From assembly GCF_016909495.1 (NCBI RefSeq), contig NZ_JAFBFW010000006.1:186001-250000 (forward strand): DNA of 64,000 nt, written 5' to 3'. How positions within the stretch are numbered: the first letter of the stretch is position 1; each line of letters starts with the position of its first letter. This DNA is from Pantoea coffeiphila. Its GTDB lineage: Bacteria > Pseudomonadota > Gammaproteobacteria > Enterobacterales > Enterobacteriaceae. The position numbers and the translations under genes are program-made. The notes beneath the pieces are model-generated. The model did not search any database. It worked only from the letters and a program-made list of their open reading frames with translations, and was not told the DNA's origin. This document shows positions 1 to 64,000 of this stretch, in pieces.

Positions 1-267
1 AAAACTGTCCGCCCAGTGCATCAGATGTGGCCCCAGACGATAAGTGCCTTCCGCCGTTCTCACCAGTAATCCCAGCTCGGTCAGGACGTTGATCTGGCCG
101 TGCGCGGTGCTTTTGGGCAGCGCCAGCTGTCGGGTGATATCTGCCGCTGAGAGCGAGCCGCTGGCCGCCGCGACCAGATCGAGAATGGTAACAGCTCTCC
201 GCAGAGCGGGCACCGAATCGACGCTTTTGAGCGGTTGATCGCTTTTTGTACCGGAATTCCCTGACAT
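1..267 (-). CDS. blcR: IclR-family transcriptional regulator (BlcR/AttJ-like), 3' end outside the window
   Basis: Reads leftwards from ATG at 267 and is still open at base 1, so only the first 89 residues are present. They contain an IclR-type winged helix: PALRRAVTILDL, then SAADITRQLALPKSTAHGQI as recognition helix region, then a wing ending TYRLGP. The gene is divergent from an SSADH-ADH-lactonase operon whose order matches Agrobacterium blcABC/attKLM, where the IclR repressor BlcR (AttJ) is released by succinate semialdehyde. The ligand-binding domain lies outside the window. Identity as BlcR rests on this context and is an inference; membership of the IclR family is clear. Confidence 0.8.
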   Translation of the reverse strand, partial: MSGNSGTKSDQPLKSVDSVPALRRAVTILDLVAAASGSLSAADITRQLALPKSTAHGQINVLTELGLLVRTAEGTYRLGPHLMHWADSF

Positions 268-301
268 ACTGCACCTCGTATAAAGTTCATCATACAGACT
301 A

Positions 302-321
302 TAGTTCAATATATTGAACTA
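302..321. promoter_or_regulatory. Perfect 20-bp palindrome, likely BlcR-type operator
   Basis: TAGTTCAATATATTGAACTA is identical to its reverse complement over all 20 bases. It lies in the 71-bp gap between the divergent IclR gene (start 267) and the aldehyde dehydrogenase (start 339), 17 bp before the latter's ATG and just upstream of its AAGAGGAAG ribosome site. That is the position expected for a repressor covering the blcA promoter. A further GTTCAT half-like motif lies near 286. Binding by the neighbouring IclR protein is inferred. Confidence 0.7.
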
Positions 322-338
322 AGCGAAAAGAGGAAGCT

Positions 339-1793
339 ATGATCAAGCTCAAGAATTCAGCACTGCTGCGTGACCGCTGCCTGATTAATGGAGAATGGAT
401 TTCCGCCAGCGATGGTCGCGAGATTGAGGTAGATAATCCGGCCAGCGGCAAAATTATTGCCAGGGTGCCTTCGCTGACCGGCAGCGAGGCGGAAACCGCC
501 ATCGCCGCCGCAAAAGCGGCACTACCCGGCTGGAGCCGCATGGCGGCGAAGGACAGAACCGCGATTCTTCGCCGCTGGTTTACGCTGATAGTTGAGAACG
601 CAGACGATCTGGCCGCGCTGATGACCGCCGAGCAGGGTAAACCGCTGGCGGAAGCAAAGGGCGAAGCGCTGTACGCCGCCTCCTTCGTTGAATGGTTTGC
701 GGAAGAAGCCAAACGTGTTTACGGCGAAACGGTTCCGGCACCCGGCACCGATAAACGCATCATCGTGATGAAGCAGCCGATCGGCGTCTGCGCAGCGATC
801 ACCCCGTGGAACTTCCCGGCGGCAATGATTACCCGCAAAGCCGCTCCCGCTCTGGCGGCAGGCTGCACGATGATTGTCAAACCCGCCGAACAGACGCCGT
901 TGACCGCGCTGGCGCTGGGTGTACTGGCCGAACAGGCTGGTATCCCTGCGGGCGTATTTCAGGTGATCACCGGTGATGCCAAAGAAATTGGCGGAGTACT
1001 CACCGCCAGCGCCACGGTAAGAAAACTCTCCTTCACCGGTTCGACGGAGGTGGGCCGGATTCTGATGGCGCAGTCGGCACCCACGATCAAAAAACTGTCG
1101 CTGGAGCTGGGCGGCAACGCGCCGTTTATCGTCTTTGACGATGCCGATCTGGATGCGGCCGTTGAGGGCGCGCTGGCGTCGAAATACCGCAATGCCGGCC
1201 AGACCTGCGTCTGCTCTAACCGCATATACGTTCAGTCCAGTGTCTATGATGCCTTCGCCGATAAGCTGGTGGCGCGCGTTGCGGCACTGGAAGTCGGGGA
1301 AGGTCATCAGCCGGGCGTCACTATCGGACCGTTGATTGACGCCAGCGCCGTTGAAAAAGTGGAAGATCATATCGCCGATGCGCTGGCTAAAGGGGCAAAA
1401 CTGCTGATTGGCGGGCAACGCCACGCGCTGGGGGCCACTTTTTATCAGCCGACGGTGCTGGCCGAAGCCAGCCAGCAAATGAAAATCGCCCGCGAGGAAA
1501 CCTTTGGGCCGGTTGCGCCGCTTTTCCGCTTTGAAACGGAAGAGGAGGTGATTGCCATGGCCAACGATACCGAATTTGGCCTGGCGGCTTACTTCTATAC
1601 CGAAAATGTTCGCCGCACCTGGCGGGTGGCCGAAGCGCTGGAGTACGGCATGGTGGGCCACAACAGCGGACTGATCTCCAATGAGGTTGCGCCGTTTGGT
1701 GGTGTGAAGCAGTCCGGGCTGGGGCGTGAAGGTTCCCACCACGGCATTGATGAGTATCTGGAAATTAAATATCTGTGCTCGGTCATCGCCTGA
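339..1793 (+). CDS. blcA: NAD(P)-dependent succinate-semialdehyde dehydrogenase (BlcA/AttK, GabD-like)
   Basis: 484-residue aldehyde dehydrogenase of the usual length for GabD/BlcA. Visible motifs are the PWNFP cofactor-site segment, FTGSTEVG of the Rossmann domain, the general base Glu256 in ELGGNAP, and the catalytic Cys290 in GQTCVC. The family oxidises succinate semialdehyde to succinate. First gene of a three-gene operon (28 bp before the ADH). In the Agrobacterium pathway gamma-butyrolactone goes to gamma-hydroxybutyrate, then succinate semialdehyde, then succinate, and this enzyme does the last step. Start chosen for the AGAGGAAG ribosome site. The SSADH role is strongly suggested by sequence plus operon; another aldehyde cannot be excluded. 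Confidence 0.88.
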   Translation: MIKLKNSALLRDRCLINGEWISASDGREIEVDNPASGKIIARVPSLTGSEAETAIAAAKAALPGWSRMAAKDRTAILRRWFTLIVENADDLAALMTAEQGKPLAEAKGEALYAASFVEWFAEEAKRVYGETVPAPGTDKRIIVMKQPIGVCAAITPWNFPAAMITRKAAPALAAGCTMIVKPAEQTPLTALALGVLAEQAGIPAGVFQVITGDAKEIGGVLTASATVRKLSFTGSTEVGRILMAQSAPTIKKLSLELGGNAPFIVFDDADLDAAVEGALASKYRNAGQTCVCSNRIYVQSSVYDAFADKLVARVAALEVGEGHQPGVTIGPLIDASAVEKVEDHIADALAKGAKLLIGGQRHALGATFYQPTVLAEASQQMKIAREETFGPVAPLFRFETEEEVIAMANDTEFGLAAYFYTENVRRTWRVAEALEYGMVGHNSGLISNEVAPFGGVKQSGLGREGSHHGIDEYLEIKYLCSVIA

Positions 1794-1821
1794 GCATGCC
1801 CGTTACCTGAGAGGAGGAATA

Positions 1822-2982
1822 ATGTCTATCAATCCATTTGAGTTCCGCACCGTGCCCTCCATTGAGGTGAAATGGGGAGGTGCACAGGATCTGGGTACGA
1901 TCGTTGCGGCGCGGTTCAAGGCGCGAAACGCCCTGCTGGTAACCGATGCCGGGCTGATTAAGGCCGGGCTGATTGCGCCTATTGAAGCTTCGCTAAAAAG
2001 TGCCGGATTTACCGTGAGCCTGTTTGACCAGGTGGTCGCCGATCCGCCTGAGCATATCGTTCACGCCTGTGCCGACGCGGCACGTGGGGCAAATGCCGAT
2101 ATCGTGATTGGTCTTGGCGGAGGATCATCGCTGGATATTGCCAAGCTGGCGGCGATTCTGGTGGAGAGCGAACAGCCGCTGGCGGACATGTACGGTATCG
2201 GTAAAGTGAGCGGTTCGCGCCTGCCGCTGGTGCTGATCCCCACCACCGCCGGGACCGGGTCTGAGGTGACCAATATTTCGATTATCACCACCGGTGAAAC
2301 CACCAAAATGGGGGTGGTGTCGCCGCAGCTGTACGCTGATTTCGTGCTTCTCGACGCCGAACTCACCGTGGGGCTGCCGCAGATCCATACCGCCGCAACG
2401 GGCATTGATGCCATGGTGCATGCGATCGAGGCGTATACCAGTAAACATAAAAAGAACCCGCTGTCCGATGCGCTGGCGCGCGAAGCGCTGCGTCTGCTCG
2501 GTGCGAACCTGATTGCCGCCTGCCGCGACGGTAAAAATCGTGCGGCGCGCGAGGGGATGCTGCTGGGCGCAACGCTGGCCGGCCAGGCATTTGCCAACTC
2601 GCCTGTTGCCGCCGTTCACGCGCTGGCCTATCCATTAGGCGGCCACTATCACATTGCGCACGGCCTTTCTAACGCGCTGATGCTCGGCCCGGTGCTGCGC
2701 TACAACGCCAGCGCCGCCGCGCCGCTGTATGCCGAGCTGGCGGACGTGCTGGGGGTTGAGGGCAGTGGCAACGCCGACCAGCGTTCCGCCGCCTTCGTTG
2801 AGCATATGCTGACGCTGATGGAAGAGAGCGGAGCACCGCGCAGGCTGCGTGACGTGGGCGTAACCGAAGAGAGCCTCCCGCGCCTGGCGGCTGATGCCAT
2901 GCTGCAAACGCGCCTGCTGACCAACAACCCGGTCGATGTGCAGGAACAAGACGCACTGAATCTGTATCAACAAGCATTCTGA
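1822..2982 (+). CDS. blcB: Iron-containing alcohol dehydrogenase, gamma-hydroxybutyrate dehydrogenase (BlcB/AttL-like)
   Basis: 386 residues from the ATG that follows GAGGAGGAAT; an in-frame upstream extension to 1726 overlaps blcA and is not favoured. Group III Fe-ADH features: GGGSSLD nucleotide loop and the metal ligands Asp196, His200, His266 and His280 (GIDAMVH, VHALAY, HIAHG). Family members oxidise alcohols such as 4-hydroxybutyrate with NAD. Between the SSADH and lactonase genes it fits the gamma-hydroxybutyrate-to-succinate-semialdehyde step. Followed 54 bp later by the lactonase gene. Confidence 0.87.
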   Translation: MSINPFEFRTVPSIEVKWGGAQDLGTIVAARFKARNALLVTDAGLIKAGLIAPIEASLKSAGFTVSLFDQVVADPPEHIVHACADAARGANADIVIGLGGGSSLDIAKLAAILVESEQPLADMYGIGKVSGSRLPLVLIPTTAGTGSEVTNISIITTGETTKMGVVSPQLYADFVLLDAELTVGLPQIHTAATGIDAMVHAIEAYTSKHKKNPLSDALAREALRLLGANLIAACRDGKNRAAREGMLLGATLAGQAFANSPVAAVHALAYPLGGHYHIAHGLSNALMLGPVLRYNASAAAPLYAELADVLGVEGSGNADQRSAAFVEHMLTLMEESGAPRRLRDVGVTEESLPRLAADAMLQTRLLTNNPVDVQEQDALNLYQQAF

Positions 2983-3036
2983 CGACCTGACTCAAACGTA
3001 TCACTGTACCCACTATAAAAAAGAGGCAAGCCCAGT

Positions 3037-3828
3037 ATGAACGATATTCGACTCTATATGCTTCAGTCCGGCACCCTGAAGTGCAAAGTGCACAACATTA
3101 AAATGAACCAGGGCAGCGGTGCGGATTATGAAATTCCGGTGCCGTTTTTCCTGATCACCCACCCTGATGGTCACACTATTATTGATGGCGGCAACGCCAT
3201 TGAAGTCGCCACCGATCCTCGCGGCCACTGGGGGGGGATCTGCGACGTGTACTGGCCGGTACTGGCGGAAGATCAGGGCTGTGTCGATCAAATTAAGGCG
3301 CTGGGCATCGATCCGGCGGATGTGAAATACGTGGTGCAGTCGCATCTGCATCTTGACCATACCGGCGCAATTGGCCGCTTCCCGAATGCCAAACATATCG
3401 TGCAGCGCGTGGAGTATGAGTATGCCTTTACGCCGGACTGGTTTGCCGCCGGTGGCTATATCCGTAAAGACTTCGACAAGCCGGGGCTGAACTGGCAGTT
3501 CCTCAACGGCACCGAGGATGATTTTTACGATGTTTACGGCGATGGCACGTTAACCACGATCTTCTCTCCCGGACATGCGCCCGGACACCAGTCATTCCTG
3601 GTACGGCTGCCAAACAGCAAGCCGCTGCTGCTGACTATCGATGCCGCCTATACGGTGGATCACTGGGAAGAGAAGGCGCTGCCGGGCTTCCTGGCCTCGG
3701 CGGTGGATTCCGTGCGCTCGGTGCAGAAGCTGCGTAACGTTGCCGAGCGTAACGATGCCATCGTGGTCACCGGGCACGATCCGGATGCCTGGGCGGGCTT
3801 TAAGAAAGCTCCTGAGTATTATTCCTGA
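3037..3828 (+). CDS. blcC: Metallo-beta-lactamase-fold lactonase (AHL / gamma-butyrolactone lactonase, BlcC/AttM-like)
   Basis: 263 residues, the family length. The dinuclear zinc motif is complete: His103-x-His105-x-Asp107-His108 (SHLHLDH), a further His in SPGHAPGH, an Asp in TIDAAY and a His in VTGHDPDAW. The protein opens NDIRLYMLQSGTLKCKVHN, very like AttM/AiiB of Agrobacterium. Family members open gamma-butyrolactone and also hydrolyse N-acyl-homoserine lactones, giving carbon use and quorum quenching. Last gene of the operon, with a hairpin terminator about 27 bp after the stop. No signal peptide, so it acts in the cytoplasm. Confidence 0.9.
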   Translation: MNDIRLYMLQSGTLKCKVHNIKMNQGSGADYEIPVPFFLITHPDGHTIIDGGNAIEVATDPRGHWGGICDVYWPVLAEDQGCVDQIKALGIDPADVKYVVQSHLHLDHTGAIGRFPNAKHIVQRVEYEYAFTPDWFAAGGYIRKDFDKPGLNWQFLNGTEDDFYDVYGDGTLTTIFSPGHAPGHQSFLVRLPNSKPLLLTIDAAYTVDHWEEKALPGFLASAVDSVRSVQKLRNVAERNDAIVVTGHDPDAWAGFKKAPEYYS

Positions 3829-3854
3829 CAGGGGTTGAGAAAATGCGATAAGGA

Positions 3855-3884
3855 CGGGGCTATCAGCGTTTACTGATAACCCCG
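3855..3884 (+). terminator. Terminator hairpin after blcC, also 3' part of the hok unit
   Basis: CGGGGcTATCAG / CTGATAaCCCCG stem with a CGTTTA loop, followed by TTTTGA. It ends the blc operon on the + strand. The same hairpin recurs at 4644-4673 with perfect 12-bp arms, so it belongs to the duplicated hok unit and probably also lies in the 3' region of the hok mRNA. Confidence 0.7.
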
Positions 3885-3928
3885 TTTTGATGGTGCCGTC
3901 AGCTATGCCCTGACGCATCAGCCTGAAA

Positions 3929-3948
3929 ACGGGGGATTGCTCCCCCGT
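3929..3948 (-). terminator. Terminator of intact hok
   Basis: ACGGGGGA-TTGC-TCCCCCGT stem; read on the - strand it is followed by TTTT. It lies 9 bp downstream of the hok stop codon. Confidence 0.7.
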
Positions 3949-3956
3949 CCAGGTCG

Positions 3957-4109
3957 CTACTTACCGGATTCGTAAGCCATGAATGCAGCCACCTCTTTGT
4001 CACCACTCTTCCAGCGTAATTCGCAAAGCGTCTCACGCGTAAAGTAGGTAAATATCAAAACGGTAATACAGAGTATTAACACGATAGTGATTATGGGTGG
4101 TATTTTCAT
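3957..4109 (-). CDS. hok: Hok/Gef-family type I toxin, small inner-membrane protein
   Basis: 50 residues beginning [20 protein letters not shown], a single N-terminal membrane helix. The Hok signature follows: [20 protein letters not shown], then MAYESGK, with the conserved Cys and the EVAAFMAYE tail. It closely matches plasmid R1 Hok, including the C-terminal AFMAYESGK. Known family members depolarise the inner membrane when the antisense RNA decays. The start is the ATG overlapping the mok stop (ATGA) after AAGGAGCAAGAGCG. A TATAAT box on the same strand lies at 4279-4284. The in-frame extension to 4229 is not needed. Confidence 0.9.
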
Positions 4110-4165
4110 CGCTCTTGCTCCTTGCATTGCTGCGGGTAAGAGGCTACTCTGATGTTGTTGGGCAT
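4106..4165 (-). CDS. mok: mok leader peptide overlapping hok
   Basis: A 19-codon reading frame ([19 protein letters not shown]) ends in TGA overlapping the hok ATG as ATGA. In plasmid R1 the mok frame starts at the equivalent place and its translation is required for hok translation, with Sok RNA blocking mok. Here the frame is much shorter than R1 mok because it stops at the hok start, which would give direct translational coupling. The call rests on position and homology of the leader, not on peptide similarity. Confidence 0.6.
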
Positions 4166-4219
4166 AAGAGTGGGCCTCGTTGGTGATTAATATTACCTTC
4201 GGGGCTTTCTTCTTTTTAT
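4122..4219 (+). ncRNA. sok: Sok-like antisense RNA with its promoter, intact copy
   Basis: On the strand opposite hok, TTGCAT (4122-4127) and TACTCT (4145-4150) are 17 bp apart, a good sigma-70 promoter in the same position as the R1 sok promoter. The predicted transcript starts near 4157, covers the mok start, and contains GCCTCGTTGGTGATTAATAT and CGGGGCTTTCTTCTTTTTAT, which align with R1 Sok. In R1 this antitoxin RNA of about 65 nt binds hok mRNA and triggers RNase III cleavage. Ends are estimated. Confidence 0.65.
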
Positions 4220-4745
4220 CTCTCAACAACCTGTTACTGCCAGTTACCTGAGATAAAAAGCCTCAAGCACCGGGCGGGATTATACTTTAGTGCGTGAGTT
4301 ATTAAATTTGTTTCTGCGTACTATGCGTAAAATTGCGTACGATATCGCAATTTTCGTGTAATTAATTTGTTATTTCATCTGCGCATTAATCTGATGCTAT
4401 TAGTTAAGGTTGGCTTGTTATTTGTTTGTGTTATGTGATTTGGTTATTGGTTTTATAGAGATGGTTTTATTTTTATTAAGTTAATTAACTCAGTGATATT
4501 ATTAATCGCTGTAATCGATTAATATTACTTTCTCCAGCGACGACTATCGTAGATAGTCAAACTATCCACACTATTTTTCCTTGCCGGCATTCTGACCATT
4601 CCCTGGCGACATAAGATAAGAACTTTTGTTGCTCTGAAAAGGACGGGGCTATCAGCGTTCACTGATAGCCCCGTATTGTTGGTGCCGTCAGCTAAGCCCT
4701 GACGCATCATCCTGAAAACGGGGGATTGCTCCCCCGCCCAGGTCG

Positions 4746-4899
4746 CTACTTACCGGATTCGTAAGCCATGAATGCAGCCACCTCTTTGTCACCACTCTTC
4801 CAGCGTAATTCGCAAAGCGTCTCACGGGTAAAGTAGGTAAATATCAAAACGGTAATACAGAGTAATTAACACGATAGTGATTATGGGTGGTATTTTCAT
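4746..4899 (-). pseudogene. Frameshifted hok copy
   Basis: Aligned to the intact toxin at 3957-4109, this copy has one extra A (GAGTAATTAAC against GAGTATTAAC on the + strand). The frame therefore reads [17 protein letters not shown] and stops at codon 26, losing the Cys and the EVAAF tail. All other bases are nearly identical, so the inactivation looks recent. Confidence 0.85.
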
Positions 4900-4911
4900 C
4901 GCTCTTGCTCC

Positions 4912-5009
4912 TTGCATTACTGCGGGTAAGAGGCTACTCTGATGTTCTGTGGACATAGAGGATGCCTCGTTGGTGATTAACATTACCTTCGGGGCTTTCT
5001 TCTTTTTAT
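4912..5009 (+). ncRNA. Sok-like antisense RNA, second copy
   Basis: TTGCAT (4912-4917), 17-bp spacer, TACTCT (4935-4940), then a predicted transcript from about 4947 with GGACATAGAGGATGCCTCG and CGGGGCTTTCTTCTTTTTAT. It resembles R1 Sok at least as well as copy 1 does. The promoter and antisense body are intact although the toxin copy is broken, so this unit may express antitoxin only. Differences of a few bases from copy 1 decide whether it can act in trans. Confidence 0.55.
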
Positions 5010-5354
5010 CCCTTACAACCTGTTACTGCCAGTTACCTGAGATAAAAAGCCTCAAGCACCGGGCGGGATTATACTTCAGCGTATGAGTTATTAAATTTGT
5101 TTCTGTCCTCTATGCGTGAAATTGCGTACGGTATCGCAAACTTTATGTAATTATTTTTTGGTATTCATTTATTGGATTGGTATCGCTTTCGGGTTTGTAG
5201 TTAAACTTGTTATGCACCCTGTTCATTTGAGATGGTCATTAATTTAATTCGGCGTTTTCATGGGTGATAATTCAATTAACACAGGGGGGTTATTATCCCC
5301 TTTAACCTGTTCACGTTATTATTTCCTATTAGAAACCCAGAAATAAGCAAACCG

Positions 5355-5909
5355 TTATGCTGTTTTACCCGTCTTAGCCACCAGCTCAATCTGCGATCCC
5401 CACGGCGTCAGGAAGTAAAACCACTGAGTACCATCGGCATTGGTGACGGGTTCATTAAGCGTCTTCAGCCCGGCCTTTTTTAGAGCTTCATAACTCGCTT
5501 GAATACCCTGAGTGCGCAGGGCGATATGCGTTGCCGCAGCGTCATCCTCGTGTGGTTGAGCATGATTGATCTCTGCACCGCTGTATTGAAACAGTTCAAT
5601 GCCGGTACCGTCCGGCAGTCTGACCATCACAAAGCGTTTTAAGTCGCTGGAAGAACGCCAGTTAAACGCTGTTTTCCACGCGTCAGGAATAGTACCCGGC
5701 GTGATATCAGATTCGAGTTTGCCACCGAAGGTTTTTGAGAAAAACGCCACGGCAGCATTGATATCGGGAACGTTGATCCCGGCATGATCGATACCGCTAA
5801 TATGGACGACCGGCTGCGGCTCAGCACCGAATGCCGTTGCGGAAAGCGATGCCGCACCCAGTAGCAGTGCCGAGGCGAAGGCGGTTGAGTTAACGCTAAA
5901 TTTTTTCAT
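5355..5909 (-). CDS. Secreted VOC-family (glyoxalase/bleomycin-resistance fold) protein
   Basis: 184 residues with a Sec signal peptide (KKFSVNSTAFASALLLGAAS, cleavage near AFG-AEP), then one vicinal-oxygen-chelate unit: HISGIDHAGINVPDINAAV near residue 36, ELFQYSG in the middle and FYFLTPWGSQIELV at the end. The His, Glu and Glu spacing of the metal site is present, so metal-dependent activity on a small electrophile or ring is possible. A periplasmic VOC protein is uncommon. Divergent from the LysR gene at 6047 with an inverted repeat between them, so probably its target. Substrate unknown. Confidence 0.75.
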   Translation of the reverse strand: MKKFSVNSTAFASALLLGAASLSATAFGAEPQPVVHISGIDHAGINVPDINAAVAFFSKTFGGKLESDITPGTIPDAWKTAFNWRSSSDLKRFVMVRLPDGTGIELFQYSGAEINHAQPHEDDAAATHIALRTQGIQASYEALKKAGLKTLNEPVTNADGTQWFYFLTPWGSQIELVAKTGKTA

Positions 5910-6002
5910 CGGTTGCTCCCGTTTGTTAGTCTAACCGCCTCATCGGGCGGAAAGTTCTGCGACGGTCTGTCGCGATGAAAGAAGCATATCGACGCGCCAA
6001 CA

Positions 6003-6026
6003 TTTTCAAAATAGAATGATTTGAAA
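6003..6026. promoter_or_regulatory. TTTCAAA-N9-TTTGAAA inverted repeat, LysR operator candidate
   Basis: 7-bp perfect arms at 6004-6010 and 6020-6026 lie between the divergent VOC gene (start 5909) and the LysR gene (start 6047). A related TTTCAA-TT-TTGAAA element precedes the next gene (7000-7013), and a TTGAAA-N7-TTTCAA element precedes another LysR gene (23402-23420). Confidence 0.55.
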
Positions 6027-6046
6027 CCCATCATTGCAAAAATGAA

Positions 6047-6961
6047 ATGAGTAAACTTCCCGATTTTGAAGGGCTGGCGATGTTTGCCAAAGTGGCTGAG
6101 GAGGGTTCCTTCGCAGCGGCGGCCAGAGTTATGGGCGTTTCCGTTCCCACCGTTTCCCGTGCGGTAGCGCGTCTTGAAGAGCGGCTGGGCGGAAGGCTGT
6201 TTAACCGTACATCCCGCCAGCTGGCGCTGACGGAGTTTGGTCAGAGTATGGCGGCGAAAGCGGCGGATATTTATCGCCAGGCGGAGGAAGTGGAGAGTGA
6301 AGCCCATGAACTCTCGGTTCAGCCGCGTGGACAGGTCAGGTTAGCGATCCCGATGTCATTTGGACTGCGCTGGGTGGCTCCGCTGATGCCTGAACTTATC
6401 CGTCAGTTCCCCGAACTGAATGTCGATCTGCATTTGTCCGATGCCTCAGTGGATTTAATTGCCGAAGGTTTTGACGCCGCACTGCGTATTGCCGCGCTGC
6501 CGGATTCCTCACTGGTGGCCCGCCGCTTGTGCCCGGTGACTCAGTATCTGGTTGCCTCACCGGCCTATCTGGCGCAGCACGGCACCCCTCTGCATCCACG
6601 CGAACTGAGCAGCAGACAGTGTTTCAGTTACGCCTACCGCGCCCGCAGCCAGGTCTGGCGTTTCAGCCACAGCTCAGGTTCGCAGGAGGATATTGTGCCG
6701 AACGGACCGCTGCGGGTGACGAACTCGGATGCGCTGCTACCGCCATTGCTGGAAGGGTTAGGTATTGCAGAACTGCCGGAGTTCATTGCCGCAGAGTATC
6801 TGCGCGACGGGCGGCTTATCCATTTGCTGGATGAATGGTCGATGACTCAGGGCGGATTGTATTTTGTGACCCCCACCGCGCGCAGTCGTCCGCTTAAAGT
6901 CAGGGTGCTGTCGGACTTTTTTGCGCGCCACCTTGCCGATCCCGCCTGGCGCTGGCCCTGA
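6047..6961 (+). CDS. LysR-family transcriptional regulator
   Basis: 304 residues: N-terminal winged helix (FAKVAEEGSFAAAARVMGVS, then PTVSRAVARLEERLGGRLFN) and a LysR substrate-binding domain from about residue 90, with the RGQVRLAIPMSFG and EGFDAALRIAALPDSSLVAR segments of the group that controls redox and aromatic-detoxification enzymes. It is divergent from the secreted VOC gene and precedes the SnoaL/ABM gene. Matching inverted repeats in both promoters suggest it governs both. Effector unknown. Confidence 0.88.
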   Translation: MSKLPDFEGLAMFAKVAEEGSFAAAARVMGVSVPTVSRAVARLEERLGGRLFNRTSRQLALTEFGQSMAAKAADIYRQAEEVESEAHELSVQPRGQVRLAIPMSFGLRWVAPLMPELIRQFPELNVDLHLSDASVDLIAEGFDAALRIAALPDSSLVARRLCPVTQYLVASPAYLAQHGTPLHPRELSSRQCFSYAYRARSQVWRFSHSSGSQEDIVPNGPLRVTNSDALLPPLLEGLGIAELPEFIAAEYLRDGRLIHLLDEWSMTQGGLYFVTPTARSRPLKVRVLSDFFARHLADPAWRWP

Positions 6962-6999
6962 CAGGCGAGGCATTTGATTGACCGCGAACGTACCTGTGC

Positions 7000-7013
7000 T
7001 TTCAATTTTGAAA
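7000..7013. promoter_or_regulatory. TTTCAA-TT-TTGAAA near-palindrome upstream of the SnoaL/ABM gene
   Basis: 6-bp arms around TT, about 100 bp before the start at 7115. The half-site matches the element in the VOC/LysR intergenic region, which suggests joint control by the LysR protein encoded at 6047. Confidence 0.45.
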
Positions 7014-7114
7014 CGATAGCTTTCATTCATTGCTATTTTCAGCGCTTCTGAAGTTTTTTATTGTTACCCCACGCCACCGAAAATGGGGCATTCACTTAAT
7101 ACTTCAGGAGCAAC

Positions 7115-7879
7115 ATGATGAAAACCGCTATTCAGTTACTGCAAAACTATCTCGATGTTATCCAGAATCCGCAGGCTGCCGCCGCACTGTTTGCCGAAGA
7201 TGGCGTTCTTGAGCTTCCTTACCTGCAGACGCTGGGTTTACCGCACCGCGTGCAGGGCCGCGAACAGATCCAGGCCTTTATCGCCGGGTTGTTGAAAAAG
7301 GTGCCGGATTTCCGCTTCCGCAACATCCGGTTCCTGATCGATACGCCTGCTCAGGCGTTTGCCGAATACAGCGTTGAGGCGGAGGTTCCCGCTACCGGTC
7401 AGATCTATAAACAAACCTATGCCGGGCGTCTGGTGGCAGAAAAGGGGCAGATTACTCTGCTGAGAGAGTCAATGGATACGCTGGCCGCGCAGCGGGCCTT
7501 TACTGACGGGCGTATTTCCACCGCCGGCGATCACGACAAAACCCAGCCAACGGCGATCGTTGTCAGCGCTTATTACCGCGTGCATCCTGAAGACCGCCAG
7601 ACGTTTATCGACGCGGTAAAACCGGAAATGCAGGCCGCGCAACAGCTTCCCGGCTGTGTGTTCTATGCTTTCTCGCAGGACCTGGTCAATCCCGATGCCT
7701 TCCATCTTTCTGAAGGTTGGGCAGATATTGACGCTTATGAACGTCATGAACATTCCGCGACCTTTTTACAGGCGTTATCTACCGTGGTGAAAGAAGTCCG
7801 TATCCTGCATCGTGAAGGCGTTCGTTATGATGTGGCAAAACAACATATTGACGATCCGCGCGGAAAAGTGACGGACTGA
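7115..7879 (+). CDS. Two-domain protein: SnoaL/NTF2-like domain plus antibiotic-biosynthesis-monooxygenase (ABM) domain
   Basis: 254 residues. Residues about 1-130 look like a SnoaL-type NTF2 fold (ALFAEDGVLELPYL, RVQGREQIQAFIAGL, MDTLAAQRAF). Residues about 145-235 look like an ABM/YgiN dimeric ferredoxin-like domain (IVVSAYYRVHPEDRQTFIDA, LPGCVFYAFSQD, EGWADIDAYERHEHS). These domains are usually separate proteins, so this is a fusion. Each handles small quinones or aromatic ketones in other proteins; the reaction here is unknown. AGGAG lies 4 nt before the first ATG and 7 nt before a second one at 7118, either of which may be used. Confidence 0.78.
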   Translation: MMKTAIQLLQNYLDVIQNPQAAAALFAEDGVLELPYLQTLGLPHRVQGREQIQAFIAGLLKKVPDFRFRNIRFLIDTPAQAFAEYSVEAEVPATGQIYKQTYAGRLVAEKGQITLLRESMDTLAAQRAFTDGRISTAGDHDKTQPTAIVVSAYYRVHPEDRQTFIDAVKPEMQAAQQLPGCVFYAFSQDLVNPDAFHLSEGWADIDAYERHEHSATFLQALSTVVKEVRILHREGVRYDVAKQHIDDPRGKVTD

Positions 7880-7924
7880 ACCGAAATCGAACTCTAACAG
7901 ACCGGTGAAGATGATAAACGGCCG

Positions 7925-7942
7925 GCCGGGAAAGCTCCCGGC
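7925..7942. terminator. GC-rich hairpin between convergent genes
   Basis: GCCGGGA-AAGC-TCCCGGC with 7-bp arms lies between the SnoaL/ABM stop (7879) and the mandelate dehydrogenase stop (7985). It has no T-tract on either side, so termination efficiency is uncertain. Confidence 0.4.
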
Positions 7943-7984
7943 AGGCTGTCCGGCAATATGATTGCATCATCCCTGGTCATCAGT

Positions 7985-10737
<2,753 letters not shown>

Positions 10738-10785
10738 TCATGATCCTCAACGTCGGTTTTTAACCCTGCGTTGAGTACGAATCCA

Positions 10786-10795
10786 GCGTATACCA
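10786..10795. promoter_or_regulatory. GntR/FCD operator-like site upstream of mdlC
   Basis: GCGTATACCA matches 8 of 10 bases of the palindrome TGGTATACCA, found perfect at 11631-11640 in the promoter of the neighbouring GntR gene. It lies 79 bp before the mdlC start, in the 233-bp gap between the GntR stop (10941) and mdlC, which holds no gene. Confidence 0.5.
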
Positions 10796-10940
10796 GGAGG
10801 CCATCGGCCTTTTTGTGAAAACGCGACAAATGCCTGTAACTGAAACACTTTGTTAATATTTGGTTCTGCTTTGTGGGGAGGTAGCGTTACCGCATGAGCC
10901 TGCTTCAACCGTTTTCAAAGAACCCGTTCAGACTCTCCCT

Positions 10941-11603
10941 TCAAGATGATGATTTACGCTCGGCAGAGCGAGCCACGGCATCCAGAACGATTTTCCCGGC
11001 TGACAGGATATGCTCAATGGTCATTTCACGCGCTTTCTCCGCATCGCCGTCCCGGCAGGCGTCAAGAATAGCGGCGTGTTCATCTTGAAACATTGGTGTA
11101 TCGGCAAGCAGCTTCCGCTGCAGGTGTTCATAGCGCTCTATCTGGTTGCGCAGTTCAGCAATGAGCAGCAGCTGGCGTGGATTGCCGCAGGCAGCGTAGA
11201 GAATGTTATGGAACTCGAGATTCAGCGCCCCCTGCTTTTCTGTATCGTTTGCCCCACCCAAAAGGTGGTGGACAAGCTCGGCTCGCGCCAGGGATTCGGC
11301 ATCGAAATTAGGTACGCTGTAGAAAATTGCATCGCCTTCCAGTAGCGCTCGCAGGTGGTAAATATGGCGAATATCATCGGCTGAAAGCGTTCTGACTACC
11401 GCCCCGCGATTAAGATAGAGATCCACGAGTCCTTCCTGTTCCAGCAGCCGGATGGCTTCCCGCATCGGAACGCGGCTGACCGAAAACTGGCTGGCCAGGT
11501 CGCGTTCCACCAGCCGGGTGCCTGCTGGCAGCGTACCGTTATTAATCATCGCCCTTAGCCGATCGGCCAGAAGACTTGCCGTGGATTGCGTTTTAAGTGT
11601 CAT
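10941..11603 (-). CDS. GntR-family regulator, FCD (FadR) subfamily, probable mdl regulator
   Basis: 220 residues from the ATG with AGGGG six bases upstream; the longer frame to 11729 overlaps the divergent gene. N-terminal winged helix (LADRLRAMINNGTLPAGTRL, ERDLASQFSVSRVPMREAIR) and an all-helical FCD domain with the metal/effector residues in RALLEGDAIF, EFHNILYAACGNP and DEHAAILDACRDGD. A 16-bp palindrome lies in its own promoter and a degenerate copy before mdlC, so it probably represses itself and mdlCB until an aromatic hydroxy- or keto-acid binds. Divergent from osmC-like gene. Confidence 0.85.
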   Translation of the reverse strand: MTLKTQSTASLLADRLRAMINNGTLPAGTRLVERDLASQFSVSRVPMREAIRLLEQEGLVDLYLNRGAVVRTLSADDIRHIYHLRALLEGDAIFYSVPNFDAESLARAELVHHLLGGANDTEKQGALNLEFHNILYAACGNPRQLLLIAELRNQIERYEHLQRKLLADTPMFQDEHAAILDACRDGDAEKAREMTIEHILSAGKIVLDAVARSAERKSSS

Positions 11604-11627
11604 AAACATCCCCTGTTGATTTTGGTT

Positions 11628-11643
11628 TAATGGTATACCATTA
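11628..11643. promoter_or_regulatory. Perfect 16-bp GntR-type palindrome
   Basis: TAATGGTATACCATTA equals its own reverse complement. Its TGGTATACCA core is the form common for FCD-type GntR proteins. It lies 24 bp upstream of the GntR start codon and 84 bp before the divergent OsmC gene, so it can serve both promoters. Confidence 0.7.
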
Positions 11644-11727
11644 TGATATTCTCTACCAGAGCGGGGTAAGCAGCCCACTGTCTCTGGGACAATAAACAAT
11701 GGGAAATTCCAGACAGGAGAAAGCATC

Positions 11728-12204
11728 ATGGCGCAGCGCGAGCATCATTATCGTGTGAACATCGAATGGACCGGTAATAAAGGGCAGGGTACGGAATCCT
11801 ATAAAGCGTACAGCCGTGACTTTACGATTTCAGCATTAAATAAAGCTGAAATAAACGGTTCGTCCGACCCGGCTTTTCTCGGTGACAAATCGCGCTGGAA
11901 CCCGGAAGACCTGCTGCTTGCCTCTGCATCGGCCTGCCATAAGCTGTGGTATCTGCATCTGTGCGCAGAAGCGGGGATCAGCGTGTGCGCCTATCTGGAT
12001 CGTGCAGAAGGCTCGATGATTGATGGCGATCGCGGGCATTTTACCCGCATCACATTACGCCCTGAAATTGTGATTCGCGAAGGTGATGACATCCAGCTGG
12101 CGACAGACCTTCATCATCAGGCCCATGAACAGTGCTTTATCGCTAACTCTCTTAATTTTCCCATCGAGTGCCTGCCTGTAATTTCAACTTCATCAGAGGG
12201 ATAA
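11728..12204 (+). CDS. OsmC/Ohr-family protein
   Basis: 158 residues with the two peroxidatic/resolving cysteines of the family: Cys70 in SASACHKLW and Cys136 in HEQCFIANS. NPEDLLLASASAC is the family signature. OsmC/Ohr proteins reduce organic hydroperoxides through these thiols in the cytoplasm. AGGAGAAAGCATC precedes the ATG. Placed back to back with the GntR gene over a shared palindrome, so it may be co-regulated with mandelate use; that link is inference. Confidence 0.85.
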   Translation: MAQREHHYRVNIEWTGNKGQGTESYKAYSRDFTISALNKAEINGSSDPAFLGDKSRWNPEDLLLASASACHKLWYLHLCAEAGISVCAYLDRAEGSMIDGDRGHFTRITLRPEIVIREGDDIQLATDLHHQAHEQCFIANSLNFPIECLPVISTSSEG

Positions 12205-12284
12205 TCGATTTTATTCAATCGTCGGCGTACCGTTGACTGTCGCTCCTGGGAATATTGTTCTACTCGTTCACGTAATCTTGCTAA

Positions 12285-12318
12285 GTTATCGACATCAGAA
12301 TGTACTGATGTCGATAAC
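12285..12318. promoter_or_regulatory. 34-nt inverted repeat (14-bp perfect arms)
   Basis: GTTATCGACATCAG and CTGATGTCGATAAC are perfect complements around AATGTA. The element ends 17 bp before the VOC start at 12336 and 80 bp after the osmC-like stop. There is no T-tract, so it looks more like an operator or a structured leader than a terminator. As RNA it would form a strong stem just above the ribosome site. Confidence 0.6.
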
Positions 12319-12335
12319 ATGAAAAGGGAAGCACC

Positions 12336-12776
12336 ATGACGCAGGATTTAGCAGGAGTTGATGTTCTCTTCGTTGCCGGTTTTGGCCCGGTCACACGCAG
12401 CACCGAAGCCAGCGCTGCATTTTATCGCGACGCTCTCGGTTTACCGCTAAAGGCGATGGCAGGAAATGAAGATTATCTGCTGAGCGAGCACGATGCGCTG
12501 GGTGGGGTAAAACATTTCGCCCTGTGGCCGCTGGCGCAGGCCGCATTGTCCTGCTTCGGCAGTGAGCGGTGGCCATCTGACCTGCCTGAACCACAGGGAT
12601 GGATCGAATTCGAAGTTCGTGATATCCAGGCGGCGACCCGCACGCTGGAGGCAGCAGGCTATCGTTTGCTGGTGGCACAGCGCGAAGAGCCATGGGGCCA
12701 GACGGTGACGCGCCTGCTCAGCCCGGAGGGCCTGCTGACGGGCGTGACCTTTACACCCTGGCTACGCGACGCGTAA
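12336..12776 (+). CDS. VOC-family (glyoxalase/bleomycin-resistance fold) protein
   Basis: 146 residues, single VOC unit with the two beta-alpha-beta-beta-beta halves: VLFVAGFGPVTRSTEASAAF, RDALGLPLKA at the start and WIEFEVRDIQAATRTLEAAG, RLLSPEGLLTGVTF at the end. The canonical N-terminal metal His is not evident, so catalysis is uncertain; some members bind drugs instead. No signal peptide. Preceded by a long inverted repeat and followed 30 bp later by a GNAT gene, so the two probably form a small operon. Confidence 0.78.
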   Translation: MTQDLAGVDVLFVAGFGPVTRSTEASAAFYRDALGLPLKAMAGNEDYLLSEHDALGGVKHFALWPLAQAALSCFGSERWPSDLPEPQGWIEFEVRDIQAATRTLEAAGYRLLVAQREEPWGQTVTRLLSPEGLLTGVTFTPWLRDA

Positions 12777-12806
12777 TGAACGGCAGGAAAGCAAACTGAG
12801 AGGTCA

Positions 12807-13280
12807 ATGATGAATATCAGAAAGGCATTACCGTCTGAAGCTGAAGTGTGCTGGGATGTCCGCAATCAGGCGATACGCCACGGATGCCGGGAATGTTACG
12901 ACGCGGAGGTTATCCATGCCTGGACACCGGAAGCGATGCCGGAGGGATATCGTCGGGCGATTGTCCATCATCCCTTCTTCGTGGCAACAGACGCGGATAA
13001 TCAACCGGTTGCGACCGGATTTCTCGATCTGTCGTCCGGCAGCGTTGAAGCTATCTTCACCCTGCCTTCTTTTACCGGCAGGGGGCTGGCTGGGAGTATC
13101 CTGGAGGCTATCAAACAGGAAGCACTGCAGCGCGGCTACAGTTCGCTGACGCTTTCTGCCACGCCGAATGCCCGGTCGTTTTATGAAAAGCACGGATTTA
13201 TCTTTATCTCTGAGAATCTGTACCCTTCTGAGCTTGCCGGTGCGTCGCTTCGCTGTAGTGATATGCGGATTGATTTATAA
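12807..13280 (+). CDS. GNAT-family N-acetyltransferase
   Basis: 157 residues. Core motifs: NIRKALPSEAEVCWDVRNQA at the start, acetyl-CoA loop in LPSFTGRGLAGSILEAIKQE near residue 90, and the C-terminal ATPNARSFYEKHGF. The Q/RxxGxG/A loop reads GRGLAG, so acetyl-CoA binding should be intact. Substrate unknown. Two ATGs (12807, 12810) follow GAGAGG; the second has the better spacing. In operon with the VOC gene. Confidence 0.83.
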   Translation: MMNIRKALPSEAEVCWDVRNQAIRHGCRECYDAEVIHAWTPEAMPEGYRRAIVHHPFFVATDADNQPVATGFLDLSSGSVEAIFTLPSFTGRGLAGSILEAIKQEALQRGYSSLTLSATPNARSFYEKHGFIFISENLYPSELAGASLRCSDMRIDL

Positions 13281-13493
13281 CCTTTCCCACACTGATATTT
13301 CAAATTGATATAATAATAAGTCGACCTTTCACGGCTGGCTTATTATTTGTTTAATTGATAGATGTAATAAATAAAAGCGGTTGATAAACCAGGGTTAACT
13401 GTTATAGCTCGCTAAATTGTTTCTGTACATTGTTACAGTTAGTATTCAGTGATTAACTTTCTGCTCATTATGATAAAGAGTGGCAAGTCTATT

Positions 13494-15191
13494 ATGAGCG
13501 ATGAAAAACTTTCTGATAACGAACGATTAAAAGGCGATAGTGCATTACTTCGCGGCACCATCACCAGCGATCTGGCTGATAATATTACCGGTGGCTTTAG
13601 CGGTGATAATTTTCAGCTGATTCGTTTTCACGGGATGTACCAACAGGACGATCGCGATATCCGCCAGGATCGTATTGCGCAAAAGCTTGAGCCGCTGCAT
13701 ACCGTGATGCTCAGGATAAGACTGCCGGGCGGAATAATTACCCCGCAGCAGTGGCTGGGTATCGATGAATTTGCGCGTGATAATACATTATATGGCAGCA
13801 TTCGTATTACCAACCGGCAGACGGTACAGTTTCACGGCGTATTAAAACATAATATTAAACCGGTTCATCAGCTACTTCACCGGCTGGGGCTGGATTCCAG
13901 GGCCACCGCCGGTGACGTCAACCGCAATGTGTTATGCACGGCCAATCCGGTTGAGTCGAATTTACATATTGAAGCTTACGAATGGGCGAAAAAGATTTCC
14001 GAACATCTGTTACCCCGCACCAATGCCTATGCTGAAGTCTGGCTGGATAAAGAAAAGGTGTCGCTGAATGAAGAGCAGGAACCTATTCTCGGTACTACCT
14101 ATCTGCCGCGAAAATTTAAAACTGCGGTGGTTATCCCGCCGCAGAATGATGTGGATCTTCACGCCAACGATCTGAACTTTATTGCCATTGGTGAGAATGG
14201 AAAACTGACCGGCTTCAATGTGCTGGTCGGTGGCGGTCTGGCGATGACCCAGGGAGATGTTTCCACCTGGCCACGCCTGGCGTCGGAATTTGGTTTTATC
14301 CCGCTGGCAGACACGCTGCAAATTGCCGAAGCGGTGGTTGCGGTGCAGCGTGACTGGGGCAACCGCAGCAACCGGCGCAATGCCAAAACCAAATACACCC
14401 TGGAGCGTGTGGGCGTTGAAGTGTTTAAAACCGAGGTGGAAAAGCGAGCGGGGATCAGCTTCCTGCCGGTCAAACCCTATCAGCTTACCGGACGCGGGGA
14501 TCGCATCGGCTGGGTAGAGGGCGTGGACCGGCAGTGGCATTTAACGCTGTTTATTCCCAGCGGGCGGCTGATTGATAAACCCGGTTATCCGTTTAAAAGC
14601 GGCGTTGCGGAAATCGCGAAAATTCATCAAGGTGACTTCCGCCTGACGGCGAATCAAAACCTCATCGTGGCGGGCGTCAGTGAGCAGAATAAGCAGCAGA
14701 TTGATGCCATTGCCCGCCAGCATGGCCTGATCGACGATACGGTCACCAGCCTGGAAAAAAATTCCATGGCCTGCGTGTCGTTCCCCACCTGTCCGCTGGC
14801 GATGGCCGAGGCCGAGCGCGTACTGCCAGATTTTGTAAAAAGCCTCGAGCAGTCACTGGATCGCCATGGACTTAGCGACGAATCGATTGTGTTCCGCATC
14901 ACCGGCTGCCCGAACGGCTGCGGCCGCGCCATGCTGGCGGAAATGGGGCTGGTGGGCAGAGCACCCGATCGCTACAGCCTGTATATTGGCGGCAACCGGC
15001 AGGGCACGCGCATCCCGCGGCTTTATCGCGACAATTTCAGCAGCGCTGAACTGATAGAGATGATGGATGAGCTGATCGCCCGCTGGTCTGAAGGGCGGGA
15101 GGAGAATGAAGGTTTCGGTGATTTTGTTATCCGTAGCCAAATCGTTGCCCCGGTGATGGATTCCGCCAGAGATTTTCATGCCGTCAGCTAA
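13494..15191 (+). CDS. Sulfite/nitrite reductase hemoprotein, CysI paralogue without partner genes
   Basis: 565 residues, like CysI (about 570), with the same segments: [53 protein letters not shown]. The [4Fe-4S]/siroheme cysteines are complete: Cys427 and Cys433 (ACVSFPTC) and Cys472 and Cys476 ([11 protein letters not shown]), so it should be active. CysI reduces sulfite to sulfide by six electrons supplied by CysJ. No cysJ, cysH or siroheme gene lies near it. Start MSDEKL chosen over an upstream in-frame ATG at 13449 by similarity. May be a second CysI using another electron donor. Confidence 0.83.
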
Positions 15192-15464
15192 GGGCTGAAC
15201 ACAATACATCGGTTACAGCACTCAAGATTTTATGCAATCGGTTTATATTGCCGCAGTTTTATTTTTTATTAAGGTATAAGAAAGAAACTATGCAGATGGA
15301 CTTTTAATTTTCCGCATAAAGCGTAACGATCGTCATTGTTGTAGTGGTAATCATTATTATAAGCAGAGGTGGTTATTAACAATAACAGTCAGTGAAATAA
15401 AAACCATAACAGTTTTATTTATATATTTAACTTTACCTGGTCTGATGTGGGGTGTAATATTTAT

Positions 15465-15547
15465 TTCGACAAGGGAGGTGTTGTTGTTTAAGTGTGTGAT
15501 CCTCCTATTCATACGCCCGCCCCGTTTTGGGGTCGGGCTTTTTTTGT
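15465..15547 (+). ncRNA. Candidate small RNA ending in a strong terminator
   Basis: The sequence from about 15465 holds GGAGG (15474-15478) able to pair with CCTCC (15501-15505), then the hairpin GCCCGcCCC-GTTTT-GGGgtCGGGC followed by seven T. A TGTAAT box lies at 15453-15458 with TTTACC upstream at a short 15-bp spacing. There is no reading frame of note and the next gene starts 36 bp later with its own leader. The exposed CCTCCT resembles the anti-Shine-Dalgarno sequence. The terminator is clear; the RNA itself is an inference. Confidence 0.4.
15515..15547 (+). terminator. Rho-independent terminator
   Basis: GCCCGCCCC / GGGGTCGGGC stem around TTTT, then TTTTTTT. It is 36 bp upstream of the small membrane protein gene, so it either ends a small RNA or acts as a leader terminator for that gene. 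Confidence 0.8.
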
Positions 15548-15582
15548 TATTTCAATGCGAGTTAAATTAAGCGGAGTCAGCT

Positions 15583-15861
15583 ATGGCATTAAAGAGAGTG
15601 AATAAAAAAGAACTCGGTAAAGGTGGGTGTTTAATGCTGATGCTGGCGGCCTGCGTTTTTATCGCAGCGGTATATGGCGTGATGATCCTCTGCATGACTA
15701 TGCAGGATAAATCATCCGCAAAGGAAAATTCGTTAAAGCAGATTGAAACCTGTAATCAGACAGAGGGAGAGGGTAAAGATAAAATAAGAGATTACTTCGA
15801 TAACGAATCCTGCGCCGAACTGATTAAACAGCACGCGGCGAAATTTAAAAATGAACTCTGA
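15583..15861 (+). CDS. Small single-span membrane protein of unknown function
   Basis: 92 residues: basic N-terminus (ALKRVNKKELGKGG), one membrane helix at about 16-40 (CLMLMLAACVFIAAVYGVMI, then LCMTM), then a charged soluble tail with two cysteines (IETCNQ and ESCAEL) that could form a disulfide if periplasmic. Not recognised as a known family. It is convergent to the cyo operon and shares a terminator with it. Start preceded by GCGGAG. Confidence 0.65.
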   Translation: MALKRVNKKELGKGGCLMLMLAACVFIAAVYGVMILCMTMQDKSSAKENSLKQIETCNQTEGEGKDKIRDYFDNESCAELIKQHAAKFKNEL

Positions 15862-15864
15862 GAA

Positions 15865-15899
15865 ATGGCCTGTTGAATAGAAACAACAGGCCATTTTTA
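15865..15899. terminator. Bidirectional terminator between the small membrane protein and cyoD
   Basis: AATGGCCTGTTG / CAACAGGCCATT, 12-bp perfect arms, with TTTTAT on the + side. It lies between convergent stops at 15861 and 15900. Confidence 0.75.
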
Positions 15900-16235
15900 T
15901 TATCGGTTAATCATCATGTGGTAATGCATACTCCAGATGATCCAGATTGACAGCCCGATAATGATTAACAGAATCAGCAGGGTGAAAACAAAACTTGCCA
16001 GATTCCAGCCGTCCTCGGTCTTACGATTTAAATGCAGGAAATAAACCAGCTGTACCAGCAGCTGCGCCACCGCCGTGACCACAAAAAGGGTGATGGTGAC
16101 CCAGCGCGGGCCAACCGGATACATCACCAGCATAAAAGGGATCAGCGTGAGCACTACGCAGAGTACAAAGCCGGTGATATAGCTTTTATAGCTGCCGCTA
16201 TCGTGGCTGTCGGAATGTAAAACCGCCTTGCTCAT
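15900..16235 (-). CDS. cyoD: Cytochrome bo3 ubiquinol oxidase subunit IV
   Basis: 111 residues with three membrane helices (YITGFVLCVVLTLIPFMLV, VTITLFVVTAVAQLLVQLVY, FTLLILLIIIGLSIWIIWSM) and the FLHLNRK loop typical of CyoD. It stabilises the CuB site during assembly. Last gene of the operon; the stop of cyoC abuts its start. No cyoE follows: the next gene is on the other strand. Confidence 0.93.
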   Translation of the reverse strand: MSKAVLHSDSHDSGSYKSYITGFVLCVVLTLIPFMLVMYPVGPRWVTITLFVVTAVAQLLVQLVYFLHLNRKTEDGWNLASFVFTLLILLIIIGLSIWIIWSMHYHMMINR

Positions 16236-16850
16236 TTAATATACCCCCAGCAGATAAACAACGGTGAACACGCAGATCCAGACCAGATCGAGGAAGTGCC
16301 AGAACAGGCTCAGGCACTCCAGCCGCAGGGTGGTTTTGCCCCCCAGCCCCCGGGTCATAATCTGGTGGATCATAATGCCCATCCAAATCAGGCCAATGCT
16401 GACGTGCAGGCCGTGGGTGGCCACCAGAGTAAAGAACGCCGACAGCCAGGCGCTGCGATCGGGACCGGCATTGTTTTCAATCAGATGGTGGAACTCGTTG
16501 ATTTCCATCCCGACAAAGGCGAGGCCAAACAGGAAGGTCACGGCCAGCCAGAACAGCACCTGATTCTTTTTCCCCTGGCGCAGGGCGATCATCACGAAAC
16601 CGCAGGTGATGCTCGACAGCAGCAGCATAAAGGTTTCGGTCAGAACGTAGGGGATCTCAAAGATGTCCTTCGGCGTTGGCCCGCCGGCAAACGCATCGCT
16701 CAACACCGCGTAGGTGGCGAAAAAGCTGCCAAACAGAATGCAGTCGGACATCAGATAGATCCACAGCCCGAGTTTGGTGCCGTGATCGTGATGTTCGTGG
16801 TCATGCTCTGCCTGATGATGCAGAGCCGGAGTGAGTGTGTGACTACTCAT
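16236..16850 (-). CDS. cyoC: Cytochrome bo3 ubiquinol oxidase subunit III
   Basis: 204 residues, five predicted membrane helices, with a His-rich N-terminus ([18 protein letters not shown]) and the family segments [18 protein letters not shown] and [14 protein letters not shown] structural subunit of the haem-copper oxidase in the inner membrane. Start 3 bp after the cyoB stop. Confidence 0.94.
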
Positions 16851-16852
16851 AG

Positions 16853-18832
16853 TTAAGCCTTTTCCGTAACTGAATGAATGCGCTGGTTTTCGATCTTTTC
16901 AATCTCTTCCGCCGTGACGGTGTACTCAATGTCCTGGTCGTAGACGCGCATAAAGACGCCGGCGGCCATACCAAATACGCAAAAGATCGCCAGCCACCAG
17001 ATATGCCAGATCAGCGCGAAGCCCAGCAGCGTGCCGATCATCGACACCACAAACGGTGAAGCGGAATTGCGCGGCATCTGGAATGCGTCGTATTTAGCCG
17101 GTTTTGGCGGCAGTCCTTTTTTCTTCGCTTCGTGCCAGTAGTCGAGGCTGTCGACATGCGGAACGACGGCAAAGTTATAGAACGCCGGTGGCGAGGCGGT
17201 GGCCCACTCCAGCGTGCGGCCGTCCCACGGATCTTCCGCGCACGGCTGCTGCCGCTGTTTATAGTGATCGCGCACGCTGACGTAGATCTGCGCAAGGAAG
17301 AAAAGAATGCCGAACAGGATAAAGAAGGCACCGACTTCCGCGATCTTCAGATAGGGTCCCCAGTCCGGGTTGGTATAGTGGTTCAGGCGGCGGGTCATCC
17401 CCATAAAGCCGAGGATATACATCGGGATAAAGGCCAGATAGAAGCCGATTATCCAGCACCAGAACGAGTAGCGGCCCAGTTTTTCATTCAGCTGAATGCC
17501 GAAGACTTTCGGGAACCAGAAGCCGAAGCCTGCGAAGTAGCCGAACAGCGCGCCGCCAATAATCACGTTATGGAAGTGAGCCACGAGGAACAGACTGTTG
17601 TGCAGCAGGAAGTCCGCGCCGGGGATAGCTAGCAGCACGCCGGTCATGCCGCCGACGGTAAAGGTGACCAGCGAACCCAGCACCCACAGCATCGGTGTGG
17701 TAAAGACCAGATTGCCGCGATACATGGTGAACAGCCAGGTGAAGATCTTCACCCCGGTCGGGATGGCGATAATCATGGTCATAATGCCGAAGAAGGCGTT
17801 AACGCTGGCACCGGAGCCCATGGTGAAGAAATGGTGCAGCCAGACGATAAACGACAGAATGCCGATCGCCACCGTGGCGCTGACCATGGAGGTGTAGCCG
17901 AACAGTTTTTTGCGCGCAAAAGTGGGCGTGACTTCCGAGAACACGCCAAAGGCGGGCAGCACCAGAATGTACACTTCCGGATGGCCCCAGGCCCAGATCA
18001 GGTTCACGTACATCATCGCATTCCCACCCAGTTCATTGGTGAAGAAATGCATATCCAGATAGCGGTCCAGCGTCAGCATCGCCAGCGCCGCCGTCAGGAT
18101 CGGGAACGCGGCAACGATAATCGCGCAGGTCACCAGGGTGGTCCAGGTGAATACCGGCATGGTCATCAGCTTCATGCCCGGCGCGCGCATTTTCAGGATG
18201 GTGACAAACAGATTCACCCCGGTCAGCAGCGTACCCAGCCCCGAGAGTTGCAGACTCCAGATATAGTAATCGACCCCCACCCCGGGGCTGAACTTGATCC
18301 CCGATAGCGGCGGATAGGCCACCCAACCGGTCTGGGCGAATTCGCCGACGCCGAGTGACAGGTTGACCAGAATCACCCCGCCGACAAACAGCCAGAAGCT
18401 GAGCGCGTTAAGCCAGGGGAACGACACATCGCGCGCGCCAATCTGCAGCGGCATGATGATGTTCATCAGCCCGGTAATAAACGGCGTGGCGACGAAGAAG
18501 ATCATAATCACCCCGTGAGCGGTGAAGATCTGATCGTAGTGATGGGGCGGCAGGAAACCTTCGCTGCCGCCACCGGCCACTGCCAACTGAGTACGCATCA
18601 TAATCGCATCCGCAAAACCACGGATCAGCATAATCAGCGCCACGAAAATATACATAATGCCGATGCGTTTATGGTCAACAGTGGTCAGCCAGTCGTTCCA
18701 CAGCACGGTCCATTTTTTAAACCAGGTAATCCCGGCCACCACCGCCAGGCCGCCCAGAATAATGGCGGCCACCGTCACCATGACGATGGGTTCGTGATAG
18801 GGGATTGCATCAAGTGTTAATTTGCCAAACAT
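16853..18832 (-). CDS. cyoB: Cytochrome bo3 ubiquinol oxidase subunit I
   Basis: 659 residues from the ATG of [17 protein letters not shown], with GGAG six bases upstream; the frame can be read four codons further but that start lacks a site. Contains the haem/CuB ligands and proton channels of subunit [29 protein letters not shown] (His-Tyr cross-link segment), [12 protein letters not shown], and [12 protein letters not shown]. Reduces O2 to water with ubiquinol and pumps protons. Clearly homologous to E. coli CyoB but with many substitutions, consistent with a second, divergent bo oxidase. Confidence 0.95.
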
Positions 18833-18849
18833 CGCTTGCTCCATCGTTC

Positions 18850-19776
18850 TTATTCGCCTGCGTGGTTCACAGGCATTTCGGCTGAACCCATATTCATGCC
18901 TGAATGCGCATCATCTGCGTGCCGATCCATGCCGGAGTCCATGTACTGGTCGATAATCCGCTGGAACAGCCCCGGCTCAATGCTTGAGAAGTGTTCAACC
19001 GGGTGTTTTTCGGAAGGCAGGGCCAGCGTTTTAAAGCCACTGAAGCTCAGCGGATGGTTCTGCGCTTTAATCCCGCTGACCCAGCGCTGGAAATCGCCGT
19101 CGGAGGTCGAGTGGGTGATAAACTTCATGTCCGAGAATCCCGGGCCGCTGAAATTGCCGGAGATGCCGTCAAACTGCCCGGTTTCATCGGCGATAAGGTT
19201 CAGCTGGGTACGCATTCCTGCCATGGCATAAATCTGGCCGCCCAGCTGCGGAATGAAGAAGGTATTCATCGTTGAGTCAGAGGTGATCTGGAAGGAAACC
19301 GGACGGTCGACCGGAATATAAAGCTCGTTAACCGTGGCAATGTTCTCTTCCGGGTAGATAAACACCCACTTCCAGTCGGTGGCGACCACTTCAACGGTCA
19401 GAGGCGGTTTGGCTGACTCAAGCGGCTTGTAGGGATCGAGGCGGTGGGTGCTTATCCATACAATAATTGCCAGCGCGATGATAATGATCAGCGGTATTCC
19501 CCAGACAACCACTTCAACTTTGGTGGAATGCGCCCATTCCGGAGTGTATTTCGCCTTTTTGTTCCCTGCGCGATAGCGCCATGCAAAGGCAAAGGTCATC
19601 AGAATTGCCGGGATAACCACGATCAACATCAGCAGGATCGCGGTGATAATCAGGTTTCCCTGTTCCTTACCTACCTGTCCTTTGGAGTTAAACAGCGTCC
19701 AGCTACAGCCGGTCATTAAGGGAATAATTGCCAGAACAATCATTGCCTTAACTGATTTTATTGTGTTCTTCAACAT
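18850..19776 (-). CDS. cyoA: Cytochrome bo3 ubiquinol oxidase subunit II (lipoprotein)
   Basis: 308 residues. Signal peptide ends with lipobox MTGC, then two membrane helices and a periplasmic cupredoxin-like domain ([31 protein letters not shown]). As in CyoA, the CuA ligands are absent. The C-terminus is unusual, rich in His and Met ([15 protein letters not shown]). First gene of the operon cyoABCD. Start chosen as MLKNTIK; a nine-codon upstream extension is possible. The 270-bp gap to the divergent MocR gene holds both promoters. Confidence 0.92.
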
Positions 19777-19959
19777 CCTGAATACCCTATAATTTCTTCG
19801 CATTTATGCAGAGTTCCGCAGGCGAAATGTTGTATCCTTCTGGCAATACGCGGTGCTCAGATAGCGTTTTTACGTTTATCTGTTCCACACCATTCTTAGT
19901 CGACCCTGTTATCAATTTGTTATCCTCTTTTTGGTTTTGTGTTTATATGCCAACAAAAT

Positions 19960-20028
19960 CCATACAAGATAGCGATTAAATGCATTTTATTTGCAACAAC
20001 AGGCGCTTTTTATACTCTTTTGTATGGG
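19960..20028. promoter_or_regulatory. CATACAAGA ... TCTTTTGTATG inverted motif between cyoA and the MocR gene
   Basis: CCATACAAGA (19960-19969) and TCTTTTGTATGG (20016-20027) are near-perfect complements 46 bp apart, in the cyoA/MocR intergenic region and next to the MocR start at 20047. MocR proteins often bind paired sites in such divergent promoters. Weak evidence: two short matching motifs in AT-rich DNA. Confidence 0.35.
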
Positions 20029-20046
20029 TATTTTAAAGGGTGATCT

Positions 20047-21444
20047 ATGTCATTTGCCGAAAAAAAGAAGACAACATCGATAAAAACGCATTGGGTCTAT
20101 CCAATAAAGCCGGGCAATGGGGCACGATATAAGCAGATCGTGAATATGGTCACCGCCGCGATCGACGCCGGAGAGCTGTTGCCCGGTGACCGGATGCCAA
20201 CCCAGCGCGAACTGGCGGAGATGCTGAAGGTGGACTTGACTACGGTCACCCGCGCCTACAATGAGCTGCGGGAGAGAAACCTGACGCAGGCGGCGAGCGG
20301 CCGGGGATCGTTTATCTCCTACCAACCGGATACGCTGTCGCATATCGACCTGAGCATGAACACTCCGCCGGGATCGGCAAAAATACTGCCGCTGATAAGC
20401 CGATCCTTAGAACGTTTGCAGTCCTCGATTGATGCGGAATCGCTGATGACCTATCACGTGGGGGCCGGTTCCCAGGTGGAGCGCAGCGCGGCGGTGAAGT
20501 GGCTGAAACCGCTGCTCGGTGAGTTCGACAGCCAGCGGGTGGTCGCCTGTCCGGGTGCGCAGACGGCCATCAGCGCGCTGCTTGCTCTGCTGACCAAACC
20601 GGGAGATGTGGTGGTGACGGATGAACTGACCTATCCGGGCTTTATCTCCGCCGCCCGCCAGCATAATTTGCAGATTGTCACTGTAGCAGCGGATGAGCAG
20701 GGGATTGACCCCGACGGACTGATCCACGCCTGTAAAACCTACGGTGCAAAGGTGGTGTATCTGAATCCGACGATCCACAATCCGACGGCGCTGACGATTT
20801 CCGCCGGGCGACGTAAAGCCATAGCGGAAGCGCTGACAGCGCATAACCTGACGCTGATCGAGGATGACCCTTACGGCCTGCTGCCCGATGAGCCGCCTGC
20901 GCCGATTGCCACGCTGGCACCGCGCGATACCTGGTATGTCTCCACGCTGTCGAAGTGCCTGACCCCTGGCGTGCGGGTGGCGTGGGTGATCTGTCCTGAA
21001 TCCACATCCTGGGAGCCGCTGGCGGGCGTTATCCGTGCCAACGTGCTGATTGCTAACCCGCTGATGCTGGCGGTGACGGCGGACTGGATTAACTCCGGGG
21101 CGGCGATGGAACTGTTGCAGGAACTGCGGCAGGAAAACGCTCAGCGCGTGGCTTTAGCCAACAGCATTCTGCCGGGAAAAATCATTTCCAGCCCGTTTGG
21201 CCTGCACGTCTGGCTGGCCGGAGAGGCGGGGTTCGATCCCCATTCACTGGTGCATTCGGCGGCGAAAGTCGGCCTGGGAATTACGCCCTCGTACGTGTTC
21301 TCACCCGTTGGCGGCGTACTGTCCGGCATTCGAATTTCTCTCGGCGGCGCGCGGGATCTCTCCCAGCTTGCTAATGCATTGCAGCGGCTGAATAACGTGT
21401 TGAAGAACGCCAGTCACACGCCGGCCGGTGGAGGATATGTTTAA
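20047..21444 (+). CDS. MocR/PdxR-family regulator: GntR winged helix fused to aminotransferase-like domain
   Basis: 465 residues. Residues about 25-95 are a GntR-type helix-turn-helix (GARYKQIVNMVTAAIDAGEL, PTQRELAEMLKVDLTTVTRA). Residues about 120-455 are a fold-type-I aminotransferase domain with PGAQTAI, NPTIHNPTAL, EDDPYG and the PLP-binding lysine in STLSKCLTPGVRVAW. Such proteins use PLP or an amino compound as effector. Divergent from the extra cyo operon, which is the obvious target candidate, although MocR control of a terminal oxidase would be unusual. Confidence 0.88.
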   Translation: MSFAEKKKTTSIKTHWVYPIKPGNGARYKQIVNMVTAAIDAGELLPGDRMPTQRELAEMLKVDLTTVTRAYNELRERNLTQAASGRGSFISYQPDTLSHIDLSMNTPPGSAKILPLISRSLERLQSSIDAESLMTYHVGAGSQVERSAAVKWLKPLLGEFDSQRVVACPGAQTAISALLALLTKPGDVVVTDELTYPGFISAARQHNLQIVTVAADEQGIDPDGLIHACKTYGAKVVYLNPTIHNPTALTISAGRRKAIAEALTAHNLTLIEDDPYGLLPDEPPAPIATLAPRDTWYVSTLSKCLTPGVRVAWVICPESTSWEPLAGVIRANVLIANPLMLAVTADWINSGAAMELLQELRQENAQRVALANSILPGKIISSPFGLHVWLAGEAGFDPHSLVHSAAKVGLGITPSYVFSPVGGVLSGIRISLGGARDLSQLANALQRLNNVLKNASHTPAGGGYV

Positions 21445-21595
21445 TAAATAGTTAATAATAACCGGTGTAAATTAACGAAATATTATTTAACGCCGGTTAT
21501 CAGATTGTGAGTAAATATGTCTCTATGGGCTTTGACTGGCGAATGAAAATATCTGTGCCAGGCTTAAATCTCACTGAAAAACTGAAGGAGAATAC

Positions 21596-22483
21596 ATGCC
21601 TACTCACAAGAATATTAATCCTGTTGACTACCCTGTACCTCCCTTCGTCGAACAGCCTCAGCCAATGCCGGGGCTGGCCAGTAAGATGATTCCCGTGCCC
21701 GATCACGGCGAAAAAAGCTATAGAGGCAGTGGTCGCCTTGCCGGGCGCAAAGCTCTAATTACCGGTGGTGACTCCGGCATTGGCCGTGCGGTGGCGATTG
21801 CCTACGCCCGTGAAGGTGCCGATGTGGCAATCGGCTATCTGCCTGAAGAGGAGCCCGACGCGGTGGAGGTTATCCGACTGATCGAGGCGGAAGGGCGGAA
21901 AGCCGTTGCGCTGCCGGGCGATATCCGCAGCGAAGCATTTTGCCAGCAGCTGGTAAAAGAGGCCGCTGAAAAACTGGGCGGACTGGATATTCTGGTCAAC
22001 AACGCAGGCCGTCAGCAATATAATGAATCCATTCGCACATTAAGTACGGAAGATTTTGACGCGACATTTAAAACCAATGTTTACGCCATGTTCTGGATCA
22101 CCAAAGCGGCGCTGGAATATCTTCCGCGCGGCGCGTCAATTATAAATACCAGCTCGGTTCAGGCCTATAAGCCCAGCGAAATTCTGCTGGATTATGCACA
22201 GACCAAAGCGAGTATTGTCGCCTTTACCAAAGCGCTGGCAAAACAGCTGGGTAAAGAGGGCATTCGCGTCAATGCCGTAGCACCTGGACCCTACTGGACC
22301 GTACTACAGTCCAGCGGCGGCCAGCCGCAGGAGAAAGTCAAAGAGTTTGGCGCTTCGGCCCCGCTCGGCAGACCCGGTCAGCCAGCGGAAATTGCGCCGC
22401 TCTACGTCACGATGGCGTCGGTCGAAAGCAGCTACACGTCCGGCCAGGTGTGGTGCTCGGATGGTGGCACCGGCACGCTGTAA
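21596..22483 (+). CDS. Short-chain dehydrogenase/reductase, YghA-like
   Basis: 295 residues. The N-terminal arm ([20 protein letters not shown]) before the Rossmann domain matches the YghA group. [20 protein letters not shown] is the NAD(P) site, NNAGRQQ follows, the active-site Ser lies in NTSSVQAY and Tyr-x3-Lys in DYAQTKAS. The final DGGTGTL is family typical. Members reduce small aldehydes or glutathione adducts; the substrate here is unknown. GAAGGAG precedes the ATG. Stands alone between MocR and a convergent hydrolase gene. Confidence 0.88.
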
Positions 22484-22492
22484 GAGGGAAAT

Positions 22493-22517
22493 CGAGCGCT
22501 GGTGATTACAGCGCTCG
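22493..22517. terminator. Hairpin between convergent SDR and hydrolase genes
   Basis: CGAGCGCTG-GTGATTA-CAGCGCTCG with 9-bp perfect arms, 10 bp after the SDR stop and 9 bp before the hydrolase stop. T-tracts are short on both sides. Confidence 0.5.
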
Positions 22518-22525
22518 CATTCAAC

Positions 22526-23290
22526 TTATTTGATACTGTTAACCGCCGCCACAATGACGTCTGCTACGGCTGCCGGCTGGGAAATTTGTGGCGTATGGCT
22601 GGCCGCAAGGTGCGTGGTGCGGGCGTTGATTTTCTTCGCCATCGCATTTTGCAGGCCGGTATCCAGCATATGATCCTGCTCGCTGACGATGTACCAGGAC
22701 GGCTTCGTCTGCCATGCCGCCGCGCTGGCTTTCTCGGCGAAGACGTGGCTCTGCACCGGTCCCTGAGTGGCAAACATCAGCCCGGCCTGCTCGTCGGAGA
22801 CATCCTGCGCCAGATGTTTTGCCACGCCCTCACGAGTGAGTTTCAGATAACCCTGGCTGTCCGCATCAATATGGCTGAAGCCGGAAGGTACAGGATAGCC
22901 CTGGGTTAAATCGCTGACCGACTGGCCCGGAGAAGGCGCAAATGCCGCAACGTAAACCAGCGCTTTCACTTTTTCATCCACGCCTGCCCCGGTGATCACC
23001 GCGCCGCCCCAGGAATGCCCAACCAGCACCACCGGCCCTGTCAGCCTGTCCAGCGTCCGTTTAGTGGTGGCGACGTCTTCGGCCAGCGAGGTCAGCGGAT
23101 TTTGCACGGCAACCACATTCAGCCCTTCAGCCTGAAGAAGGGGAATAACCTGATTCCAGGCGGAGCCGTCCGAAAATGCACCGTGGACCAGCACCACCGT
23201 TGGTTTAACGGCCTGAATACCGGCGTTGGAAGCGAAGGCTGAACAGCTCATTGATGCGGCCATCAGCAGAGAACGGGAAAGAAGTTTCAT
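22526..23290 (-). CDS. Secreted alpha/beta-fold hydrolase
   Basis: 254 residues with a Sec signal (KLLSRSLLMAASMSCSAFAS). Oxyanion segment VLVHGAFSDGSAW, nucleophile Ser93 in GHSWGG, acid in SEQDHMLD and His in AASHTPQIS, so the catalytic triad is complete. The group includes periplasmic esterases and haloperoxidase-like proteins. Divergent from a LysR gene 130 bp away, which likely controls it. Substrate unknown. Confidence 0.85.
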   Translation of the reverse strand: MKLLSRSLLMAASMSCSAFASNAGIQAVKPTVVLVHGAFSDGSAWNQVIPLLQAEGLNVVAVQNPLTSLAEDVATTKRTLDRLTGPVVLVGHSWGGAVITGAGVDEKVKALVYVAAFAPSPGQSVSDLTQGYPVPSGFSHIDADSQGYLKLTREGVAKHLAQDVSDEQAGLMFATQGPVQSHVFAEKASAAAWQTKPSWYIVSEQDHMLDTGLQNAMAKKINARTTHLAASHTPQISQPAAVADVIVAAVNSIK

Positions 23291-23401
23291 GATTTAACCT
23301 GCCATTGTGTGAAGTATCCGGCTCCGGTAGCGAAGCCTGTCGATGTGTCGTTAATGTACATTTAAAATTTTTTGCGATAAATTCCCGAAAATAACGTGAA
23401 C

Positions 23402-23420
23402 TTGAAATAAAAGGTTTCAA
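23402..23420. promoter_or_regulatory. TTGAAA-N7-TTTCAA inverted repeat at the LysR start
   Basis: 6-bp perfect arms directly before the ATG at 23421, in the gap between the hydrolase and LysR genes. Same half-site sequence, inverted, as the elements at 6003-6026 and 7000-7013. Confidence 0.45.
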
Positions 23421-24308
23421 ATGGACAGGCTGGCCTGCATGCGGACGTTTATCAAGGTGGTTGAAGCTGGCTCTATTTCGGCGGCGGCCGGTGAGCTGGA
23501 TCAGTCCTCACAGCTGACCGGCAAGCAGCTCCGCGCGCTGGAGCAAAGCCTGGGTATCCAGCTATTGGGCCGTACCACCCGCAGCCAGAGCCTGACGGAC
23601 AGCGGCCGGGTATTTTATGACAGGGCAAAAATCATTCTCGGCGAGATGGCAGACGCCGAAGCGCTGATCGCCGAAACGCGTTCGGTGCCGAAAGGCAACC
23701 TCAGGATCAGCGCACCGATCACCTTCGGCACCCAGCTGCTGGCCACTCAGCTGCCTGAATATCTTAAGCAGAACCCGCAGGTATCCGTTGAGTTGTGCCT
23801 GTCTAACCGTACGACGGATCTGATCGAAGAGGGGTTTGATGCGGTGTTCCGAACCGGCGAACTGCCGGACAGCCAGCTGCTTGCCCGCCGACTGGCACCC
23901 TACGAAATGGTGATTTGCGCCGCGCCGTCCTATCTTGAAACTTCCGGCAGGCTGGCATCGCCACAGGATCTGGCAAATCATCAGTGCCTGATCTTCACCC
24001 ACACCGCCATGCGAACCGAATGGCAATTTGATGGCCAGGACGGCCCGATCGCCGTTGCCGTGACCGGCCGGTTTAAAACCGACAACAGCGAAGCATTGCG
24101 CGCGGCGGCGCTGGCAGGTCTGGGTATCATCATGCAGCCCCGTCAGCTGATGAGCGCGGAGCTGGAGTCCGGCCAGCTGGTACGGGTACTGGCAGAGTAT
24201 CAGCTGCCCGGCCGTGCCGTTCATATACTCTACGCCCGCGACCGGAGAATGACGCCCGCGCTGCGCGGCTTTCTGGATTTTTGCGTGGCGCGGTTTGGCC
24301 AGGGCTAA
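23421..24308 (+). CDS. LysR-family transcriptional regulator
   Basis: 295 residues. HTH in FIKVVEAGSISAAAGELDQS with SSQLTGKQLRALEQSLGIQL; effector domain from about residue 90 with PKGNLRISAPITFGTQ and EEGFDAVFRTGELPDSQLLA. Same subfamily as the regulator at 6047. Divergent from the secreted hydrolase gene. No visible ribosome site apart from AAAAGG eight bases upstream of the ATG. Confidence 0.88.
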   Translation: MDRLACMRTFIKVVEAGSISAAAGELDQSSQLTGKQLRALEQSLGIQLLGRTTRSQSLTDSGRVFYDRAKIILGEMADAEALIAETRSVPKGNLRISAPITFGTQLLATQLPEYLKQNPQVSVELCLSNRTTDLIEEGFDAVFRTGELPDSQLLARRLAPYEMVICAAPSYLETSGRLASPQDLANHQCLIFTHTAMRTEWQFDGQDGPIAVAVTGRFKTDNSEALRAAALAGLGIIMQPRQLMSAELESGQLVRVLAEYQLPGRAVHILYARDRRMTPALRGFLDFCVARFGQG

Positions 24309-24437
24309 AGAGTTTAAATATACGATTTGAAACGCAAAACGTTTTACCTCTCAGGGCATGATGACTGAGGTAAAGTGAGAACGGTTCCGTTCATATCCAT
24401 CGTCGACCAAATCAATTACTGAAGGAGAGCAAAGATC

Positions 24438-24830
24438 ATGTCATTGACCACCGGCGTGCATCATATTGGCCTGGCCGTATCCAAACTTGAAGAAAGTGCT
24501 GAGTTTTTCACCAAATTACTGGGCTGGGAGGAAGTTAAACGACGTGAAGATTATCCCGCCATCTTCGTGAAAGATGAGTCGATTATGATTACGCTCTGGA
24601 AAACGCAGACCGAAGAGCCGGTTAATTTTGATCGCAAACTGAATGTCGGACTCCATCACTTAGCCCTGCGGGTTAACAGCAAAGAGAAGCTGTTCCAGCT
24701 CCATGATCTGCTGCAGGCCAATGACATTGAAATCGAATTTGAGCCAACACTCCTCAGAGGCGGGCCGTCAATGCACATGATGTGCTACGAGCCAAGCGGT
24801 ATAAGAATCGAGTTTCATTATTCTGAGTAA
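24438..24830 (+). CDS. VOC-family (glyoxalase-like) protein
   Basis: 130 residues with a good metal site: His9/His10 in TGVHHIGLAVSKLEESAEFF, a central LHHLALRV and the closing CYEPSGIRIEFHY. This arrangement is that of glyoxalase I and of small dioxygenase-like proteins. No signal peptide. GAAGGAG precedes the ATG. Monocistronic in appearance. Substrate unknown. Confidence 0.83.
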   Translation: MSLTTGVHHIGLAVSKLEESAEFFTKLLGWEEVKRREDYPAIFVKDESIMITLWKTQTEEPVNFDRKLNVGLHHLALRVNSKEKLFQLHDLLQANDIEIEFEPTLLRGGPSMHMMCYEPSGIRIEFHYSE

Positions 24831-25163
24831 GTGATTGACCCCATCCCCCTCAGGGCCACAACAGCGTATTGGTTTTGCGGTTTTTTCGTTAAGGGTGATC
24901 GCGCTTGTGGTCACCCTGTCCGGCGCCAGATCCGCCATCTCCACCGTTGAGCCCGTCTCTTTACCCGTTTGGTTACTGCCGCTTAATCTGCCCTGAACAC
25001 GCCTGCATCCTCAATCCTTCTGCTTCAGACCCGAAAATGATGTATTCATTTTTATCTTAAAAATCAGAGCTCTGTTTTTGATTTTTTATCGTGCCTCTTC
25101 ATCCCAGGATCTTTTTTATAAAAATACGTTGACGAGGTAGAACGATCGTTCTACCTTTAGGGC
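24831..25163. other. Intergenic region before the TetR gene
   Basis: 333 bp. The part from about 24840 to 25010 has coding-like GC content but no frame with a start, ribosome site and recognisable product; it may be a gene remnant. The right part is AT-rich and holds the tetR-type promoter and palindrome (25129-25157). Confidence 0.5.
25135..25156. promoter_or_regulatory. Perfect 22-bp palindrome overlapping the TetR promoter
   Basis: Each half reads AGGTAGAACGA (and its complement), with no mismatch over 22 bp. A sigma-70 promoter, TTGACG (25129-25134) and TACCTT (25152-25157) with a 17-bp spacer, encloses it, so a bound dimer would block RNA polymerase. The TetR start codon is at 25164, close to the predicted transcription start. 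Confidence 0.8.
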
Positions 25164-25733
25164 ATGAAAACGAAAACGAGCAATACCCGAGAAAAGATCC
25201 TGCAGACCGCTGAGCAGCTCATTTATCAGAACGGCATCCACGCAACAGGCATGGACCTTCTGGTTAAGACCTCAGGAGTCGCGAGGAAAAGTATTTATCG
25301 CCATTTTGCGAACAAGGAGGACGTGGCCGCAGCGGCGTTAAACGAGCGCGACGAGCGTTGGATGCACTGGTTCAGGACCGAGTCTGATAAGGGCGAAACG
25401 CCGCAGGATCGCATTCTGAATATGTTCACCGTGCTGAAAAGCTGGTTTGAGTCCGAGGGTTTCCGCGGTTGCGCGTTTATCAACACGGCCGGAGAAGTAG
25501 GGGACCCTGATGATCCTGTCCGCCAGATAGCCAGGATGCATAAACAGAAGCTGCTGGATTACGCCCTTGAAGTGGCCGGGCAGCTGAACGTAGAACACCC
25601 GGCGGTTATGGCCAGGCAGCTGCTGATTTTGATGGAGGGGGCGATCACCACGGCATACGTAATGGGTGACGCGAGTGCAGCCGACAACGCCAGGGACGTG
25701 GCGAAGCTTTTGCTGGAACAGGCCTCTTCCTGA
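25164..25733 (+). CDS. TetR-family repressor
   Basis: 189 residues: TREKILQTAEQLIYQNGIHA and DLLVKTSGVARKSIYRHFAN form the TetR HTH at about 8-55; the rest is helical ligand domain (AALNERDERWMHWFRTESDK, CAFINTAGEVGDPDDPV). Followed 56 bp later by the DUF1348 gene, so it is likely autogenous and controls that gene through the 22-bp palindrome. The predicted +1 falls at or within a base or two of the ATG, so the mRNA may be leaderless. Confidence 0.88.
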   Translation: MKTKTSNTREKILQTAEQLIYQNGIHATGMDLLVKTSGVARKSIYRHFANKEDVAAAALNERDERWMHWFRTESDKGETPQDRILNMFTVLKSWFESEGFRGCAFINTAGEVGDPDDPVRQIARMHKQKLLDYALEVAGQLNVEHPAVMARQLLILMEGAITTAYVMGDASAADNARDVAKLLLEQASS

Positions 25734-25789
25734 GGTCTGTATTCCGAAAATATTCATGACATTAAACCAAAATCTACAGGAGATTCACC

Positions 25790-26266
25790 ATGACAGATTC
25801 ACAAGTTCGCCCACCGCTTCCGCCTTTCACTCTGGAAACGGCTATTGAGAAAGTCCGACTGGCTGAAGATGGCTGGAATACCCGCGATGCGGCAAAAGTC
25901 GCGCTGGCTTACTCGCTGGATACCAAATGGCGTAACCGTGCAGAGTTCGCTAATAACCGTGAAGAGGCACAGGGCTTCCTTGACCGTAAGTGGAAGAAAG
26001 AACATGAGTACCGTCTGATTAAAGAGCTGTGGGCATTTGGCGGCAACCGTATTGCGGTCCGCTATGCTTATGAATGGCACGATGACTCCGGTAACTGGTT
26101 CCGCTCTTACGGCAACGAAAACTGGGAGTTTGAGGCTGATGGCCTGATGAAACGTCGCTTCGCCTGTATCAACGACATGCCGATCAAAGAGAGCGAGCGC
26201 AAATACTTCTGGCCACTGGGCCGCCGCCCGGACGATCATCCGAGCCTGTCAGACCTGGGACTGTAA
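25790..26266 (+). CDS. DUF1348 / NTF2-like protein
   Basis: 158 residues. Recognised from [60 protein letters not shown] and [20 protein letters not shown], which define the DUF1348 group of the SnoaL/NTF2 superfamily. No enzyme activity is established for it. GGAGATTCACC precedes the ATG. Second gene of a TetR-led unit; a terminator follows. Confidence 0.85.
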
Positions 26267-26285
26267 GTCCGTATGTTATTCCGCA

Positions 26286-26318
26286 TAAAGCCCACGGCGA
26301 CTGTCCTGGCCGGGGCTT
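26286..26318. terminator. Terminator between convergent genes
   Basis: AAAGCCC ... GGGGCTTTT stem with an inner GGC/GCC pairing, between the DUF1348 stop (26266) and the histidine phosphatase stop (26322); TTTT on the + side, and AAAG read as CTTT on the other. Confidence 0.55.
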
Positions 26319-26321
26319 TTC

Positions 26322-26879
26322 TTACCGAACCGAATACACCCCCGCACCCCAATAGCCTTTCCCCGGCTGGCTTTCCTCCTGCCAGCCCAGCGACTTCAGC
26401 TCGCGGGCGATGAGGCGGTTGATAATCCCGTGCCCCATCAGCAGTACGGGGCGCTGGCTTTCCCGGGCCAGTTCGACCAGCATCACTGCGGCACTGGCCG
26501 CACGCGCTTTCGCCATTTTCAGCGATTCAACCTGACGAGAAAGTCCGCAAAGCCACAGCAGGCGATAAACCACCGCCCAGTGAAAGGGGGAAAGCCGAAC
26601 GCCGGGAACGAGGTACAGCGGCAGTTCGGCCTCTTTAAATACTTCATCGACCAGCACCGGCTCGCAGCCCAGGGTCTGAAGGGAGGAGATCGCGCGGGGC
26701 AGCGTACTGCTGATGGCAATCGGCTCTTTTTCCATCAATGCGATGGCTGATTGCGGCGGTATGTCGCCGCCCGTATCTGAAATATCGTACTGCTTAACCC
26801 AGTCGGCCATCTCCCGGGACGTGACTTTTGCCGCACCCACAAACGTCGGTTTGCCGTGGCGCATCAGAATAATTTTCAT
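26322..26879 (-). CDS. Histidine phosphatase (phosphoglycerate mutase-like) family protein
   Basis: 185 residues from the ATG five bases after AAGGA; an eight-codon upstream extension is less likely. MKIILMRHGKPTF carries the RHG phosphohistidine motif (Arg7, His8, Gly9). The second catalytic His is in VLLMGHGIINRL. The middle is divergent (ISSTLPRAISSLQTLGCEPV). Members dephosphorylate small metabolites or proteins. Substrate not predictable here. Confidence 0.82.
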   Translation of the reverse strand: MKIILMRHGKPTFVGAAKVTSREMADWVKQYDISDTGGDIPPQSAIALMEKEPIAISSTLPRAISSLQTLGCEPVLVDEVFKEAELPLYLVPGVRLSPFHWAVVYRLLWLCGLSRQVESLKMAKARAASAAVMLVELARESQRPVLLMGHGIINRLIARELKSLGWQEESQPGKGYWGAGVYSVR

Positions 26880-26919
26880 CGGTATCCTTGCCTGGTGATT
26901 CATTTTTACCGCTGCCGCA

Positions 26920-27321
26920 TCATTTCACCGGATCGGCCAGCGCCTTTTTGAGCTCGTCCAGATCTTCCTCAATCGCCGTTTTCATACCGCGGCGCTCAAG
27001 CCACTGTCGGCCCCACAGACTCAGATCCAGCACCAGCTTGTTCAGCTCCCGGCCTTCATCGCTGAGTGAGTACTCGACTTTCGGCGGCACAACAGGATAC
27101 ACCTGCCGCAGGATCAGTCCATCCTCTTCCAGCTCGCGCAGCTGTTTGGTCAGCAGGCGCTGGTTGATGCTGGGCATTGAGCGCTGCAGCTCGCTGAACC
27201 GCTGCGTACCGTCCTTGAACAGGTGATAGAGGATCACACCCTTCCATTTTCCACCCATGATATGCAGTGCGGCTTCCATCGAACAGCCCGGCGCAGAGTC
27301 GTAGTTACGTAGTTTTTTCAT
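26920..27321 (-). CDS. HxlR-family transcriptional regulator
   Basis: 133 residues, winged helix with GCSMEAALHIMGGKWKGVIL near the start, then QRFSELQRSMPSINQRLLTK and LRELEEDGLILRQVYPVVPP with VEYSLSDEGREL. Cys13 lies at the position where HxlR redox sensors such as HypR and YodB carry their reactive N-terminal cysteine. Divergent from an old-yellow-enzyme gene, the usual target of such quinone or aldehyde sensors. Control by thiol modification is inference. Confidence 0.88.
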   Translation of the reverse strand: MKKLRNYDSAPGCSMEAALHIMGGKWKGVILYHLFKDGTQRFSELQRSMPSINQRLLTKQLRELEEDGLILRQVYPVVPPKVEYSLSDEGRELNKLVLDLSLWGRQWLERRGMKTAIEEDLDELKKALADPVK

Positions 27322-27332
27322 AGCAATCCTAC

Positions 27333-27350
27333 AGTTACCTTTTGGTAAGT
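27333..27350. promoter_or_regulatory. AGTTACC-TTTT-GGTAAGT inverted repeat, HxlR operator candidate
   Basis: Arms AGTTACC and GGTAAGT are complementary except for one base, around TTTT, 11 bp upstream of the HxlR start and about 85 bp before the divergent oxidoreductase gene. Confidence 0.5.
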
Positions 27351-27434
27351 ATATGAATTTTTTTAGTGTATAAACGATAATTAACCCTATGGTACTTTCA
27401 GCGCTCTGAAGATCAATCGCTTTTTGGAGTTGCT

Positions 27435-28511
27435 ATGTCTGCTTTACTTTTTGAACCCATCACCATTAACGGCGTGCAGTTTCGTAACCGCATCGCCATG
27501 TCGCCGATGTGTATGCACTCGGCATCTGATGACGGGGAAACCAACGATTTTCACGTGATTCACTACGGCGCACGGGCGTTAGGCGGCGCGGGCCTGGTGA
27601 TGCTGGAAACCGCCGCTGTGCTGCCGAATGGTCCTATTGGACCCGGTGATATCGGCATCTGGGACGATCGCCATATTGAAGGGCTGTCCCGGGTGACGGC
27701 GGCCATTCAACGCTTTGGCGCGAAAGTGGGTGCGCAGATTGGCCATGCCGGTCGCCAGCTGGGGATCGATTTGCCGTCCATTGCGCCATCGGCCATTCCC
27801 TTTACCGCAGAATCCCGCGTGCCGCAGGCGATGAGCGTGGAACAGATTAAAGAAGTTATCCGTGCGTTCGGTGAGGGTGCCCGCCGCGCCCGCGAGGCCG
27901 GTTTCGACGTGATTGAAATCCACTGCGCCCACGGCTATCTGCTGAACCAGTTCCTCTCTCCGCTGGCGAACACGCGGACCGACGAATACGGCGGCAGCCA
28001 GGAAAACCGCTACCGCATCGTGCGCGAGGTAATCGATGCCGTGCGCCGCGAGTGGAGCGGCCCGCTGTTCCTGCGGATTTCATCGACGGACTATGCCGAA
28101 GGCGGCAACCGCCCGGAAGATTTTCTGCTGTGGGGTAAGTGGATGAAAGAGCAGGGGATCGATCTGATTGACTGCTCCAGCGGCGGCATCGCGATGGTGC
28201 AGGTGAACACCTATCCGAACTATCAGGTTCCGGCCGCCGAACTGCTGCGCCGCGAACTGGATATCAAAACCGGTGCGGTTGGCCTGATTGAAACCGGCCG
28301 CCAGGCGGAAGAAATTTTGCAAAACGGCCGCGCCGATATAGTGCTGGTGGGGCGTGAAATGCTGAAAGATCCGTTTTGGGCACGCACTGCCGCTGACGAT
28401 CTCAACACTGTGATGCCGGTTCCGCCGCAGTACACCCGCTACGGCTCCGGCTGGCAGCGTTCGCAGCCGCGCCTGCCTGCAGCGGAGTTAGCCAGCACGG
28501 TTGAGCGTTAA
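27435..28511 (+). CDS. Old yellow enzyme, NADPH dehydrogenase (YqjM/NamA-like ene-reductase)
   Basis: 358 residues, FMN-binding TIM barrel. RIAMSPMCMHS places Cys26 at the position of the redox-tuning Cys26 of Bacillus YqjM, while the next active-site Tyr is His28 here. IEIHCAHGYLLNQFLSPLAN holds the substrate-binding His pair, and DIVLVGREMLKDPFWA the phosphate-binding Arg. The family reduces the C=C bond of enones, quinones and nitro compounds with NADPH. Divergent from the HxlR regulator. GGAGTTGCT precedes the ATG. Confidence 0.9.
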   Translation: MSALLFEPITINGVQFRNRIAMSPMCMHSASDDGETNDFHVIHYGARALGGAGLVMLETAAVLPNGPIGPGDIGIWDDRHIEGLSRVTAAIQRFGAKVGAQIGHAGRQLGIDLPSIAPSAIPFTAESRVPQAMSVEQIKEVIRAFGEGARRAREAGFDVIEIHCAHGYLLNQFLSPLANTRTDEYGGSQENRYRIVREVIDAVRREWSGPLFLRISSTDYAEGGNRPEDFLLWGKWMKEQGIDLIDCSSGGIAMVQVNTYPNYQVPAAELLRRELDIKTGAVGLIETGRQAEEILQNGRADIVLVGREMLKDPFWARTAADDLNTVMPVPPQYTRYGSGWQRSQPRLPAAELASTVER

Positions 28512-28522
28512 TCACTTTGTAA

Positions 28523-28558
28523 AGAGAGCCTGTTCACCTTTGCAGAACACGGCTCTCT
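28523..28558 (+). terminator. Hairpin after the old yellow enzyme gene
   Basis: AGAGAGCCtGTTC / GAACacGGCTCTCT stem about 12 bp after the stop codon, without a clear T-tract. Confidence 0.45.
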
Positions 28559-28665
28559 AACGAACCTCAATAATGTTTTCCCGATCTCACTCTCTGTTTG
28601 CAGCGCACTTCCTATTATGAACCCACTGGTTTTGTTATCATTCACACTGGTTTTAGGAGGAAACA

Positions 28666-29277
28666 ATGCGAACGCTGACCGATGAAAAACGAAATGCCAT
28701 TCTTGCCGCCGCCTCGGCGGTTTTTCAGGAATTTGGCTATGAACGGGCATCGATGAATGAAGTGGCTAAGCGCGCCGGGGGATCTAAGGCGACGCTGTAT
28801 AACTATTTCCCTTCCAAAGAAGCGCTGTTTGAAAGCGTGGTCAGAACCTACAGCACCCACTATCTGACCCAGGCCGCCAGCGGATTAGCGGGGAAAGAGG
28901 CTGCGGGCCTTAGCCTGGAAGAAAAGCTCACCGTGTTCGGCAGGCGCATGCTCAGCGTGTTAACCACCGACAGCCAGGCGATGCAGCTTTATCGCGTCGT
29001 GGTGGGTGAGGCGGGGCATTCGGATATTGGCGAGCTGTTTCGTGAATCCGGCGTACGGGAAAGCATGACCGCACTAACCGTGCTGATGCAGGCGTCTATG
29101 GCGCAGGGGGCATTGGCTGTCAGCTCTCCGGAACTGCGGGCGAAGCAGTTTACCTCACTGGTCAAAGCGGAAGTGGATGAGCTGCTGCTGAAAAGAGAAG
29201 TGGAAACGCTGACCGAGGGCCGAATCGAGGAGATGGTACAGGCAGCCGTGACCTTATTCGTAAAAGGGGCCAGCTAG
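28666..29277 (+). CDS. TetR/AcrR-family regulator
   Basis: 203 residues. HTH in AILAAASAVFQEFGYERASM, NEVAKRAGGSKATLYNYFPS; the C-terminal half (RRMLSVLTTDSQAMQLYRVV, GEAGHSDIGELF) is the AefR-like TetR_C domain often found with envelope and efflux genes. TTAGGAGGAAACA is a strong ribosome site. Two CACTGGTTTT direct repeats lie just upstream (about 28625-28655). The genes to the right share AACTGTAC/GTACAGTT promoter sites and are candidate targets. Confidence 0.87.
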   Translation: MRTLTDEKRNAILAAASAVFQEFGYERASMNEVAKRAGGSKATLYNYFPSKEALFESVVRTYSTHYLTQAASGLAGKEAAGLSLEEKLTVFGRRMLSVLTTDSQAMQLYRVVVGEAGHSDIGELFRESGVRESMTALTVLMQASMAQGALAVSSPELRAKQFTSLVKAEVDELLLKREVETLTEGRIEEMVQAAVTLFVKGAS

Positions 29278-29304
29278 AAGGGGATTCTGGTTTCCCCCTT
29301 TTTT
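29278..29304 (+). terminator. Terminator of the TetR gene
   Basis: AAGGGG ... CCCCCTT stem followed by TTTTTT, directly after the stop codon. Confidence 0.75.
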
Positions 29305-29354
29305 ATCGATTGCAAGAGACGGCGATTGACAAATTACACCCTATAAGTAAACTG

Positions 29355-29366
29355 AACTGTACAGTT
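29355..29366. promoter_or_regulatory. AACTGTACAGTT palindrome at the micro-lipoprotein promoter
   Basis: 12-bp perfect palindrome just downstream of TTGACA (29326-29331) and TAAACT (29348-29353, 16-bp spacer), so it covers the expected transcription start. The same half-sites form AACTGTAC-G-GTACAGTT at 31191-31207 in the promoter of the DUF3313 gene. Confidence 0.6.
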
Positions 29367-29383
29367 TATTTAAGGGGTGTGCC

Positions 29384-29461
29384 ATGTTCAGATCTGTCGT
29401 CGTTTCCCTGTCACTTTTCTCCGCAGCGCTGTTATTAAGCGGCTGCGTATCTTTGTTTTAA
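29384..29461 (+). CDS. Micro-lipoprotein 1 (25 aa)
   Basis: A 25-codon frame reading MFRSVVVSLSLFSAALLLSG-CVSLF: a complete lipoprotein signal peptide with lipobox LLSGC and only five residues after processing (C-V-S-L-F). AAGGGG lies six bases before the ATG, and a good promoter with a palindrome precedes it. The short length excludes simple similarity scoring, but signal, lipobox, ribosome site and promoter agree. Function unknown. Analogies are entericidin-like lipoproteins, colicin lysis proteins or lipoprotein-derived peptide signals. Confidence 0.6.
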   Translation: MFRSVVVSLSLFSAALLLSGCVSLF

Positions 29462-29476
29462 TACGGGTTGTAAATA

Positions 29477-29557
29477 ATGAAAATCGTGCTCAATTGTTAT
29501 CTTATTGCCAGCGTGCTGCTGCTCTCCGGTTGCCTCTCCATCGGCAGCCACATCTGA
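29477..29557 (+). CDS. Micro-lipoprotein 2 (26 aa)
   Basis: 26 codons reading MKIVLNCYLIASVLLLSG-CLSIGSHI, again a signal peptide with lipobox LLSGC, leaving eight residues (CLSIGSHI). It starts 15 bp after the first micro-lipoprotein and shares its LLLSGC-hydrophobic-Ser pattern, so the two look like a duplicated pair. The ribosome site is weak (GGGTTG nine bases away), suggesting translational dependence on the first gene. Function unknown. Confidence 0.55.
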   Translation: MKIVLNCYLIASVLLLSGCLSIGSHI

Positions 29558-29665
29558 TCCCCACGCTGTGTTATAGCCCACCGCCATTTACGCTGTTCCG
29601 CATCACATCACGCCGCCGGGAGAACCAGGGTTCCTCCCGGTGGCTGCCGTTTTCGCGGCGGCGGC

Positions 29666-29700
29666 AAAAAAAATCCTGCAGCCAGAATCGCTGCAGGATT
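29666..29700 (-). terminator. Terminator of the mipA-like operon
   Basis: On the - strand AATCCTGCAG-CGATTCTGG-CTGCAGGATT is followed by a run of eight T. It lies 19 bp downstream of the MipA/OmpV stop. Confidence 0.85.
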
Positions 29701-29718
29701 GCCCTGGTGGTGGCAGAA

Positions 29719-30489
29719 TTAAAGGAAGCGGTAACTGAACCCGGCCGTGATAATGGCAGCGCTGTCGCGATCGTTCATCGGGCTGTGCCTGACCTCATCG
29801 GGTAGTCGTTCATATTGTGCAGAGATGTACGTCAACAATCGGTCCCCCGGGGCGTAGAGCAGGCTGAGTCCCAGCCACGGCGTAAACGCGTCGCCGGGCC
29901 GCCACTCGGCAAGATGGCTGCGCGCGGATTCCTCCGCGCTGATGCCGTAGTAGTACCGATTTTGCGCGCCATTATCCCAACGAACACCGCCCGCGGGGAT
30001 CAGCGACCAGCGGTCCCGCCGTAGGGTATACGACCATGCCGCCTCCGCTGACATGCCGTCGCTGTGATTAATCACATCCCCTTCCAGCGAGGTGCTGAAA
30101 CTTCCCGCTCGGGTGGTCAGTGTGTAGGCCAGGCCCGATGCCACGCCAATACGCCGTTTGTTCAACTGCCTGATTTGCCAGTCCGTACTGTCTTCCGGGC
30201 GGAAGTGGCGGGGATCGATCCCCAGATAAAAATCCAGGCGGTGCGAACTGTTTTCTACAATATGGAATCCACCTCTTCCTCCCTGCCAGAAAAGCGTGCC
30301 GTCTTCGTAACCGACGGCCGGTAACGGCACAACTTTCGCGGGCGTGTCTTTATAGGGAACAATAAAACCCGCCGCCGCCATGCCCAGAGACAGATCGGCG
30401 GCCTGGCAAGTCGAGAGCGTAACCATGCCCAGAAGTAACCCTGCCGCTAAAGGGAATGCGGCAGAAGGCTCGGGGTGTATCGCGTTCAC
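29719..30489 (-). CDS. MipA/OmpV-family outer-membrane protein
   Basis: 256 residues. Signal peptide around PLAAGLLLGMVTLSTCQAAD, then a beta-barrel pattern with the family features PLPAVGYEDGTLFWQGGRGG, FYLGIDPRHF and a C-terminal aromatic residue in GFSYRFL. MipA scaffolds murein synthase and MltA in E. coli; OmpV proteins are outer-membrane pores or adhesins. Its ATG overlaps the stop of the upstream DUF3313 gene by 4 bp, so they are coupled. Confidence 0.85.
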   Translation of the reverse strand: MNAIHPEPSAAFPLAAGLLLGMVTLSTCQAADLSLGMAAAGFIVPYKDTPAKVVPLPAVGYEDGTLFWQGGRGGFHIVENSSHRLDFYLGIDPRHFRPEDSTDWQIRQLNKRRIGVASGLAYTLTTRAGSFSTSLEGDVINHSDGMSAEAAWSYTLRRDRWSLIPAGGVRWDNGAQNRYYYGISAEESARSHLAEWRPGDAFTPWLGLSLLYAPGDRLLTYISAQYERLPDEVRHSPMNDRDSAAIITAGFSYRFL

Positions 30490-31151
30490 TGTAATTTTTC
30501 CAGCAGCTGATCGGCGCCTTTATCAATGCCGGTTTCGGCTGCGCTGAGTGCGCCAAAGGTCGCGCCCACGTTCATCGCATTAGGATACTGTTCGGCGATA
30601 TAGGCCAGCAGCAACTCATTGGTTGCCGCATCATGGATCTCCACCGCGTAGTTCACATAGCCGCTCATCAGACCGCGCCCGCCTCTGACGGACTGAACGA
30701 TATTGTAGGGTCCGCCCGCCAGATCGAATTTGGTGAAGGTGCCGATCACCTGCGGTGTGGTATCCGCACCGGTCAGCGTCAGTTTTAAATTCAACGTTCC
30801 GGGGGCCGGGGAAGAGACAACCTTGAATTTTTTACCCAGCACCTCGCTGAACTTTTTCTGCATATAGTCCGCCAGCTGCTGGCGGTCGGAGCGTTCGACG
30901 TCATTAAACTGGCCATCGCTGCCCTGATAAATCGTCACGGGCGCGATATTGATGCTGTCGTATTTCTTCCAGTTAACCGGAGACGCGTACTTGAACGGGA
31001 TACGGTCGCTGTCCTCCGACGGATTAGCCGTCAGCCGTGAGGAAGAGTCCAGCCCTGCATACTTATTCGGTGCAGATCCCGCACACCCGGCCAGCAGGGC
31101 GACGGAGGCTAACAGGGCCAGAGAGGGAATTTTTCGTGCGATTAACGCCAT
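30486..31151 (-). CDS. DUF3313 lipoprotein
   Basis: 221 residues from the ATG eight bases after AAGGAG (a GTG three codons upstream touches the ribosome site and is unlikely). Lipobox LLAGCAGS near residue 23. The body (WKKYDSINIAPVTIYQGSDG, LKLTLTGADTTPQVIGTFTK, GYVNYAVEIHDAATNELLLA) is the DUF3313 domain, with no established biochemical role; it resembles the small lipoproteins that accompany envelope assembly genes. First gene of an operon with mipA/ompV. Confidence 0.82.
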   Translation of the reverse strand: MALIARKIPSLALLASVALLAGCAGSAPNKYAGLDSSSRLTANPSEDSDRIPFKYASPVNWKKYDSINIAPVTIYQGSDGQFNDVERSDRQQLADYMQKKFSEVLGKKFKVVSSPAPGTLNLKLTLTGADTTPQVIGTFTKFDLAGGPYNIVQSVRGGRGLMSGYVNYAVEIHDAATNELLLAYIAEQYPNAMNVGATFGALSAAETGIDKGADQLLEKLQ

Positions 31152-31190
31152 GGTGCTCACTCCTTAAAATAACTGGAAACATAATAACTA

Positions 31191-31207
31191 AACTGTACGG
31201 TACAGTT
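31191..31207. promoter_or_regulatory. AACTGTAC-G-GTACAGTT inverted repeat over the DUF3313 promoter
   Basis: 8-bp perfect arms around one G. On the - strand TTGACA (31228-31233), a 17-bp spacer and CATAAC (31205-31210) form the promoter, with the repeat overlapping the -10 box. Same half-sites as at 29355-29366. Confidence 0.65.
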
Positions 31208-31256
31208 ATGATATTTTATTATCGCAGTGTCAAGGGGGAACCGTTGCGCAGCGTGA

Positions 31257-32126
31257 TTAAATTTTCCTCACGCGCGGCGCACGAAACACCAGCACGATCC
31301 CTGACAGAATCGCCGCCATCCCGGCGATGCCGGATAACGGCAGCCGGTTGCCGAGCAGCAGGTAATCCAGTACGGCGGTAATCACCGGCACCAGATAAAA
31401 CAGACTGGTGACATTCACGATGCTGCCGGCGCTGAGCAGACGATAAAACAGCAGCTGCGCGACGACGGAGATCAGCACGCCGAGGAACAGCGCCGAGGCG
31501 ATCAAGTCGGCATTAATGCGAAGGTGGAAAGCTTCGGTAGGCAGCAGCAGCAGGCACAGCAGCAGACTGATGCCGTACTGCATCGGCAGGATCTCCGCCG
31601 GTGCCTGGCGATTCTTCTTCTGCATCAGGGTGCCGAAGGTCATAAAGCCGAGTGCGGCCAGCGCGCAGGCCACGCCAGAAAGGGGCAGGCGTGAGGCGAT
31701 CAGGCTCTGCCAGACCATCAGCACCAGCCCGCCCAGCGCAATCAGCAGGCCACAGAGCCGCAGCCCCTGCAAACGGCGCTCGGTCAGGCACAGCGTCAGA
31801 ATCGGCTGAATGCCCATAATCGTGGCGATGGCTCCCGGCGTCACGCCGTCTGACATCGCCCGGAAGTAACACACCGAATAGCCGCCAATCAGCATCAGTC
31901 CGGTCAGCGCCACCCGCAGGCGCGTTCCTTTGGCGGGCAGCGCGGTTTTGCGCAGGCCGCCGATAATCAGCAGCGCGGTAAGGGCAATGCTAAAACGCAC
32001 GATCAGCAGGGCCAGCGGCGAGGCGTTATCCAGCCCCAGACGGGTGAAAATCGCCGCCGATCCCCACAGCAGCACAAACCCGGAAGTCGCGCCCTGCGCG
32101 GCCAGGGTGGTTTTACAGATACGCAT
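31257..32126 (-). CDS. DMT-superfamily (EamA) transporter
   Basis: 289 residues, ten predicted membrane helices in two EamA repeats (FVLLWGSAAIFTRLGLDNAS; later LGVLISVVAQLLFYRLLSAG and VTSLFYLVPVITAVLDYLLL). EamA proteins are mostly inner-membrane exporters of amino acids or other metabolites. Divergent from a LysR gene 121 bp away, a common arrangement for such exporters. Substrate unknown. Confidence 0.87.
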   Translation of the reverse strand: MRICKTTLAAQGATSGFVLLWGSAAIFTRLGLDNASPLALLIVRFSIALTALLIIGGLRKTALPAKGTRLRVALTGLMLIGGYSVCYFRAMSDGVTPGAIATIMGIQPILTLCLTERRLQGLRLCGLLIALGGLVLMVWQSLIASRLPLSGVACALAALGFMTFGTLMQKKNRQAPAEILPMQYGISLLLCLLLLPTEAFHLRINADLIASALFLGVLISVVAQLLFYRLLSAGSIVNVTSLFYLVPVITAVLDYLLLGNRLPLSGIAGMAAILSGIVLVFRAPRVRKI

Positions 32127-32247
32127 CGATGTCGTTGTTCCTTATGTCTTCGGTTCAGATGACGGGCAATCTATCATCGGCTTTGAAATGACAAAAACGA
32201 ATGTTTATCATGGACTGCATGACTAAATCAGATGGGTAGATCGGCGG

Positions 32248-33120
32248 ATGGACATCAATATTCAGAAATACAAAGCCTTTATCAAAGTGGTGGAGCTGGG
32301 CAGCTTTACCCGTGCGGCTGAGAAACTGTTTTATTCCCAGTCGGCGATTAGCCGGATGATTAACGATCTGGAAAAAGAGTGGCAGGTATCGCTGTTTGAG
32401 CGTCACCGCAGCGGCGTGCGGCTGACCTCCGACGGCATCACGCTGCTGCCCTTTGCGAAAAGCGTCTGTGAGGAATACCTGAAGCTGCAGGCGGAGGTAG
32501 ATGCGCTTAACGGGCTGCAGTCCGGCATGATCCGTATCGGCACTTTTTCCAGCGTCGCCACCCACTGGCTGCCCGGGATGCTCAGCGCCTTTCAGCGCGA
32601 TTACCCGAATATAGATTTCGAACTACTGCTGGGGGATTACAGCGAAATCGAGTCGTGGATTGCCGAGGGCCGCGTCGACTGCGGCTTTACCCGCCTGCCT
32701 TCACAGCCGGGGCTGGAAACGATATTCCTGGAAAAAGATGATTATCTGGCGGTGCTGCCGCAGGATCATCCGCTGGCAGAAAATGACCTCATTCCCCTTG
32801 CCGCACTCTGCGATCGGCCTTTTATCCTGCTGGAAAAGGGCAGCAGTCACGAAATATCCGAGATATTCAGCGCGGCGTCGCTGAGCCCGCGCGTCAAATT
32901 TACCCTGTGGGATGACTACGCGGTGATGGCGATGGTTGCCCAGGGGCTGGGCGTCAGCATCTTGCCCCGTCTGATCCTGAGAAGCGTGCCTCATCAGATT
33001 GTCACCCGGCCGATAGACGGTACGCCGCATCGTGATATCGGGCTGGCGTTACGCAGCAGCAAAACCTGCTCCCGCGCCGTTCAGCAGTTTATCTCTTACC
33101 TTCGTTACCGAAATCTCTGA
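32248..33120 (+). CDS. LysR-family transcriptional regulator
   Basis: 290 residues. HTH FIKVVELGSFTRAAEKLFYS with QSAISRMINDLEKEWQVSLF; effector domain with MIRIGTFSSVATHWLPGMLS and LEKGSSHEISEIFSAASLSP, which is the pattern of the CysL/YwfK-type branch rather than that of the other LysR proteins in this window. Divergent from the EamA exporter and probably its regulator. Confidence 0.88.
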   Translation: MDINIQKYKAFIKVVELGSFTRAAEKLFYSQSAISRMINDLEKEWQVSLFERHRSGVRLTSDGITLLPFAKSVCEEYLKLQAEVDALNGLQSGMIRIGTFSSVATHWLPGMLSAFQRDYPNIDFELLLGDYSEIESWIAEGRVDCGFTRLPSQPGLETIFLEKDDYLAVLPQDHPLAENDLIPLAALCDRPFILLEKGSSHEISEIFSAASLSPRVKFTLWDDYAVMAMVAQGLGVSILPRLILRSVPHQIVTRPIDGTPHRDIGLALRSSKTCSRAVQQFISYLRYRNL

Positions 33121-33284
33121 TCCATCGGAGAAAATAGCCTCATTCACTTTTTTTGACGTTAGACGACAAAGCTTTTCGCTGTTTGTTCTTCGCTATGGGG
33201 ATTATGCTTTTTAACAGCTGCGCAACACCCGGCTGATTAAGCGGGTGGCGTAATCAACTACTGAACAGAATGGTGGAGAGCCCC

Positions 33285-34286
33285 ATGAAAAAGATTGGCA
33301 TCAATGGTTTCGGACGTATCGGTCGCCTCGTGCTTCGTCGTATTCTCGAGCAAAACGAGCCGGTGGAAATCGTGGCAATTAACGACCTCACCTCGCCGGA
33401 AATGCTTGCCTACCTGCTGAAGTATGATTCCAACTACGGCGCGTTCCCCGCCTCCGTCAGCGCCGGTGAAAAATCGCTGGTGGTGGGCGGCAAAACGATC
33501 ACCGTCTTCGCTGAAAAAGACGCGCGCAACATTCCGTGGGGCGATCTGGGCGTTGACGTGGTGATTGAGTGTACCGGCTTCTATACCTCAACTGAAAAAG
33601 CGCAGGCGCACATTGATGCGGGCGCGGCACGCGTGCTGATTTCAGCCCCGGCCGGTGAGATGAAAACCATCGTTTATAACGTCAACGATGACCAGATGAC
33701 GGCGGACGATACCATTATCTCCGTAGCGTCCTGCACCACCAACTGCCTGGCACCGATGGCGAAAGCGCTGAACGACAGCTTCGGCATCCGCGTGGGCACC
33801 ATGACCACGGTTCATGCCTACACCGGCACCCAGGCACTGGTTGACGGGCCGCGCGGCAAGGACTTCCGCGCCTCGCGTGCGGCAGCGGAAAATATTATTC
33901 CGCACACCACCGGCGCGGCGAAAGCCATTGGTCTGGTGATCCCGGCGCTGTCCGGCAAACTGAAAGGTCATGCACAGCGCGTACCGACCAAAACCGGTTC
34001 GGTAACCGAGCTGGTCAGCGTGCTGGAGAAAAAAGTGACGGTGGCCGAGATTAACGCCGCGCTGAAAGCCGCCTGCGAGAATAACGAATCGTTTAAATAC
34101 AACGACGACGAAATCGTTTCCTCGGACGTGATCGGCCTGCCGTTCGGTTCGATCTTCGATGCAACCCAGACGGAAATCAGCGAAGTGGGCGATTTGCAGC
34201 TGGTGAAAACCGTCTCCTGGTACGATAACGAGTACGGATTTGTGACCCAGCTGGTGCGCGTGCTGCATAAGTACATCAGCCTGTAA
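33285..34286 (+). CDS. Type I glyceraldehyde-3-phosphate dehydrogenase (GapA/GapC-like)
   Basis: 333 residues from the ATG after GGAGAGCCCC; the frame extends five codons upstream without a better site. [15 protein letters not shown] is the NAD site, the catalytic Cys150 lies in [10 protein letters not shown], and the catalytic His in [19 protein letters not shown] closes the domain. Converts glyceraldehyde-3-phosphate to 1,3-bisphosphoglycerate. It stands alone without pgk or other glycolytic genes, as for gapC-type second copies. Whether it prefers NAD cannot be judged; Asp in INDLTS fits NAD. Confidence 0.9.
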
Positions 34287-34358
34287 GCTGAAACGCTGAA
34301 ACGCTGAAACGCTGAAACGCTGAAACGCTGAAACGCTGAAATGTTGAGACGTTGATAA
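34287..34358. repeat. Octanucleotide tandem repeat (GCTGAAAC)n directly after the GAPDH stop
   Basis: Six perfect GCTGAAAC units (34287-34334), then three decayed ones (GCTGAAAT, GTTGAGAC, GTTGATAA). It starts with the first base after the TAA stop codon. It is non-coding here and precedes the terminator. Confidence 0.9.
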
Positions 34359-34365
34359 GTAGATA

Positions 34366-34403
34366 CGGGCCGCTGTTTCTCTAATACTGAGAAGCGGCGG
34401 CCC
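34366..34403. terminator. Terminator between GAPDH and the convergent LysR gene
   Basis: CGGGCCGCtgTTTCTC-TAATA-CTGAGAAgCGGCGGCCCG stem (imperfect) followed by TTTGCGTTT. It serves the + strand after the tandem repeat and lies 10 bp before the LysR stop on the other strand. Confidence 0.65.
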
Positions 34404-34412
34404 GTTTGCGTT

Positions 34413-35291
34413 TCAGCGGCCCAGCTCGGCCAGTAAAAAGTCGATCAGCACGCGGATGGTTTCACTCTGCTGACGATGCTGCGGATACACCGCGCTCAGC
34501 GTCAGTGACGACGGATGACACGCATCCAGTACCGTGACTAAATCCCCACGCTTCAGCGCCTCACCGACGATAAACTCCGGCAGCAGCACCAGACCCAGCC
34601 CGGCCACCGCCGCATCCCGCAGCACCTCACCGTTATTGCTCTGCATCGGACCGCACACGGCGAAAACCTTCGTTTTACCTTCAACGTTCAGCTCCCAGCC
34701 GTACTGTCCTTCTCGCCCGAAGCGCAGGCAGGCGTGATGCTGCAAATCCTCCGCTACCTGCGGGATGCCTGCCCGCTGAAGATAGGCCGGGCTGGCGCAG
34801 ATCACCCGCTTCAGCTCGCCCAGACGGCGGGCCATCAGCGTGGAATCAGCCAGCGTGCCGATGCGAATCGCCATATCAAACCCTTCGCCAATCACATCCA
34901 CGTAGCGGTCCGCCAGTTCGGAGTGCAGCTGCACGGCGGGATGGCGGGCCAGAAAGGCGGCCAGCAGCGGCGACAGATGGCTCATGCCGAAGGACATCGG
35001 CATGCTCAGGCGAAAGGTGCCGTGCAGCTCGCGGCGGTGCTCCGAAACCGACTGCTCCGCCTCCTGAATGTTGTCGAGGATCTTCAGCGCGTGCCGGGCA
35101 AAGGTCTGCCCGGCGTCGGTCACCGACAGCTTACGGGTGTTGCGGACCAGCAGGCGTGCGCCGAGCGACGCCTCCAGCGCGGCCATGCGGCGGCTGACGT
35201 ACTGCTTGGACAACAGCAGCTGTTCGGCCGCGGCGGTGAAGCTGCCGGCGTTAATCACGGCGACGTAAATTCTGAGGTCTTCTATCTGCAT
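34413..35291 (-). CDS. LysR-family transcriptional regulator
   Basis: 292 residues from MQIEDLRIYVAVINAGSFTA; a 14-codon upstream extension is possible but lacks a site. HTH TAAAEQLLLSKQYVSRRMAA; effector domain with GTFRLSMPMSFGMSHLSPLL and EGFDMAIRIGTLADSTLMAR. Divergent from the pirin gene 125 bp away; LysR-pirin pairs are common in Enterobacterales and proteobacteria, so pirin is the likely target. Confidence 0.88.
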   Translation of the reverse strand: MQIEDLRIYVAVINAGSFTAAAEQLLLSKQYVSRRMAALEASLGARLLVRNTRKLSVTDAGQTFARHALKILDNIQEAEQSVSEHRRELHGTFRLSMPMSFGMSHLSPLLAAFLARHPAVQLHSELADRYVDVIGEGFDMAIRIGTLADSTLMARRLGELKRVICASPAYLQRAGIPQVAEDLQHHACLRFGREGQYGWELNVEGKTKVFAVCGPMQSNNGEVLRDAAVAGLGLVLLPEFIVGEALKRGDLVTVLDACHPSSLTLSAVYPQHRQQSETIRVLIDFLLAELGR

Positions 35292-35416
35292 ATTGTCCAC
35301 TAAAATGTGACAGTGATTGCCGGTGCAGGCCATTGTTGGGCATATGAGTTTACTTATATTCTGTCTCTATCGGAAGGGCAAACGCCCGCCACCCAACAAA
35401 AACTAAGGAACACATC

Positions 35417-36142
35417 ATGATCGAGCAAAGACTTTCAGCACAGCGTGGCCTGGGCGATCACGGCTGGTTGCATTCACGCCACACCTTCTCATTCGCTAAC
35501 TACTGGGACCCAAAACAGGTCGGTTTCTCAGACCTGCTGGTGATTAACGATGACCAGGTGGCCAAATCCCGCGGCTTTGGCGCACACCCGCACAGCAACA
35601 TGGAGATCATCTCCTACGTACTGGAAGGTGCGCTGGCGCATAAAGATTCCATGGGAACCGGTTCGGTGATTGTCCCCGGTGACGTGCAGTTGATGAGCGC
35701 GGGCAGCGGCGTGACCCACAGCGAGTTCAACCATTCGCAGACGGAAGGCGTGCACTTCCTGCAAATCTGGATTGTGCCAGCGGAAAAAAATACCGCGCCG
35801 GGCTATCAGCAGGTTTCCGTGCCGGACAGCGAAAAGCGCGGCCAGATGCGGCTGATTGTCTCGCCGCAGGGTGCCGACGGGTCGCTGAAGGTGCGCCAGG
35901 ACATGCGGATTTACGCCGGTCTGTTTAACGGTGACGAAAGCCAGACGGTGACGCTGCCGGACGATCGCTACGCGTACATCCACGTTGCCCGTGGCAGCAT
36001 CACCGTCAACGGCATTGAGTTTAAGGAGGGCGACGGGGCGCGGGTGCGTAACGAGCAGAAGCTGACCTTTACCGACGGCCAGGATGCGGAAGTGCTGCTG
36101 TTCGATCTGCGCCCGGTGGAAGTGAACCAGCCAACGCGCTAA
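35417..36142 (+). CDS. Pirin-family protein (YhhW-like, possible quercetin 2,3-dioxygenase)
   Basis: 241 residues, bicupin. The metal motif is visible: HPHSNMEIISYVLEG gives two His and a Glu, and TGSVIVPGDVQLMSAGSGVT, HSEFNH a further His. YhhW of E. coli has quercetinase activity in vitro; physiological substrates are unclear. GGAACACATC precedes the ATG. Single gene with its own terminator, divergent from LysR. Confidence 0.9.
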   Translation: MIEQRLSAQRGLGDHGWLHSRHTFSFANYWDPKQVGFSDLLVINDDQVAKSRGFGAHPHSNMEIISYVLEGALAHKDSMGTGSVIVPGDVQLMSAGSGVTHSEFNHSQTEGVHFLQIWIVPAEKNTAPGYQQVSVPDSEKRGQMRLIVSPQGADGSLKVRQDMRIYAGLFNGDESQTVTLPDDRYAYIHVARGSITVNGIEFKEGDGARVRNEQKLTFTDGQDAEVLLFDLRPVEVNQPTR

Positions 36143-36154
36143 GCGACAGAGGAT

Positions 36155-36187
36155 AAAAAGCGCTGACTTCGGTCAGCGCTTTTTTTA
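36155..36187 (+). terminator. Terminator after the pirin gene
   Basis: AAAAAGCGCTGAC-TTCG-GTCAGCGCTTTTTTT, near-perfect stem with A- and T-tracts; may also serve the convergent MFS gene. Confidence 0.9.
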
Positions 36188-36211
36188 TGCCGTTAACGTT
36201 AAGCGAGTCGT

Positions 36212-37837
36212 TTAAACCGGGGCCACCAGATAACGAACGTCCGGCACGTTATCTTTCTGGTGAAATTCCCAGACCCGGTTCTGGATTTTTTGATCGTTCA
36301 TGGTGTAGCGATCCTGCTGGCGCAGGTGTTCCATCCAGGAACCCACGATGAAGGTTTCCACAAAAATGCCCGGCTGCAGGATATCTTCATACACCGACCA
36401 GTTAATGGCCCCGCCGCGCCGCCTGACGCGCCGCATATCCTGCATACACAGGATAAAGTCATGCGCGTCCTGCTGGCGGATTAGATATTCATAGCTCACC
36501 ATCACCGGTCCGCGATCGTGGTGAATATCCAGTGCCGGAACGGCGCTGTCGACATTGCTGAGGTCAAGATCCAGGTCCGGGTCCTGATTCAGCCGCCAGC
36601 GCAGTACCGTCGTGCTGGCCAGTATCATGCCGACCGTGGCCACGCACAGAGACACCGGAATACCGTAATGCGAGGCCAGCTGCCCCCATACTGCGCTGCC
36701 GACGGTCATGGAGCCGAAGAACACGGTAAGGTATACCGCCAGCGCGCGGGCTTTCACCCATTTCGCGGCGCTGCGCTGCGCCCCCAGATTCAGCGTGGAG
36801 AGGACCGCAATCCACGAGAAGCCGGTAAAGAATTCGAAGGCGTTCAGCAGCCAGAAATTTCGCACAAAGGCCAGCGCCAGCAGAGTGACGGCGAACATCA
36901 GGCTGGACAGGACCATCAGCCGATCCGGGTTAAAGCGCTGGCGCATCCGTGGCAGCAGCACGGCACCGAAAATCGCGCCGACGCCGATAAACGCCAGCAT
37001 TATCCCGTAGCCGCCGGGGCCAAGATTTAACTCGCGGCGGGCGACCAGCGGCAGCAGCGCCCAGCCGGCGCTGCCGAAAACGAAGAAGGCGACCGTACGG
37101 ACCAGCACGTTTCTCAGCACCGGTGCGGCATGCACATAGCGCAAACCCGCGCGCACCGCAGAGAAGAAGTGCTCCGGCGGCAGGCGCTGCACCGCCGGTT
37201 CCGCTTTCCAGCGATAAAGCACCCACGCCACGCCGAGAACGGACAGCGCGTTGAGCAGGAACACCATCCACGGACCGGCAAAGGAGAGGATCAGACCGCC
37301 CAACGCCGGGCCAATGGCACGGCTGATATTAATGCCCAGCGAGTTAAGCGCAATGGCCGGGCCAAGTTCCTCCTTGCGCACCAGATCCGGCACGATTGCC
37401 TGGAACGGCGGTGAACTCATCGCCGCCCCGGCGCTGAGCAGGAATGCCGCGATCAGCAGGATCAATGGCGTCACGTGGCCGGTAAAGGAGAGCACGGTTA
37501 GCCCGGCGGCGGCGATAAACACCCACAGCTGAGAAAACAGTAAATACTTTCGCCTGTCGACAATGTCGGCCATCACCCCGGAAGGCAGGGCAAACAGAAA
37601 CATCGGCAGGCTGGCGGCCGCCTGTACCAGTGCCACGCTGAGCGGATCGGCGCTGAGCGTCAGCATGGTCCAGTTGATGCCGACATCGTTCATCCAGGAA
37701 CCGATGTTAGAAACGACGGTGGCAATCCACAGCAGGCGAAAGACCGGCTGGCTCAGCGGCTGCCACGGTGATGTTCCGGCCTGCGGCGATTCGGCAACCT
37801 CCGGCGTGGCGCTGTGAATATCGTTAGTTTGCGCCAT
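36212..37837 (-). CDS. MFS transporter (MFS_3, EntS-like exporter) with C-terminal soluble domain
   Basis: 541 residues from the ATG seven bases after AGGAGG. Residues about 25-430 hold the 12 helices of an MFS exporter (LFALPSGVMADIVDRRKYLL is the loop 2-3 motif; ALNSLGINISRAIGPALGG motif C). Residues about 440-541 form a soluble tail (ALDIHHDRGPVMVSYEYLIR, FVETFIVGSWMEHLRQQDRY) resembling a dimeric ferredoxin-like/ABM domain, as in other MFS_3 proteins. Substrate unknown; relatives export siderophores or drugs. Lies downstream of but is separated by a terminator from the amidohydrolase. Confidence 0.85.
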   Translation of the reverse strand: MAQTNDIHSATPEVAESPQAGTSPWQPLSQPVFRLLWIATVVSNIGSWMNDVGINWTMLTLSADPLSVALVQAAASLPMFLFALPSGVMADIVDRRKYLLFSQLWVFIAAAGLTVLSFTGHVTPLILLIAAFLLSAGAAMSSPPFQAIVPDLVRKEELGPAIALNSLGINISRAIGPALGGLILSFAGPWMVFLLNALSVLGVAWVLYRWKAEPAVQRLPPEHFFSAVRAGLRYVHAAPVLRNVLVRTVAFFVFGSAGWALLPLVARRELNLGPGGYGIMLAFIGVGAIFGAVLLPRMRQRFNPDRLMVLSSLMFAVTLLALAFVRNFWLLNAFEFFTGFSWIAVLSTLNLGAQRSAAKWVKARALAVYLTVFFGSMTVGSAVWGQLASHYGIPVSLCVATVGMILASTTVLRWRLNQDPDLDLDLSNVDSAVPALDIHHDRGPVMVSYEYLIRQQDAHDFILCMQDMRRVRRRGGAINWSVYEDILQPGIFVETFIVGSWMEHLRQQDRYTMNDQKIQNRVWEFHQKDNVPDVRYLVAPV

Positions 37838-37974
37838 AAGCGCACCTCCTGTTACCAACCCGCCCTGAAAGGCATCCGCAATCGCGATCTTTCATTCGGC
37901 GTCAGTCGGTGACTAAAGTTAAGCGCCTCAGGAAACCCGGCACGACGGCTCGTCCCGCTGAAATCCAGGCGCAG

Positions 37975-38000
37975 AAAAACCGCCCCGTAGTGATACGGGG
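37975..38000 (-). terminator. Terminator of the amidohydrolase gene
   Basis: On the - strand CCCCGTA-TCAC-TACGGGG is followed by CGGTTTTTC. It lies 27 bp after the amidohydrolase stop. Confidence 0.75.
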
Positions 38001-38027
38001 AGGCAGAGTTAATCGTGTTTCAGGGGA

Positions 38028-39905
38028 TCAGAATGCGAAGCAGCTGCAGCCCAGCGCGCCCCAGAAGGCGTTGTCTTCGGCCACCGGCACGCTGGAACCG
38101 CGTGCGATATCATGATGATGGCTGTGCACGCCGCACGGGCCGCTGCACTGGTGAGGCTGCGAAGCAAAGGCCGCGCGACCGTTTGCCTGCGGCGGGGCGC
38201 TGCGGTAGTGGCCCGGGAATTTGATCACCGGTGACCATTCCGGCAGTACCGGAATCGACGGTGGCGCCTCGGAGGTAAACGATCCCGCCGCATACACCAC
38301 GTTGCCGTCGACCACGGTCAGCACCGACTCAATGCCTTTGATCTCTTCTTCCGGCACCGCAAAGTAGTCTTTGCTCAGCACGGCCAGGTCCGCCAGCTGA
38401 CCGGCTTTGATCTGGCCTTTTTTACCCTGCTCGCTGGAGAACCACGCGCTGCCCTGGGTCCACAGCATCAGTGCGGTATCGCGATCCAGGCGGGCGTTGA
38501 CGTCATACATCTGCATGCCGCCGACGGTGCGGCCGGAAACCAGCCAGTACAGCGCGGTCCACGGGTTATAGCTGGCCACGCGGGTGGCATCCGTTCCCAG
38601 ACCGACCGGCACGCCGGTTTCCAGCATCCGCGCAACCGGCGGCGTGTGTTTGGTGGCTTCAATACCGTAGCGTTCGGCGAAATATTCCCCCTGGAACGCC
38701 ATGCGGTGCTGCACCGCGATGCCGCCGCCCAGCTCTTTGATGCGATCGATATTCTTCTGGGTGACGGTTTCCGCATGGTCGAAGAACCAGTGCAGGCCGT
38801 TGAACGGAATATCACGATTCACCTTCTCGAAGACATCCAGCATGCGGCTGATCGATTCGTTGTAGGTGGCGTGCAGGCGGAACGGCCAGCGGTGTTCCAC
38901 CAGGTGGCGCACCACGCGCTCCAGCTCATCTTCCATCCCCGGTGCCAGGTCCGGGCGCGGCTCAAGGAAATCCTCGAAGTCGGCGGCGGAGAACACCAGC
39001 ATCTCGCCCGCGCCGTTGTGACGGAAGTAGTCGGTGCCCTGACCCGGCGTCAGCATATCGGTCCACTTCTCGAAGTCTTCCAGCTCGTGGCCCGGGCGCT
39101 GCGTGAACAGGTTATAGGCGATACGCAGCGTCATCTGCTTTTTCTCGTGCAGCTCGGTGATCACTTCGTAATCTTCCGGGTAGTTCTGGAAGCCGCCGCC
39201 CGCATCGATGGCGCTGGTCAGGCCCAGACGGTTCAGCTCGCGCATAAACTGGCGGGTGGAGTTGACCTGCTGTTCCAGCGGCAGCTTCGGACCTTTGGCC
39301 AGCGTGGAGTACAGGATCATCGCGTTCGGACGGGCAATCAGCATACCCGTCGGGTTGCCGTTGCTGTCGCGCTGGATCTCGCCGCCCGGCGGGTTTGGCG
39401 TATCGCGGGTGTAGCCCACCACTTTTAACGCCGCGCGGTTCAGCAGGGCGCGATCGTACAGGTGCAGCACAAAGACCGGGGTATCCGGCGCGGCTTCGTT
39501 GATCTCTTCCAGCGTTGGCATGCGGCGCTCGGCAAACTGGAACTCATTCCAGCCGCCGACCACGCGCACCCACTGCGGGTTTGGCGTGCGCAGCGCCTGT
39601 TCTCTCAGCATACGCATGGCGTCGGCAATCGACGGCACGCCTTCCCAGCGGAGCTCCAGGTTGTAGTTCAGCCCGCCGCGGATCAGGTGCAGGTGTGAAT
39701 CGTTCAGCCCCGGTACCGCCGTGTGCCCCTTCAGATCGATGATCTTCGTGCCTTCACAACTGTGCTGCATCACCTCGGCAAGAGTGCCGACTTCCAGAAA
39801 CTTGCCGTCGCGGATCGCGACAGCGTCGGCAATCGGATTTTCGCGATCGACGGTATGAAAACGGCCGTTGGTTAAAATCAGGTCTGCTTTACCCAGCGTT
39901 ACCAT
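38028..39905 (-). CDS. YtcJ-like amidohydrolase
   Basis: 625 residues. N-terminal beta-sandwich (DLILTNGRFHTVDRENPIAD), metal motif His-x-His in VPGLNDSHLHLIRGG, then DAGGGFQNYPEDYE, the metal Hises in RLHATYNESI and HWFFDHAETV, GLGTDATRVASYNPW with the catalytic Asp, and IKAGQLADLAVLSKDYFAV. The family hydrolyses amide bonds in N-substituted or cyclic compounds; substrate unknown. The 60-residue C-terminal extension ends with a Cys/His-rich stretch (CSGPCGVHSHHHD) that is unusual for the family. Divergent from the YcaC-like gene. Confidence 0.85.
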   Translation of the reverse strand: MVTLGKADLILTNGRFHTVDRENPIADAVAIRDGKFLEVGTLAEVMQHSCEGTKIIDLKGHTAVPGLNDSHLHLIRGGLNYNLELRWEGVPSIADAMRMLREQALRTPNPQWVRVVGGWNEFQFAERRMPTLEEINEAAPDTPVFVLHLYDRALLNRAALKVVGYTRDTPNPPGGEIQRDSNGNPTGMLIARPNAMILYSTLAKGPKLPLEQQVNSTRQFMRELNRLGLTSAIDAGGGFQNYPEDYEVITELHEKKQMTLRIAYNLFTQRPGHELEDFEKWTDMLTPGQGTDYFRHNGAGEMLVFSAADFEDFLEPRPDLAPGMEDELERVVRHLVEHRWPFRLHATYNESISRMLDVFEKVNRDIPFNGLHWFFDHAETVTQKNIDRIKELGGGIAVQHRMAFQGEYFAERYGIEATKHTPPVARMLETGVPVGLGTDATRVASYNPWTALYWLVSGRTVGGMQMYDVNARLDRDTALMLWTQGSAWFSSEQGKKGQIKAGQLADLAVLSKDYFAVPEEEIKGIESVLTVVDGNVVYAAGSFTSEAPPSIPVLPEWSPVIKFPGHYRSAPPQANGRAAFASQPHQCSGPCGVHSHHHDIARGSSVPVAEDNAFWGALGCSCFAF

Positions 39906-39982
39906 AGAACCTCCTGAACTGAGATGTCCGAATCAGGCCGACGGCCACGGACAAAGAAAATCGCTGCCGGAAAAGGCAGGAC

Positions 39983-40066
39983 GTATAGGTAGATGACGGG
40001 ATTATGGTCAGCAGGGCGGACGAGCGTCTAGTTATACAAACGGATAGGTATCCCTCCGTATAGGTA
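39983..40066. promoter_or_regulatory. Three GTATAGGTA-type direct repeats in the amidohydrolase/YcaC intergenic region
   Basis: GTATAGGTA at 39983-39991 and 40058-40066 and GGATAGGTA at 40042-40050; the last two are 16 bp apart. The 316-bp gap between the divergent starts (39905 and 40222) holds no gene. Repeats of this kind suggest a regulator that binds direct repeats; none is encoded next to it. Confidence 0.45.
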
Positions 40067-40221
40067 TACACAGAGATAATAGTGCGGCGAAAAAAAGCTT
40101 CGTAGACTGCGCTCCATGGTCAACCCGGGACGCTCCACAGCGCCGCGACCCGGATGATGCAGAGTCATTAACGTCGTCATTTTTTATTAATCCAGCAACA
40201 TTAACCTCAATGGGTATTACT

Positions 40222-40908
40222 ATGACTAACTCGAAGCTTGAAGTCCTGACGCCACATAACAGCCAGATCATCTTCATCGACCAGCAGCCGCAGATGGCTT
40301 TTGGCGTGCAGTCAATTGACCGTCAGGTGCTGAAGAACAACACCGTTGCGCTGGCAAAGGCGGCGAAGGTCTTCAATATCCCAACCATTATCACCACCGT
40401 GGAAACCGAAAGCTTCTCGGGCAACACCTATCCGGAGCTGCTGGACGTGTTCCCTGGCCAGGACATCCTGGAGCGTACGTCAATGAACTCCTGGGACGAC
40501 CAGAAAGTGCGTGATGCGCTGGCGGCGAACGGCAAGAAAAAAGTGGTGGTGTCCGGCCTGTGGACCGAAGTGTGTAACAACAGCTTCGCCCTGTGCGCCA
40601 TGCTGGAAGGCGGCTACGAAATCTATATGGTGGCTGACGCATCTGGCGGTACGACCAAAGAAGCGCATGACTACGCGATGCAGCGCATGATCCAGGCCGG
40701 TGTGATCCCGGTGACCTGGCAGCAGGTGATGCTGGAATGGCAGCGCGACTGGGCACACCGCGATACCTACAACGCCGTGATGGACATTGCGAAAGAGCAT
40801 TCTGGTGCTTACGGTATCGGCGTGGATTACGCCTACACCATGGTGCACAAAGCGCCTTCACGTCAGAAGAGCGAACACCGTACCCTGGCTCCGGTCCCGG
40901 CACGTTAA
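40222..40908 (+). CDS. Isochorismatase-like cysteine hydrolase, YcaC-like
   Basis: 228 residues from MTNSKLEV (an ATG four codons upstream lacks a ribosome site). Isochorismatase fold with the triad Asp in IIFIDQQPQ, Lys in GKKKVVVSGLWTE and Cys in EVCNNSFALC. YcaC proteins form octamers and their natural substrate is unknown. Divergent from the amidohydrolase and followed by two XapX membrane-peptide genes, which often accompany such hydrolases. A short Lys/Arg-rich tail follows the domain. Confidence 0.87.
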   Translation: MTNSKLEVLTPHNSQIIFIDQQPQMAFGVQSIDRQVLKNNTVALAKAAKVFNIPTIITTVETESFSGNTYPELLDVFPGQDILERTSMNSWDDQKVRDALAANGKKKVVVSGLWTEVCNNSFALCAMLEGGYEIYMVADASGGTTKEAHDYAMQRMIQAGVIPVTWQQVMLEWQRDWAHRDTYNAVMDIAKEHSGAYGIGVDYAYTMVHKAPSRQKSEHRTLAPVPAR

Positions 40909-40970
40909 TTGTTCTTTGCCGGCCGGTGCCCCGTGCGCCGGCTGGCTTTGACTCATGACGGGGGAAAACC

Positions 40971-41129
40971 ATGAGTCCGTTACTCGTTTCGCTGGGCGCA
41001 GGTGTGTTGATCGGGCTGGTTTACGCGCTGCTGAACGTGCGCTCACCGGCACCGCCCGCCATTGCGCTGATTGGCCTGCTGGGCATGGTTATCGGTGGTC
41101 AGCTTGCCGCGCAGTTCCTGTCGCGTTGA
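40971..41129 (+). CDS. XapX-domain small membrane protein 1 (52 aa)
   Basis: 52 residues, two hydrophobic helices: SPLLVSLGAGVLIGLVYALL, then PAPPAIALIGLLGMVIGGQL. The SPAPPAIALIGLLGM segment is the XapX (DUF1427) signature. Role unknown. GGGGAAAACC precedes the ATG. Followed 25 bp later by a second XapX gene. Confidence 0.85.
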   Translation: MSPLLVSLGAGVLIGLVYALLNVRSPAPPAIALIGLLGMVIGGQLAAQFLSR

Positions 41130-41154
41130 TTTCTGCTAACAGGATGGGGTGAAG

Positions 41155-41406
41155 ATGTTAAAGTCTTACGCTATTTCACTGCTGGTCGGTATGCTGGCCG
41201 GTGTGATTTATTCACTGATCGCCGTTGATTCACCGGCTCCACCGATTTTCGCGCTGGTGGGACTGTTTGGCATGCTGGTGGGGGAGCAGATTATCCCGCT
41301 GGTTAAACGGTTGATTAAACGAGAGCCGGTGACGCTCACCTGGTTTAAACAGGAGTGCGTACCGAAAATCAGCGGCACGCCGCCGCCAGACGAAAAGTCT
41401 GGTTAA
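41155..41406 (+). CDS. XapX-domain small membrane protein 2 (83 aa)
   Basis: 83 residues: LVGMLAGVIYSLIAVDSPAP, PIFALVGLFGMLVGEQIIPL give the XapX pair of helices, followed by a basic cytoplasmic tail (KRLIKREPVTLTWFKQECVP) not present in the first copy. A GTG two codons upstream is an alternative start. The tandem XapX pair follows the YcaC-like gene and probably forms one operon with it. Confidence 0.83.
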   Translation: MLKSYAISLLVGMLAGVIYSLIAVDSPAPPIFALVGLFGMLVGEQIIPLVKRLIKREPVTLTWFKQECVPKISGTPPPDEKSG

Positions 41407-41446
41407 GGACGCTCTCACGTTCCTGAGCATTTCAAAGGATAACAGC

Positions 41447-41833
41447 ATGCAGCTGTCGCAGCGCATTGTCGTCGTTGATGACGAACGTTCCGTTCGCAGT
41501 GGGTTGAGTAACCTGCTCCAGTCGGAGGGATACTCAACCCGGATTTATGAGTCGGCGGAAACGCTGCTGGATGATGCCGATGCGTTGGCCGAGGCTGCGC
41601 TGTTTATCATTGATGTCAGGCTCAAAGGGATCAGCGGTTTTGAGCTGTTTATTGAACTTACCCGGCGCATTGAAAATCCGCCGGGTATTATTATTTCCGG
41701 CAACGGTGATGACAACACGTTGCGCTATGCCATCAGCCTCGGGGCCATCGCGTTTTTACCGAAGCCCATTGATATCGATACGCTACTTGATAGCGTGCGT
41801 CTGGCGCTGGCGACGGACAGGAGGTGCAGATGA
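41447..41833 (+). CDS. Receiver-only response regulator
   Basis: 128 residues, a single CheY/FixJ-type receiver: acidic pair Asp11/Asp12 (VVVDDERS), phospho-acceptor Asp56 (FIIDVRLKG), Ser84 (IIISGN) and Lys106 (FLPKPID). There is no output domain. Its TGA overlaps the ATG of the giant kinase gene (ATGA), so the two are made together. It could be a phosphate sink or modulator for that kinase. Confidence 0.9.
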   Translation: MQLSQRIVVVDDERSVRSGLSNLLQSEGYSTRIYESAETLLDDADALAEAALFIIDVRLKGISGFELFIELTRRIENPPGIIISGNGDDNTLRYAISLGAIAFLPKPIDIDTLLDSVRLALATDRRCR

Positions 41834-44800
41834 GTACACTGCCGGAGGCGCATCCTCCCTTTGAACCCGGCGCATTATCCCTGTCCGACGAGCTTATCAT
41901 CACCGCCCTGGCGCAGGAGGGAAACAGCGAATGGTTTTTATGCCGCCATCCCTCATCAGGCGAAAAGTGTGTTCTCACCACCGCCGCCAGCGAAGCCGCT
42001 CAGTTTCAGGTTTCACAACTGCTTAAAAATGAATATCTGCTGCGCGACAATCTCTCAACGCAGTGGGCGCTGAAGCCCTCTGCCCATACGCTGTACCACG
42101 GTCGCTATGCGCTGATTTACCCGGATTTCGCCTATCAGACGCTGGCCGATATGATGCGCGAGCAGCGGCCATCGCTGGAGAGCTTCCTGCACAGTGCCGC
42201 CATGCTGGCCGGTACGCTGGGGATGATGCACCAGCAGGGGCTGATCCACGGCGATATCAAACCGGCCCATTTTTTCGTTAGCGGAGAGGGCGGTTTCAGG
42301 CTCGGTGGTTTCGGCCTGTCCTGTTCTGCTTCGGAGGTGCTGCTACAAACCCAGCTGCCCGCATCGGGCGGTACACTGGCCTATATGTCCCCGGAGCACA
42401 CCACGCGCACCACCCAGCGGGTCAGCAGCCTGAGCGATCTCTACAGCCTCGGCATCGTGTTGTATGAGCTGCTGACCGGCAAACTGCCGTTTGGCGCGCC
42501 GGGAGCCGGGCATTCTGAGTGGGTGCATCACCATATTGCCTCCGAGCCGCTGCCCCCTGAACGGGTGCGTCACGATGTGCCCGCCGTGGTCTCGGCAATC
42601 GTTCTGCGTTTACTGTGTAAATCGCCGGAGCAGCGCTATCAAAGCGCCGAAGGGCTACAGGCCGATCTGCGCCGCTGCCTGTCGCTTATCACCCCCGACG
42701 GCCAGATTGAAGGCTTTGACCTCGGTTCACAGGATCTGCCACAGACCGGCCCGTCTTCGGATGTGATGTACTACGATCACCCGCAGGCACAAGAGGTGCT
42801 GGACGCATTTGAGCGGTTCAGCCACAGCGGCAAGCACAAGCTGGTGATGATTGGCGGTGCACTCGGTTCGGGGAAGACGTCGCTTATCGCTTCCGCCGCG
42901 AAAAAACTACAGCAGAAGAAACTGCTGCTGACGGTGGTGAAAGCCGATCGGCATTCGCCGATTCTGCCGCACGGTATCCTGATCTCCGCTATTCGCACGC
43001 TGACCCTGCAACTGATGGGACTGCCCGCGATGGATATCGCCCGCTGGCGCGCGCATTTTACCCGCCTGCTGGGTGACTACAGCGAACTGGCGATCCACTT
43101 TTTTCCCGAGCTGGGCGTATTGCTCAATCAGAAAGGCCACTTCGCGGTCGATATCCACTCGCTGGATGCCCGCGATCGTTTCAACACCATGGCCTGTAGC
43201 ATGATCAAAGCGTTTGCCACCCCCGGCAGGCCGCTGGTGATGATGATTGATGATATTCACTGGGCCGATCGCGCCAGCCTGGCACTGCTGCAAAACCTGC
43301 TCAGCCAGAGTGAAGATATCCCGCTGATGGTGGTAGTGAGCCACAAGGATTTCGCCACTTTGCCCTGCCAGACCATGCGCGGGCTGCTGACCACGCTGCG
43401 GGCATCGGCCGTGCGGGTCACCGACATTACGCCGCAGAGCCTGAGCATCAAACAGATTGCCCGTCGGCTGGCGGGCATGTTTCACGTGCGGGCCTCCGCC
43501 ACCTGCGAACTGGCGCGGGTAGTGCATGAAAAAACGGGCGGCAATCCGCTGTTTACTCAGGAGTTTATCCGCCAGGCCGTGCAGCACGGCTTAATCAGTC
43601 ACCGTAAATTCCCGCTGACCTGGCACTACGATCTCGATGCGATCAAGGCCTGCCAGTACAGTGAAAATGTTGCCAGTCTGGTCTTACAGCGCATGGAGAT
43701 TGTGCCGGAAATCACCCGGCGGGTGCTGAGCAGCCTGGCGTGCCTGGGCGGCTCCGGCGGGCTGACTCTGCCCGGCAAAGTATTGAATCTGACGCAGGAA
43801 GAGATCCGCATGCACCTGCTGCCGGCGGCGGTGGCGCAGCTGATTACCCTGCATCAGGATGACTATGCTTTTACTCACGATCGTGTGCATGAAGCGGCAA
43901 TCAACCTGATCGGTACGGATGAGAAAGATCGTCTTCACCTGCGTGCCGCCAGCCTGCTGGCGGAGCGGGCCAATGAGGATCTCAGCAACGATGCGCTGTT
44001 TCGGGTCGTGCATCATGTGGCTGCGATTAAAAACGCCGGGCTGCTTCGTCAGAGCGCGAGCCGATATCGCCAGCTGATCCTGCTGGCAACCCGGCGGGCA
44101 AAAAGCACCGGGGATTATGTTTCGGCGCTGCGATTTTTACAGGCCACCCAGCGAATGGATGCGCCGCTGACGGCGGAAGAAGATTTCACTTTTACCCTGG
44201 AAGCAGCGGAGTGCGAATTCTTGCACGGTAACCTGTCGACCGCGCAGGGCCACTGCACTAAGCTGCTCAGCGCACCGGGGAATCCTACCGATAAGGCGAT
44301 TGCCGCCTGCATGATGGCGGAAATCCATATGCGGCGGTCAGACAGCAAGCTGGCGCTGGAGACGGCAATTGCGTGGCTGGCGGTGTTCGGCATTCATCTG
44401 AACCGCGAGCCGGACAAAGCCGAGTGCGATGCCGCCCGCATCAAACTCAAGGAGCAGGTGGGTAAAAACCCCTATACCCGCCTCAGACCGCTGTCGCTGA
44501 TGACCTGCCGTAAAACCGAAGCGATCATGAATCTGATGGCCAGCGCCTGCATGTTCGCCGCGTTTGTCAGCCCGCGCCTGCACTTTATGATCGTCTGTAA
44601 GATGCTGCATCTGACTATGGACAAGGGAATGACCGGTGCCTCGACGTTTGCGCTTTCCTGGTATGGCGTGCTGTGCGGCGATCATTACAACGAATACAGC
44701 CGGGGATTTGCCAGCACGCTGCTGGCCCGCGAACTGGTCTATAAACACGATTTCACCAGCTTCAAGGCGCGGACGCTGCTGCCGCTGGACCAAGTCAGTA

Positions 44801-47412
44801 TCTGGACCATGCCAACCACCTATTCTATCGAATGTGCCAAAACCACCTTTGACACCGCCGTCGCCGTAGGGGATCGCACCTCGGCCTGCCTGGCCCTGCG
44901 CCATCTGGTGATGAACTATTTAACGCGCGGCGATCACCTCGAAGGGGTGCAGACTTCCATCGAGCGCGGCCTGGCGTATGTCAGCAAGGCACAGTATCGG
45001 GACGTTGAGGTAATTTTGCAGATGCAGCGCGACTACGTGCTGTTTCTGCGTTTCGCCGGGGATGAGCCGTTCTCCGGCAAAAACTTCACGCCGGTGCCCA
45101 TTTTGCAGATGAAACCGGGCACCGCCATTGAACCCCTTCTGCTGATGCAGTTCTGGTCGTGGCTATATCGCGGCATGGCGCACTTCTTCGCCGGGGAATA
45201 TGCCTGCGCCAGCGACTGCTTTGCCCAGGCCGCGCCGCTCACCGGTTCGATCCCCGGTCATATACACCGGCTTGATTTCCACCTCTACAGCGCGCTGTCG
45301 GTGACTATTCCGCTCACTTCACAGACCTGTACCGAGGAACACCGGCAGTTTGTCGCCGCACACTATGAAATGATTGCCACCTGGGCGGTTGAAAATCCGC
45401 GCACCTTTGCCGATAAAGCCGGGCTACTGCGCGCGGAAATGCTGCGGCTGGAGGGGGATTCACTGCAGGCCGCACAGCAGTACGAGCTGGCCATCACCCT
45501 GTCGCGCGAAGGCCGCTTTGACCATATCAACGGCCTGGCCTGCGAGCTGGCCGCTGGCTATGCCAGCACCTGTGGACTGAGCGTGGCGGCGGATGGCTAT
45601 ATCAAAGGGGCCATGGCGGCCTGGGAGCGCTGGGGTGCCGGGGCTAAAGTCAGACAGCTGGAGCTGCGCTATCCTCACCATGCCTCTTCCCAGCGCCACG
45701 CCGCCTTCAGCACGGTGTCGTTTGAGCAGAGTGCGGAACTGAGCGATTTGCAAAGCGTAATTACCGCGGTGCGGGCGCTAACCGAAGAGATTAACCTCGA
45801 CCGGCTGATCAACACGCTGATGATGATGCTGCTGGAAAGAGCAGGTGCACAGCACTGCCTGCTGATCCGCCTGCTGGACGGCAGCGTGCCGGAAATTGAG
45901 GCGCGGGCGGCCACCACCGCCGACGGTATTCGGGTGAAAATCGTGCAGGAAACACCGCTGGCTACGGATTTGCCGCTGTCGGTGCTGTCGGCGGTGATCC
46001 GTACCGGGCAGGAGATCCGCACCGGCAAACCGGAAGTGTTCAGTCCGTTCAGCCAGGACCCTTACCTGGTGGCTTCCGGCGCGGCGGTGATGTGCGTACC
46101 GATGTTTAAGCAGGCGCGTATGGTCGGGGTGCTGTATCTGGAAAACCGCCTGATGCCGGATGTGTTTACCGCCGAACATTCACGCGTGGTGTCGATGCTG
46201 GGCGCGCAGGCTGCCGTCTCACTGGAAACCGCGCGGCTGTATGCCGAGCTGATGGAGGAGAACGTTAACCGCCGTCGGGTTGAAAAACAGCTGCGCGCCA
46301 GCCAGACCTCGTTGATTATGGGTGAGAAAATCAGCCATACCGGCACCTGGCACTGGAATCTGGCAAAGGACCAGATGATGATTTCTGAAGAATATCGCCG
46401 CATTCTCGGCCTGCCACAGGAGCAAACCAGCCTGTCGATGGTGGAGTTTATGACTATGGTGCATCCCGACGACCATGGCTGCATTAGCGAGTTAGTCAGA
46501 GAAAGCGTGATTGACGGCGTCAGTATGCAGGCGGAATTTCGTATTATTCGCCGCGACGGCGAGTGCCGCTATATCAAGGGCATCGGCGATCCGGTCGAAA
46601 ATCTGCCCGACGTCAGCGAATATTTCGGCACCATTTCCGATATCACCTCGCAGCGCCTGGCTGAAGATGCCGTACGCATCGCGCAGGCCGATCTCGCCCG
46701 TGTCTCCCGTGCGACCACGGTCGGGCAGCTTACCGCCTCGATTGCTCACGAGATTAATCAGCCGCTGATGTCGATTGTGGCGAATGCCGGTGCCAGCATG
46801 CGCTGGATCAAACGCGGCCCCGAACATATCGACAACGCCTGCCACGGCCTGCAGGAAATTCTGAGTGAAGGGAAGCGCGCGGGGGACATTATTCGCGGGC
46901 TGCAGGCACTGACCCGCAATCAGCTCTCTGAGTTTGCTCCGGCAAAACTGCATCATCTTGCGCGGGATATTCTGTCGCTTTCGCGTATGGAGCTGGAACG
47001 GCGCTGGATCTCGCTGGATTTAGATTTGCGCGCGATGAATGACAACATTTACTGCGAGCGGGTACAGATCCAACAGGTGCTGCTGAACCTGGTGGTGAAT
47101 GCGATTGATGCGATGGTTGAAAAAGGTCGGGGTTCCAGCGTGCTGAAGCTGTCATCGTGTAATCCGACCCAGGATACGATTCTTTTCGAAGTAGCGGATA
47201 ACGGCACCGGTCTGTCGGATGAGGTGATACTGCGTATTTTCGACTCTTTTTACACCACCAAAAAAGAGGGAATGGGGATGGGACTGACCATCAGCGAAGG
47301 GATTATCAAAAGGCATAAGGGCGAACTGAAAGCGGAGAACCGCGCGGAAGGCGGCAGCCGGTTCTGGTTTACGCTGCCAACGGAAGCCGAAAGCCCACAT
47401 CCAGTTCCCTGA
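41830..47412 (+). CDS. Giant kinase-like / AAA-ATPase / GAF / PAS / sensor histidine kinase
   Basis: 1860 residues, start AGGAGG-TGCAG-ATG. In order: protein-kinase-like domain (about 20-285) with HGDIKP (His140, Asp142) but GFG instead of DFG at 160-162 and His for the Asn two residues after KPA; AAA_16/MalT-like ATPase with Walker A GGALGSGKT (342-350) and Walker B LVMMIDDIHWAD (Asp474/475); a long helical, TPR-like region (about 700-1270); GAF (about 1310-1470); PAS/PAC (about 1500-1610); HisKA with His1640 (IAHEINQPL); HATPase with Asn1757, Asp1790 in DNGTGL and GMGMGLTIS. No membrane helices, so cytoplasmic. Signal unknown. Confidence 0.9.
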   Translation: MSTLPEAHPPFEPGALSLSDELIITALAQEGNSEWFLCRHPSSGEKCVLTTAASEAAQFQVSQLLKNEYLLRDNLSTQWALKPSAHTLYHGRYALIYPDFAYQTLADMMREQRPSLESFLHSAAMLAGTLGMMHQQGLIHGDIKPAHFFVSGEGGFRLGGFGLSCSASEVLLQTQLPASGGTLAYMSPEHTTRTTQRVSSLSDLYSLGIVLYELLTGKLPFGAPGAGHSEWVHHHIASEPLPPERVRHDVPAVVSAIVLRLLCKSPEQRYQSAEGLQADLRRCLSLITPDGQIEGFDLGSQDLPQTGPSSDVMYYDHPQAQEVLDAFERFSHSGKHKLVMIGGALGSGKTSLIASAAKKLQQKKLLLTVVKADRHSPILPHGILISAIRTLTLQLMGLPAMDIARWRAHFTRLLGDYSELAIHFFPELGVLLNQKGHFAVDIHSLDARDRFNTMACSMIKAFATPGRPLVMMIDDIHWADRASLALLQNLLSQSEDIPLMVVVSHKDFATLPCQTMRGLLTTLRASAVRVTDITPQSLSIKQIARRLAGMFHVRASATCELARVVHEKTGGNPLFTQEFIRQAVQHGLISHRKFPLTWHYDLDAIKACQYSENVASLVLQRMEIVPEITRRVLSSLACLGGSGGLTLPGKVLNLTQEEIRMHLLPAAVAQLITLHQDDYAFTHDRVHEAAINLIGTDEKDRLHLRAASLLAERANEDLSNDALFRVVHHVAAIKNAGLLRQSASRYRQLILLATRRAKSTGDYVSALRFLQATQRMDAPLTAEEDFTFTLEAAECEFLHGNLSTAQGHCTKLLSAPGNPTDKAIAACMMAEIHMRRSDSKLALETAIAWLAVFGIHLNREPDKAECDAARIKLKEQVGKNPYTRLRPLSLMTCRKTEAIMNLMASACMFAAFVSPRLHFMIVCKMLHLTMDKGMTGASTFALSWYGVLCGDHYNEYSRGFASTLLARELVYKHDFTSFKARTLLPLDQVSIWTMPTTYSIECAKTTFDTAVAVGDRTSACLALRHLVMNYLTRGDHLEGVQTSIERGLAYVSKAQYRDVEVILQMQRDYVLFLRFAGDEPFSGKNFTPVPILQMKPGTAIEPLLLMQFWSWLYRGMAHFFAGEYACASDCFAQAAPLTGSIPGHIHRLDFHLYSALSVTIPLTSQTCTEEHRQFVAAHYEMIATWAVENPRTFADKAGLLRAEMLRLEGDSLQAAQQYELAITLSREGRFDHINGLACELAAGYASTCGLSVAADGYIKGAMAAWERWGAGAKVRQLELRYPHHASSQRHAAFSTVSFEQSAELSDLQSVITAVRALTEEINLDRLINTLMMMLLERAGAQHCLLIRLLDGSVPEIEARAATTADGIRVKIVQETPLATDLPLSVLSAVIRTGQEIRTGKPEVFSPFSQDPYLVASGAAVMCVPMFKQARMVGVLYLENRLMPDVFTAEHSRVVSMLGAQAAVSLETARLYAELMEENVNRRRVEKQLRASQTSLIMGEKISHTGTWHWNLAKDQMMISEEYRRILGLPQEQTSLSMVEFMTMVHPDDHGCISELVRESVIDGVSMQAEFRIIRRDGECRYIKGIGDPVENLPDVSEYFGTISDITSQRLAEDAVRIAQADLARVSRATTVGQLTASIAHEINQPLMSIVANAGASMRWIKRGPEHIDNACHGLQEILSEGKRAGDIIRGLQALTRNQLSEFAPAKLHHLARDILSLSRMELERRWISLDLDLRAMNDNIYCERVQIQQVLLNLVVNAIDAMVEKGRGSSVLKLSSCNPTQDTILFEVADNGTGLSDEVILRIFDSFYTTKKEGMGMGLTISEGIIKRHKGELKAENRAEGGSRFWFTLPTEAESPHPVP

Positions 47413-47448
47413 GGAACGACTCAGAGAATGTTCGGGGCCTGCAAAACA

Positions 47449-48069
47449 CTAGCGGCTGGCTGATTTAACGATGCTGAGCCGCTCGGCAGCCCTGACCAGG
47501 TCCGACAGCGATCGTACCTGCATTTTTTCCATCACCCTGCGCTTATGCACCTTGGCAGTGATCTCACTGACGCCCATCTCGGCGGCAATCTGTTTATTCT
47601 GCAATCCGCCAATCGCCAGCATCATGACTTCGTTTTCACGCGGGGTCAGCGTCAGATGACGCTCGGTTAGCGCCAGCTTTTCCTGCGCAGCTTCCATACC
47701 CTGTTCGGAAATCCGTAACGCTTCTGCCACGGCCTGCAGCAGATGTTCAGGATCGACCGGCTTGGTTAAAAACTCACAGGCTCCGGCCTTCATCGCTTTT
47801 ACCGTGATGGGGATGGTGCCGAACCCGGTAAGAAAGATGGTGGGAATTGAGTAACCGCGTTCGCTGAGCGCACGTGTCACATCGAAACCGTCAGATCCTG
47901 GCATATTGATATCGACAATCAGGCAGCAAGGCCCAGTGGAGAGTGATTCTGCAAGGAAAGACTGAGGAGAGGTAAACGGGGCGACACGATAATCTTCAGA
48001 TTTAAGCAGGTTGGTCAGTGCGGCAATCACGGATGCATCATCATCAACAAGATAAACAGTATGATTCAT
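47449..48069 (-). CDS. FixJ/NarL-type response regulator with LuxR HTH
   Basis: 206 residues. Receiver with Asp53 (IVDINMPG), Thr81 and Lys103 (LTKPVD); LuxR-type HTH at about 137-195 (LTPRENEVMMLAIGGLQNKQ, AAEMGVSEITAKVHKRRVME). Convergent to the giant kinase gene with only 36 bp between the stops. It is the likely DNA-binding partner of that kinase. The 770-bp non-coding region beyond its start may contain its own and other targets' promoters. Confidence 0.9.
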   Translation of the reverse strand: MNHTVYLVDDDASVIAALTNLLKSEDYRVAPFTSPQSFLAESLSTGPCCLIVDINMPGSDGFDVTRALSERGYSIPTIFLTGFGTIPITVKAMKAGACEFLTKPVDPEHLLQAVAEALRISEQGMEAAQEKLALTERHLTLTPRENEVMMLAIGGLQNKQIAAEMGVSEITAKVHKRRVMEKMQVRSLSDLVRAAERLSIVKSASR

Positions 48070-48837
48070 TGGCAGATTCTCAGTTGATGTTATGGTCGTA
48101 ACGAGAAAGTATGTACTTTAAGGTACAAGATATTTTTATTTGTAAGGATTATATAAAGGCCGCATCCTTTAATTATTAAATACTATACCAACTATCTGTA
48201 AATGACGACTATTTTTCTTACGGCAGGATTGTTGTTAACCTGATGAAATCATGTGAAAAATGCATTTTGTATGGCCGGTTTATTGTAAATGACCATGATG
48301 GAGTGATTATTGCAAAATATTTCCCGCTGGCGAATTGATACTGTTATTAAGAATAATCTTAGTTGCCACGACAAATTTTTTACTCTGACGTTGGTCAATA
48401 CTTATCCTAATGTCTCATTTTTGGGAAAACAGTTAAATAATATTATTCAAACAGATCATGAATAATGAAACGTACCGGACGTTATTTTCATATTATCAGC
48501 GATAATATTATCCACTCGAAAAGAGGGGGATAAAGTGGATCGTAATTTTATGGGCAATTAACATCCGAATCGATCATAAAATTAACGTCTTGCGGTGATG
48601 TTTGATACTTCCGGGCTTTTCTGCGGCAATGCTTAAAAAGCAAATAGAAATTGGCGGATTATGATGGAGGGAAGGCGCGAGAAATCAGCGTGAAATTTTT
48701 CTTATCATTAATAAGCAAAGCGGATGAGAACGACTCAACAGAGAGGAACGGTCTGAAACAAACCCATGCAGGGTGCGTTCCCGGCCGCCTGCGATTAACC
48801 GTTCACAGGCGTCAGGAGAGAGTTCCGGCATGGGAGA
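48070..48837. other. 768-bp region without a recognisable gene
   Basis: AT-rich from about 48100 to 48600. Visible structure: ATATTATC-AGC-GATAATAT (48490-48508, 8-bp perfect arms) followed at once by an imperfect TTATCC ... GGATAA stem (48508-48533). A 64-codon frame at 48651 has no recognisable product. The right part before the DUF1471 stop is more GC-rich and may be eroded coding DNA. Confidence 0.5.
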
Positions 48838-49047
48838 TTATTTGATCAGCTCGGCAGTAACGTAAGCCTGGTTATCCACGCGTGCACCGGTAATTTTATA
48901 GCTTGCACCACTCTGTTTTGCCTGTGCGGCCACTTTCGCTTCTGCCGCGTCCAGAGTAGAGGCAGTTGCGGTGATGTTTTGCGCCATGCTGCCGAATGAA
49001 ACCAGAGCCAGTGCGGATACTGCAACGAAAGTTTTGATAGATTTCAT
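48838..49047 (-). CDS. DUF1471 (YdgH/BhsA/McbA-like) small secreted protein
   Basis: 69 residues: Sec signal KSIKTFVAVSALALVSFGSM with cleavage after SMA, then one DUF1471 domain (ITATASTLDAAEAKVAAQAK, GASYKITGARVDNQAYVTAE). These periplasmic or outer-membrane peptides are restricted mainly to Enterobacterales and respond to stress or affect biofilm. GAGGAATTAATC precedes the ATG. Single gene. Confidence 0.88.
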   Translation of the reverse strand: MKSIKTFVAVSALALVSFGSMAQNITATASTLDAAEAKVAAQAKQSGASYKITGARVDNQAYVTAELIK

Positions 49048-49504
49048 GATTAATTCCTCAGTTGATTTTGTTTTGAGTGAAGCGTTTCGCCTCGATGGAA
49101 TGCATAGTAGACCTGTGGCGGGATGAAAAACACCCCTGTCTTTTGCTGAAGTAAGTCAGAAAATTTGAACAATATTGAGCGAATCATTTGGCTGCCTGTA
49201 AATTGCGTGTATGCCTGGCAGACAACGGCAGTTCAACCACTCAGGCACATCTTAAAAGCGCCTGAACGTGCTTAAAGGGGAGGGGGGCGAATCATGGCTG
49301 GGATTTTTCGCGTTCAATTGTCCATTTGAAAATTAATCAATTATCTCTTCGTATAATTATCTGCCTGTATAGCTATCCATTTGTATAATTTATTTTCCCC
49401 CTCCGCTAAGTAGATAATCATCCTCCACTTTTAGCTTGCTCGCCGAGCGAATAACTTCGATTTATCCGCTGTCCGATCTGTAAAATGAGCGGAATGGAGA
49501 AAAC
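49048..49504. other. 457-bp intergenic region
   Basis: No gene seen. The right half is AT-rich with repeated TATAAT-like boxes (three GTATAATT/GTATAGCT motifs between about 49340 and 49395) that probably form the promoter of the AraC gene. Confidence 0.5.
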
Positions 49505-49972
49505 ATGCACATTATCAGCCCTGAACGAGAGCCGTTAACCCGCAAGGAGCCCTGTTCGGCATGGGGAATCAAGTCGGTGGTACAGGATATTCTTCCGTGG
49601 ATCGAAGATAACCTTGATAACGAACGTATCAGGGTCAGTACCGTCACTCGTAAGAGCGGCTACGGCCATTCGCATTTCCAGCGCGTGTTCAGAAAACAAA
49701 CGGGCTACAACCTGGCCGAATATATTCGCACCCGGCGTTTGATCCGCGCGGCACAGTCGCTGTTGTTTACCGATAAAGACATTATGCAAATCGCGTTTGA
49801 TAACGGATTTACCAGCCAGCAAACCTTCTCGCGAACGTTCCGTAAGTATCTGAATGTGCCGCCTGCTACGTTCAGAAAAAGGCACGCCCGGCGGACGCAG
49901 CAGCCGCGTAACAGCGTTATCTTTGCCTGGCGCTGCCTGTCCGGTGCGGAGCAGCGTCGCTTCACCTGCTAG
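49505..49972 (+). CDS. AraC-family regulator, MarA/SoxS/Rob-like
   Basis: 155 residues with two HTH units and no separate effector domain: DILPWIEDNLDNERIRVSTV, TRKSGYGHSHFQRVFRKQTG, RAAQSLLFTDKDIMQIAFDN, GFTSQQTFSRTFRKYLNVPP. This is the MarA/SoxS size plan with an extra 30-residue C-terminal tail. Such proteins activate stress, redox or efflux genes and are controlled by their own amount. GGAGAAAACATG gives the start. No partner sensor gene adjacent. Confidence 0.87.
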   Translation: MHIISPEREPLTRKEPCSAWGIKSVVQDILPWIEDNLDNERIRVSTVTRKSGYGHSHFQRVFRKQTGYNLAEYIRTRRLIRAAQSLLFTDKDIMQIAFDNGFTSQQTFSRTFRKYLNVPPATFRKRHARRTQQPRNSVIFAWRCLSGAEQRRFTC

Positions 49973-50074
49973 TGCTGCTGGCGACCTGCCGCGACGGCGC
50001 TTCGCCAGCATCAAACTGCAGCAGATTACCGGCGAAACACCGATGTTCAGCGGCTTTTCGGACACAAGAAAAGT

Positions 50075-50100
50075 GATAATCAACGGTGAGCGGGATTATC
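50075..50100 (-). terminator. Hairpin after the flavin reductase gene
   Basis: On the - strand GATAATC-N12-GATTATC is followed by ACTTTTCTTG. Short arms; weak terminator of the six-gene operon. Confidence 0.4.
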
Positions 50101-50105
50101 TTGCC

Positions 50106-50759
50106 TTACGTTCGCGATAACCCCTCCCACTGCTCCGGGGTCAGCGTTTTCACATCAAACTGGTCGCGGGTGCGGCAATAGGTATTGCCGCCCATGCGGC
50201 CAATGGTATCCATCAGCTGCTGATCGATGTGCAGATTCTCGGGATTAACCGCATCGCTACGCACGTATACACCTACCACTTCCCCCAGAATGATTTCCCG
50301 TGCCGGGCCAACCTGCAGGGTGGTGTGGCGGCGGCACTCCAGCGCGGCCGGGGCGGAGAGAATGCGCGGGCTGCCAACCCGGCGACCCGCAACGGTGGCC
50401 AGCCCGGCTTCCTCCAGTTCATTCACCTCGGGGCCAAATTTGATCGCGCAGATCTCCATCTGACGCACCAGCGCATCATCGACGATATGCACGGTAAATT
50501 CGCCGGTTTCACGGATATTGCGTGCGGTATCCTTAAAACGCATGTCGCTGTAGTTTTCCACGCCGATGGCCACTATCGCCGGGTCGTGCGTCAGCACGTT
50601 AAAGAAGCTGAACGGCCCGGCGTTGGGTTTACCGTTTTTATCGACCGTGGTCACCAACGCAACGGGTCTGGGGATAACGGTACCGATCAGGATCTTATAG
50701 CGTTCCCGCTCGTTCAGTTCGGCAAAATCAAACCATGTATGATTTTCAGGCTGGCTCAT
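50106..50759 (-). CDS. Flavin reductase-like (FMN-binding split barrel) protein
   Basis: 217 residues from MSQPENHTWF with GGAG six bases upstream; the frame extends far upstream inside the M24 gene but that part is not plausible. RYKILIGTVIPRPVALVTTV, FSFFNVLTHDPAIVAIGVEN and GEFTVHIVDDALVRQMEICA are the flavin-binding core. Such proteins supply reduced flavin or bind FMN for an oxygenase. Last gene of the ABC-transporter operon, 1 bp after the M24 stop. Confidence 0.87.
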   Translation of the reverse strand: MSQPENHTWFDFAELNERERYKILIGTVIPRPVALVTTVDKNGKPNAGPFSFFNVLTHDPAIVAIGVENYSDMRFKDTARNIRETGEFTVHIVDDALVRQMEICAIKFGPEVNELEEAGLATVAGRRVGSPRILSAPAALECRRHTTLQVGPAREIILGEVVGVYVRSDAVNPENLHIDQQLMDTIGRMGGNTYCRTRDQFDVKTLTPEQWEGLSRT

Positions 50760-50760
50760 T

Positions 50761-52185
50761 TCAGACTCCGGCGCGAACGCGGTGGGTTTCCAGCTGGGTA
50801 TGGCGGCTGAGGTTCTCAAAACCGTCCTCGGTGACAACGTAACAGTCGCCAATATTACACCCTGCCGACAGCGGCTCCAGCCACTGCGTATGCAGAACAA
50901 ACACCATGCCGGTTTCCAGCCGATCGTAGTTGTGCGATGAGATATTGAAGCTGTTTTGCCCGCCCGCCATACCGACCGAATGACCGAGATTCGGATTGTG
51001 CGGGCCGTGGGTTGCCGGGTAAACATGCATCAGCTTACGCCCCTGGGCTTCCCAGTCGACATCGCGCACGTACTGCTGCGGGATCAGCCGCGCCTCGCCG
51101 TCCGGCATCGCAGACCAGTTGTAGGGCATGGTGCGCGCTTCGGCATCGTTCAGCATGCCCTGCTCAATCATTGGGCCGAAGGCGGCATTGTTGATATCGC
51201 GCATCAATGCACCGGGCTTAATCAGCCGCTCGGCGCGCTTCACACCTTCGGTACAGGCCGCCAGCACGATTTCCTGGCGCTCGGTAATGTCACCCACAGC
51301 AATCATGCGCGCCGTTTGTGCGGTATAGCCACGCCAGGTGACGTTAGAGATATAGAGGTTGATCAAATCTCCCGGACGTACGACGTGTCCGTAGGGCTTG
51401 CCGCAGTGCGTACCAAATTCGTTAATGCCAATCTGATAGCCGTCACCGGTTTCGCCACCAAAGGCCATTTGCGCGGCGGTAAAGGCGGCAAAAATTTCAT
51501 GATCGGTGACGCCCGGTTTTGCCACGTGATACGCCGCCTGGGTGCCGATACTGATTAACTGTGCGGCCGCTCGGAACATCTCGATTTCACGCGGGGAGCG
51601 AATTTTTTGCAGGCGGTCGAGAATCGGGTTATCGCTGATAAAGCGACAGCCGGGCATTAAGGTGTGCAGCGCGGCCTGGAAGGTCAGCGATGTCCGATCG
51701 CCAATTTCCCCAATCTGCGCCTTGTTCAGGCCGAGGCGGGCGAGGATGTCCGCGCATTTCTCTGCGGTTTTCAGGACGGCATCACCGGGGCGATCGGCAT
51801 ACTCGCGGCCAATCGGCCCAATCTGCCAGATATCTTCAACCAGCAGCGGTTCGCCCGCTGGCGGCAGCAGCACCGACTGCGTGAAGAAGGAGAGCAGAGT
51901 CAGCGGCTTGTCGGCGTCGGTAGGAATAATCAGTACCCCTTCGCGCATCCAGTCGCAAATGTAGCGCAGGTAAGCGTTGGACGCATGAAACCAGCCGACG
52001 CTGCCCGCATGGACGACAAGCGCATCGTGACCGGCTTCTACCGCCTGGCGGCGGATGCGCCGCAGGCGCTCGGCGAACTCGGCTTCCGGCAAAGGCAGCG
52101 GCGCCGAAAAGGTGAAGTCCGGCTGGAAATCGGCCAGCAGAGAGCCGATGCGATAGCCCGCCGACGCGGTCGCATGAGTATGCAT
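50761..52185 (-). CDS. M24-fold hydrolase (aminopeptidase P/creatinase family) with degenerate metal site
   Basis: 474 residues from MHTHATAS after AAGGAACTATT. Creatinase N-domain (about 40-190) and pita-bread domain (about 210-455). In the pita-bread part the usual ligand positions read INLYISN (first Asp lost), GYTAQTARM (second Asp is Gln), GHSVGM (His kept), LHTQWLEP (Glu) and NIGDCYVV (last Glu is Gly). So most of the five metal ligands are gone, as in metal-free creatinase. A hydrolase of small amides or amidines fits its place behind an ABC transporter. True peptidase activity is doubtful. Confidence 0.82.
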   Translation of the reverse strand: MHTHATASAGYRIGSLLADFQPDFTFSAPLPLPEAEFAERLRRIRRQAVEAGHDALVVHAGSVGWFHASNAYLRYICDWMREGVLIIPTDADKPLTLLSFFTQSVLLPPAGEPLLVEDIWQIGPIGREYADRPGDAVLKTAEKCADILARLGLNKAQIGEIGDRTSLTFQAALHTLMPGCRFISDNPILDRLQKIRSPREIEMFRAAAQLISIGTQAAYHVAKPGVTDHEIFAAFTAAQMAFGGETGDGYQIGINEFGTHCGKPYGHVVRPGDLINLYISNVTWRGYTAQTARMIAVGDITERQEIVLAACTEGVKRAERLIKPGALMRDINNAAFGPMIEQGMLNDAEARTMPYNWSAMPDGEARLIPQQYVRDVDWEAQGRKLMHVYPATHGPHNPNLGHSVGMAGGQNSFNISSHNYDRLETGMVFVLHTQWLEPLSAGCNIGDCYVVTEDGFENLSRHTQLETHRVRAGV

Positions 52186-52210
52186 AATAGTTCCTTGTGA
52201 AATCAGTCGA

Positions 52211-53035
52211 TCAGTGATTTTGCGGTCGCGGAGCCAGCACCCGGCGAGCGACCAGTAATCCCAACAGGGTGAGGCCAATCAATATCCCGGAGATCGCCGC
52301 CACGCGGACGTCCAGTGATTCTTCAATCAGCGCAAACATTCGCAGCGGCAGTACCGTGGTACTGGCGTCCGCGAGGAAAAGTGACACCGTGACGTTATCC
52401 AGCGACTGGATAAACACCAGAAACGCACCGGCCAGAATGCCGGGCATCAGCAGCGGCAGCGTGACGCGGCGCAGCGTCATAAACCAGCTGGCACCCATGG
52501 TAGTTGATGCCTCGGCCAGCGACGGGTTCATCCCCTGAGCCACCACCGAGGCAGCGCGATACATCAGCGGGCCAAACACCACGATATGACCGGTGACCGT
52601 CAGCCAGAGCGAAGGCTGGAAGCCGACAAAATTAGCGACAATCAGCGCGGCCAGCCCGTAAACCAGGCTCGGCATGACCAGCGGCGCAAGCAGCAGGGGT
52701 TCAATGCTGTTCACGCTTTTCCGCGTCATACGGGTCATTCCAATGGTGGCCGGCACCGCAAACAGCAGCGATCCCGCCACCGCCAGAGCGGCAATTTTCA
52801 GCGAATTGCCCGCCGCGATATGCTCGGTTGCGGAGCGAACCGGGTCCAGCAGCGCTTCATACCAGCGCAGTGAAAACCCTTCCGGCGGGTATTTCAGCGT
52901 CTGACCGGCGGTGAAGGACATCATCAGTGCGATAACGATCGGCGCGATCAGATAGATCAGGCAGAGTACGCCAAAACCGTAGACAAACACCTTGTAAAGC
53001 AGCGCTGGAACAGGATTCTCGCGAAAATTAAGCAT
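52211..53035 (-). CDS. ABC transporter permease (PotC-like)
   Basis: 274 residues, six helices, with the EAA loop in MNPSLAEASTTMGASWFMTL, RRVTLPLLMPG that contacts the ATPase. PotC/YdcV-type permease of the polyamine/opine family. Its start overlaps the preceding permease by 8 bp. Inner membrane. Confidence 0.9.
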   Translation of the reverse strand: MLNFRENPVPALLYKVFVYGFGVLCLIYLIAPIVIALMMSFTAGQTLKYPPEGFSLRWYEALLDPVRSATEHIAAGNSLKIAALAVAGSLLFAVPATIGMTRMTRKSVNSIEPLLLAPLVMPSLVYGLAALIVANFVGFQPSLWLTVTGHIVVFGPLMYRAASVVAQGMNPSLAEASTTMGASWFMTLRRVTLPLLMPGILAGAFLVFIQSLDNVTVSLFLADASTTVLPLRMFALIEESLDVRVAAISGILIGLTLLGLLVARRVLAPRPQNH

Positions 53036-53855
53036 GACCGTTCAGCCTCCTGTGGCGTGAAATCATGGAGAGGGCAACCAGTAAACAGCCGGTGGACAGC
53101 AGCAGCACAACCGCAATCGCCGAGGCCAGCGGCCAGTCAAACAGCGTGCCGACTTCACGATAGATCAGCTGCGGAACGTAGACGTTGCGTGCCCCACCGA
53201 TCACCGCCTGGGTGACGAACGAGCTGCTGGTGCTGGCAATCACCAGTATCCAGCCTGCCAGCAGACCCGGCAGCATGACGGGCAGCATCACGGTAATCAG
53301 AATGCGCCACGGACCGGCACCGGAAACCTGTGCGGCTTCGGTCAGTGAGTAAGGCGTGCGGGTCAGAATGGCAATCAGCGGCAGCAGGATCAGCGGCAGA
53401 TCGATCTGACACATCGCCATCACCAGCCCCAGCTCGGTAAACATCAGGCTGGTGGGCGTGCCGGTGATCCCCAGCGCCATCAACGCATCGCTGATCGGCC
53501 CCTGGCGGCCCAGGATGACGATCCACGCGAATGTACGCACCACGTTGCTGGTCAGCATCGGGATTAGCGTCAGGAAGATAATCATCTGCCGAATCGTGCG
53601 CCCGCTGTGCCAGTAAAGCAGGGCAATCGGCAGGCCCAGCAGGGTGGTGCCGATGGCCGTCTCCAGCCCCAGTCGGGCGGTGTTCACCAGTACGCGAAAG
53701 TTAAAGGCATCGCCAAAAAATCGCGCGTAGTGTTCAAGGGTAAGCCCGCCGGGGTGGATAAAGCTGAATCCGATCAGTACAACGAGCGGCACGGCAAAAA
53801 ACAGCACCGACAGCACCAGCATCGGAACAATATAAGGAAAGCCGCTCTGCTTCAT
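53028..53855 (-). CDS. ABC transporter permease (PotB-like)
   Basis: 275 residues, six helices; EAA loop in LTEAAQVSGAGPWRILITVM, LPVMLPG. PotB/YdcU-type. Pairs with the PotC-like protein to form the channel. Begins 9 bp after the binding-protein stop. Confidence 0.9.
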   Translation of the reverse strand: MKQSGFPYIVPMLVLSVLFFAVPLVVLIGFSFIHPGGLTLEHYARFFGDAFNFRVLVNTARLGLETAIGTTLLGLPIALLYWHSGRTIRQMIIFLTLIPMLTSNVVRTFAWIVILGRQGPISDALMALGITGTPTSLMFTELGLVMAMCQIDLPLILLPLIAILTRTPYSLTEAAQVSGAGPWRILITVMLPVMLPGLLAGWILVIASTSSSFVTQAVIGGARNVYVPQLIYREVGTLFDWPLASAIAVVLLLSTGCLLVALSMISRHRRLNGHA

Positions 53856-53864
53856 TTCGTCACC

Positions 53865-54914
53865 TCAGCCTGCAACAAGGGTGTCAAATTCGCGTATCCA
53901 GGCATCGCGATTTTTGTTGATGCTGTCCCAGTCGGGATAGACCAGCGTTTTCAGCTGCTCGCGAGTGACATAGGCGGCGATCTCCGGCGTCAGTGCGACT
54001 TCGCTGTTGGTGGGGAACATTTCGGCCGGCGGCAGCTTGAACCGGTCTTGTGCCGCCTGCGAGATGGCGGCATCCATATAGGCATAGACCGCATCGGCAT
54101 TGCGGCTGCCGCTGGCAAGATGAATGTTGACCGGGGCGGCCGGGGAACCACTCTCCGGGTGAACAAACTCCGCGTTCATCCCCAGACTTTTCAGGCGCGC
54201 CACGTTGCCGGTACTGCACATAAACACCGCGATTTCGCCCTGCTGGAACAGCGTCATCTGATGGTTGGTGCTGTCGACGATGTTTTTCATCTGCTCGGGA
54301 TATTTGCGGAACAGGTCGAACACCGCTTTCATATCGTCCGGGCCGCTGCCGTAGAGTTTGGCGATTTCCGTGTAGGCCATCACTGCGGTGTTGGAAGCAA
54401 AACCGGTCCAGGACACCAGCCCTTTGTAAGCCGGATTTTCAAACAGATCTTTATAGCCACGCGGACGCGGCACCAAATCCGGGTTATAGGCAATACCGTT
54501 CACTTCCACCGTGACCGTAGGCCCGTACTCGCCCTGAAAATCAGGGGCGATCAGGTGCCAGTTTTTCAGCCGGGTCGGATCGATTTTCTGGATCAGATTA
54601 TTTTGTACCGCGACGGTCATCTGCCCCGGTGACATCAGCAGCGCGTCGTAGGAGGGATTTCCCCGACTCGCCATCACTTTTGCCAGCTGATCCTGCGCCA
54701 TCGCCGGGGCGATAGTCAGTCCGTAGCCCTCTTTTTGCAGCATCGGCGTGAGGACGGTGCGATAGGCATCCTCCCAGGTTCCGGGGAAGGTCGCCGCTAC
54801 CGCGCGGCCTTTATCGGCAGCCATCGCGCGCAGTGAAACGGGTAACATTGCGGCGGCGGCGGAGCCTGCCAGTAGCTGACCAAACCGACGACGACTGATT
54901 GGGAAATCTTTCAT
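53865..54914 (-). CDS. ABC transporter periplasmic substrate-binding protein with Tat signal
   Basis: 349 residues. The signal FPISRRRFGQLLAGSAAAAM has the twin-arginine motif SRRRFG, so export in folded form through Tat is expected. The mature protein (GTWEDAYRTVLTPMLQKEGY, RPRGYKDLFENPAYKGLVSW) is a PotD/IdiA-type class II binding protein for polyamines, opines or similar cationic organics. Substrate unknown. Confidence 0.88.
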   Translation of the reverse strand: MKDFPISRRRFGQLLAGSAAAAMLPVSLRAMAADKGRAVAATFPGTWEDAYRTVLTPMLQKEGYGLTIAPAMAQDQLAKVMASRGNPSYDALLMSPGQMTVAVQNNLIQKIDPTRLKNWHLIAPDFQGEYGPTVTVEVNGIAYNPDLVPRPRGYKDLFENPAYKGLVSWTGFASNTAVMAYTEIAKLYGSGPDDMKAVFDLFRKYPEQMKNIVDSTNHQMTLFQQGEIAVFMCSTGNVARLKSLGMNAEFVHPESGSPAAPVNIHLASGSRNADAVYAYMDAAISQAAQDRFKLPPAEMFPTNSEVALTPEIAAYVTREQLKTLVYPDWDSINKNRDAWIREFDTLVAG

Positions 54915-54937
54915 GGTGTTGACCTCAGGTTAAGCAT

Positions 54938-56044
54938 TCAGGGTTGCGGTTCAGCCGGGAAGGCGTGACAGCGTGTGGTATCAATGTCGGCAAAGAGTGA
55001 CGTGCCGGGTAACGGGGCCGCTGTGCCGGGGCGGCGGACCTCAGAGGCGCGCAGGCTGCTGCCGCAGTCCAGTTTCAGTTCATGAAGCAGCACCGGGCCG
55101 AGCGGCACGGAAACGGTGACCGTCACCTTCTGGCTGTTCTCGCCGGGCTGAGGTAGCAGACGCACTTCCTCCGGACGACAGGTCAGGGTCACTTTTGATC
55201 CAGGGGTAAAGCTGAGACGGCGCGGCAGGCGCAGCGTGGTATTGTCCGCCAGGCCGACCAGCGTGGTGTCATCGTCAAAACGCAGTACGGTGGCAGGCAG
55301 CTGATTGGCCTGGCCAATAAAAGTATTCACAAACAGCGAGCGCGGCCGGTCGTAAACAGCCATGGGCGTATCGATCTGCTCAACGTGGCCTTTGTTCATC
55401 AGCACCAGGCGATTGGCCAGACTCTGCGCCTCTTCCTGGTCGTGGGTGACGATCAGCGTGGTAATACCCAGCGTTTTTTGCAGATGCAGCAGCTCCACCT
55501 GTAAATCAAAGCGCAGGGCGCGATCCAGTGCGCCAAACGGTTCATCGAGCAGAAGCAGAGAAGGGCGACCGGCAATCGCACGAGCAACCGCCACCCGCTG
55601 CTGCTGGCCACCCGACAGTTCACGCGGCAGACGATTGCCGAATTCACCGAGGCGCACCATCGCCAGCATCTCTTCAACCCGCTTCTGTCGTGCCGGGCGG
55701 GAAATCTGCTGACACGCCAGCGGATAGGCAATATTTTCCGCAACGGTCAGGTGCGGGAACAGCGCATAGTTCTGGAAAACCATACCGATGCCGCGCGCTC
55801 TGGCGGATAACGACGCAAGATCGTCATCCCCCAACACGATTTTTCCTGCCTTAGGCTGGATCAGTCCGGCGATCGCCCGCAGCACCGTTGATTTGCCGCA
55901 GCCGCTTGGCCCTAAAAGCGCAACGACTTCTCCGGGTTCGATAGTGAAGGAGATATCGTTTATCGCATTACTGCCGCCGTAGCTGTGAGTCAGGCCCTGC
56001 ACGCTCAGGCGCTTGCGTAAGGACATGGATTGCATTTCTGCCAT
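54938..56044 (-). CDS. ABC transporter ATP-binding protein (PotA/FbpC-like)
   Basis: 368 residues. Walker A LLGPSGCGKSTVL near residue 43, signature LSGGQQQRVAVARA, Walker B LLLLDEPFGALDRAL, switch His in LIVTHDQEEAQ, and a C-terminal TOBE domain (VTLTCRPEEVRLL). First gene of a six-gene operon (ATPase, binding protein, two permeases, M24 hydrolase, flavin reductase). GGGAAGCACT precedes the ATG. A sigma-54-type promoter lies 57-72 bp upstream. Confidence 0.9.
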   Translation of the reverse strand: MAEMQSMSLRKRLSVQGLTHSYGGSNAINDISFTIEPGEVVALLGPSGCGKSTVLRAIAGLIQPKAGKIVLGDDDLASLSARARGIGMVFQNYALFPHLTVAENIAYPLACQQISRPARQKRVEEMLAMVRLGEFGNRLPRELSGGQQQRVAVARAIAGRPSLLLLDEPFGALDRALRFDLQVELLHLQKTLGITTLIVTHDQEEAQSLANRLVLMNKGHVEQIDTPMAVYDRPRSLFVNTFIGQANQLPATVLRFDDDTTLVGLADNTTLRLPRRLSFTPGSKVTLTCRPEEVRLLPQPGENSQKVTVTVSVPLGPVLLHELKLDCGSSLRASEVRRPGTAAPLPGTSLFADIDTTRCHAFPAEPQP

Positions 56045-56100
56045 AGTGCTTCCCAGGTTGAAGGTGCTGAAAAAAGCCAGGAACGATGTATCAGGGAGAT

Positions 56101-56116
56101 AGCAAGCGATGTGCCA
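56101..56116 (-). promoter_or_regulatory. Sigma-54 (-24/-12) promoter of the ABC-transporter operon
   Basis: On the - strand TGGCAC-ATCGC-TTGCT: an exact TGGCAC-N5-TTGCW match with GG and GC ten bases apart. Transcription would begin near 56089, giving a leader of about 45 nt before the ATG at 56044. Such promoters need an enhancer-binding protein bound upstream. Confidence 0.8.
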
Positions 56117-56255
56117 GATTGAATGAAAGAATGAGTTTTGTTTTTAAAATCATGAAATTAAATGAAAATAAATTTAAAATATAAATTCGCACAAAGTTTC
56201 GCATAAATGTGAATCTTTAATTAATCCTGTTTTGACTCATCAATGCTGTTCACGG

Positions 56256-56284
56256 TGGTGCAAAATCATCCTCATATTGGTGCA
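56256..56284. promoter_or_regulatory. Two TGGTGCA half-sites 22 bp apart, NtrC-like enhancer candidate
   Basis: TGGTGCA at 56256-56262 and again at 56278-56284, two helical turns apart. TGGTGCA is the NtrC half-site (consensus TGCACCA-N3-TGGTGCA). The left arms are poor, so these are half or weak sites. They lie between the two divergent sigma-54 promoters, about 140 bp and 230 bp from them, within enhancer range of both. The rest of the 522-bp gap is AT-rich and holds no gene. Confidence 0.45.
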
Positions 56285-56511
56285 TTCGTATGCGCTTAGG
56301 GAGAGCGGCCGGAAGAAGTAAGAGCTGTAAAATCTGGCGGTTGTGATGAATTATTAAATTAAATCATTGAGATAGATGCATGTCTTGCTTTTCACTGTCA
56401 TTAATATCTATGTAACCAAAATTAATAATTAACTTTCGAATATAGTTAAAACAAAATTTAATTATATAAATTTTATTTAAAATCAGTTTATTAGGTTGGT
56501 TTTTCCTTTTA

Positions 56512-56527
56512 TGGCACATGATTTGCA
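56512..56527 (+). promoter_or_regulatory. Sigma-54 (-24/-12) promoter of the isomerase-GntR-LysR operon
   Basis: TGGCAC-ATGAT-TTGCA, an exact match to TGGCAC-N5-TTGCW with GG-N10-GC spacing. Predicted start near 56538, 29 bp before the GTG start at 56567. Mirror-placed to the sigma-54 promoter at 56101-56116 on the other strand. Confidence 0.8.
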
Positions 56528-56566
56528 CTCTCTCTGAGCGTTGCTAACTATCAAAAGGAAAGAGTC

Positions 56567-57670
56567 GTGAGATTAGGTATCGATGGGTTGAAGCTGCCCG
56601 AAGTGAAAAAGCGCGGCGCGCTGGCCAGTCTGGATCATGTCAAGTCTCTGGGGCTGGGCGGGGTCTTCTTCAGTACGCTGCTGGATATGAGCCCTACGCT
56701 GGATCGCGGTGCGCTGCGGGAACTGCGCAGCAGGGCCGACGAGCTGGATCTTTACCTGGAAGCCGGACTCGGAAAAATTAATCCGTTCTGCAATGCCGAA
56801 GTGCCTGAACTGCGTGCCGCAGGCGGCGGTGACATTATTGCAGGCCTGAGCCGGATGATTGAGGCCGGCGCTGAAATTGGCTGCCGTGAACTGTGGGTTT
56901 CCACCGGGAACTTTAAACCGCAGTTTACCGGGCGCTTTGCGGTTGATCGCTTCCGCACCGACGTCAGCTGGGAAGATCAGCTGCTGGCCACGGAGAAAGT
57001 GCTGCGTTTGCTGGCTCCCGTGGCGCGGGCGCACGGTGTGCATATGAATATCGAAACCCATGACGAGATTACCTCATTTGAGATCCTGCGATTGATCGAG
57101 GCAGTAGGTGAGGATTGCGTTGGCGTAGTGCTCGACACCGCGAACATGCTGCAGCGGGGCGAACATCCGCTGCTGGCGGCACGCAGGCTGGCACCCTGGG
57201 TACGGCAAACCCACATTAAGGACGCCTACGTTGGCCGCGCGCCGGGCGGGCTGGACTTCCAGCCGCGCCCATGCGGTAGCGGTATCGTGGATTTTTCCCC
57301 GATTCTGGCCCTGCTGGCCGGGGTGAATCCGCAGATTAATCTGTCGCTTGAAATTGCTCAGTCCTGCGAGGATAAGCCGCGCCAGGCCTGGCCACGGCAG
57401 TGTATTCAGATAGACGATCCGCTGTGGCGTGCAGGCCATCCGGACCTCAACGAACAGGAGCTGGATGCCTATTTCACCCTGCTGGATGCCTTTGAGCAGC
57501 GGGTTGCCGCCGGAGAGATTGCCGACTGGGAGAGCTATGAACGCGCGCACTATGGCTATCCCAGCTATCAGCATCAACCCTACGGTTACACGCAGACCGT
57601 AGGCTTTATTCAGCAATCCGCCGATCATATCCGCGCACTCTGCGCTGCACAGGGCATCGATTTAAGGTAA
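56567..57670 (+). CDS. Sugar phosphate isomerase/epimerase-like TIM barrel protein
   Basis: 367 residues, GTG start after AAAAGGAAAGAGTC. AP-endonuclease-2-type TIM barrel with metal-site residues in the strand ends: YLEAGLGKINPF, NIETHDEITSFE (Glu, His, Asp), VVLDTANML, THIKDAY and NLSLEIAQS. Members include xylose-isomerase-like epimerases and inosose dehydratases. Substrate unknown. First gene of a sigma-54-driven unit with GntR and LysR regulators, divergent from the ABC/M24 operon, so it may act on the same imported compound. Confidence 0.85.
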   Translation: MRLGIDGLKLPEVKKRGALASLDHVKSLGLGGVFFSTLLDMSPTLDRGALRELRSRADELDLYLEAGLGKINPFCNAEVPELRAAGGGDIIAGLSRMIEAGAEIGCRELWVSTGNFKPQFTGRFAVDRFRTDVSWEDQLLATEKVLRLLAPVARAHGVHMNIETHDEITSFEILRLIEAVGEDCVGVVLDTANMLQRGEHPLLAARRLAPWVRQTHIKDAYVGRAPGGLDFQPRPCGSGIVDFSPILALLAGVNPQINLSLEIAQSCEDKPRQAWPRQCIQIDDPLWRAGHPDLNEQELDAYFTLLDAFEQRVAAGEIADWESYERAHYGYPSYQHQPYGYTQTVGFIQQSADHIRALCAAQGIDLR

Positions 57671-57742
57671 AAGTTGCGCAGGAATTTAATTACAGAGATA
57701 GTGAAGCAACCGTCTGAATTCAGGTGTGAACAGGGAGAAAAC

Positions 57743-58468
57743 ATGAAAAAGCCGCGCGGCCGTCCTGCGGCAGCCGATAAAAGCGCCGACAGCCATGATG
57801 ATGTCTCTGAGCGGATACGCATTACGCTGGCGAAAGCCATCAGCGAGGGGGCATTAAAACCGGGCAGCAAAATTCTGGAAGAGGCGATTGCCGATCACTT
57901 CGGCGTCAGCCGTACCGTGGTTCGTGGTGCGCTGGGCGTACTGGAGAGCGATCACCTGCTGGAGCGCAAACGCAATCGCGGCACTTTTGTGGCTGAACCA
58001 GGCATTGAGGAAGCGCGCAGCCTGTTTGAGGCCCGCCGCAAGCTGGAAGGTATTTTACTTGAGCTGGTGGCCGCAAGAGTCACTGCTGCCGAGCTGGAAT
58101 CGCTGGAAAAACTGGCTGACGAGGAAGAACGGGTTCATCAGCACGGTGACGAGAAATCGCGTGCCGTGCAGTCCGGACAGTTCCACATCGCACTGGCGGA
58201 CCTTGCGCACAATGCGGTGCTGACTGAAGTCCTGGCGAAAATTGTTGCCCGCCTGTCGCTGGTGATGTCGCTGTATGAGGATCATCGCCATGACGACTGT
58301 GGCGCGGATCATCACCGGATGATTGTTCAGGCTCTGAAGGATAACAATCTGCAGCAGGCCCGGCAGCTGATGGAGCACCATCTGGCCGATATCGAAAGCC
58401 GCGTCAAGCTGACGACCGGGCAGGGCGATCGCCATTCGTTTATCTCCGTGCTGGAGAATTTTTCCTGA
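57743..58468 (+). CDS. GntR-family regulator, FCD subfamily
   Basis: 241 residues from ATG after GGGAGAAAAC; the frame is open further upstream without a better start. A basic N-terminal arm (KKPRGRPAAADKSADS) resembling an AT-hook precedes the winged helix (ITLAKAISEGALKPGSKILE, FGVSRTVVRGALGVLESDHL). FCD domain residues in EARRKLEGILLELV, FHIALADLAHNAVL and DHHRMIVQALKDNN. 72 bp after the isomerase gene and 3 bp before the LysR gene. Probably represses this catabolic island. Confidence 0.85.
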   Translation: MKKPRGRPAAADKSADSHDDVSERIRITLAKAISEGALKPGSKILEEAIADHFGVSRTVVRGALGVLESDHLLERKRNRGTFVAEPGIEEARSLFEARRKLEGILLELVAARVTAAELESLEKLADEEERVHQHGDEKSRAVQSGQFHIALADLAHNAVLTEVLAKIVARLSLVMSLYEDHRHDDCGADHHRMIVQALKDNNLQQARQLMEHHLADIESRVKLTTGQGDRHSFISVLENFS

Positions 58469-58471
58469 CCG

Positions 58472-59380
58472 ATGAAAATTCCTGATTTAAATCTGATTAT
58501 TGCGCTGGATGCGCTGCTGGACGAGGGTTCGGTGATTGGTGCCGCGCGCAGAATGAACCTCAGCCCGCCGGCGATGAGCCGCACCCTGACCCGTATCCGG
58601 CATCAGCTGGGCGACCCGATTCTGGTTAAGTCGGGGCGGAAAATGGTGCCCACACCCCGGGCGCTGGCGCTCAGGGACGAAGTCCATCAGGTGATGGGTG
58701 AGGCGATTCGCCTGCTTCAGCCGCAGTCGGGGGTGGATTTATCCCAGCTGGAGCGCACCTTCACGCTGCACGCCAACGATGTGTTTATCAGCGCGTTTGG
58801 CGGCGTGCTGCTCAGCCGCCTGAGGCAGGAGGCGGTCAATGTCAGCCTGCGCTTTACCCCGGAAAACGGCAGCGATGAAGACAGCCTGCGCGACGGCAAG
58901 GTGGATCTGTATATCAGCGCGATGCGACCGCTGGGTGACGATATCCACGTGCAGTCGCTGTTTTCCACCCATTTTATGGGGCTGGCGCGAGAGGATCATC
59001 CGATTTTCGCCAGCGAGATCACTCCGGAATCCTTTGCCCGCTACGAGCAGATCAGCGTGTCGCGTCGCGGGCGCGCGCGGGGGCCGATCGACAAACGCCT
59101 GGCGGAGCTGGGGCTGGTGCGCCACATCTCGCTGGTGGTGCCGACCTTCCATTCGGGAGTGTTTTCGCTGGGGAACTCCGATCTGATCCTGCCGCTGCCG
59201 GGCCACGTGGTCCGCGCGGTGCAGGAGATGGGGATTAAAACGCGGGCCTTTCCGCTGCCGGTGGAGCTGGATGCCATTCCTATCGTGCAGGCCTGGCATC
59301 CGCGATTCCAGAACGATCCCGCCCATCAGTGGCTGCGGCGGACTATTCACCAACTCTGTATTCAATCCGATGGGGCGTAA
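58472..59380 (+). CDS. LysR-family regulator, NodD/YbeF-like branch
   Basis: 302 residues. HTH LNLIIALDALLDEGSVIGAA with RRMNLSPPAMSRTLTRIRHQ; PILVKSGRKMVPTPRALALR follows. Effector domain (FTLHANDVFISAFGGVLLSR, DLYISAMRPLGDDIHVQSLF). The opening DLNLIIALDALLDEGSV is the branch that includes NodD/LeuO-type proteins. Only 3 bp after the GntR stop, so the two regulators are co-transcribed with the isomerase. Confidence 0.87.
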   Translation: MKIPDLNLIIALDALLDEGSVIGAARRMNLSPPAMSRTLTRIRHQLGDPILVKSGRKMVPTPRALALRDEVHQVMGEAIRLLQPQSGVDLSQLERTFTLHANDVFISAFGGVLLSRLRQEAVNVSLRFTPENGSDEDSLRDGKVDLYISAMRPLGDDIHVQSLFSTHFMGLAREDHPIFASEITPESFARYEQISVSRRGRARGPIDKRLAELGLVRHISLVVPTFHSGVFSLGNSDLILPLPGHVVRAVQEMGIKTRAFPLPVELDAIPIVQAWHPRFQNDPAHQWLRRTIHQLCIQSDGA

Positions 59381-59386
59381 TCTCGC

Positions 59387-59872
59387 TTAGCACGACTGCT
59401 CCGTCTCTTCGTTTTCAACCAGCACCGGACAGGCCGCGAGGTCGATCACTTCCTTAACAATGGAGTGTTCGACCCAGCGCTTCAGCGACGATAAATGCCG
59501 GTGCCCCATCACAATCAGATCGACCTTCAGCCTTGCCGCCTGCTGGATAATCACCTGCGTCGGCTCACCGCCGACGATCAGCCCGCTCACCTTGCAATTC
59601 TCCCAGCGCAGGCTGCCAACGGCCTGGTTCACCGTTTCCTGCGCGGCCTGATATTCGCGATCGGCCGGAGGGTAAATCAAACCGTCGCTGGCCTCCGTTG
59701 CATGCTGCTCCTCCAGGTAAAAATAGTTTTCCTCTGGCAGCAGATACGCGCCGTCGACCACGCACAGAATATGTATTGTTGCCGGGTGTCCGGCGGTGAC
59801 TTTACGGCTGAGCTCAATCACCGCCAGCGACTGCGGCGAACCGTCCAGCGCGACCAGTATCGTATTAAACAT
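59387..59872 (-). CDS. Universal stress protein (UspA family)
   Basis: 161 residues, one Usp domain (FNTILVALDGSPQSLAVIEL at the start, KVDLIVMGHRHLSSLKRWVE and CPVLVE at the end). The ATP-binding pattern G-2x-G-9x-G-S/T is altered: GHRHLSSLKRWVEHSIV lacks the second and third Gly, so it may be of the non-ATP-binding type. Central insertion PEENYFYLEEQHATEASDG. Convergent with the LysR gene. Confidence 0.87.
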   Translation of the reverse strand: MFNTILVALDGSPQSLAVIELSRKVTAGHPATIHILCVVDGAYLLPEENYFYLEEQHATEASDGLIYPPADREYQAAQETVNQAVGSLRWENCKVSGLIVGGEPTQVIIQQAARLKVDLIVMGHRHLSSLKRWVEHSIVKEVIDLAACPVLVENEETEQSC

Positions 59873-60052
59873 GCTGTTTCCTTCTTAGGCAGGGTTAAAG
59901 CACGCATCTTCCGGTTCTCAGGCGGGTAAATAAATGCCTCCGGGCGCATCTGACCAGTGCGCCAGACGCACGCCTCGGCTGCACACATCGCAATTCCTGT
60001 CCCTCCTGCATCTTTCTAGACTGTGCGCCTGATCGACTGGAAAGGATGAACT

Positions 60053-61600
60053 ATGCAAACACTCGCGCAACCCAAAGCTGCGCCGCCCGCGGCGGCGTTT
60101 GACCTGCGCATCATGACAGGGCTGACCGGTATTTTGCTGGCATCGCTGGTGGCCGGATTAAACGAGCACGTAACGGATATCGCCATGACCGACGTTCGCG
60201 GCGTGCTGTCGGTCAGCCACGATGAAGGCAGCTGGCTGACCACGCTGTATGAAGCTGCGCAGGTGGCGGCGATGGCGTTTGCACCGTGGTTTTCGGCCAC
60301 GCTGTCGCTGCGCCGTTTTACCCTCGGCGTGACCGCCGTGTTTATGCTGGCGGGGATGCTGTGCCCGCTGGCACCCAATCTGCCGACCCTCTACGTGCTG
60401 CGCACGATCCAGGGGCTGTTTGGCGGCTGCCTGCCGCCGATGCTGATGAGCGCGGCGCTGCGCTTTTTACCGCCGGGGATCAAGCTGTACGGCCTGGGGG
60501 CCTATGCGCTGACGGCAACGTTCGGACCGAATCTGGGCATTCCGCTGGCGGCGTTGTGGACCGAGTACACCGGCTGGCAAATGGTGTTCTGGCAAATCAT
60601 CCCGATCTGCCTGCTGGCGATGGCCGCCGTTTCCTGGGGCATTCCGCAGGACCCGCTGCGGCTGGAACGCTTCGCGCAGTTCAACTGGGTGGGTCTGCTG
60701 CTCGGACTCCCGGCCATTACCTCGCTGGTGGTGGTGCTGGAGCAGGGCACGCGGCTGGGCTGGCTGGATTCACCGTTTATCTGCCGGATGCTGCTGCTGG
60801 GGCTGACAACCCTGACGCTGTTTATGATCAACGAATGGTTCCATCCGCTGCCGTTTTTCAAAGTGCAGCAGCTGGCGCGGCGTAACTTAACCTTCTCGCT
60901 GGTTACCCTCGGCGGGGTGCTGGTTGTTCTGGTGGCGGTGCCGGGGATACCGGCTGGGTATCTGGCGGAGATCCAGGGCTACCGGCCGCTGCAAACCGTG
61001 CCGCTGGCGCTGTACGTGGCGCTGGGTCAGCTGGTTGCGCTGCCGCTGGTCTCGGCGCTGTGCAATTTCACCCGCGTTGACTGCCGCTGGGTGTTGGCCT
61101 GCGGTCTGGGTCTGATCGCCGCGACCTGCTACCTCGGCAGCGCAATGACCTCCGACTGGATACGCGACAACTTCTACGGCCTGCAAATGCTGCAAATCCT
61201 CGGGCAGCCGATGGCGGTGATACCACTACTGTTGCTGGCGACCAACGGCCTGCCCCCCGCCGAAGGGCCATTTGCTTCCGCGTGGTTTAACACCGTGAAG
61301 GGCATGGCGGCGGTGGTGGGTAGCGGCGTACTGGAAGGGTTGACCACCGCGCGTGAACATTTCCACTCCAACACGCTGGTCAATCAGTGGGGCAACAGCG
61401 GTCAGGCGCTGTCGATCCCCCCTTCTGACGGTGAAGGCCTGTCCGCGCTGGCGGAACAGATCCACGTGCAGGCGGTGGTACTGGCTTACGCCGACGTTTA
61501 TCAGGTGATGACTCTGCTGACCGCGATTCTGATTTTATTTATTCCTTTAATGGCAACCCGCGTGTATCCACCGCGACCGCTTGCCGCTTCTCATGCATAA
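60053..61600 (+). CDS. MFS multidrug efflux pump, DHA2 family (EmrB-like)
   Basis: 515 residues, about 14 membrane helices. GLTGILLASLVAGLNEHVTD is helix 1; SLRRFTLGVTAVFMLAGMLC and RTIQGLFGGCLPPMLMSAAL carry the MFS motifs. The N-terminal cytoplasmic arm and length are those of EmrB/FarB partners of a membrane-fusion protein. First gene of a tripartite operon. GGAAAGGATGAACT precedes the ATG; the 180-bp gap upstream is probably its promoter. Confidence 0.88.
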   Translation: MQTLAQPKAAPPAAAFDLRIMTGLTGILLASLVAGLNEHVTDIAMTDVRGVLSVSHDEGSWLTTLYEAAQVAAMAFAPWFSATLSLRRFTLGVTAVFMLAGMLCPLAPNLPTLYVLRTIQGLFGGCLPPMLMSAALRFLPPGIKLYGLGAYALTATFGPNLGIPLAALWTEYTGWQMVFWQIIPICLLAMAAVSWGIPQDPLRLERFAQFNWVGLLLGLPAITSLVVVLEQGTRLGWLDSPFICRMLLLGLTTLTLFMINEWFHPLPFFKVQQLARRNLTFSLVTLGGVLVVLVAVPGIPAGYLAEIQGYRPLQTVPLALYVALGQLVALPLVSALCNFTRVDCRWVLACGLGLIAATCYLGSAMTSDWIRDNFYGLQMLQILGQPMAVIPLLLLATNGLPPAEGPFASAWFNTVKGMAAVVGSGVLEGLTTAREHFHSNTLVNQWGNSGQALSIPPSDGEGLSALAEQIHVQAVVLAYADVYQVMTLLTAILILFIPLMATRVYPPRPLAASHA

Positions 61601-61609
61601 GGCTTGAAC

Positions 61610-62662
61610 ATGACTTTATTGAAATTGACTAAGAAGAACGTACCGGTTGTGGCCGGGGCAGCCGTACTGGCCGTGGCGGCAGGGATCGGGTTTGGCCTGC
61701 TGGGCGATAGCGCCGACCAGCGAACCAACGATGCCTTTATCCGCGCCGACTACACCGTGGTCACGCCGCGTATCACCGGGCAGATTGCGCGGGTGGCAGT
61801 AAAAGACAATCAGTATGTGGAACAGGGGCAGCTGCTGGTAGAGATCGATGACCGCGATCTGCTGTCGGAACTGAACGCGGCAGAGGCCAGCGTGGTGGTG
61901 CAGCAGGCCACGGTGGCCAATGCCAGCGCCAGTCTGGCGCAGCAGCAGTCGATGATTGCCCAGGCTGACGCTACGCTGGCCGCCAGCCGGGCCGGTTACG
62001 TCTTTGCTAAAGCGGAGCTGGCGCGCTATCTCGATCTGGCCGCCCACGGCGCGGGCAGCCAGCAAAATGCCCAGCTGGCACGATCGCGGATCGACACCGC
62101 TCAGGCCAACGTGGCACGCGATACCGCCACGCTCAACGCCGCCCGGGCGAAAACCGTGGTGTTACAGGCGGAATTCCAGCGGGCGCAGGGGGAGCTACAG
62201 CGATCGCAGGCGATGCTGGATACCGCCAGGCTGAAACTGTCGTACACCAAAATCCTGGCCCCGATTGCCGGATGGGTTGGGCAGCGCGTCGTGCGTGAGG
62301 GGGCATACGTGACGCCCGGCACGCCGATGCTGGCGGTGGTGCCGCTGAATAAAGCCTACGTGGTGGCCAACTTTCAGGAAACCCAGCTTGAGCACGTGCG
62401 GCCAGGGCAGCGGGTGGATATCCGCGTCGACAGCTTCGGCGGGGCGCTGCTGCACGGTGTGGTAAACAGCTTTGCCCCGGCGACGGGCGTGACCTTTTCG
62501 GCGATTACGCCGGATAACGCCACCGGCAACTTTACCAAGGTGGTGCAGCGTATTCCGGTCAAAATTGAACTCGACGGCGGCCAGCGGCAGGCGGAACAGC
62601 TGCGGGTGGGCATGGCGGTGGAGGCCACTATTCATACCGTGAAGGCAGGAGAGAAATCATGA
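61610..62662 (+). CDS. HlyD-family membrane-fusion protein (EmrA-like)
   Basis: 350 residues. One N-terminal membrane helix (VPVVAGAAVLAVAAGIGFGL), lipoyl halves around AFIRADYTVVTPRITGQIAR and LAPIAGWVGQRVV, a coiled-coil hairpin at about 85-215 (AEASVVVQQATVANASASLA), and a beta-barrel (AYVVANFQETQLEHVRPGQR). Links the MFS pump to the outer-membrane channel. Start 10 bp after the pump stop; its TGA overlaps the next ATG. A TTG two codons upstream is an alternative start. Confidence 0.88.
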   Translation: MTLLKLTKKNVPVVAGAAVLAVAAGIGFGLLGDSADQRTNDAFIRADYTVVTPRITGQIARVAVKDNQYVEQGQLLVEIDDRDLLSELNAAEASVVVQQATVANASASLAQQQSMIAQADATLAASRAGYVFAKAELARYLDLAAHGAGSQQNAQLARSRIDTAQANVARDTATLNAARAKTVVLQAEFQRAQGELQRSQAMLDTARLKLSYTKILAPIAGWVGQRVVREGAYVTPGTPMLAVVPLNKAYVVANFQETQLEHVRPGQRVDIRVDSFGGALLHGVVNSFAPATGVTFSAITPDNATGNFTKVVQRIPVKIELDGGQRQAEQLRVGMAVEATIHTVKAGEKS

Positions 62663-64000
62663 AACTGACGGCCTTAGCCACCAGTATTCTGCTGCTGAGC
62701 GGCTGCATGGTTGGCCCGGACTTCACGCCGCCTGAGGTGAGCAGCCCGCAGACGTGGCCGCAGGGTCACGCACCGGGGCGCATTGCGGAACGCGAACTGC
62801 AGCCGCAGTGGTGGCACATTTTCCATGATGACACGCTGACTGCGCTGGTTGAGCAATCCGCGCGCAGCAACTTCGATGTGCAGGCGGCGGGCGCGCGTCT
62901 GTTACAGGCGCAGGCGGAGCACCGTGTGGTGACCGGGGAGAGCCTGCCGTCGGTTGACGCTACGGCGTCGTACCGGCGCGCCCGCAACAGCCAGAACGGG
63001 CTGCAGGATATCTCCGGCCTGGGCGGTAAAAAGGCCTGGAGCGTGTGGCAGCCGGGCATCGGCGCATCCTGGGAGCTGGATATGTGGGGACGGCTGCGGC
63101 GGGAACGGGAATCGTCCGCCGCCCGCGTCGAGGTCAGCGACGACCAGCGCCGTGCGGTGCTGTTAACCGTGCAGGCGGCGACCGTCAGTGATTATTTCCA
63201 GCTGCGCAGCGTGCAGCTCCAGCGCGATATCAGCCTGCAAAACCTGGACATCGCTCGCCACAGCCTGAAGCTGACCGGCATCCGCATGGTCGACGGCGTG
63301 GCTACCCGGCTGGAGGTGGCCCAGGCGCAGGCGCAGGTAGCCTCGGTGGAATCGACCCTGCCGATCCTCGAACAGCAGGAAACGCACCTGATGAACTCGC
63401 TAAGCTTCCTGCTGGGCGAAAACCCGGGGGCGTTAACCAAGCGGCTGGCCGGGAGCCGACCGCTGCCGCTGACGCCGCCGGAAGTGCCGGTTGGTCTGCC
63501 GTCCGAGCTGGCGCAGCGACGACCGGATATCCGCGCCGCCGAGGCGCAGCTGCATGCGGCCACCGCCGACATTGGCGTGGCGACCGCAGATTTCTATCCG
63601 AGCATTACCCTGAGCGGCAACGTCGGGCTACAGGCGATGCAGTTCAGCCAGCTGGGGAACTGGGGATCGCGCCTTTACAGCTTCGGCCCGTCGCTGAATC
63701 TGCCGATATTTGAAGGCGGACGGCTGCGCGGCCAGCTGGCGCTGAAAAAAGCACAGCAGCAGGAAGCGGCAATCCACTTCCAGTCCACGGTACTCAAGGC
63801 CTGGCATGAAGTGAGTGATGCGATGGTGGATTACGACACCTATCAGCGCCAGCGCAGCCAGCTGGCGACCCTGGTGGAAAACGATCGCATCGCGCTGGCG
63901 GCGGCATCGAAACAGTACGAAGCGGGTGCCACCGACTTCCTCAACGTGCTGACCATGCAAAAAGAGCTGCTGGCTTCGCAGCAGGAGCAGGTAAAAAGCG
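62659..64000 (+). CDS. Outer-membrane efflux lipoprotein (OprM/NodT family), 3' end outside the window
   Basis: 447 residues present and still open at base 64000. Lipobox LLSGC at about 14-18 (LATSILLLSGCMVGPDFTPP, the CxVGPD start typical of NodT/OprM). Two outer-membrane efflux repeats: WWHIFHDDTLTALVEQSARS, GASWELDMWGRLRRE and later LAQRRPDIRAAEAQLHAATA, FYPSITLSGNVG, FGPSLNLPIFEGGRLRGQL. Starts by ATGA overlap with the fusion-protein gene, so it is part of the same tripartite drug efflux operon. Confidence 0.9.
   Translation, partial: MKLTALATSILLLSGCMVGPDFTPPEVSSPQTWPQGHAPGRIAERELQPQWWHIFHDDTLTALVEQSARSNFDVQAAGARLLQAQAEHRVVTGESLPSVDATASYRRARNSQNGLQDISGLGGKKAWSVWQPGIGASWELDMWGRLRRERESSAARVEVSDDQRRAVLLTVQAATVSDYFQLRSVQLQRDISLQNLDIARHSLKLTGIRMVDGVATRLEVAQAQAQVASVESTLPILEQQETHLMNSLSFLLGENPGALTKRLAGSRPLPLTPPEVPVGLPSELAQRRPDIRAAEAQLHAATADIGVATADFYPSITLSGNVGLQAMQFSQLGNWGSRLYSFGPSLNLPIFEGGRLRGQLALKKAQQQEAAIHFQSTVLKAWHEVSDAMVDYDTYQRQRSQLATLVENDRIALAAASKQYEAGATDFLNVLTMQKELLASQQEQVKS

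Follow-up and report, generated by a model that had tools for sequence, protein, structure and literature searches.

A predicted two-way NtrC/sigma-54 control region with candidate in-loop GntR operators between divergent operons of Pantoea coffeiphila

The intergenic region between two divergent operons of Pantoea coffeiphila is probably a conserved control region that co-activates both gene groups at nitrogen shortage. We read it, with reasonable though not high confidence, as a two-way NtrC/sigma-54 enhancer-promoter region with GntR operators inside the enhancer loops. Control of both operons by NtrC and sigma-54 appears well supported at the sequence level, and 12-bp-periodic units beside each promoter point to a second, local regulator that was overlooked in the first-pass annotation. 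That annotation had predicted joint nitrogen control of ABC uptake/M24 and isomerase/GntR/LysR genes; conservation argues for the ABC/M24 and isomerase/GntR parts of this prediction but not for the inclusion of LysR.

Gene groups flanking the control region

In the window (the whole stretch of DNA analysed, 64,000 nucleotides), a gap of 522 bp separates two divergent gene groups. The features are:

50106..50759, - strand: flavin reductase-like protein (Pfam Flavin_Reduct, 2.8e-30), last in the leftward operon; start set at MSQPENH, 50759
50761..52278, - strand: M24-family protein (Pfam, 4.2e-24)
52211..53035, - strand: ABC transporter permease Perm2 (Pfam BPD_transp_1; PotC/PhnV-like, under cut-offs)
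53028..53855, - strand: ABC transporter permease Perm1 (PotB/PotH-like, under cut-offs)
53865..54914, - strand: solute-binding protein (Pfam SBP_bac_8, 2.6e-18; PhnS likeness weak)
54938..56044, - strand: ABC ATPase, opening the leftward operon (Pfam ABC_tran, 4.5e-40)
56101..56116, - strand: sigma-54 promoter of the leftward operon, TGGCACATCGCTTGCT, exact; kept in 18/18 enterobacterial loci
56186..56203: array on the left arm, made of TTCGCA units at 56186 and 56198 with a 12-bp spacing; predicted GntR operator
56246-56262 and 56268-56284: predicted NtrC enhancer, two 17-bp sites, each with TGGTGCA at its end, 22 bp apart
56435..56440: a single exact TTCGAA unit on the right arm, at a distance of 87 bp to the rightward promoter edge; predicted GntR operator
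56512..56527, + strand: sigma-54 promoter of the rightward operon, TGGCACATGATTTGCA, exact; kept in 18/18 enterobacterial loci
56567..57670, + strand: sugar-phosphate-isomerase-like TIM-barrel protein with a GTG start, opening the rightward operon (Pfam AP_endonuc_2, 8.3e-26)
57674..58468, + strand: GntR/FCD regulator (Pfam FCD, 4.9e-19; GntR, 1.9e-15)
58472-59380: LysR gene

The solved structures closest to the flavin reductase-like protein are those of 2-nitrobenzoate nitroreductase and NTA monooxygenase component B. A prolidase alignment and motifs in 8 orthologs suggest that the M24-family protein probably has no metal site; its gene is likely to start at about 52185, and the GntR gene at 57743. 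The operon is common to Erwinia, Pantoea, Tatumella, Rouxiella and Rahnella and to rhizobia and agrobacteria, and a literature search of limited reach found no paper on it or on the TTCGAA-like motif described below. LysR was rejected as a member of the conserved unit and is placed outside it because, among the loci compared (two of which, L024 and L026, were covered for only ~1.5 kb beyond the isomerase), a close LysR is restricted to this genome and Erwinia sp. JUb26. The LysR of Tatumella (L067) is a distant one, 28% identical and on the opposite strand.

Divergent sigma-54 promoters

Exact matches to TGGCAC-N5-TTGCW lie on both strands of the gap, as first annotated, and face apart. The promoters were said to stand 30-60 bp before the first genes, which agrees with the 56 bases (left, to 56044 on the - strand) and 39 bases (right, to 56567 on the + strand) counted between each 16-mer and its start codon. 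The 64-kb window holds no third match (mean of 0.11 in shuffles, with at least two in 1/100 of them), and the 5.74-Mb genome holds 21 matches against 5 for the reversed pattern. Dinucleotide shuffling of the 522-bp gap produced any exact match in 9 of 20,000 cases and a match on each strand in none of 20,000, as expected from the claim that such a pair is unlikely by chance. One sigma-54 gene, rpoN, is present in the genome (Sigma54_DBD, E 5.5e-71).

Stronger evidence that these are promoters comes, in our view, from conservation rather than shuffle statistics. The divergent sites are kept at all 18 enterobacterial loci examined, where 10 or 11 of 11 consensus positions are matched, and at 44/49 other loci with a comparable gap, mostly rhizobial. 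This genome and Erwinia sp. JUb26 alone have exact TGGCAC on both sides; the remaining enterobacterial loci have TGGCAT on one side or both. Two loci whose contigs are identical to others (L023 and L025, to L066 and L068) were left out of the 18/18 count, and the 18 enterobacterial loci become 16 once two duplicates are dropped. The related loci compared are non-independent samples.

A consensus match is no proof, and a pattern with 5 reversed matches in the genome could be met by sites that merely resemble promoters. The shuffles and genome counts nevertheless lead us to reject a chance origin of the pair, and the retention of the sites across Enterobacterales and rhizobia makes the probability of this explanation negligible.

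A conserved tandem of NtrC-type half-sites

TGGTGCA half-sites had been placed at 56256 and 56278. The positions are right; the two copies lie in direct orientation 22 bp apart, however, each with a weak left dyad half. Two or more copies of TGGTGCA/TGCACCA arose in 25/20,000 shuffles of the gap. Across the enterobacterial loci, the spacing is 22 bp in 15/16 and 21 bp in one, which is degenerate, and compared with a TGCACC-N5-GGTGCA dyad the right halves are kept in 16/16 (one degenerate). A matrix built on 9 NtrC target sites of E. coli scored above shuffled sequence at p<0.05 in 12/16 loci; for the best NtrC-type 17-mer of the window, p was only 0.075 with 200 shuffles (0.033 with 60), and the score of site A was 1.0 bit. 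The assertion that these sites lie within enhancer range of both promoters is backed by their conservation in the 16 enterobacterial loci. A second tandem pair in the genome, of TGGTGCG at C2:464577, sits a short way downstream of a sigma-54-like site; no ORF was found beside it, and Rfam names no RNA at that locus (L006).

The centre of the tandem lies 162-168 bp from the edge of the left (ATPase-side) promoter in 16/16 loci, and its distance to the right promoter varies from 152 to 316 bp. This asymmetry could mean that the enhancer governs only the ABC-side promoter and that the isomerase promoter is driven separately. Enhancers tolerate variable distances to their promoters, however, and the right promoter is kept in 18/18 loci, often accompanied by a unit of its own at a corresponding distance, so that we consider one-sided control unlikely.

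Over 469 residues, the NtrC of this genome shares 94% identity with that of E. coli, and the two differ at one position in the last 40. Half-sites at -168 and -146 precede nac here (named from 74% identity to E. coli Nac), matching the left promoter; since E. coli nac has one TGGTGC half-site at a different distance, the matching nac layout was seen only in this genome, among 21 sites checked. Half-sites alone cannot name a protein, and with degenerate left halves and 12 strong sigma-54-activator hits in the genome, the tandem might instead serve another NtrC-like activator. Against this, TGGTGC or GCACCA halves precede 8/10 of the E. coli NtrC-linked genes examined (all but argT and rutA), and the nac promoter of this genome carries both half-site positions; we regard an alternative activator at the tandem as improbable and retain NtrC as its predicted ligand.

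No NtrC-like site was recognised in the rhizobial gaps, where 6/43 reached p<0.05 and the mean best score was 4.3 versus 3.7 for shuffled sequence. A genome-wide NtrC dyad search in R. johnstonii returned 31 matches versus 26 for the reversed pattern, too small a margin to be informative. Rhizobia share the promoters and the arrays described below without an NtrC-like site, and NtrC is therefore no fixed part of the module.

TTCGAA-like units and the GntR gene

TTCGAA-like units lie between the tandem and the promoters, in most cases on both arms, at distances of about 86-122 bp to the promoters; exact units in the window number only two on the left arm and one on the right. Among units spaced 6-60 bp apart, the spacing is a multiple of 12 in 27/37 pairs from 16 enterobacterial loci (shuffled mean 0.05 pairs) and in 86/88 pairs from 43 rhizobial loci (shuffled mean 0.44 pairs). 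An exact unit is missing on one or both arms in 5/16 enterobacterial and 11/44 rhizobial gaps. In 5/16 enterobacterial gaps a unit overlaps an NtrC half-site as TGGTGCGAA. When 34 rhizobial gaps were searched for gapped motifs, the hits were chiefly array words, and exact IHF sites were found in 3/16 enterobacterial gaps (shuffled mean 1.2) and 10/43 rhizobial gaps (2.3). The promoters, tandem sites and units, with their conservation and geometry, are established at the level of sequence.

We read the units as GntR operators within the enhancer loops on the basis of their association with the GntR gene. This gene is present in 64/68 GTDB loci, and adjacent exact unit pairs occur in 44/64 loci that have it versus 0/4 that do not; such a pair is absent from the other 20 loci with the gene. 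The SRTVVRGAL segment of GntR is identical in 14/14 loci compared. Four Rhodobacterales loci bear arrays (clear at three, degenerate at one) and retain GntR with the SRTVVRGAL helix, and no sigma-54 site above 9 of 11 was found within 300 bp of them. Arrays without sigma-54 are confined to these four, since in Caballeronia (L086) and Kaistia (L123), where gene order is altered, a sigma-54 site stands at 105 and 116 bp, respectively, to the array. These two account for all but one of the three triplets beyond the ATPase-isomerase stretch; the third (L110, 20794) seems to be a chance occurrence.

According to the available text of PMC3844500, sigma-54 promoters usually have their activator sites ~70-150 bp upstream, and the units fall within that distance. 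They might therefore bind another sigma-54 activator encoded elsewhere, leaving the NtrC-type sites as a secondary input in enterobacteria. The occurrence of units in rhizobia, whose gaps yielded no NtrC-like site, and the arrays kept near sigma-54 sites in Caballeronia and Kaistia would fit such an arrangement. On the other hand, the Rhodobacterales arrays persist without a good sigma-54 site, none of the 4 loci lacking the GntR gene has an exact pair, and a search of 74 loci with flanks of up to 10 kb recognised no complete gene for a sigma-54 activator beside the operon. The queries for that search were 11 of the genome's 12 strong sigma-54-activator hits (L061 omitted), and matches came from two loci only, of 117 aa (L066, cut by the locus edge) and 111 aa (L107). 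On balance, recognition of the units by a distant activator seems distinctly unlikely, and GntR is our preferred candidate.

It is also conceivable, if doubtful, that the promoters and mirror-image units form a mobile two-armed module which has moved between bacterial classes, with the NtrC enhancer being enterobacterial only. In the boldest version, GntR-bound units would replace the classical enhancer in rhizobia, and GntR, which is no sigma-54 ATPase, would aid an unanchored activator.

Proposed mechanism and significance

The genes for rpoN, NtrC and GntR are, by sequence, all present; protein binding, looping, the sign of GntR's effect and the substrate are what we infer. Under nitrogen limitation, phosphorylated NtrC would occupy the tandem at 56246-56284 and, through DNA looping, activate sigma-54 polymerase poised at both promoters. 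The leftward output would be the uptake and catabolic operon, whose substrate probably contains nitrogen, and the rightward output the isomerase and the GntR regulator. GntR from the operon would bind the units between the enhancer and each promoter and impede looping or activation until released by a ligand, such that both operons would need two conditions, nitrogen shortage and substrate.

In-loop repression of NtrC-sigma-54 activation has been studied in built enhancers and reported at a few natural promoters, as far as the available text of PMC4740811 goes. If our reading is true, the locus is a natural two-promoter case with dozens of homologues of comparable geometry. It would also tie an uncharacterised catabolic operon to nitrogen shortage, and this link gives a condition in which to seek the substrate. 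What is new here are the TTCGAA-like units at multiples of 12 bp that accompany the operon's GntR gene, including at Rhodobacterales loci without good sigma-54 sites.

Comparison with known systems

The E. coli rut operon, which serves the use of uracil as a nitrogen source, is under NtrC control. Upstream of rutA there are a sigma-54-like site and weak NtrC-like dyads that resemble those of the locus, and its FMN reductase gene, rutF, recalls the flavin reductase-like gene of the leftward operon; the other rut enzymes differ, and no divergent sigma-54 pair is present as far as examined. A second parallel involves HutC, a member of the GntR family. In the Pseudomonas hut operon, this local repressor is likewise combined with NtrC at a sigma-54 catabolic promoter, and the half-sites at our locus fit the NtrC consensus of that work, GCACCA-N3-TGGTGC (both from the available text of PMC12977541). 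The HutC-protected region in the same account overlaps the sigma-54 site, whereas the units here lie upstream, and the HutC site is TGTA-N2-TACA as opposed to a TTCGAA-like unit (PMC12977541, in part).

The nac promoter of this genome, with half-site positions like those of the left promoter, provides a further likeness, and the Klebsiella aerogenes Nac sigma-54 promoter is cited, in the portion of PMC4740811 available, for a repressor sited between activator and promoter. Nac has a single promoter, however, whereas the locus has two divergent ones with units predicted to bind GntR. The layout as a whole, of tandem NtrC sites, in-loop sites for a different protein and a sigma-54 promoter, is shared with the synthetic enhancers described in that portion of PMC4740811; those were built by hand with LacI, TetR or TraR sites, and the Pantoea locus is a putative natural, two-armed version of them.

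Divergent sigma-54 promoters between two operons

The 522-bp gap separates a leftward operon encoding an ABC ATPase, a solute-binding protein, two permeases, an M24-family protein and a flavin reductase-like protein from a rightward operon encoding a sugar-phosphate-isomerase-like protein and a GntR/FCD regulator. The relevant features are as follows.

50761-52278, - strand, M24-family protein, aligning to prolidase
56101-56116, - strand, left sigma-54 site, on the ATPase side
56256 and 56278, TGGTGCA half-sites
56512-56527, + strand, right sigma-54 site, on the isomerase side
58472-59380, + strand, LysR gene

Both -24/-12 matches and both half-sites lie exactly where the first-pass annotation had placed them. 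Its view that the facing-apart pair is very unlikely to have arisen by chance is borne out by dinucleotide shuffling of the gap (G+C 0.33), in which none of 20,000 shuffles carried a sigma-54 match on each strand; two or more TGGTGCA words on either strand appeared in 25 of 20,000. The pattern TGGCAC-N5-TTGCW has no further match in the window and occurs 21 times in the whole genome, as against 5 for the backwards pattern. One genomic match, L011 (G000:C4:543089), is a positive control for the pattern: it adjoins a GlmY RNA, and about 3 kb away is a sigma-54 activator gene of the response-regulator type, which we take to be GlrR. Another exact match, L017 (G000:C6:260385), about 10 kb past the right end of the window, has TGGTGCA as a half-site at -151 and is a possible further NtrC target.

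Against NCBIfam the genes show sub-threshold resemblances only, which for the transporter are chiefly to polyamine and 2-aminoethylphosphonate systems. In the alignment, the M24-family protein has Y, Q, H and G at the D, D, E and E of prolidase, presumably the metal ligands of that enzyme, and its motifs YTAQTAR and HTQWLEP are retained in the eight orthologs inspected; it is probably a metal-free, creatinase-like hydrolase. Among the loci compared, only that of Erwinia sp. JUb26 holds a close relative of the LysR gene. Elsewhere in the window, a single open frame of 1862 aa (41824-47412, + strand) resembles, as judged by eye, a kinase-type sensor protein fused to a histidine kinase, and Rfam places two sok-type antitoxin RNAs at 4107-4272 and 4897-5061 (- strand).

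Promoter and half-site geometry is conserved in enterobacteria

Using the isomerase as query against 60 relatives and against the GTDB genome collection (68 loci in the latter), we found orthologous loci in Erwinia, Pantoea, Tatumella, Rouxiella and Rahnella. Both outward sigma-54 sites are kept in all 18 enterobacterial loci examined, at 10-11 of 11 consensus positions (L023 and L025, which duplicate the contigs of L066 and L068, were left out). L027, which duplicates L071, and L070, from the assembly that also holds L069, were then removed, leaving a set of 16; this assembly, of Erwinia aphidicola, carries the operon on two contigs with equal scores, reflecting either duplication or an assembly artefact. 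Across these related, non-independent loci, the TGGTGCR half-sites are spaced by exactly 22 bp in 15 of 16, the exception being L072 (21 bp; its TAGTGCG is degenerate). The centre of the tandem lies 162-168 bp from the left promoter edge in 16/16 and 152-316 bp from the right promoter. Counting back from the aligned TGGTGCA (in four Rahnella loci the first site, otherwise the second), position -8 is C in 15/16, -5 is C in 14/16 and -4 is A in 15/16, and the left dyad halves of these NtrC-type sites are weak yet not random.

The genome encodes rpoN and an NtrC 94% identical to that of E. coli; none of its 15 sigma-54-activator gene hits (12 strong) lies on the window's contig. Of 10 NtrC-linked E. 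coli genes used for comparison, eight are preceded by TGGTGC or GCACCA halves; argT lacks a half-site, and rutA has TGCACT only. A matrix built from nine of these E. coli sites beat shuffles at p<0.05 in 12/16 enterobacterial loci, the window itself scoring p=0.075 (0.033 in a 60-shuffle run). The genome's own nac gene, whose product is 74% identical to E. coli Nac, places its half-sites at -168 and -146 relative to the sigma-54 site, matching the left promoter of the gap, whereas E. coli nac has a single TGGTGC at another distance.

The promoter pair recurs outside enterobacteria

Of 54 further loci, 49 were comparable (three had the ATPase on the other strand and two lacked it). At cut-offs of 10/11 positions for the left site and 9/11 for the right, both divergent sites are present in 44/49, their outer edges 443-470 bp apart in 43 of the 44; the pair is missing in Caballeronia and four Rhodobacterales. 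Where the genes of rhizobial loci were read, the right promoter and the isomerase are separated by an amino-acid ABC transporter. Rhizobial loci yielded no NtrC-type sites (p<0.05 in 6/43; mean best score 4.3 versus 3.7 shuffled).

Between this genome and R. johnstonii 3841, the isomerases share about 70% identity and the NtrC proteins 45%. In the isomerase tree the 16 enterobacterial proteins cluster together (support 99/95; recovered in 98% of 200 bootstrap trees), adjacent to Caballeronia and within the rhizobial proteins, under midpoint rooting used for drawing only. Plasmids, too, carry the isomerase, those of Rhizobium and Agrobacterium predominating among the matches listed (49 of 86 matching records cover at least 80% of it), and both plasmids examined hold the complete operon. 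On these grounds, transfer of the operon, promoters included, appears to have taken place across bacterial classes.

Units at 12-bp intervals near the promoters

In enterobacteria and rhizobia alike, copies of TTCGAA, TGCGAA or TTCGCA are arranged in mirror image at about 86, 98, 110 and 122 bp from the promoters' outer edge. Exact units occur on both arms (70-125 bp) in 11/16 enterobacterial and 33/44 rhizobial gaps, on one arm in 5/16 and 10/44, and on neither in one rhizobial gap; the window has two exact units in its left arm and a single one in its right. Among unit pairs spaced 6-60 bp apart, multiples of 12 account for 27/37 in enterobacteria (shuffled mean 0.05 such pairs) and 86/88 in rhizobia (0.44). 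Five enterobacterial gaps contain TGGTGCGAA, so there a counted unit forms part of an NtrC half-site. Over 1.375 Mb searched, 73 of 76 places with near-exact unit triplets fall between ATPase and isomerase, in 49 of 68 loci.

Exact adjacent unit pairs occur in 44 of 64 loci with a GntR gene and in none of four without, the loci not being independent. The four Rhodobacterales loci have no sigma-54 site above 9/11 within 300 bp of the array positions; in three of them a clear array nevertheless lies next to the GntR gene, and in L121 the array is degenerate. The GntR proteins of these loci share only 38-41% identity with that of the window, and SRTVVRGAL is common to all 14 GntR proteins compared, Rhodobacterales included. 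In Caballeronia and Kaistia, where gene order is altered, the array lies 105-116 bp from a sigma-54 site. By association, the simplest reading is that the units are the operator of the operon's own GntR protein.

A model for joint control

Our account of promoters, enhancer, units and regulators is drawn from sequence. NtrC bound mid-gap would loop to each promoter, with the units placed inside both loops, and we infer the sign of the GntR effect on the promoters: nitrogen shortage and the GntR ligand together would fire both operons. The proposal is made by analogy. PMC4740811 describes constructed enhancers in which activation can be quenched or raised by proteins sitting between the NtrC sites and the sigma-54 promoter, and it names nac of K. 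aerogenes and glnAp2 of E. coli as promoters repressed in nature; PMC12977541 describes the Pseudomonas sigma-54 hut promoter, on which the local repressor HutC and NtrC both act.
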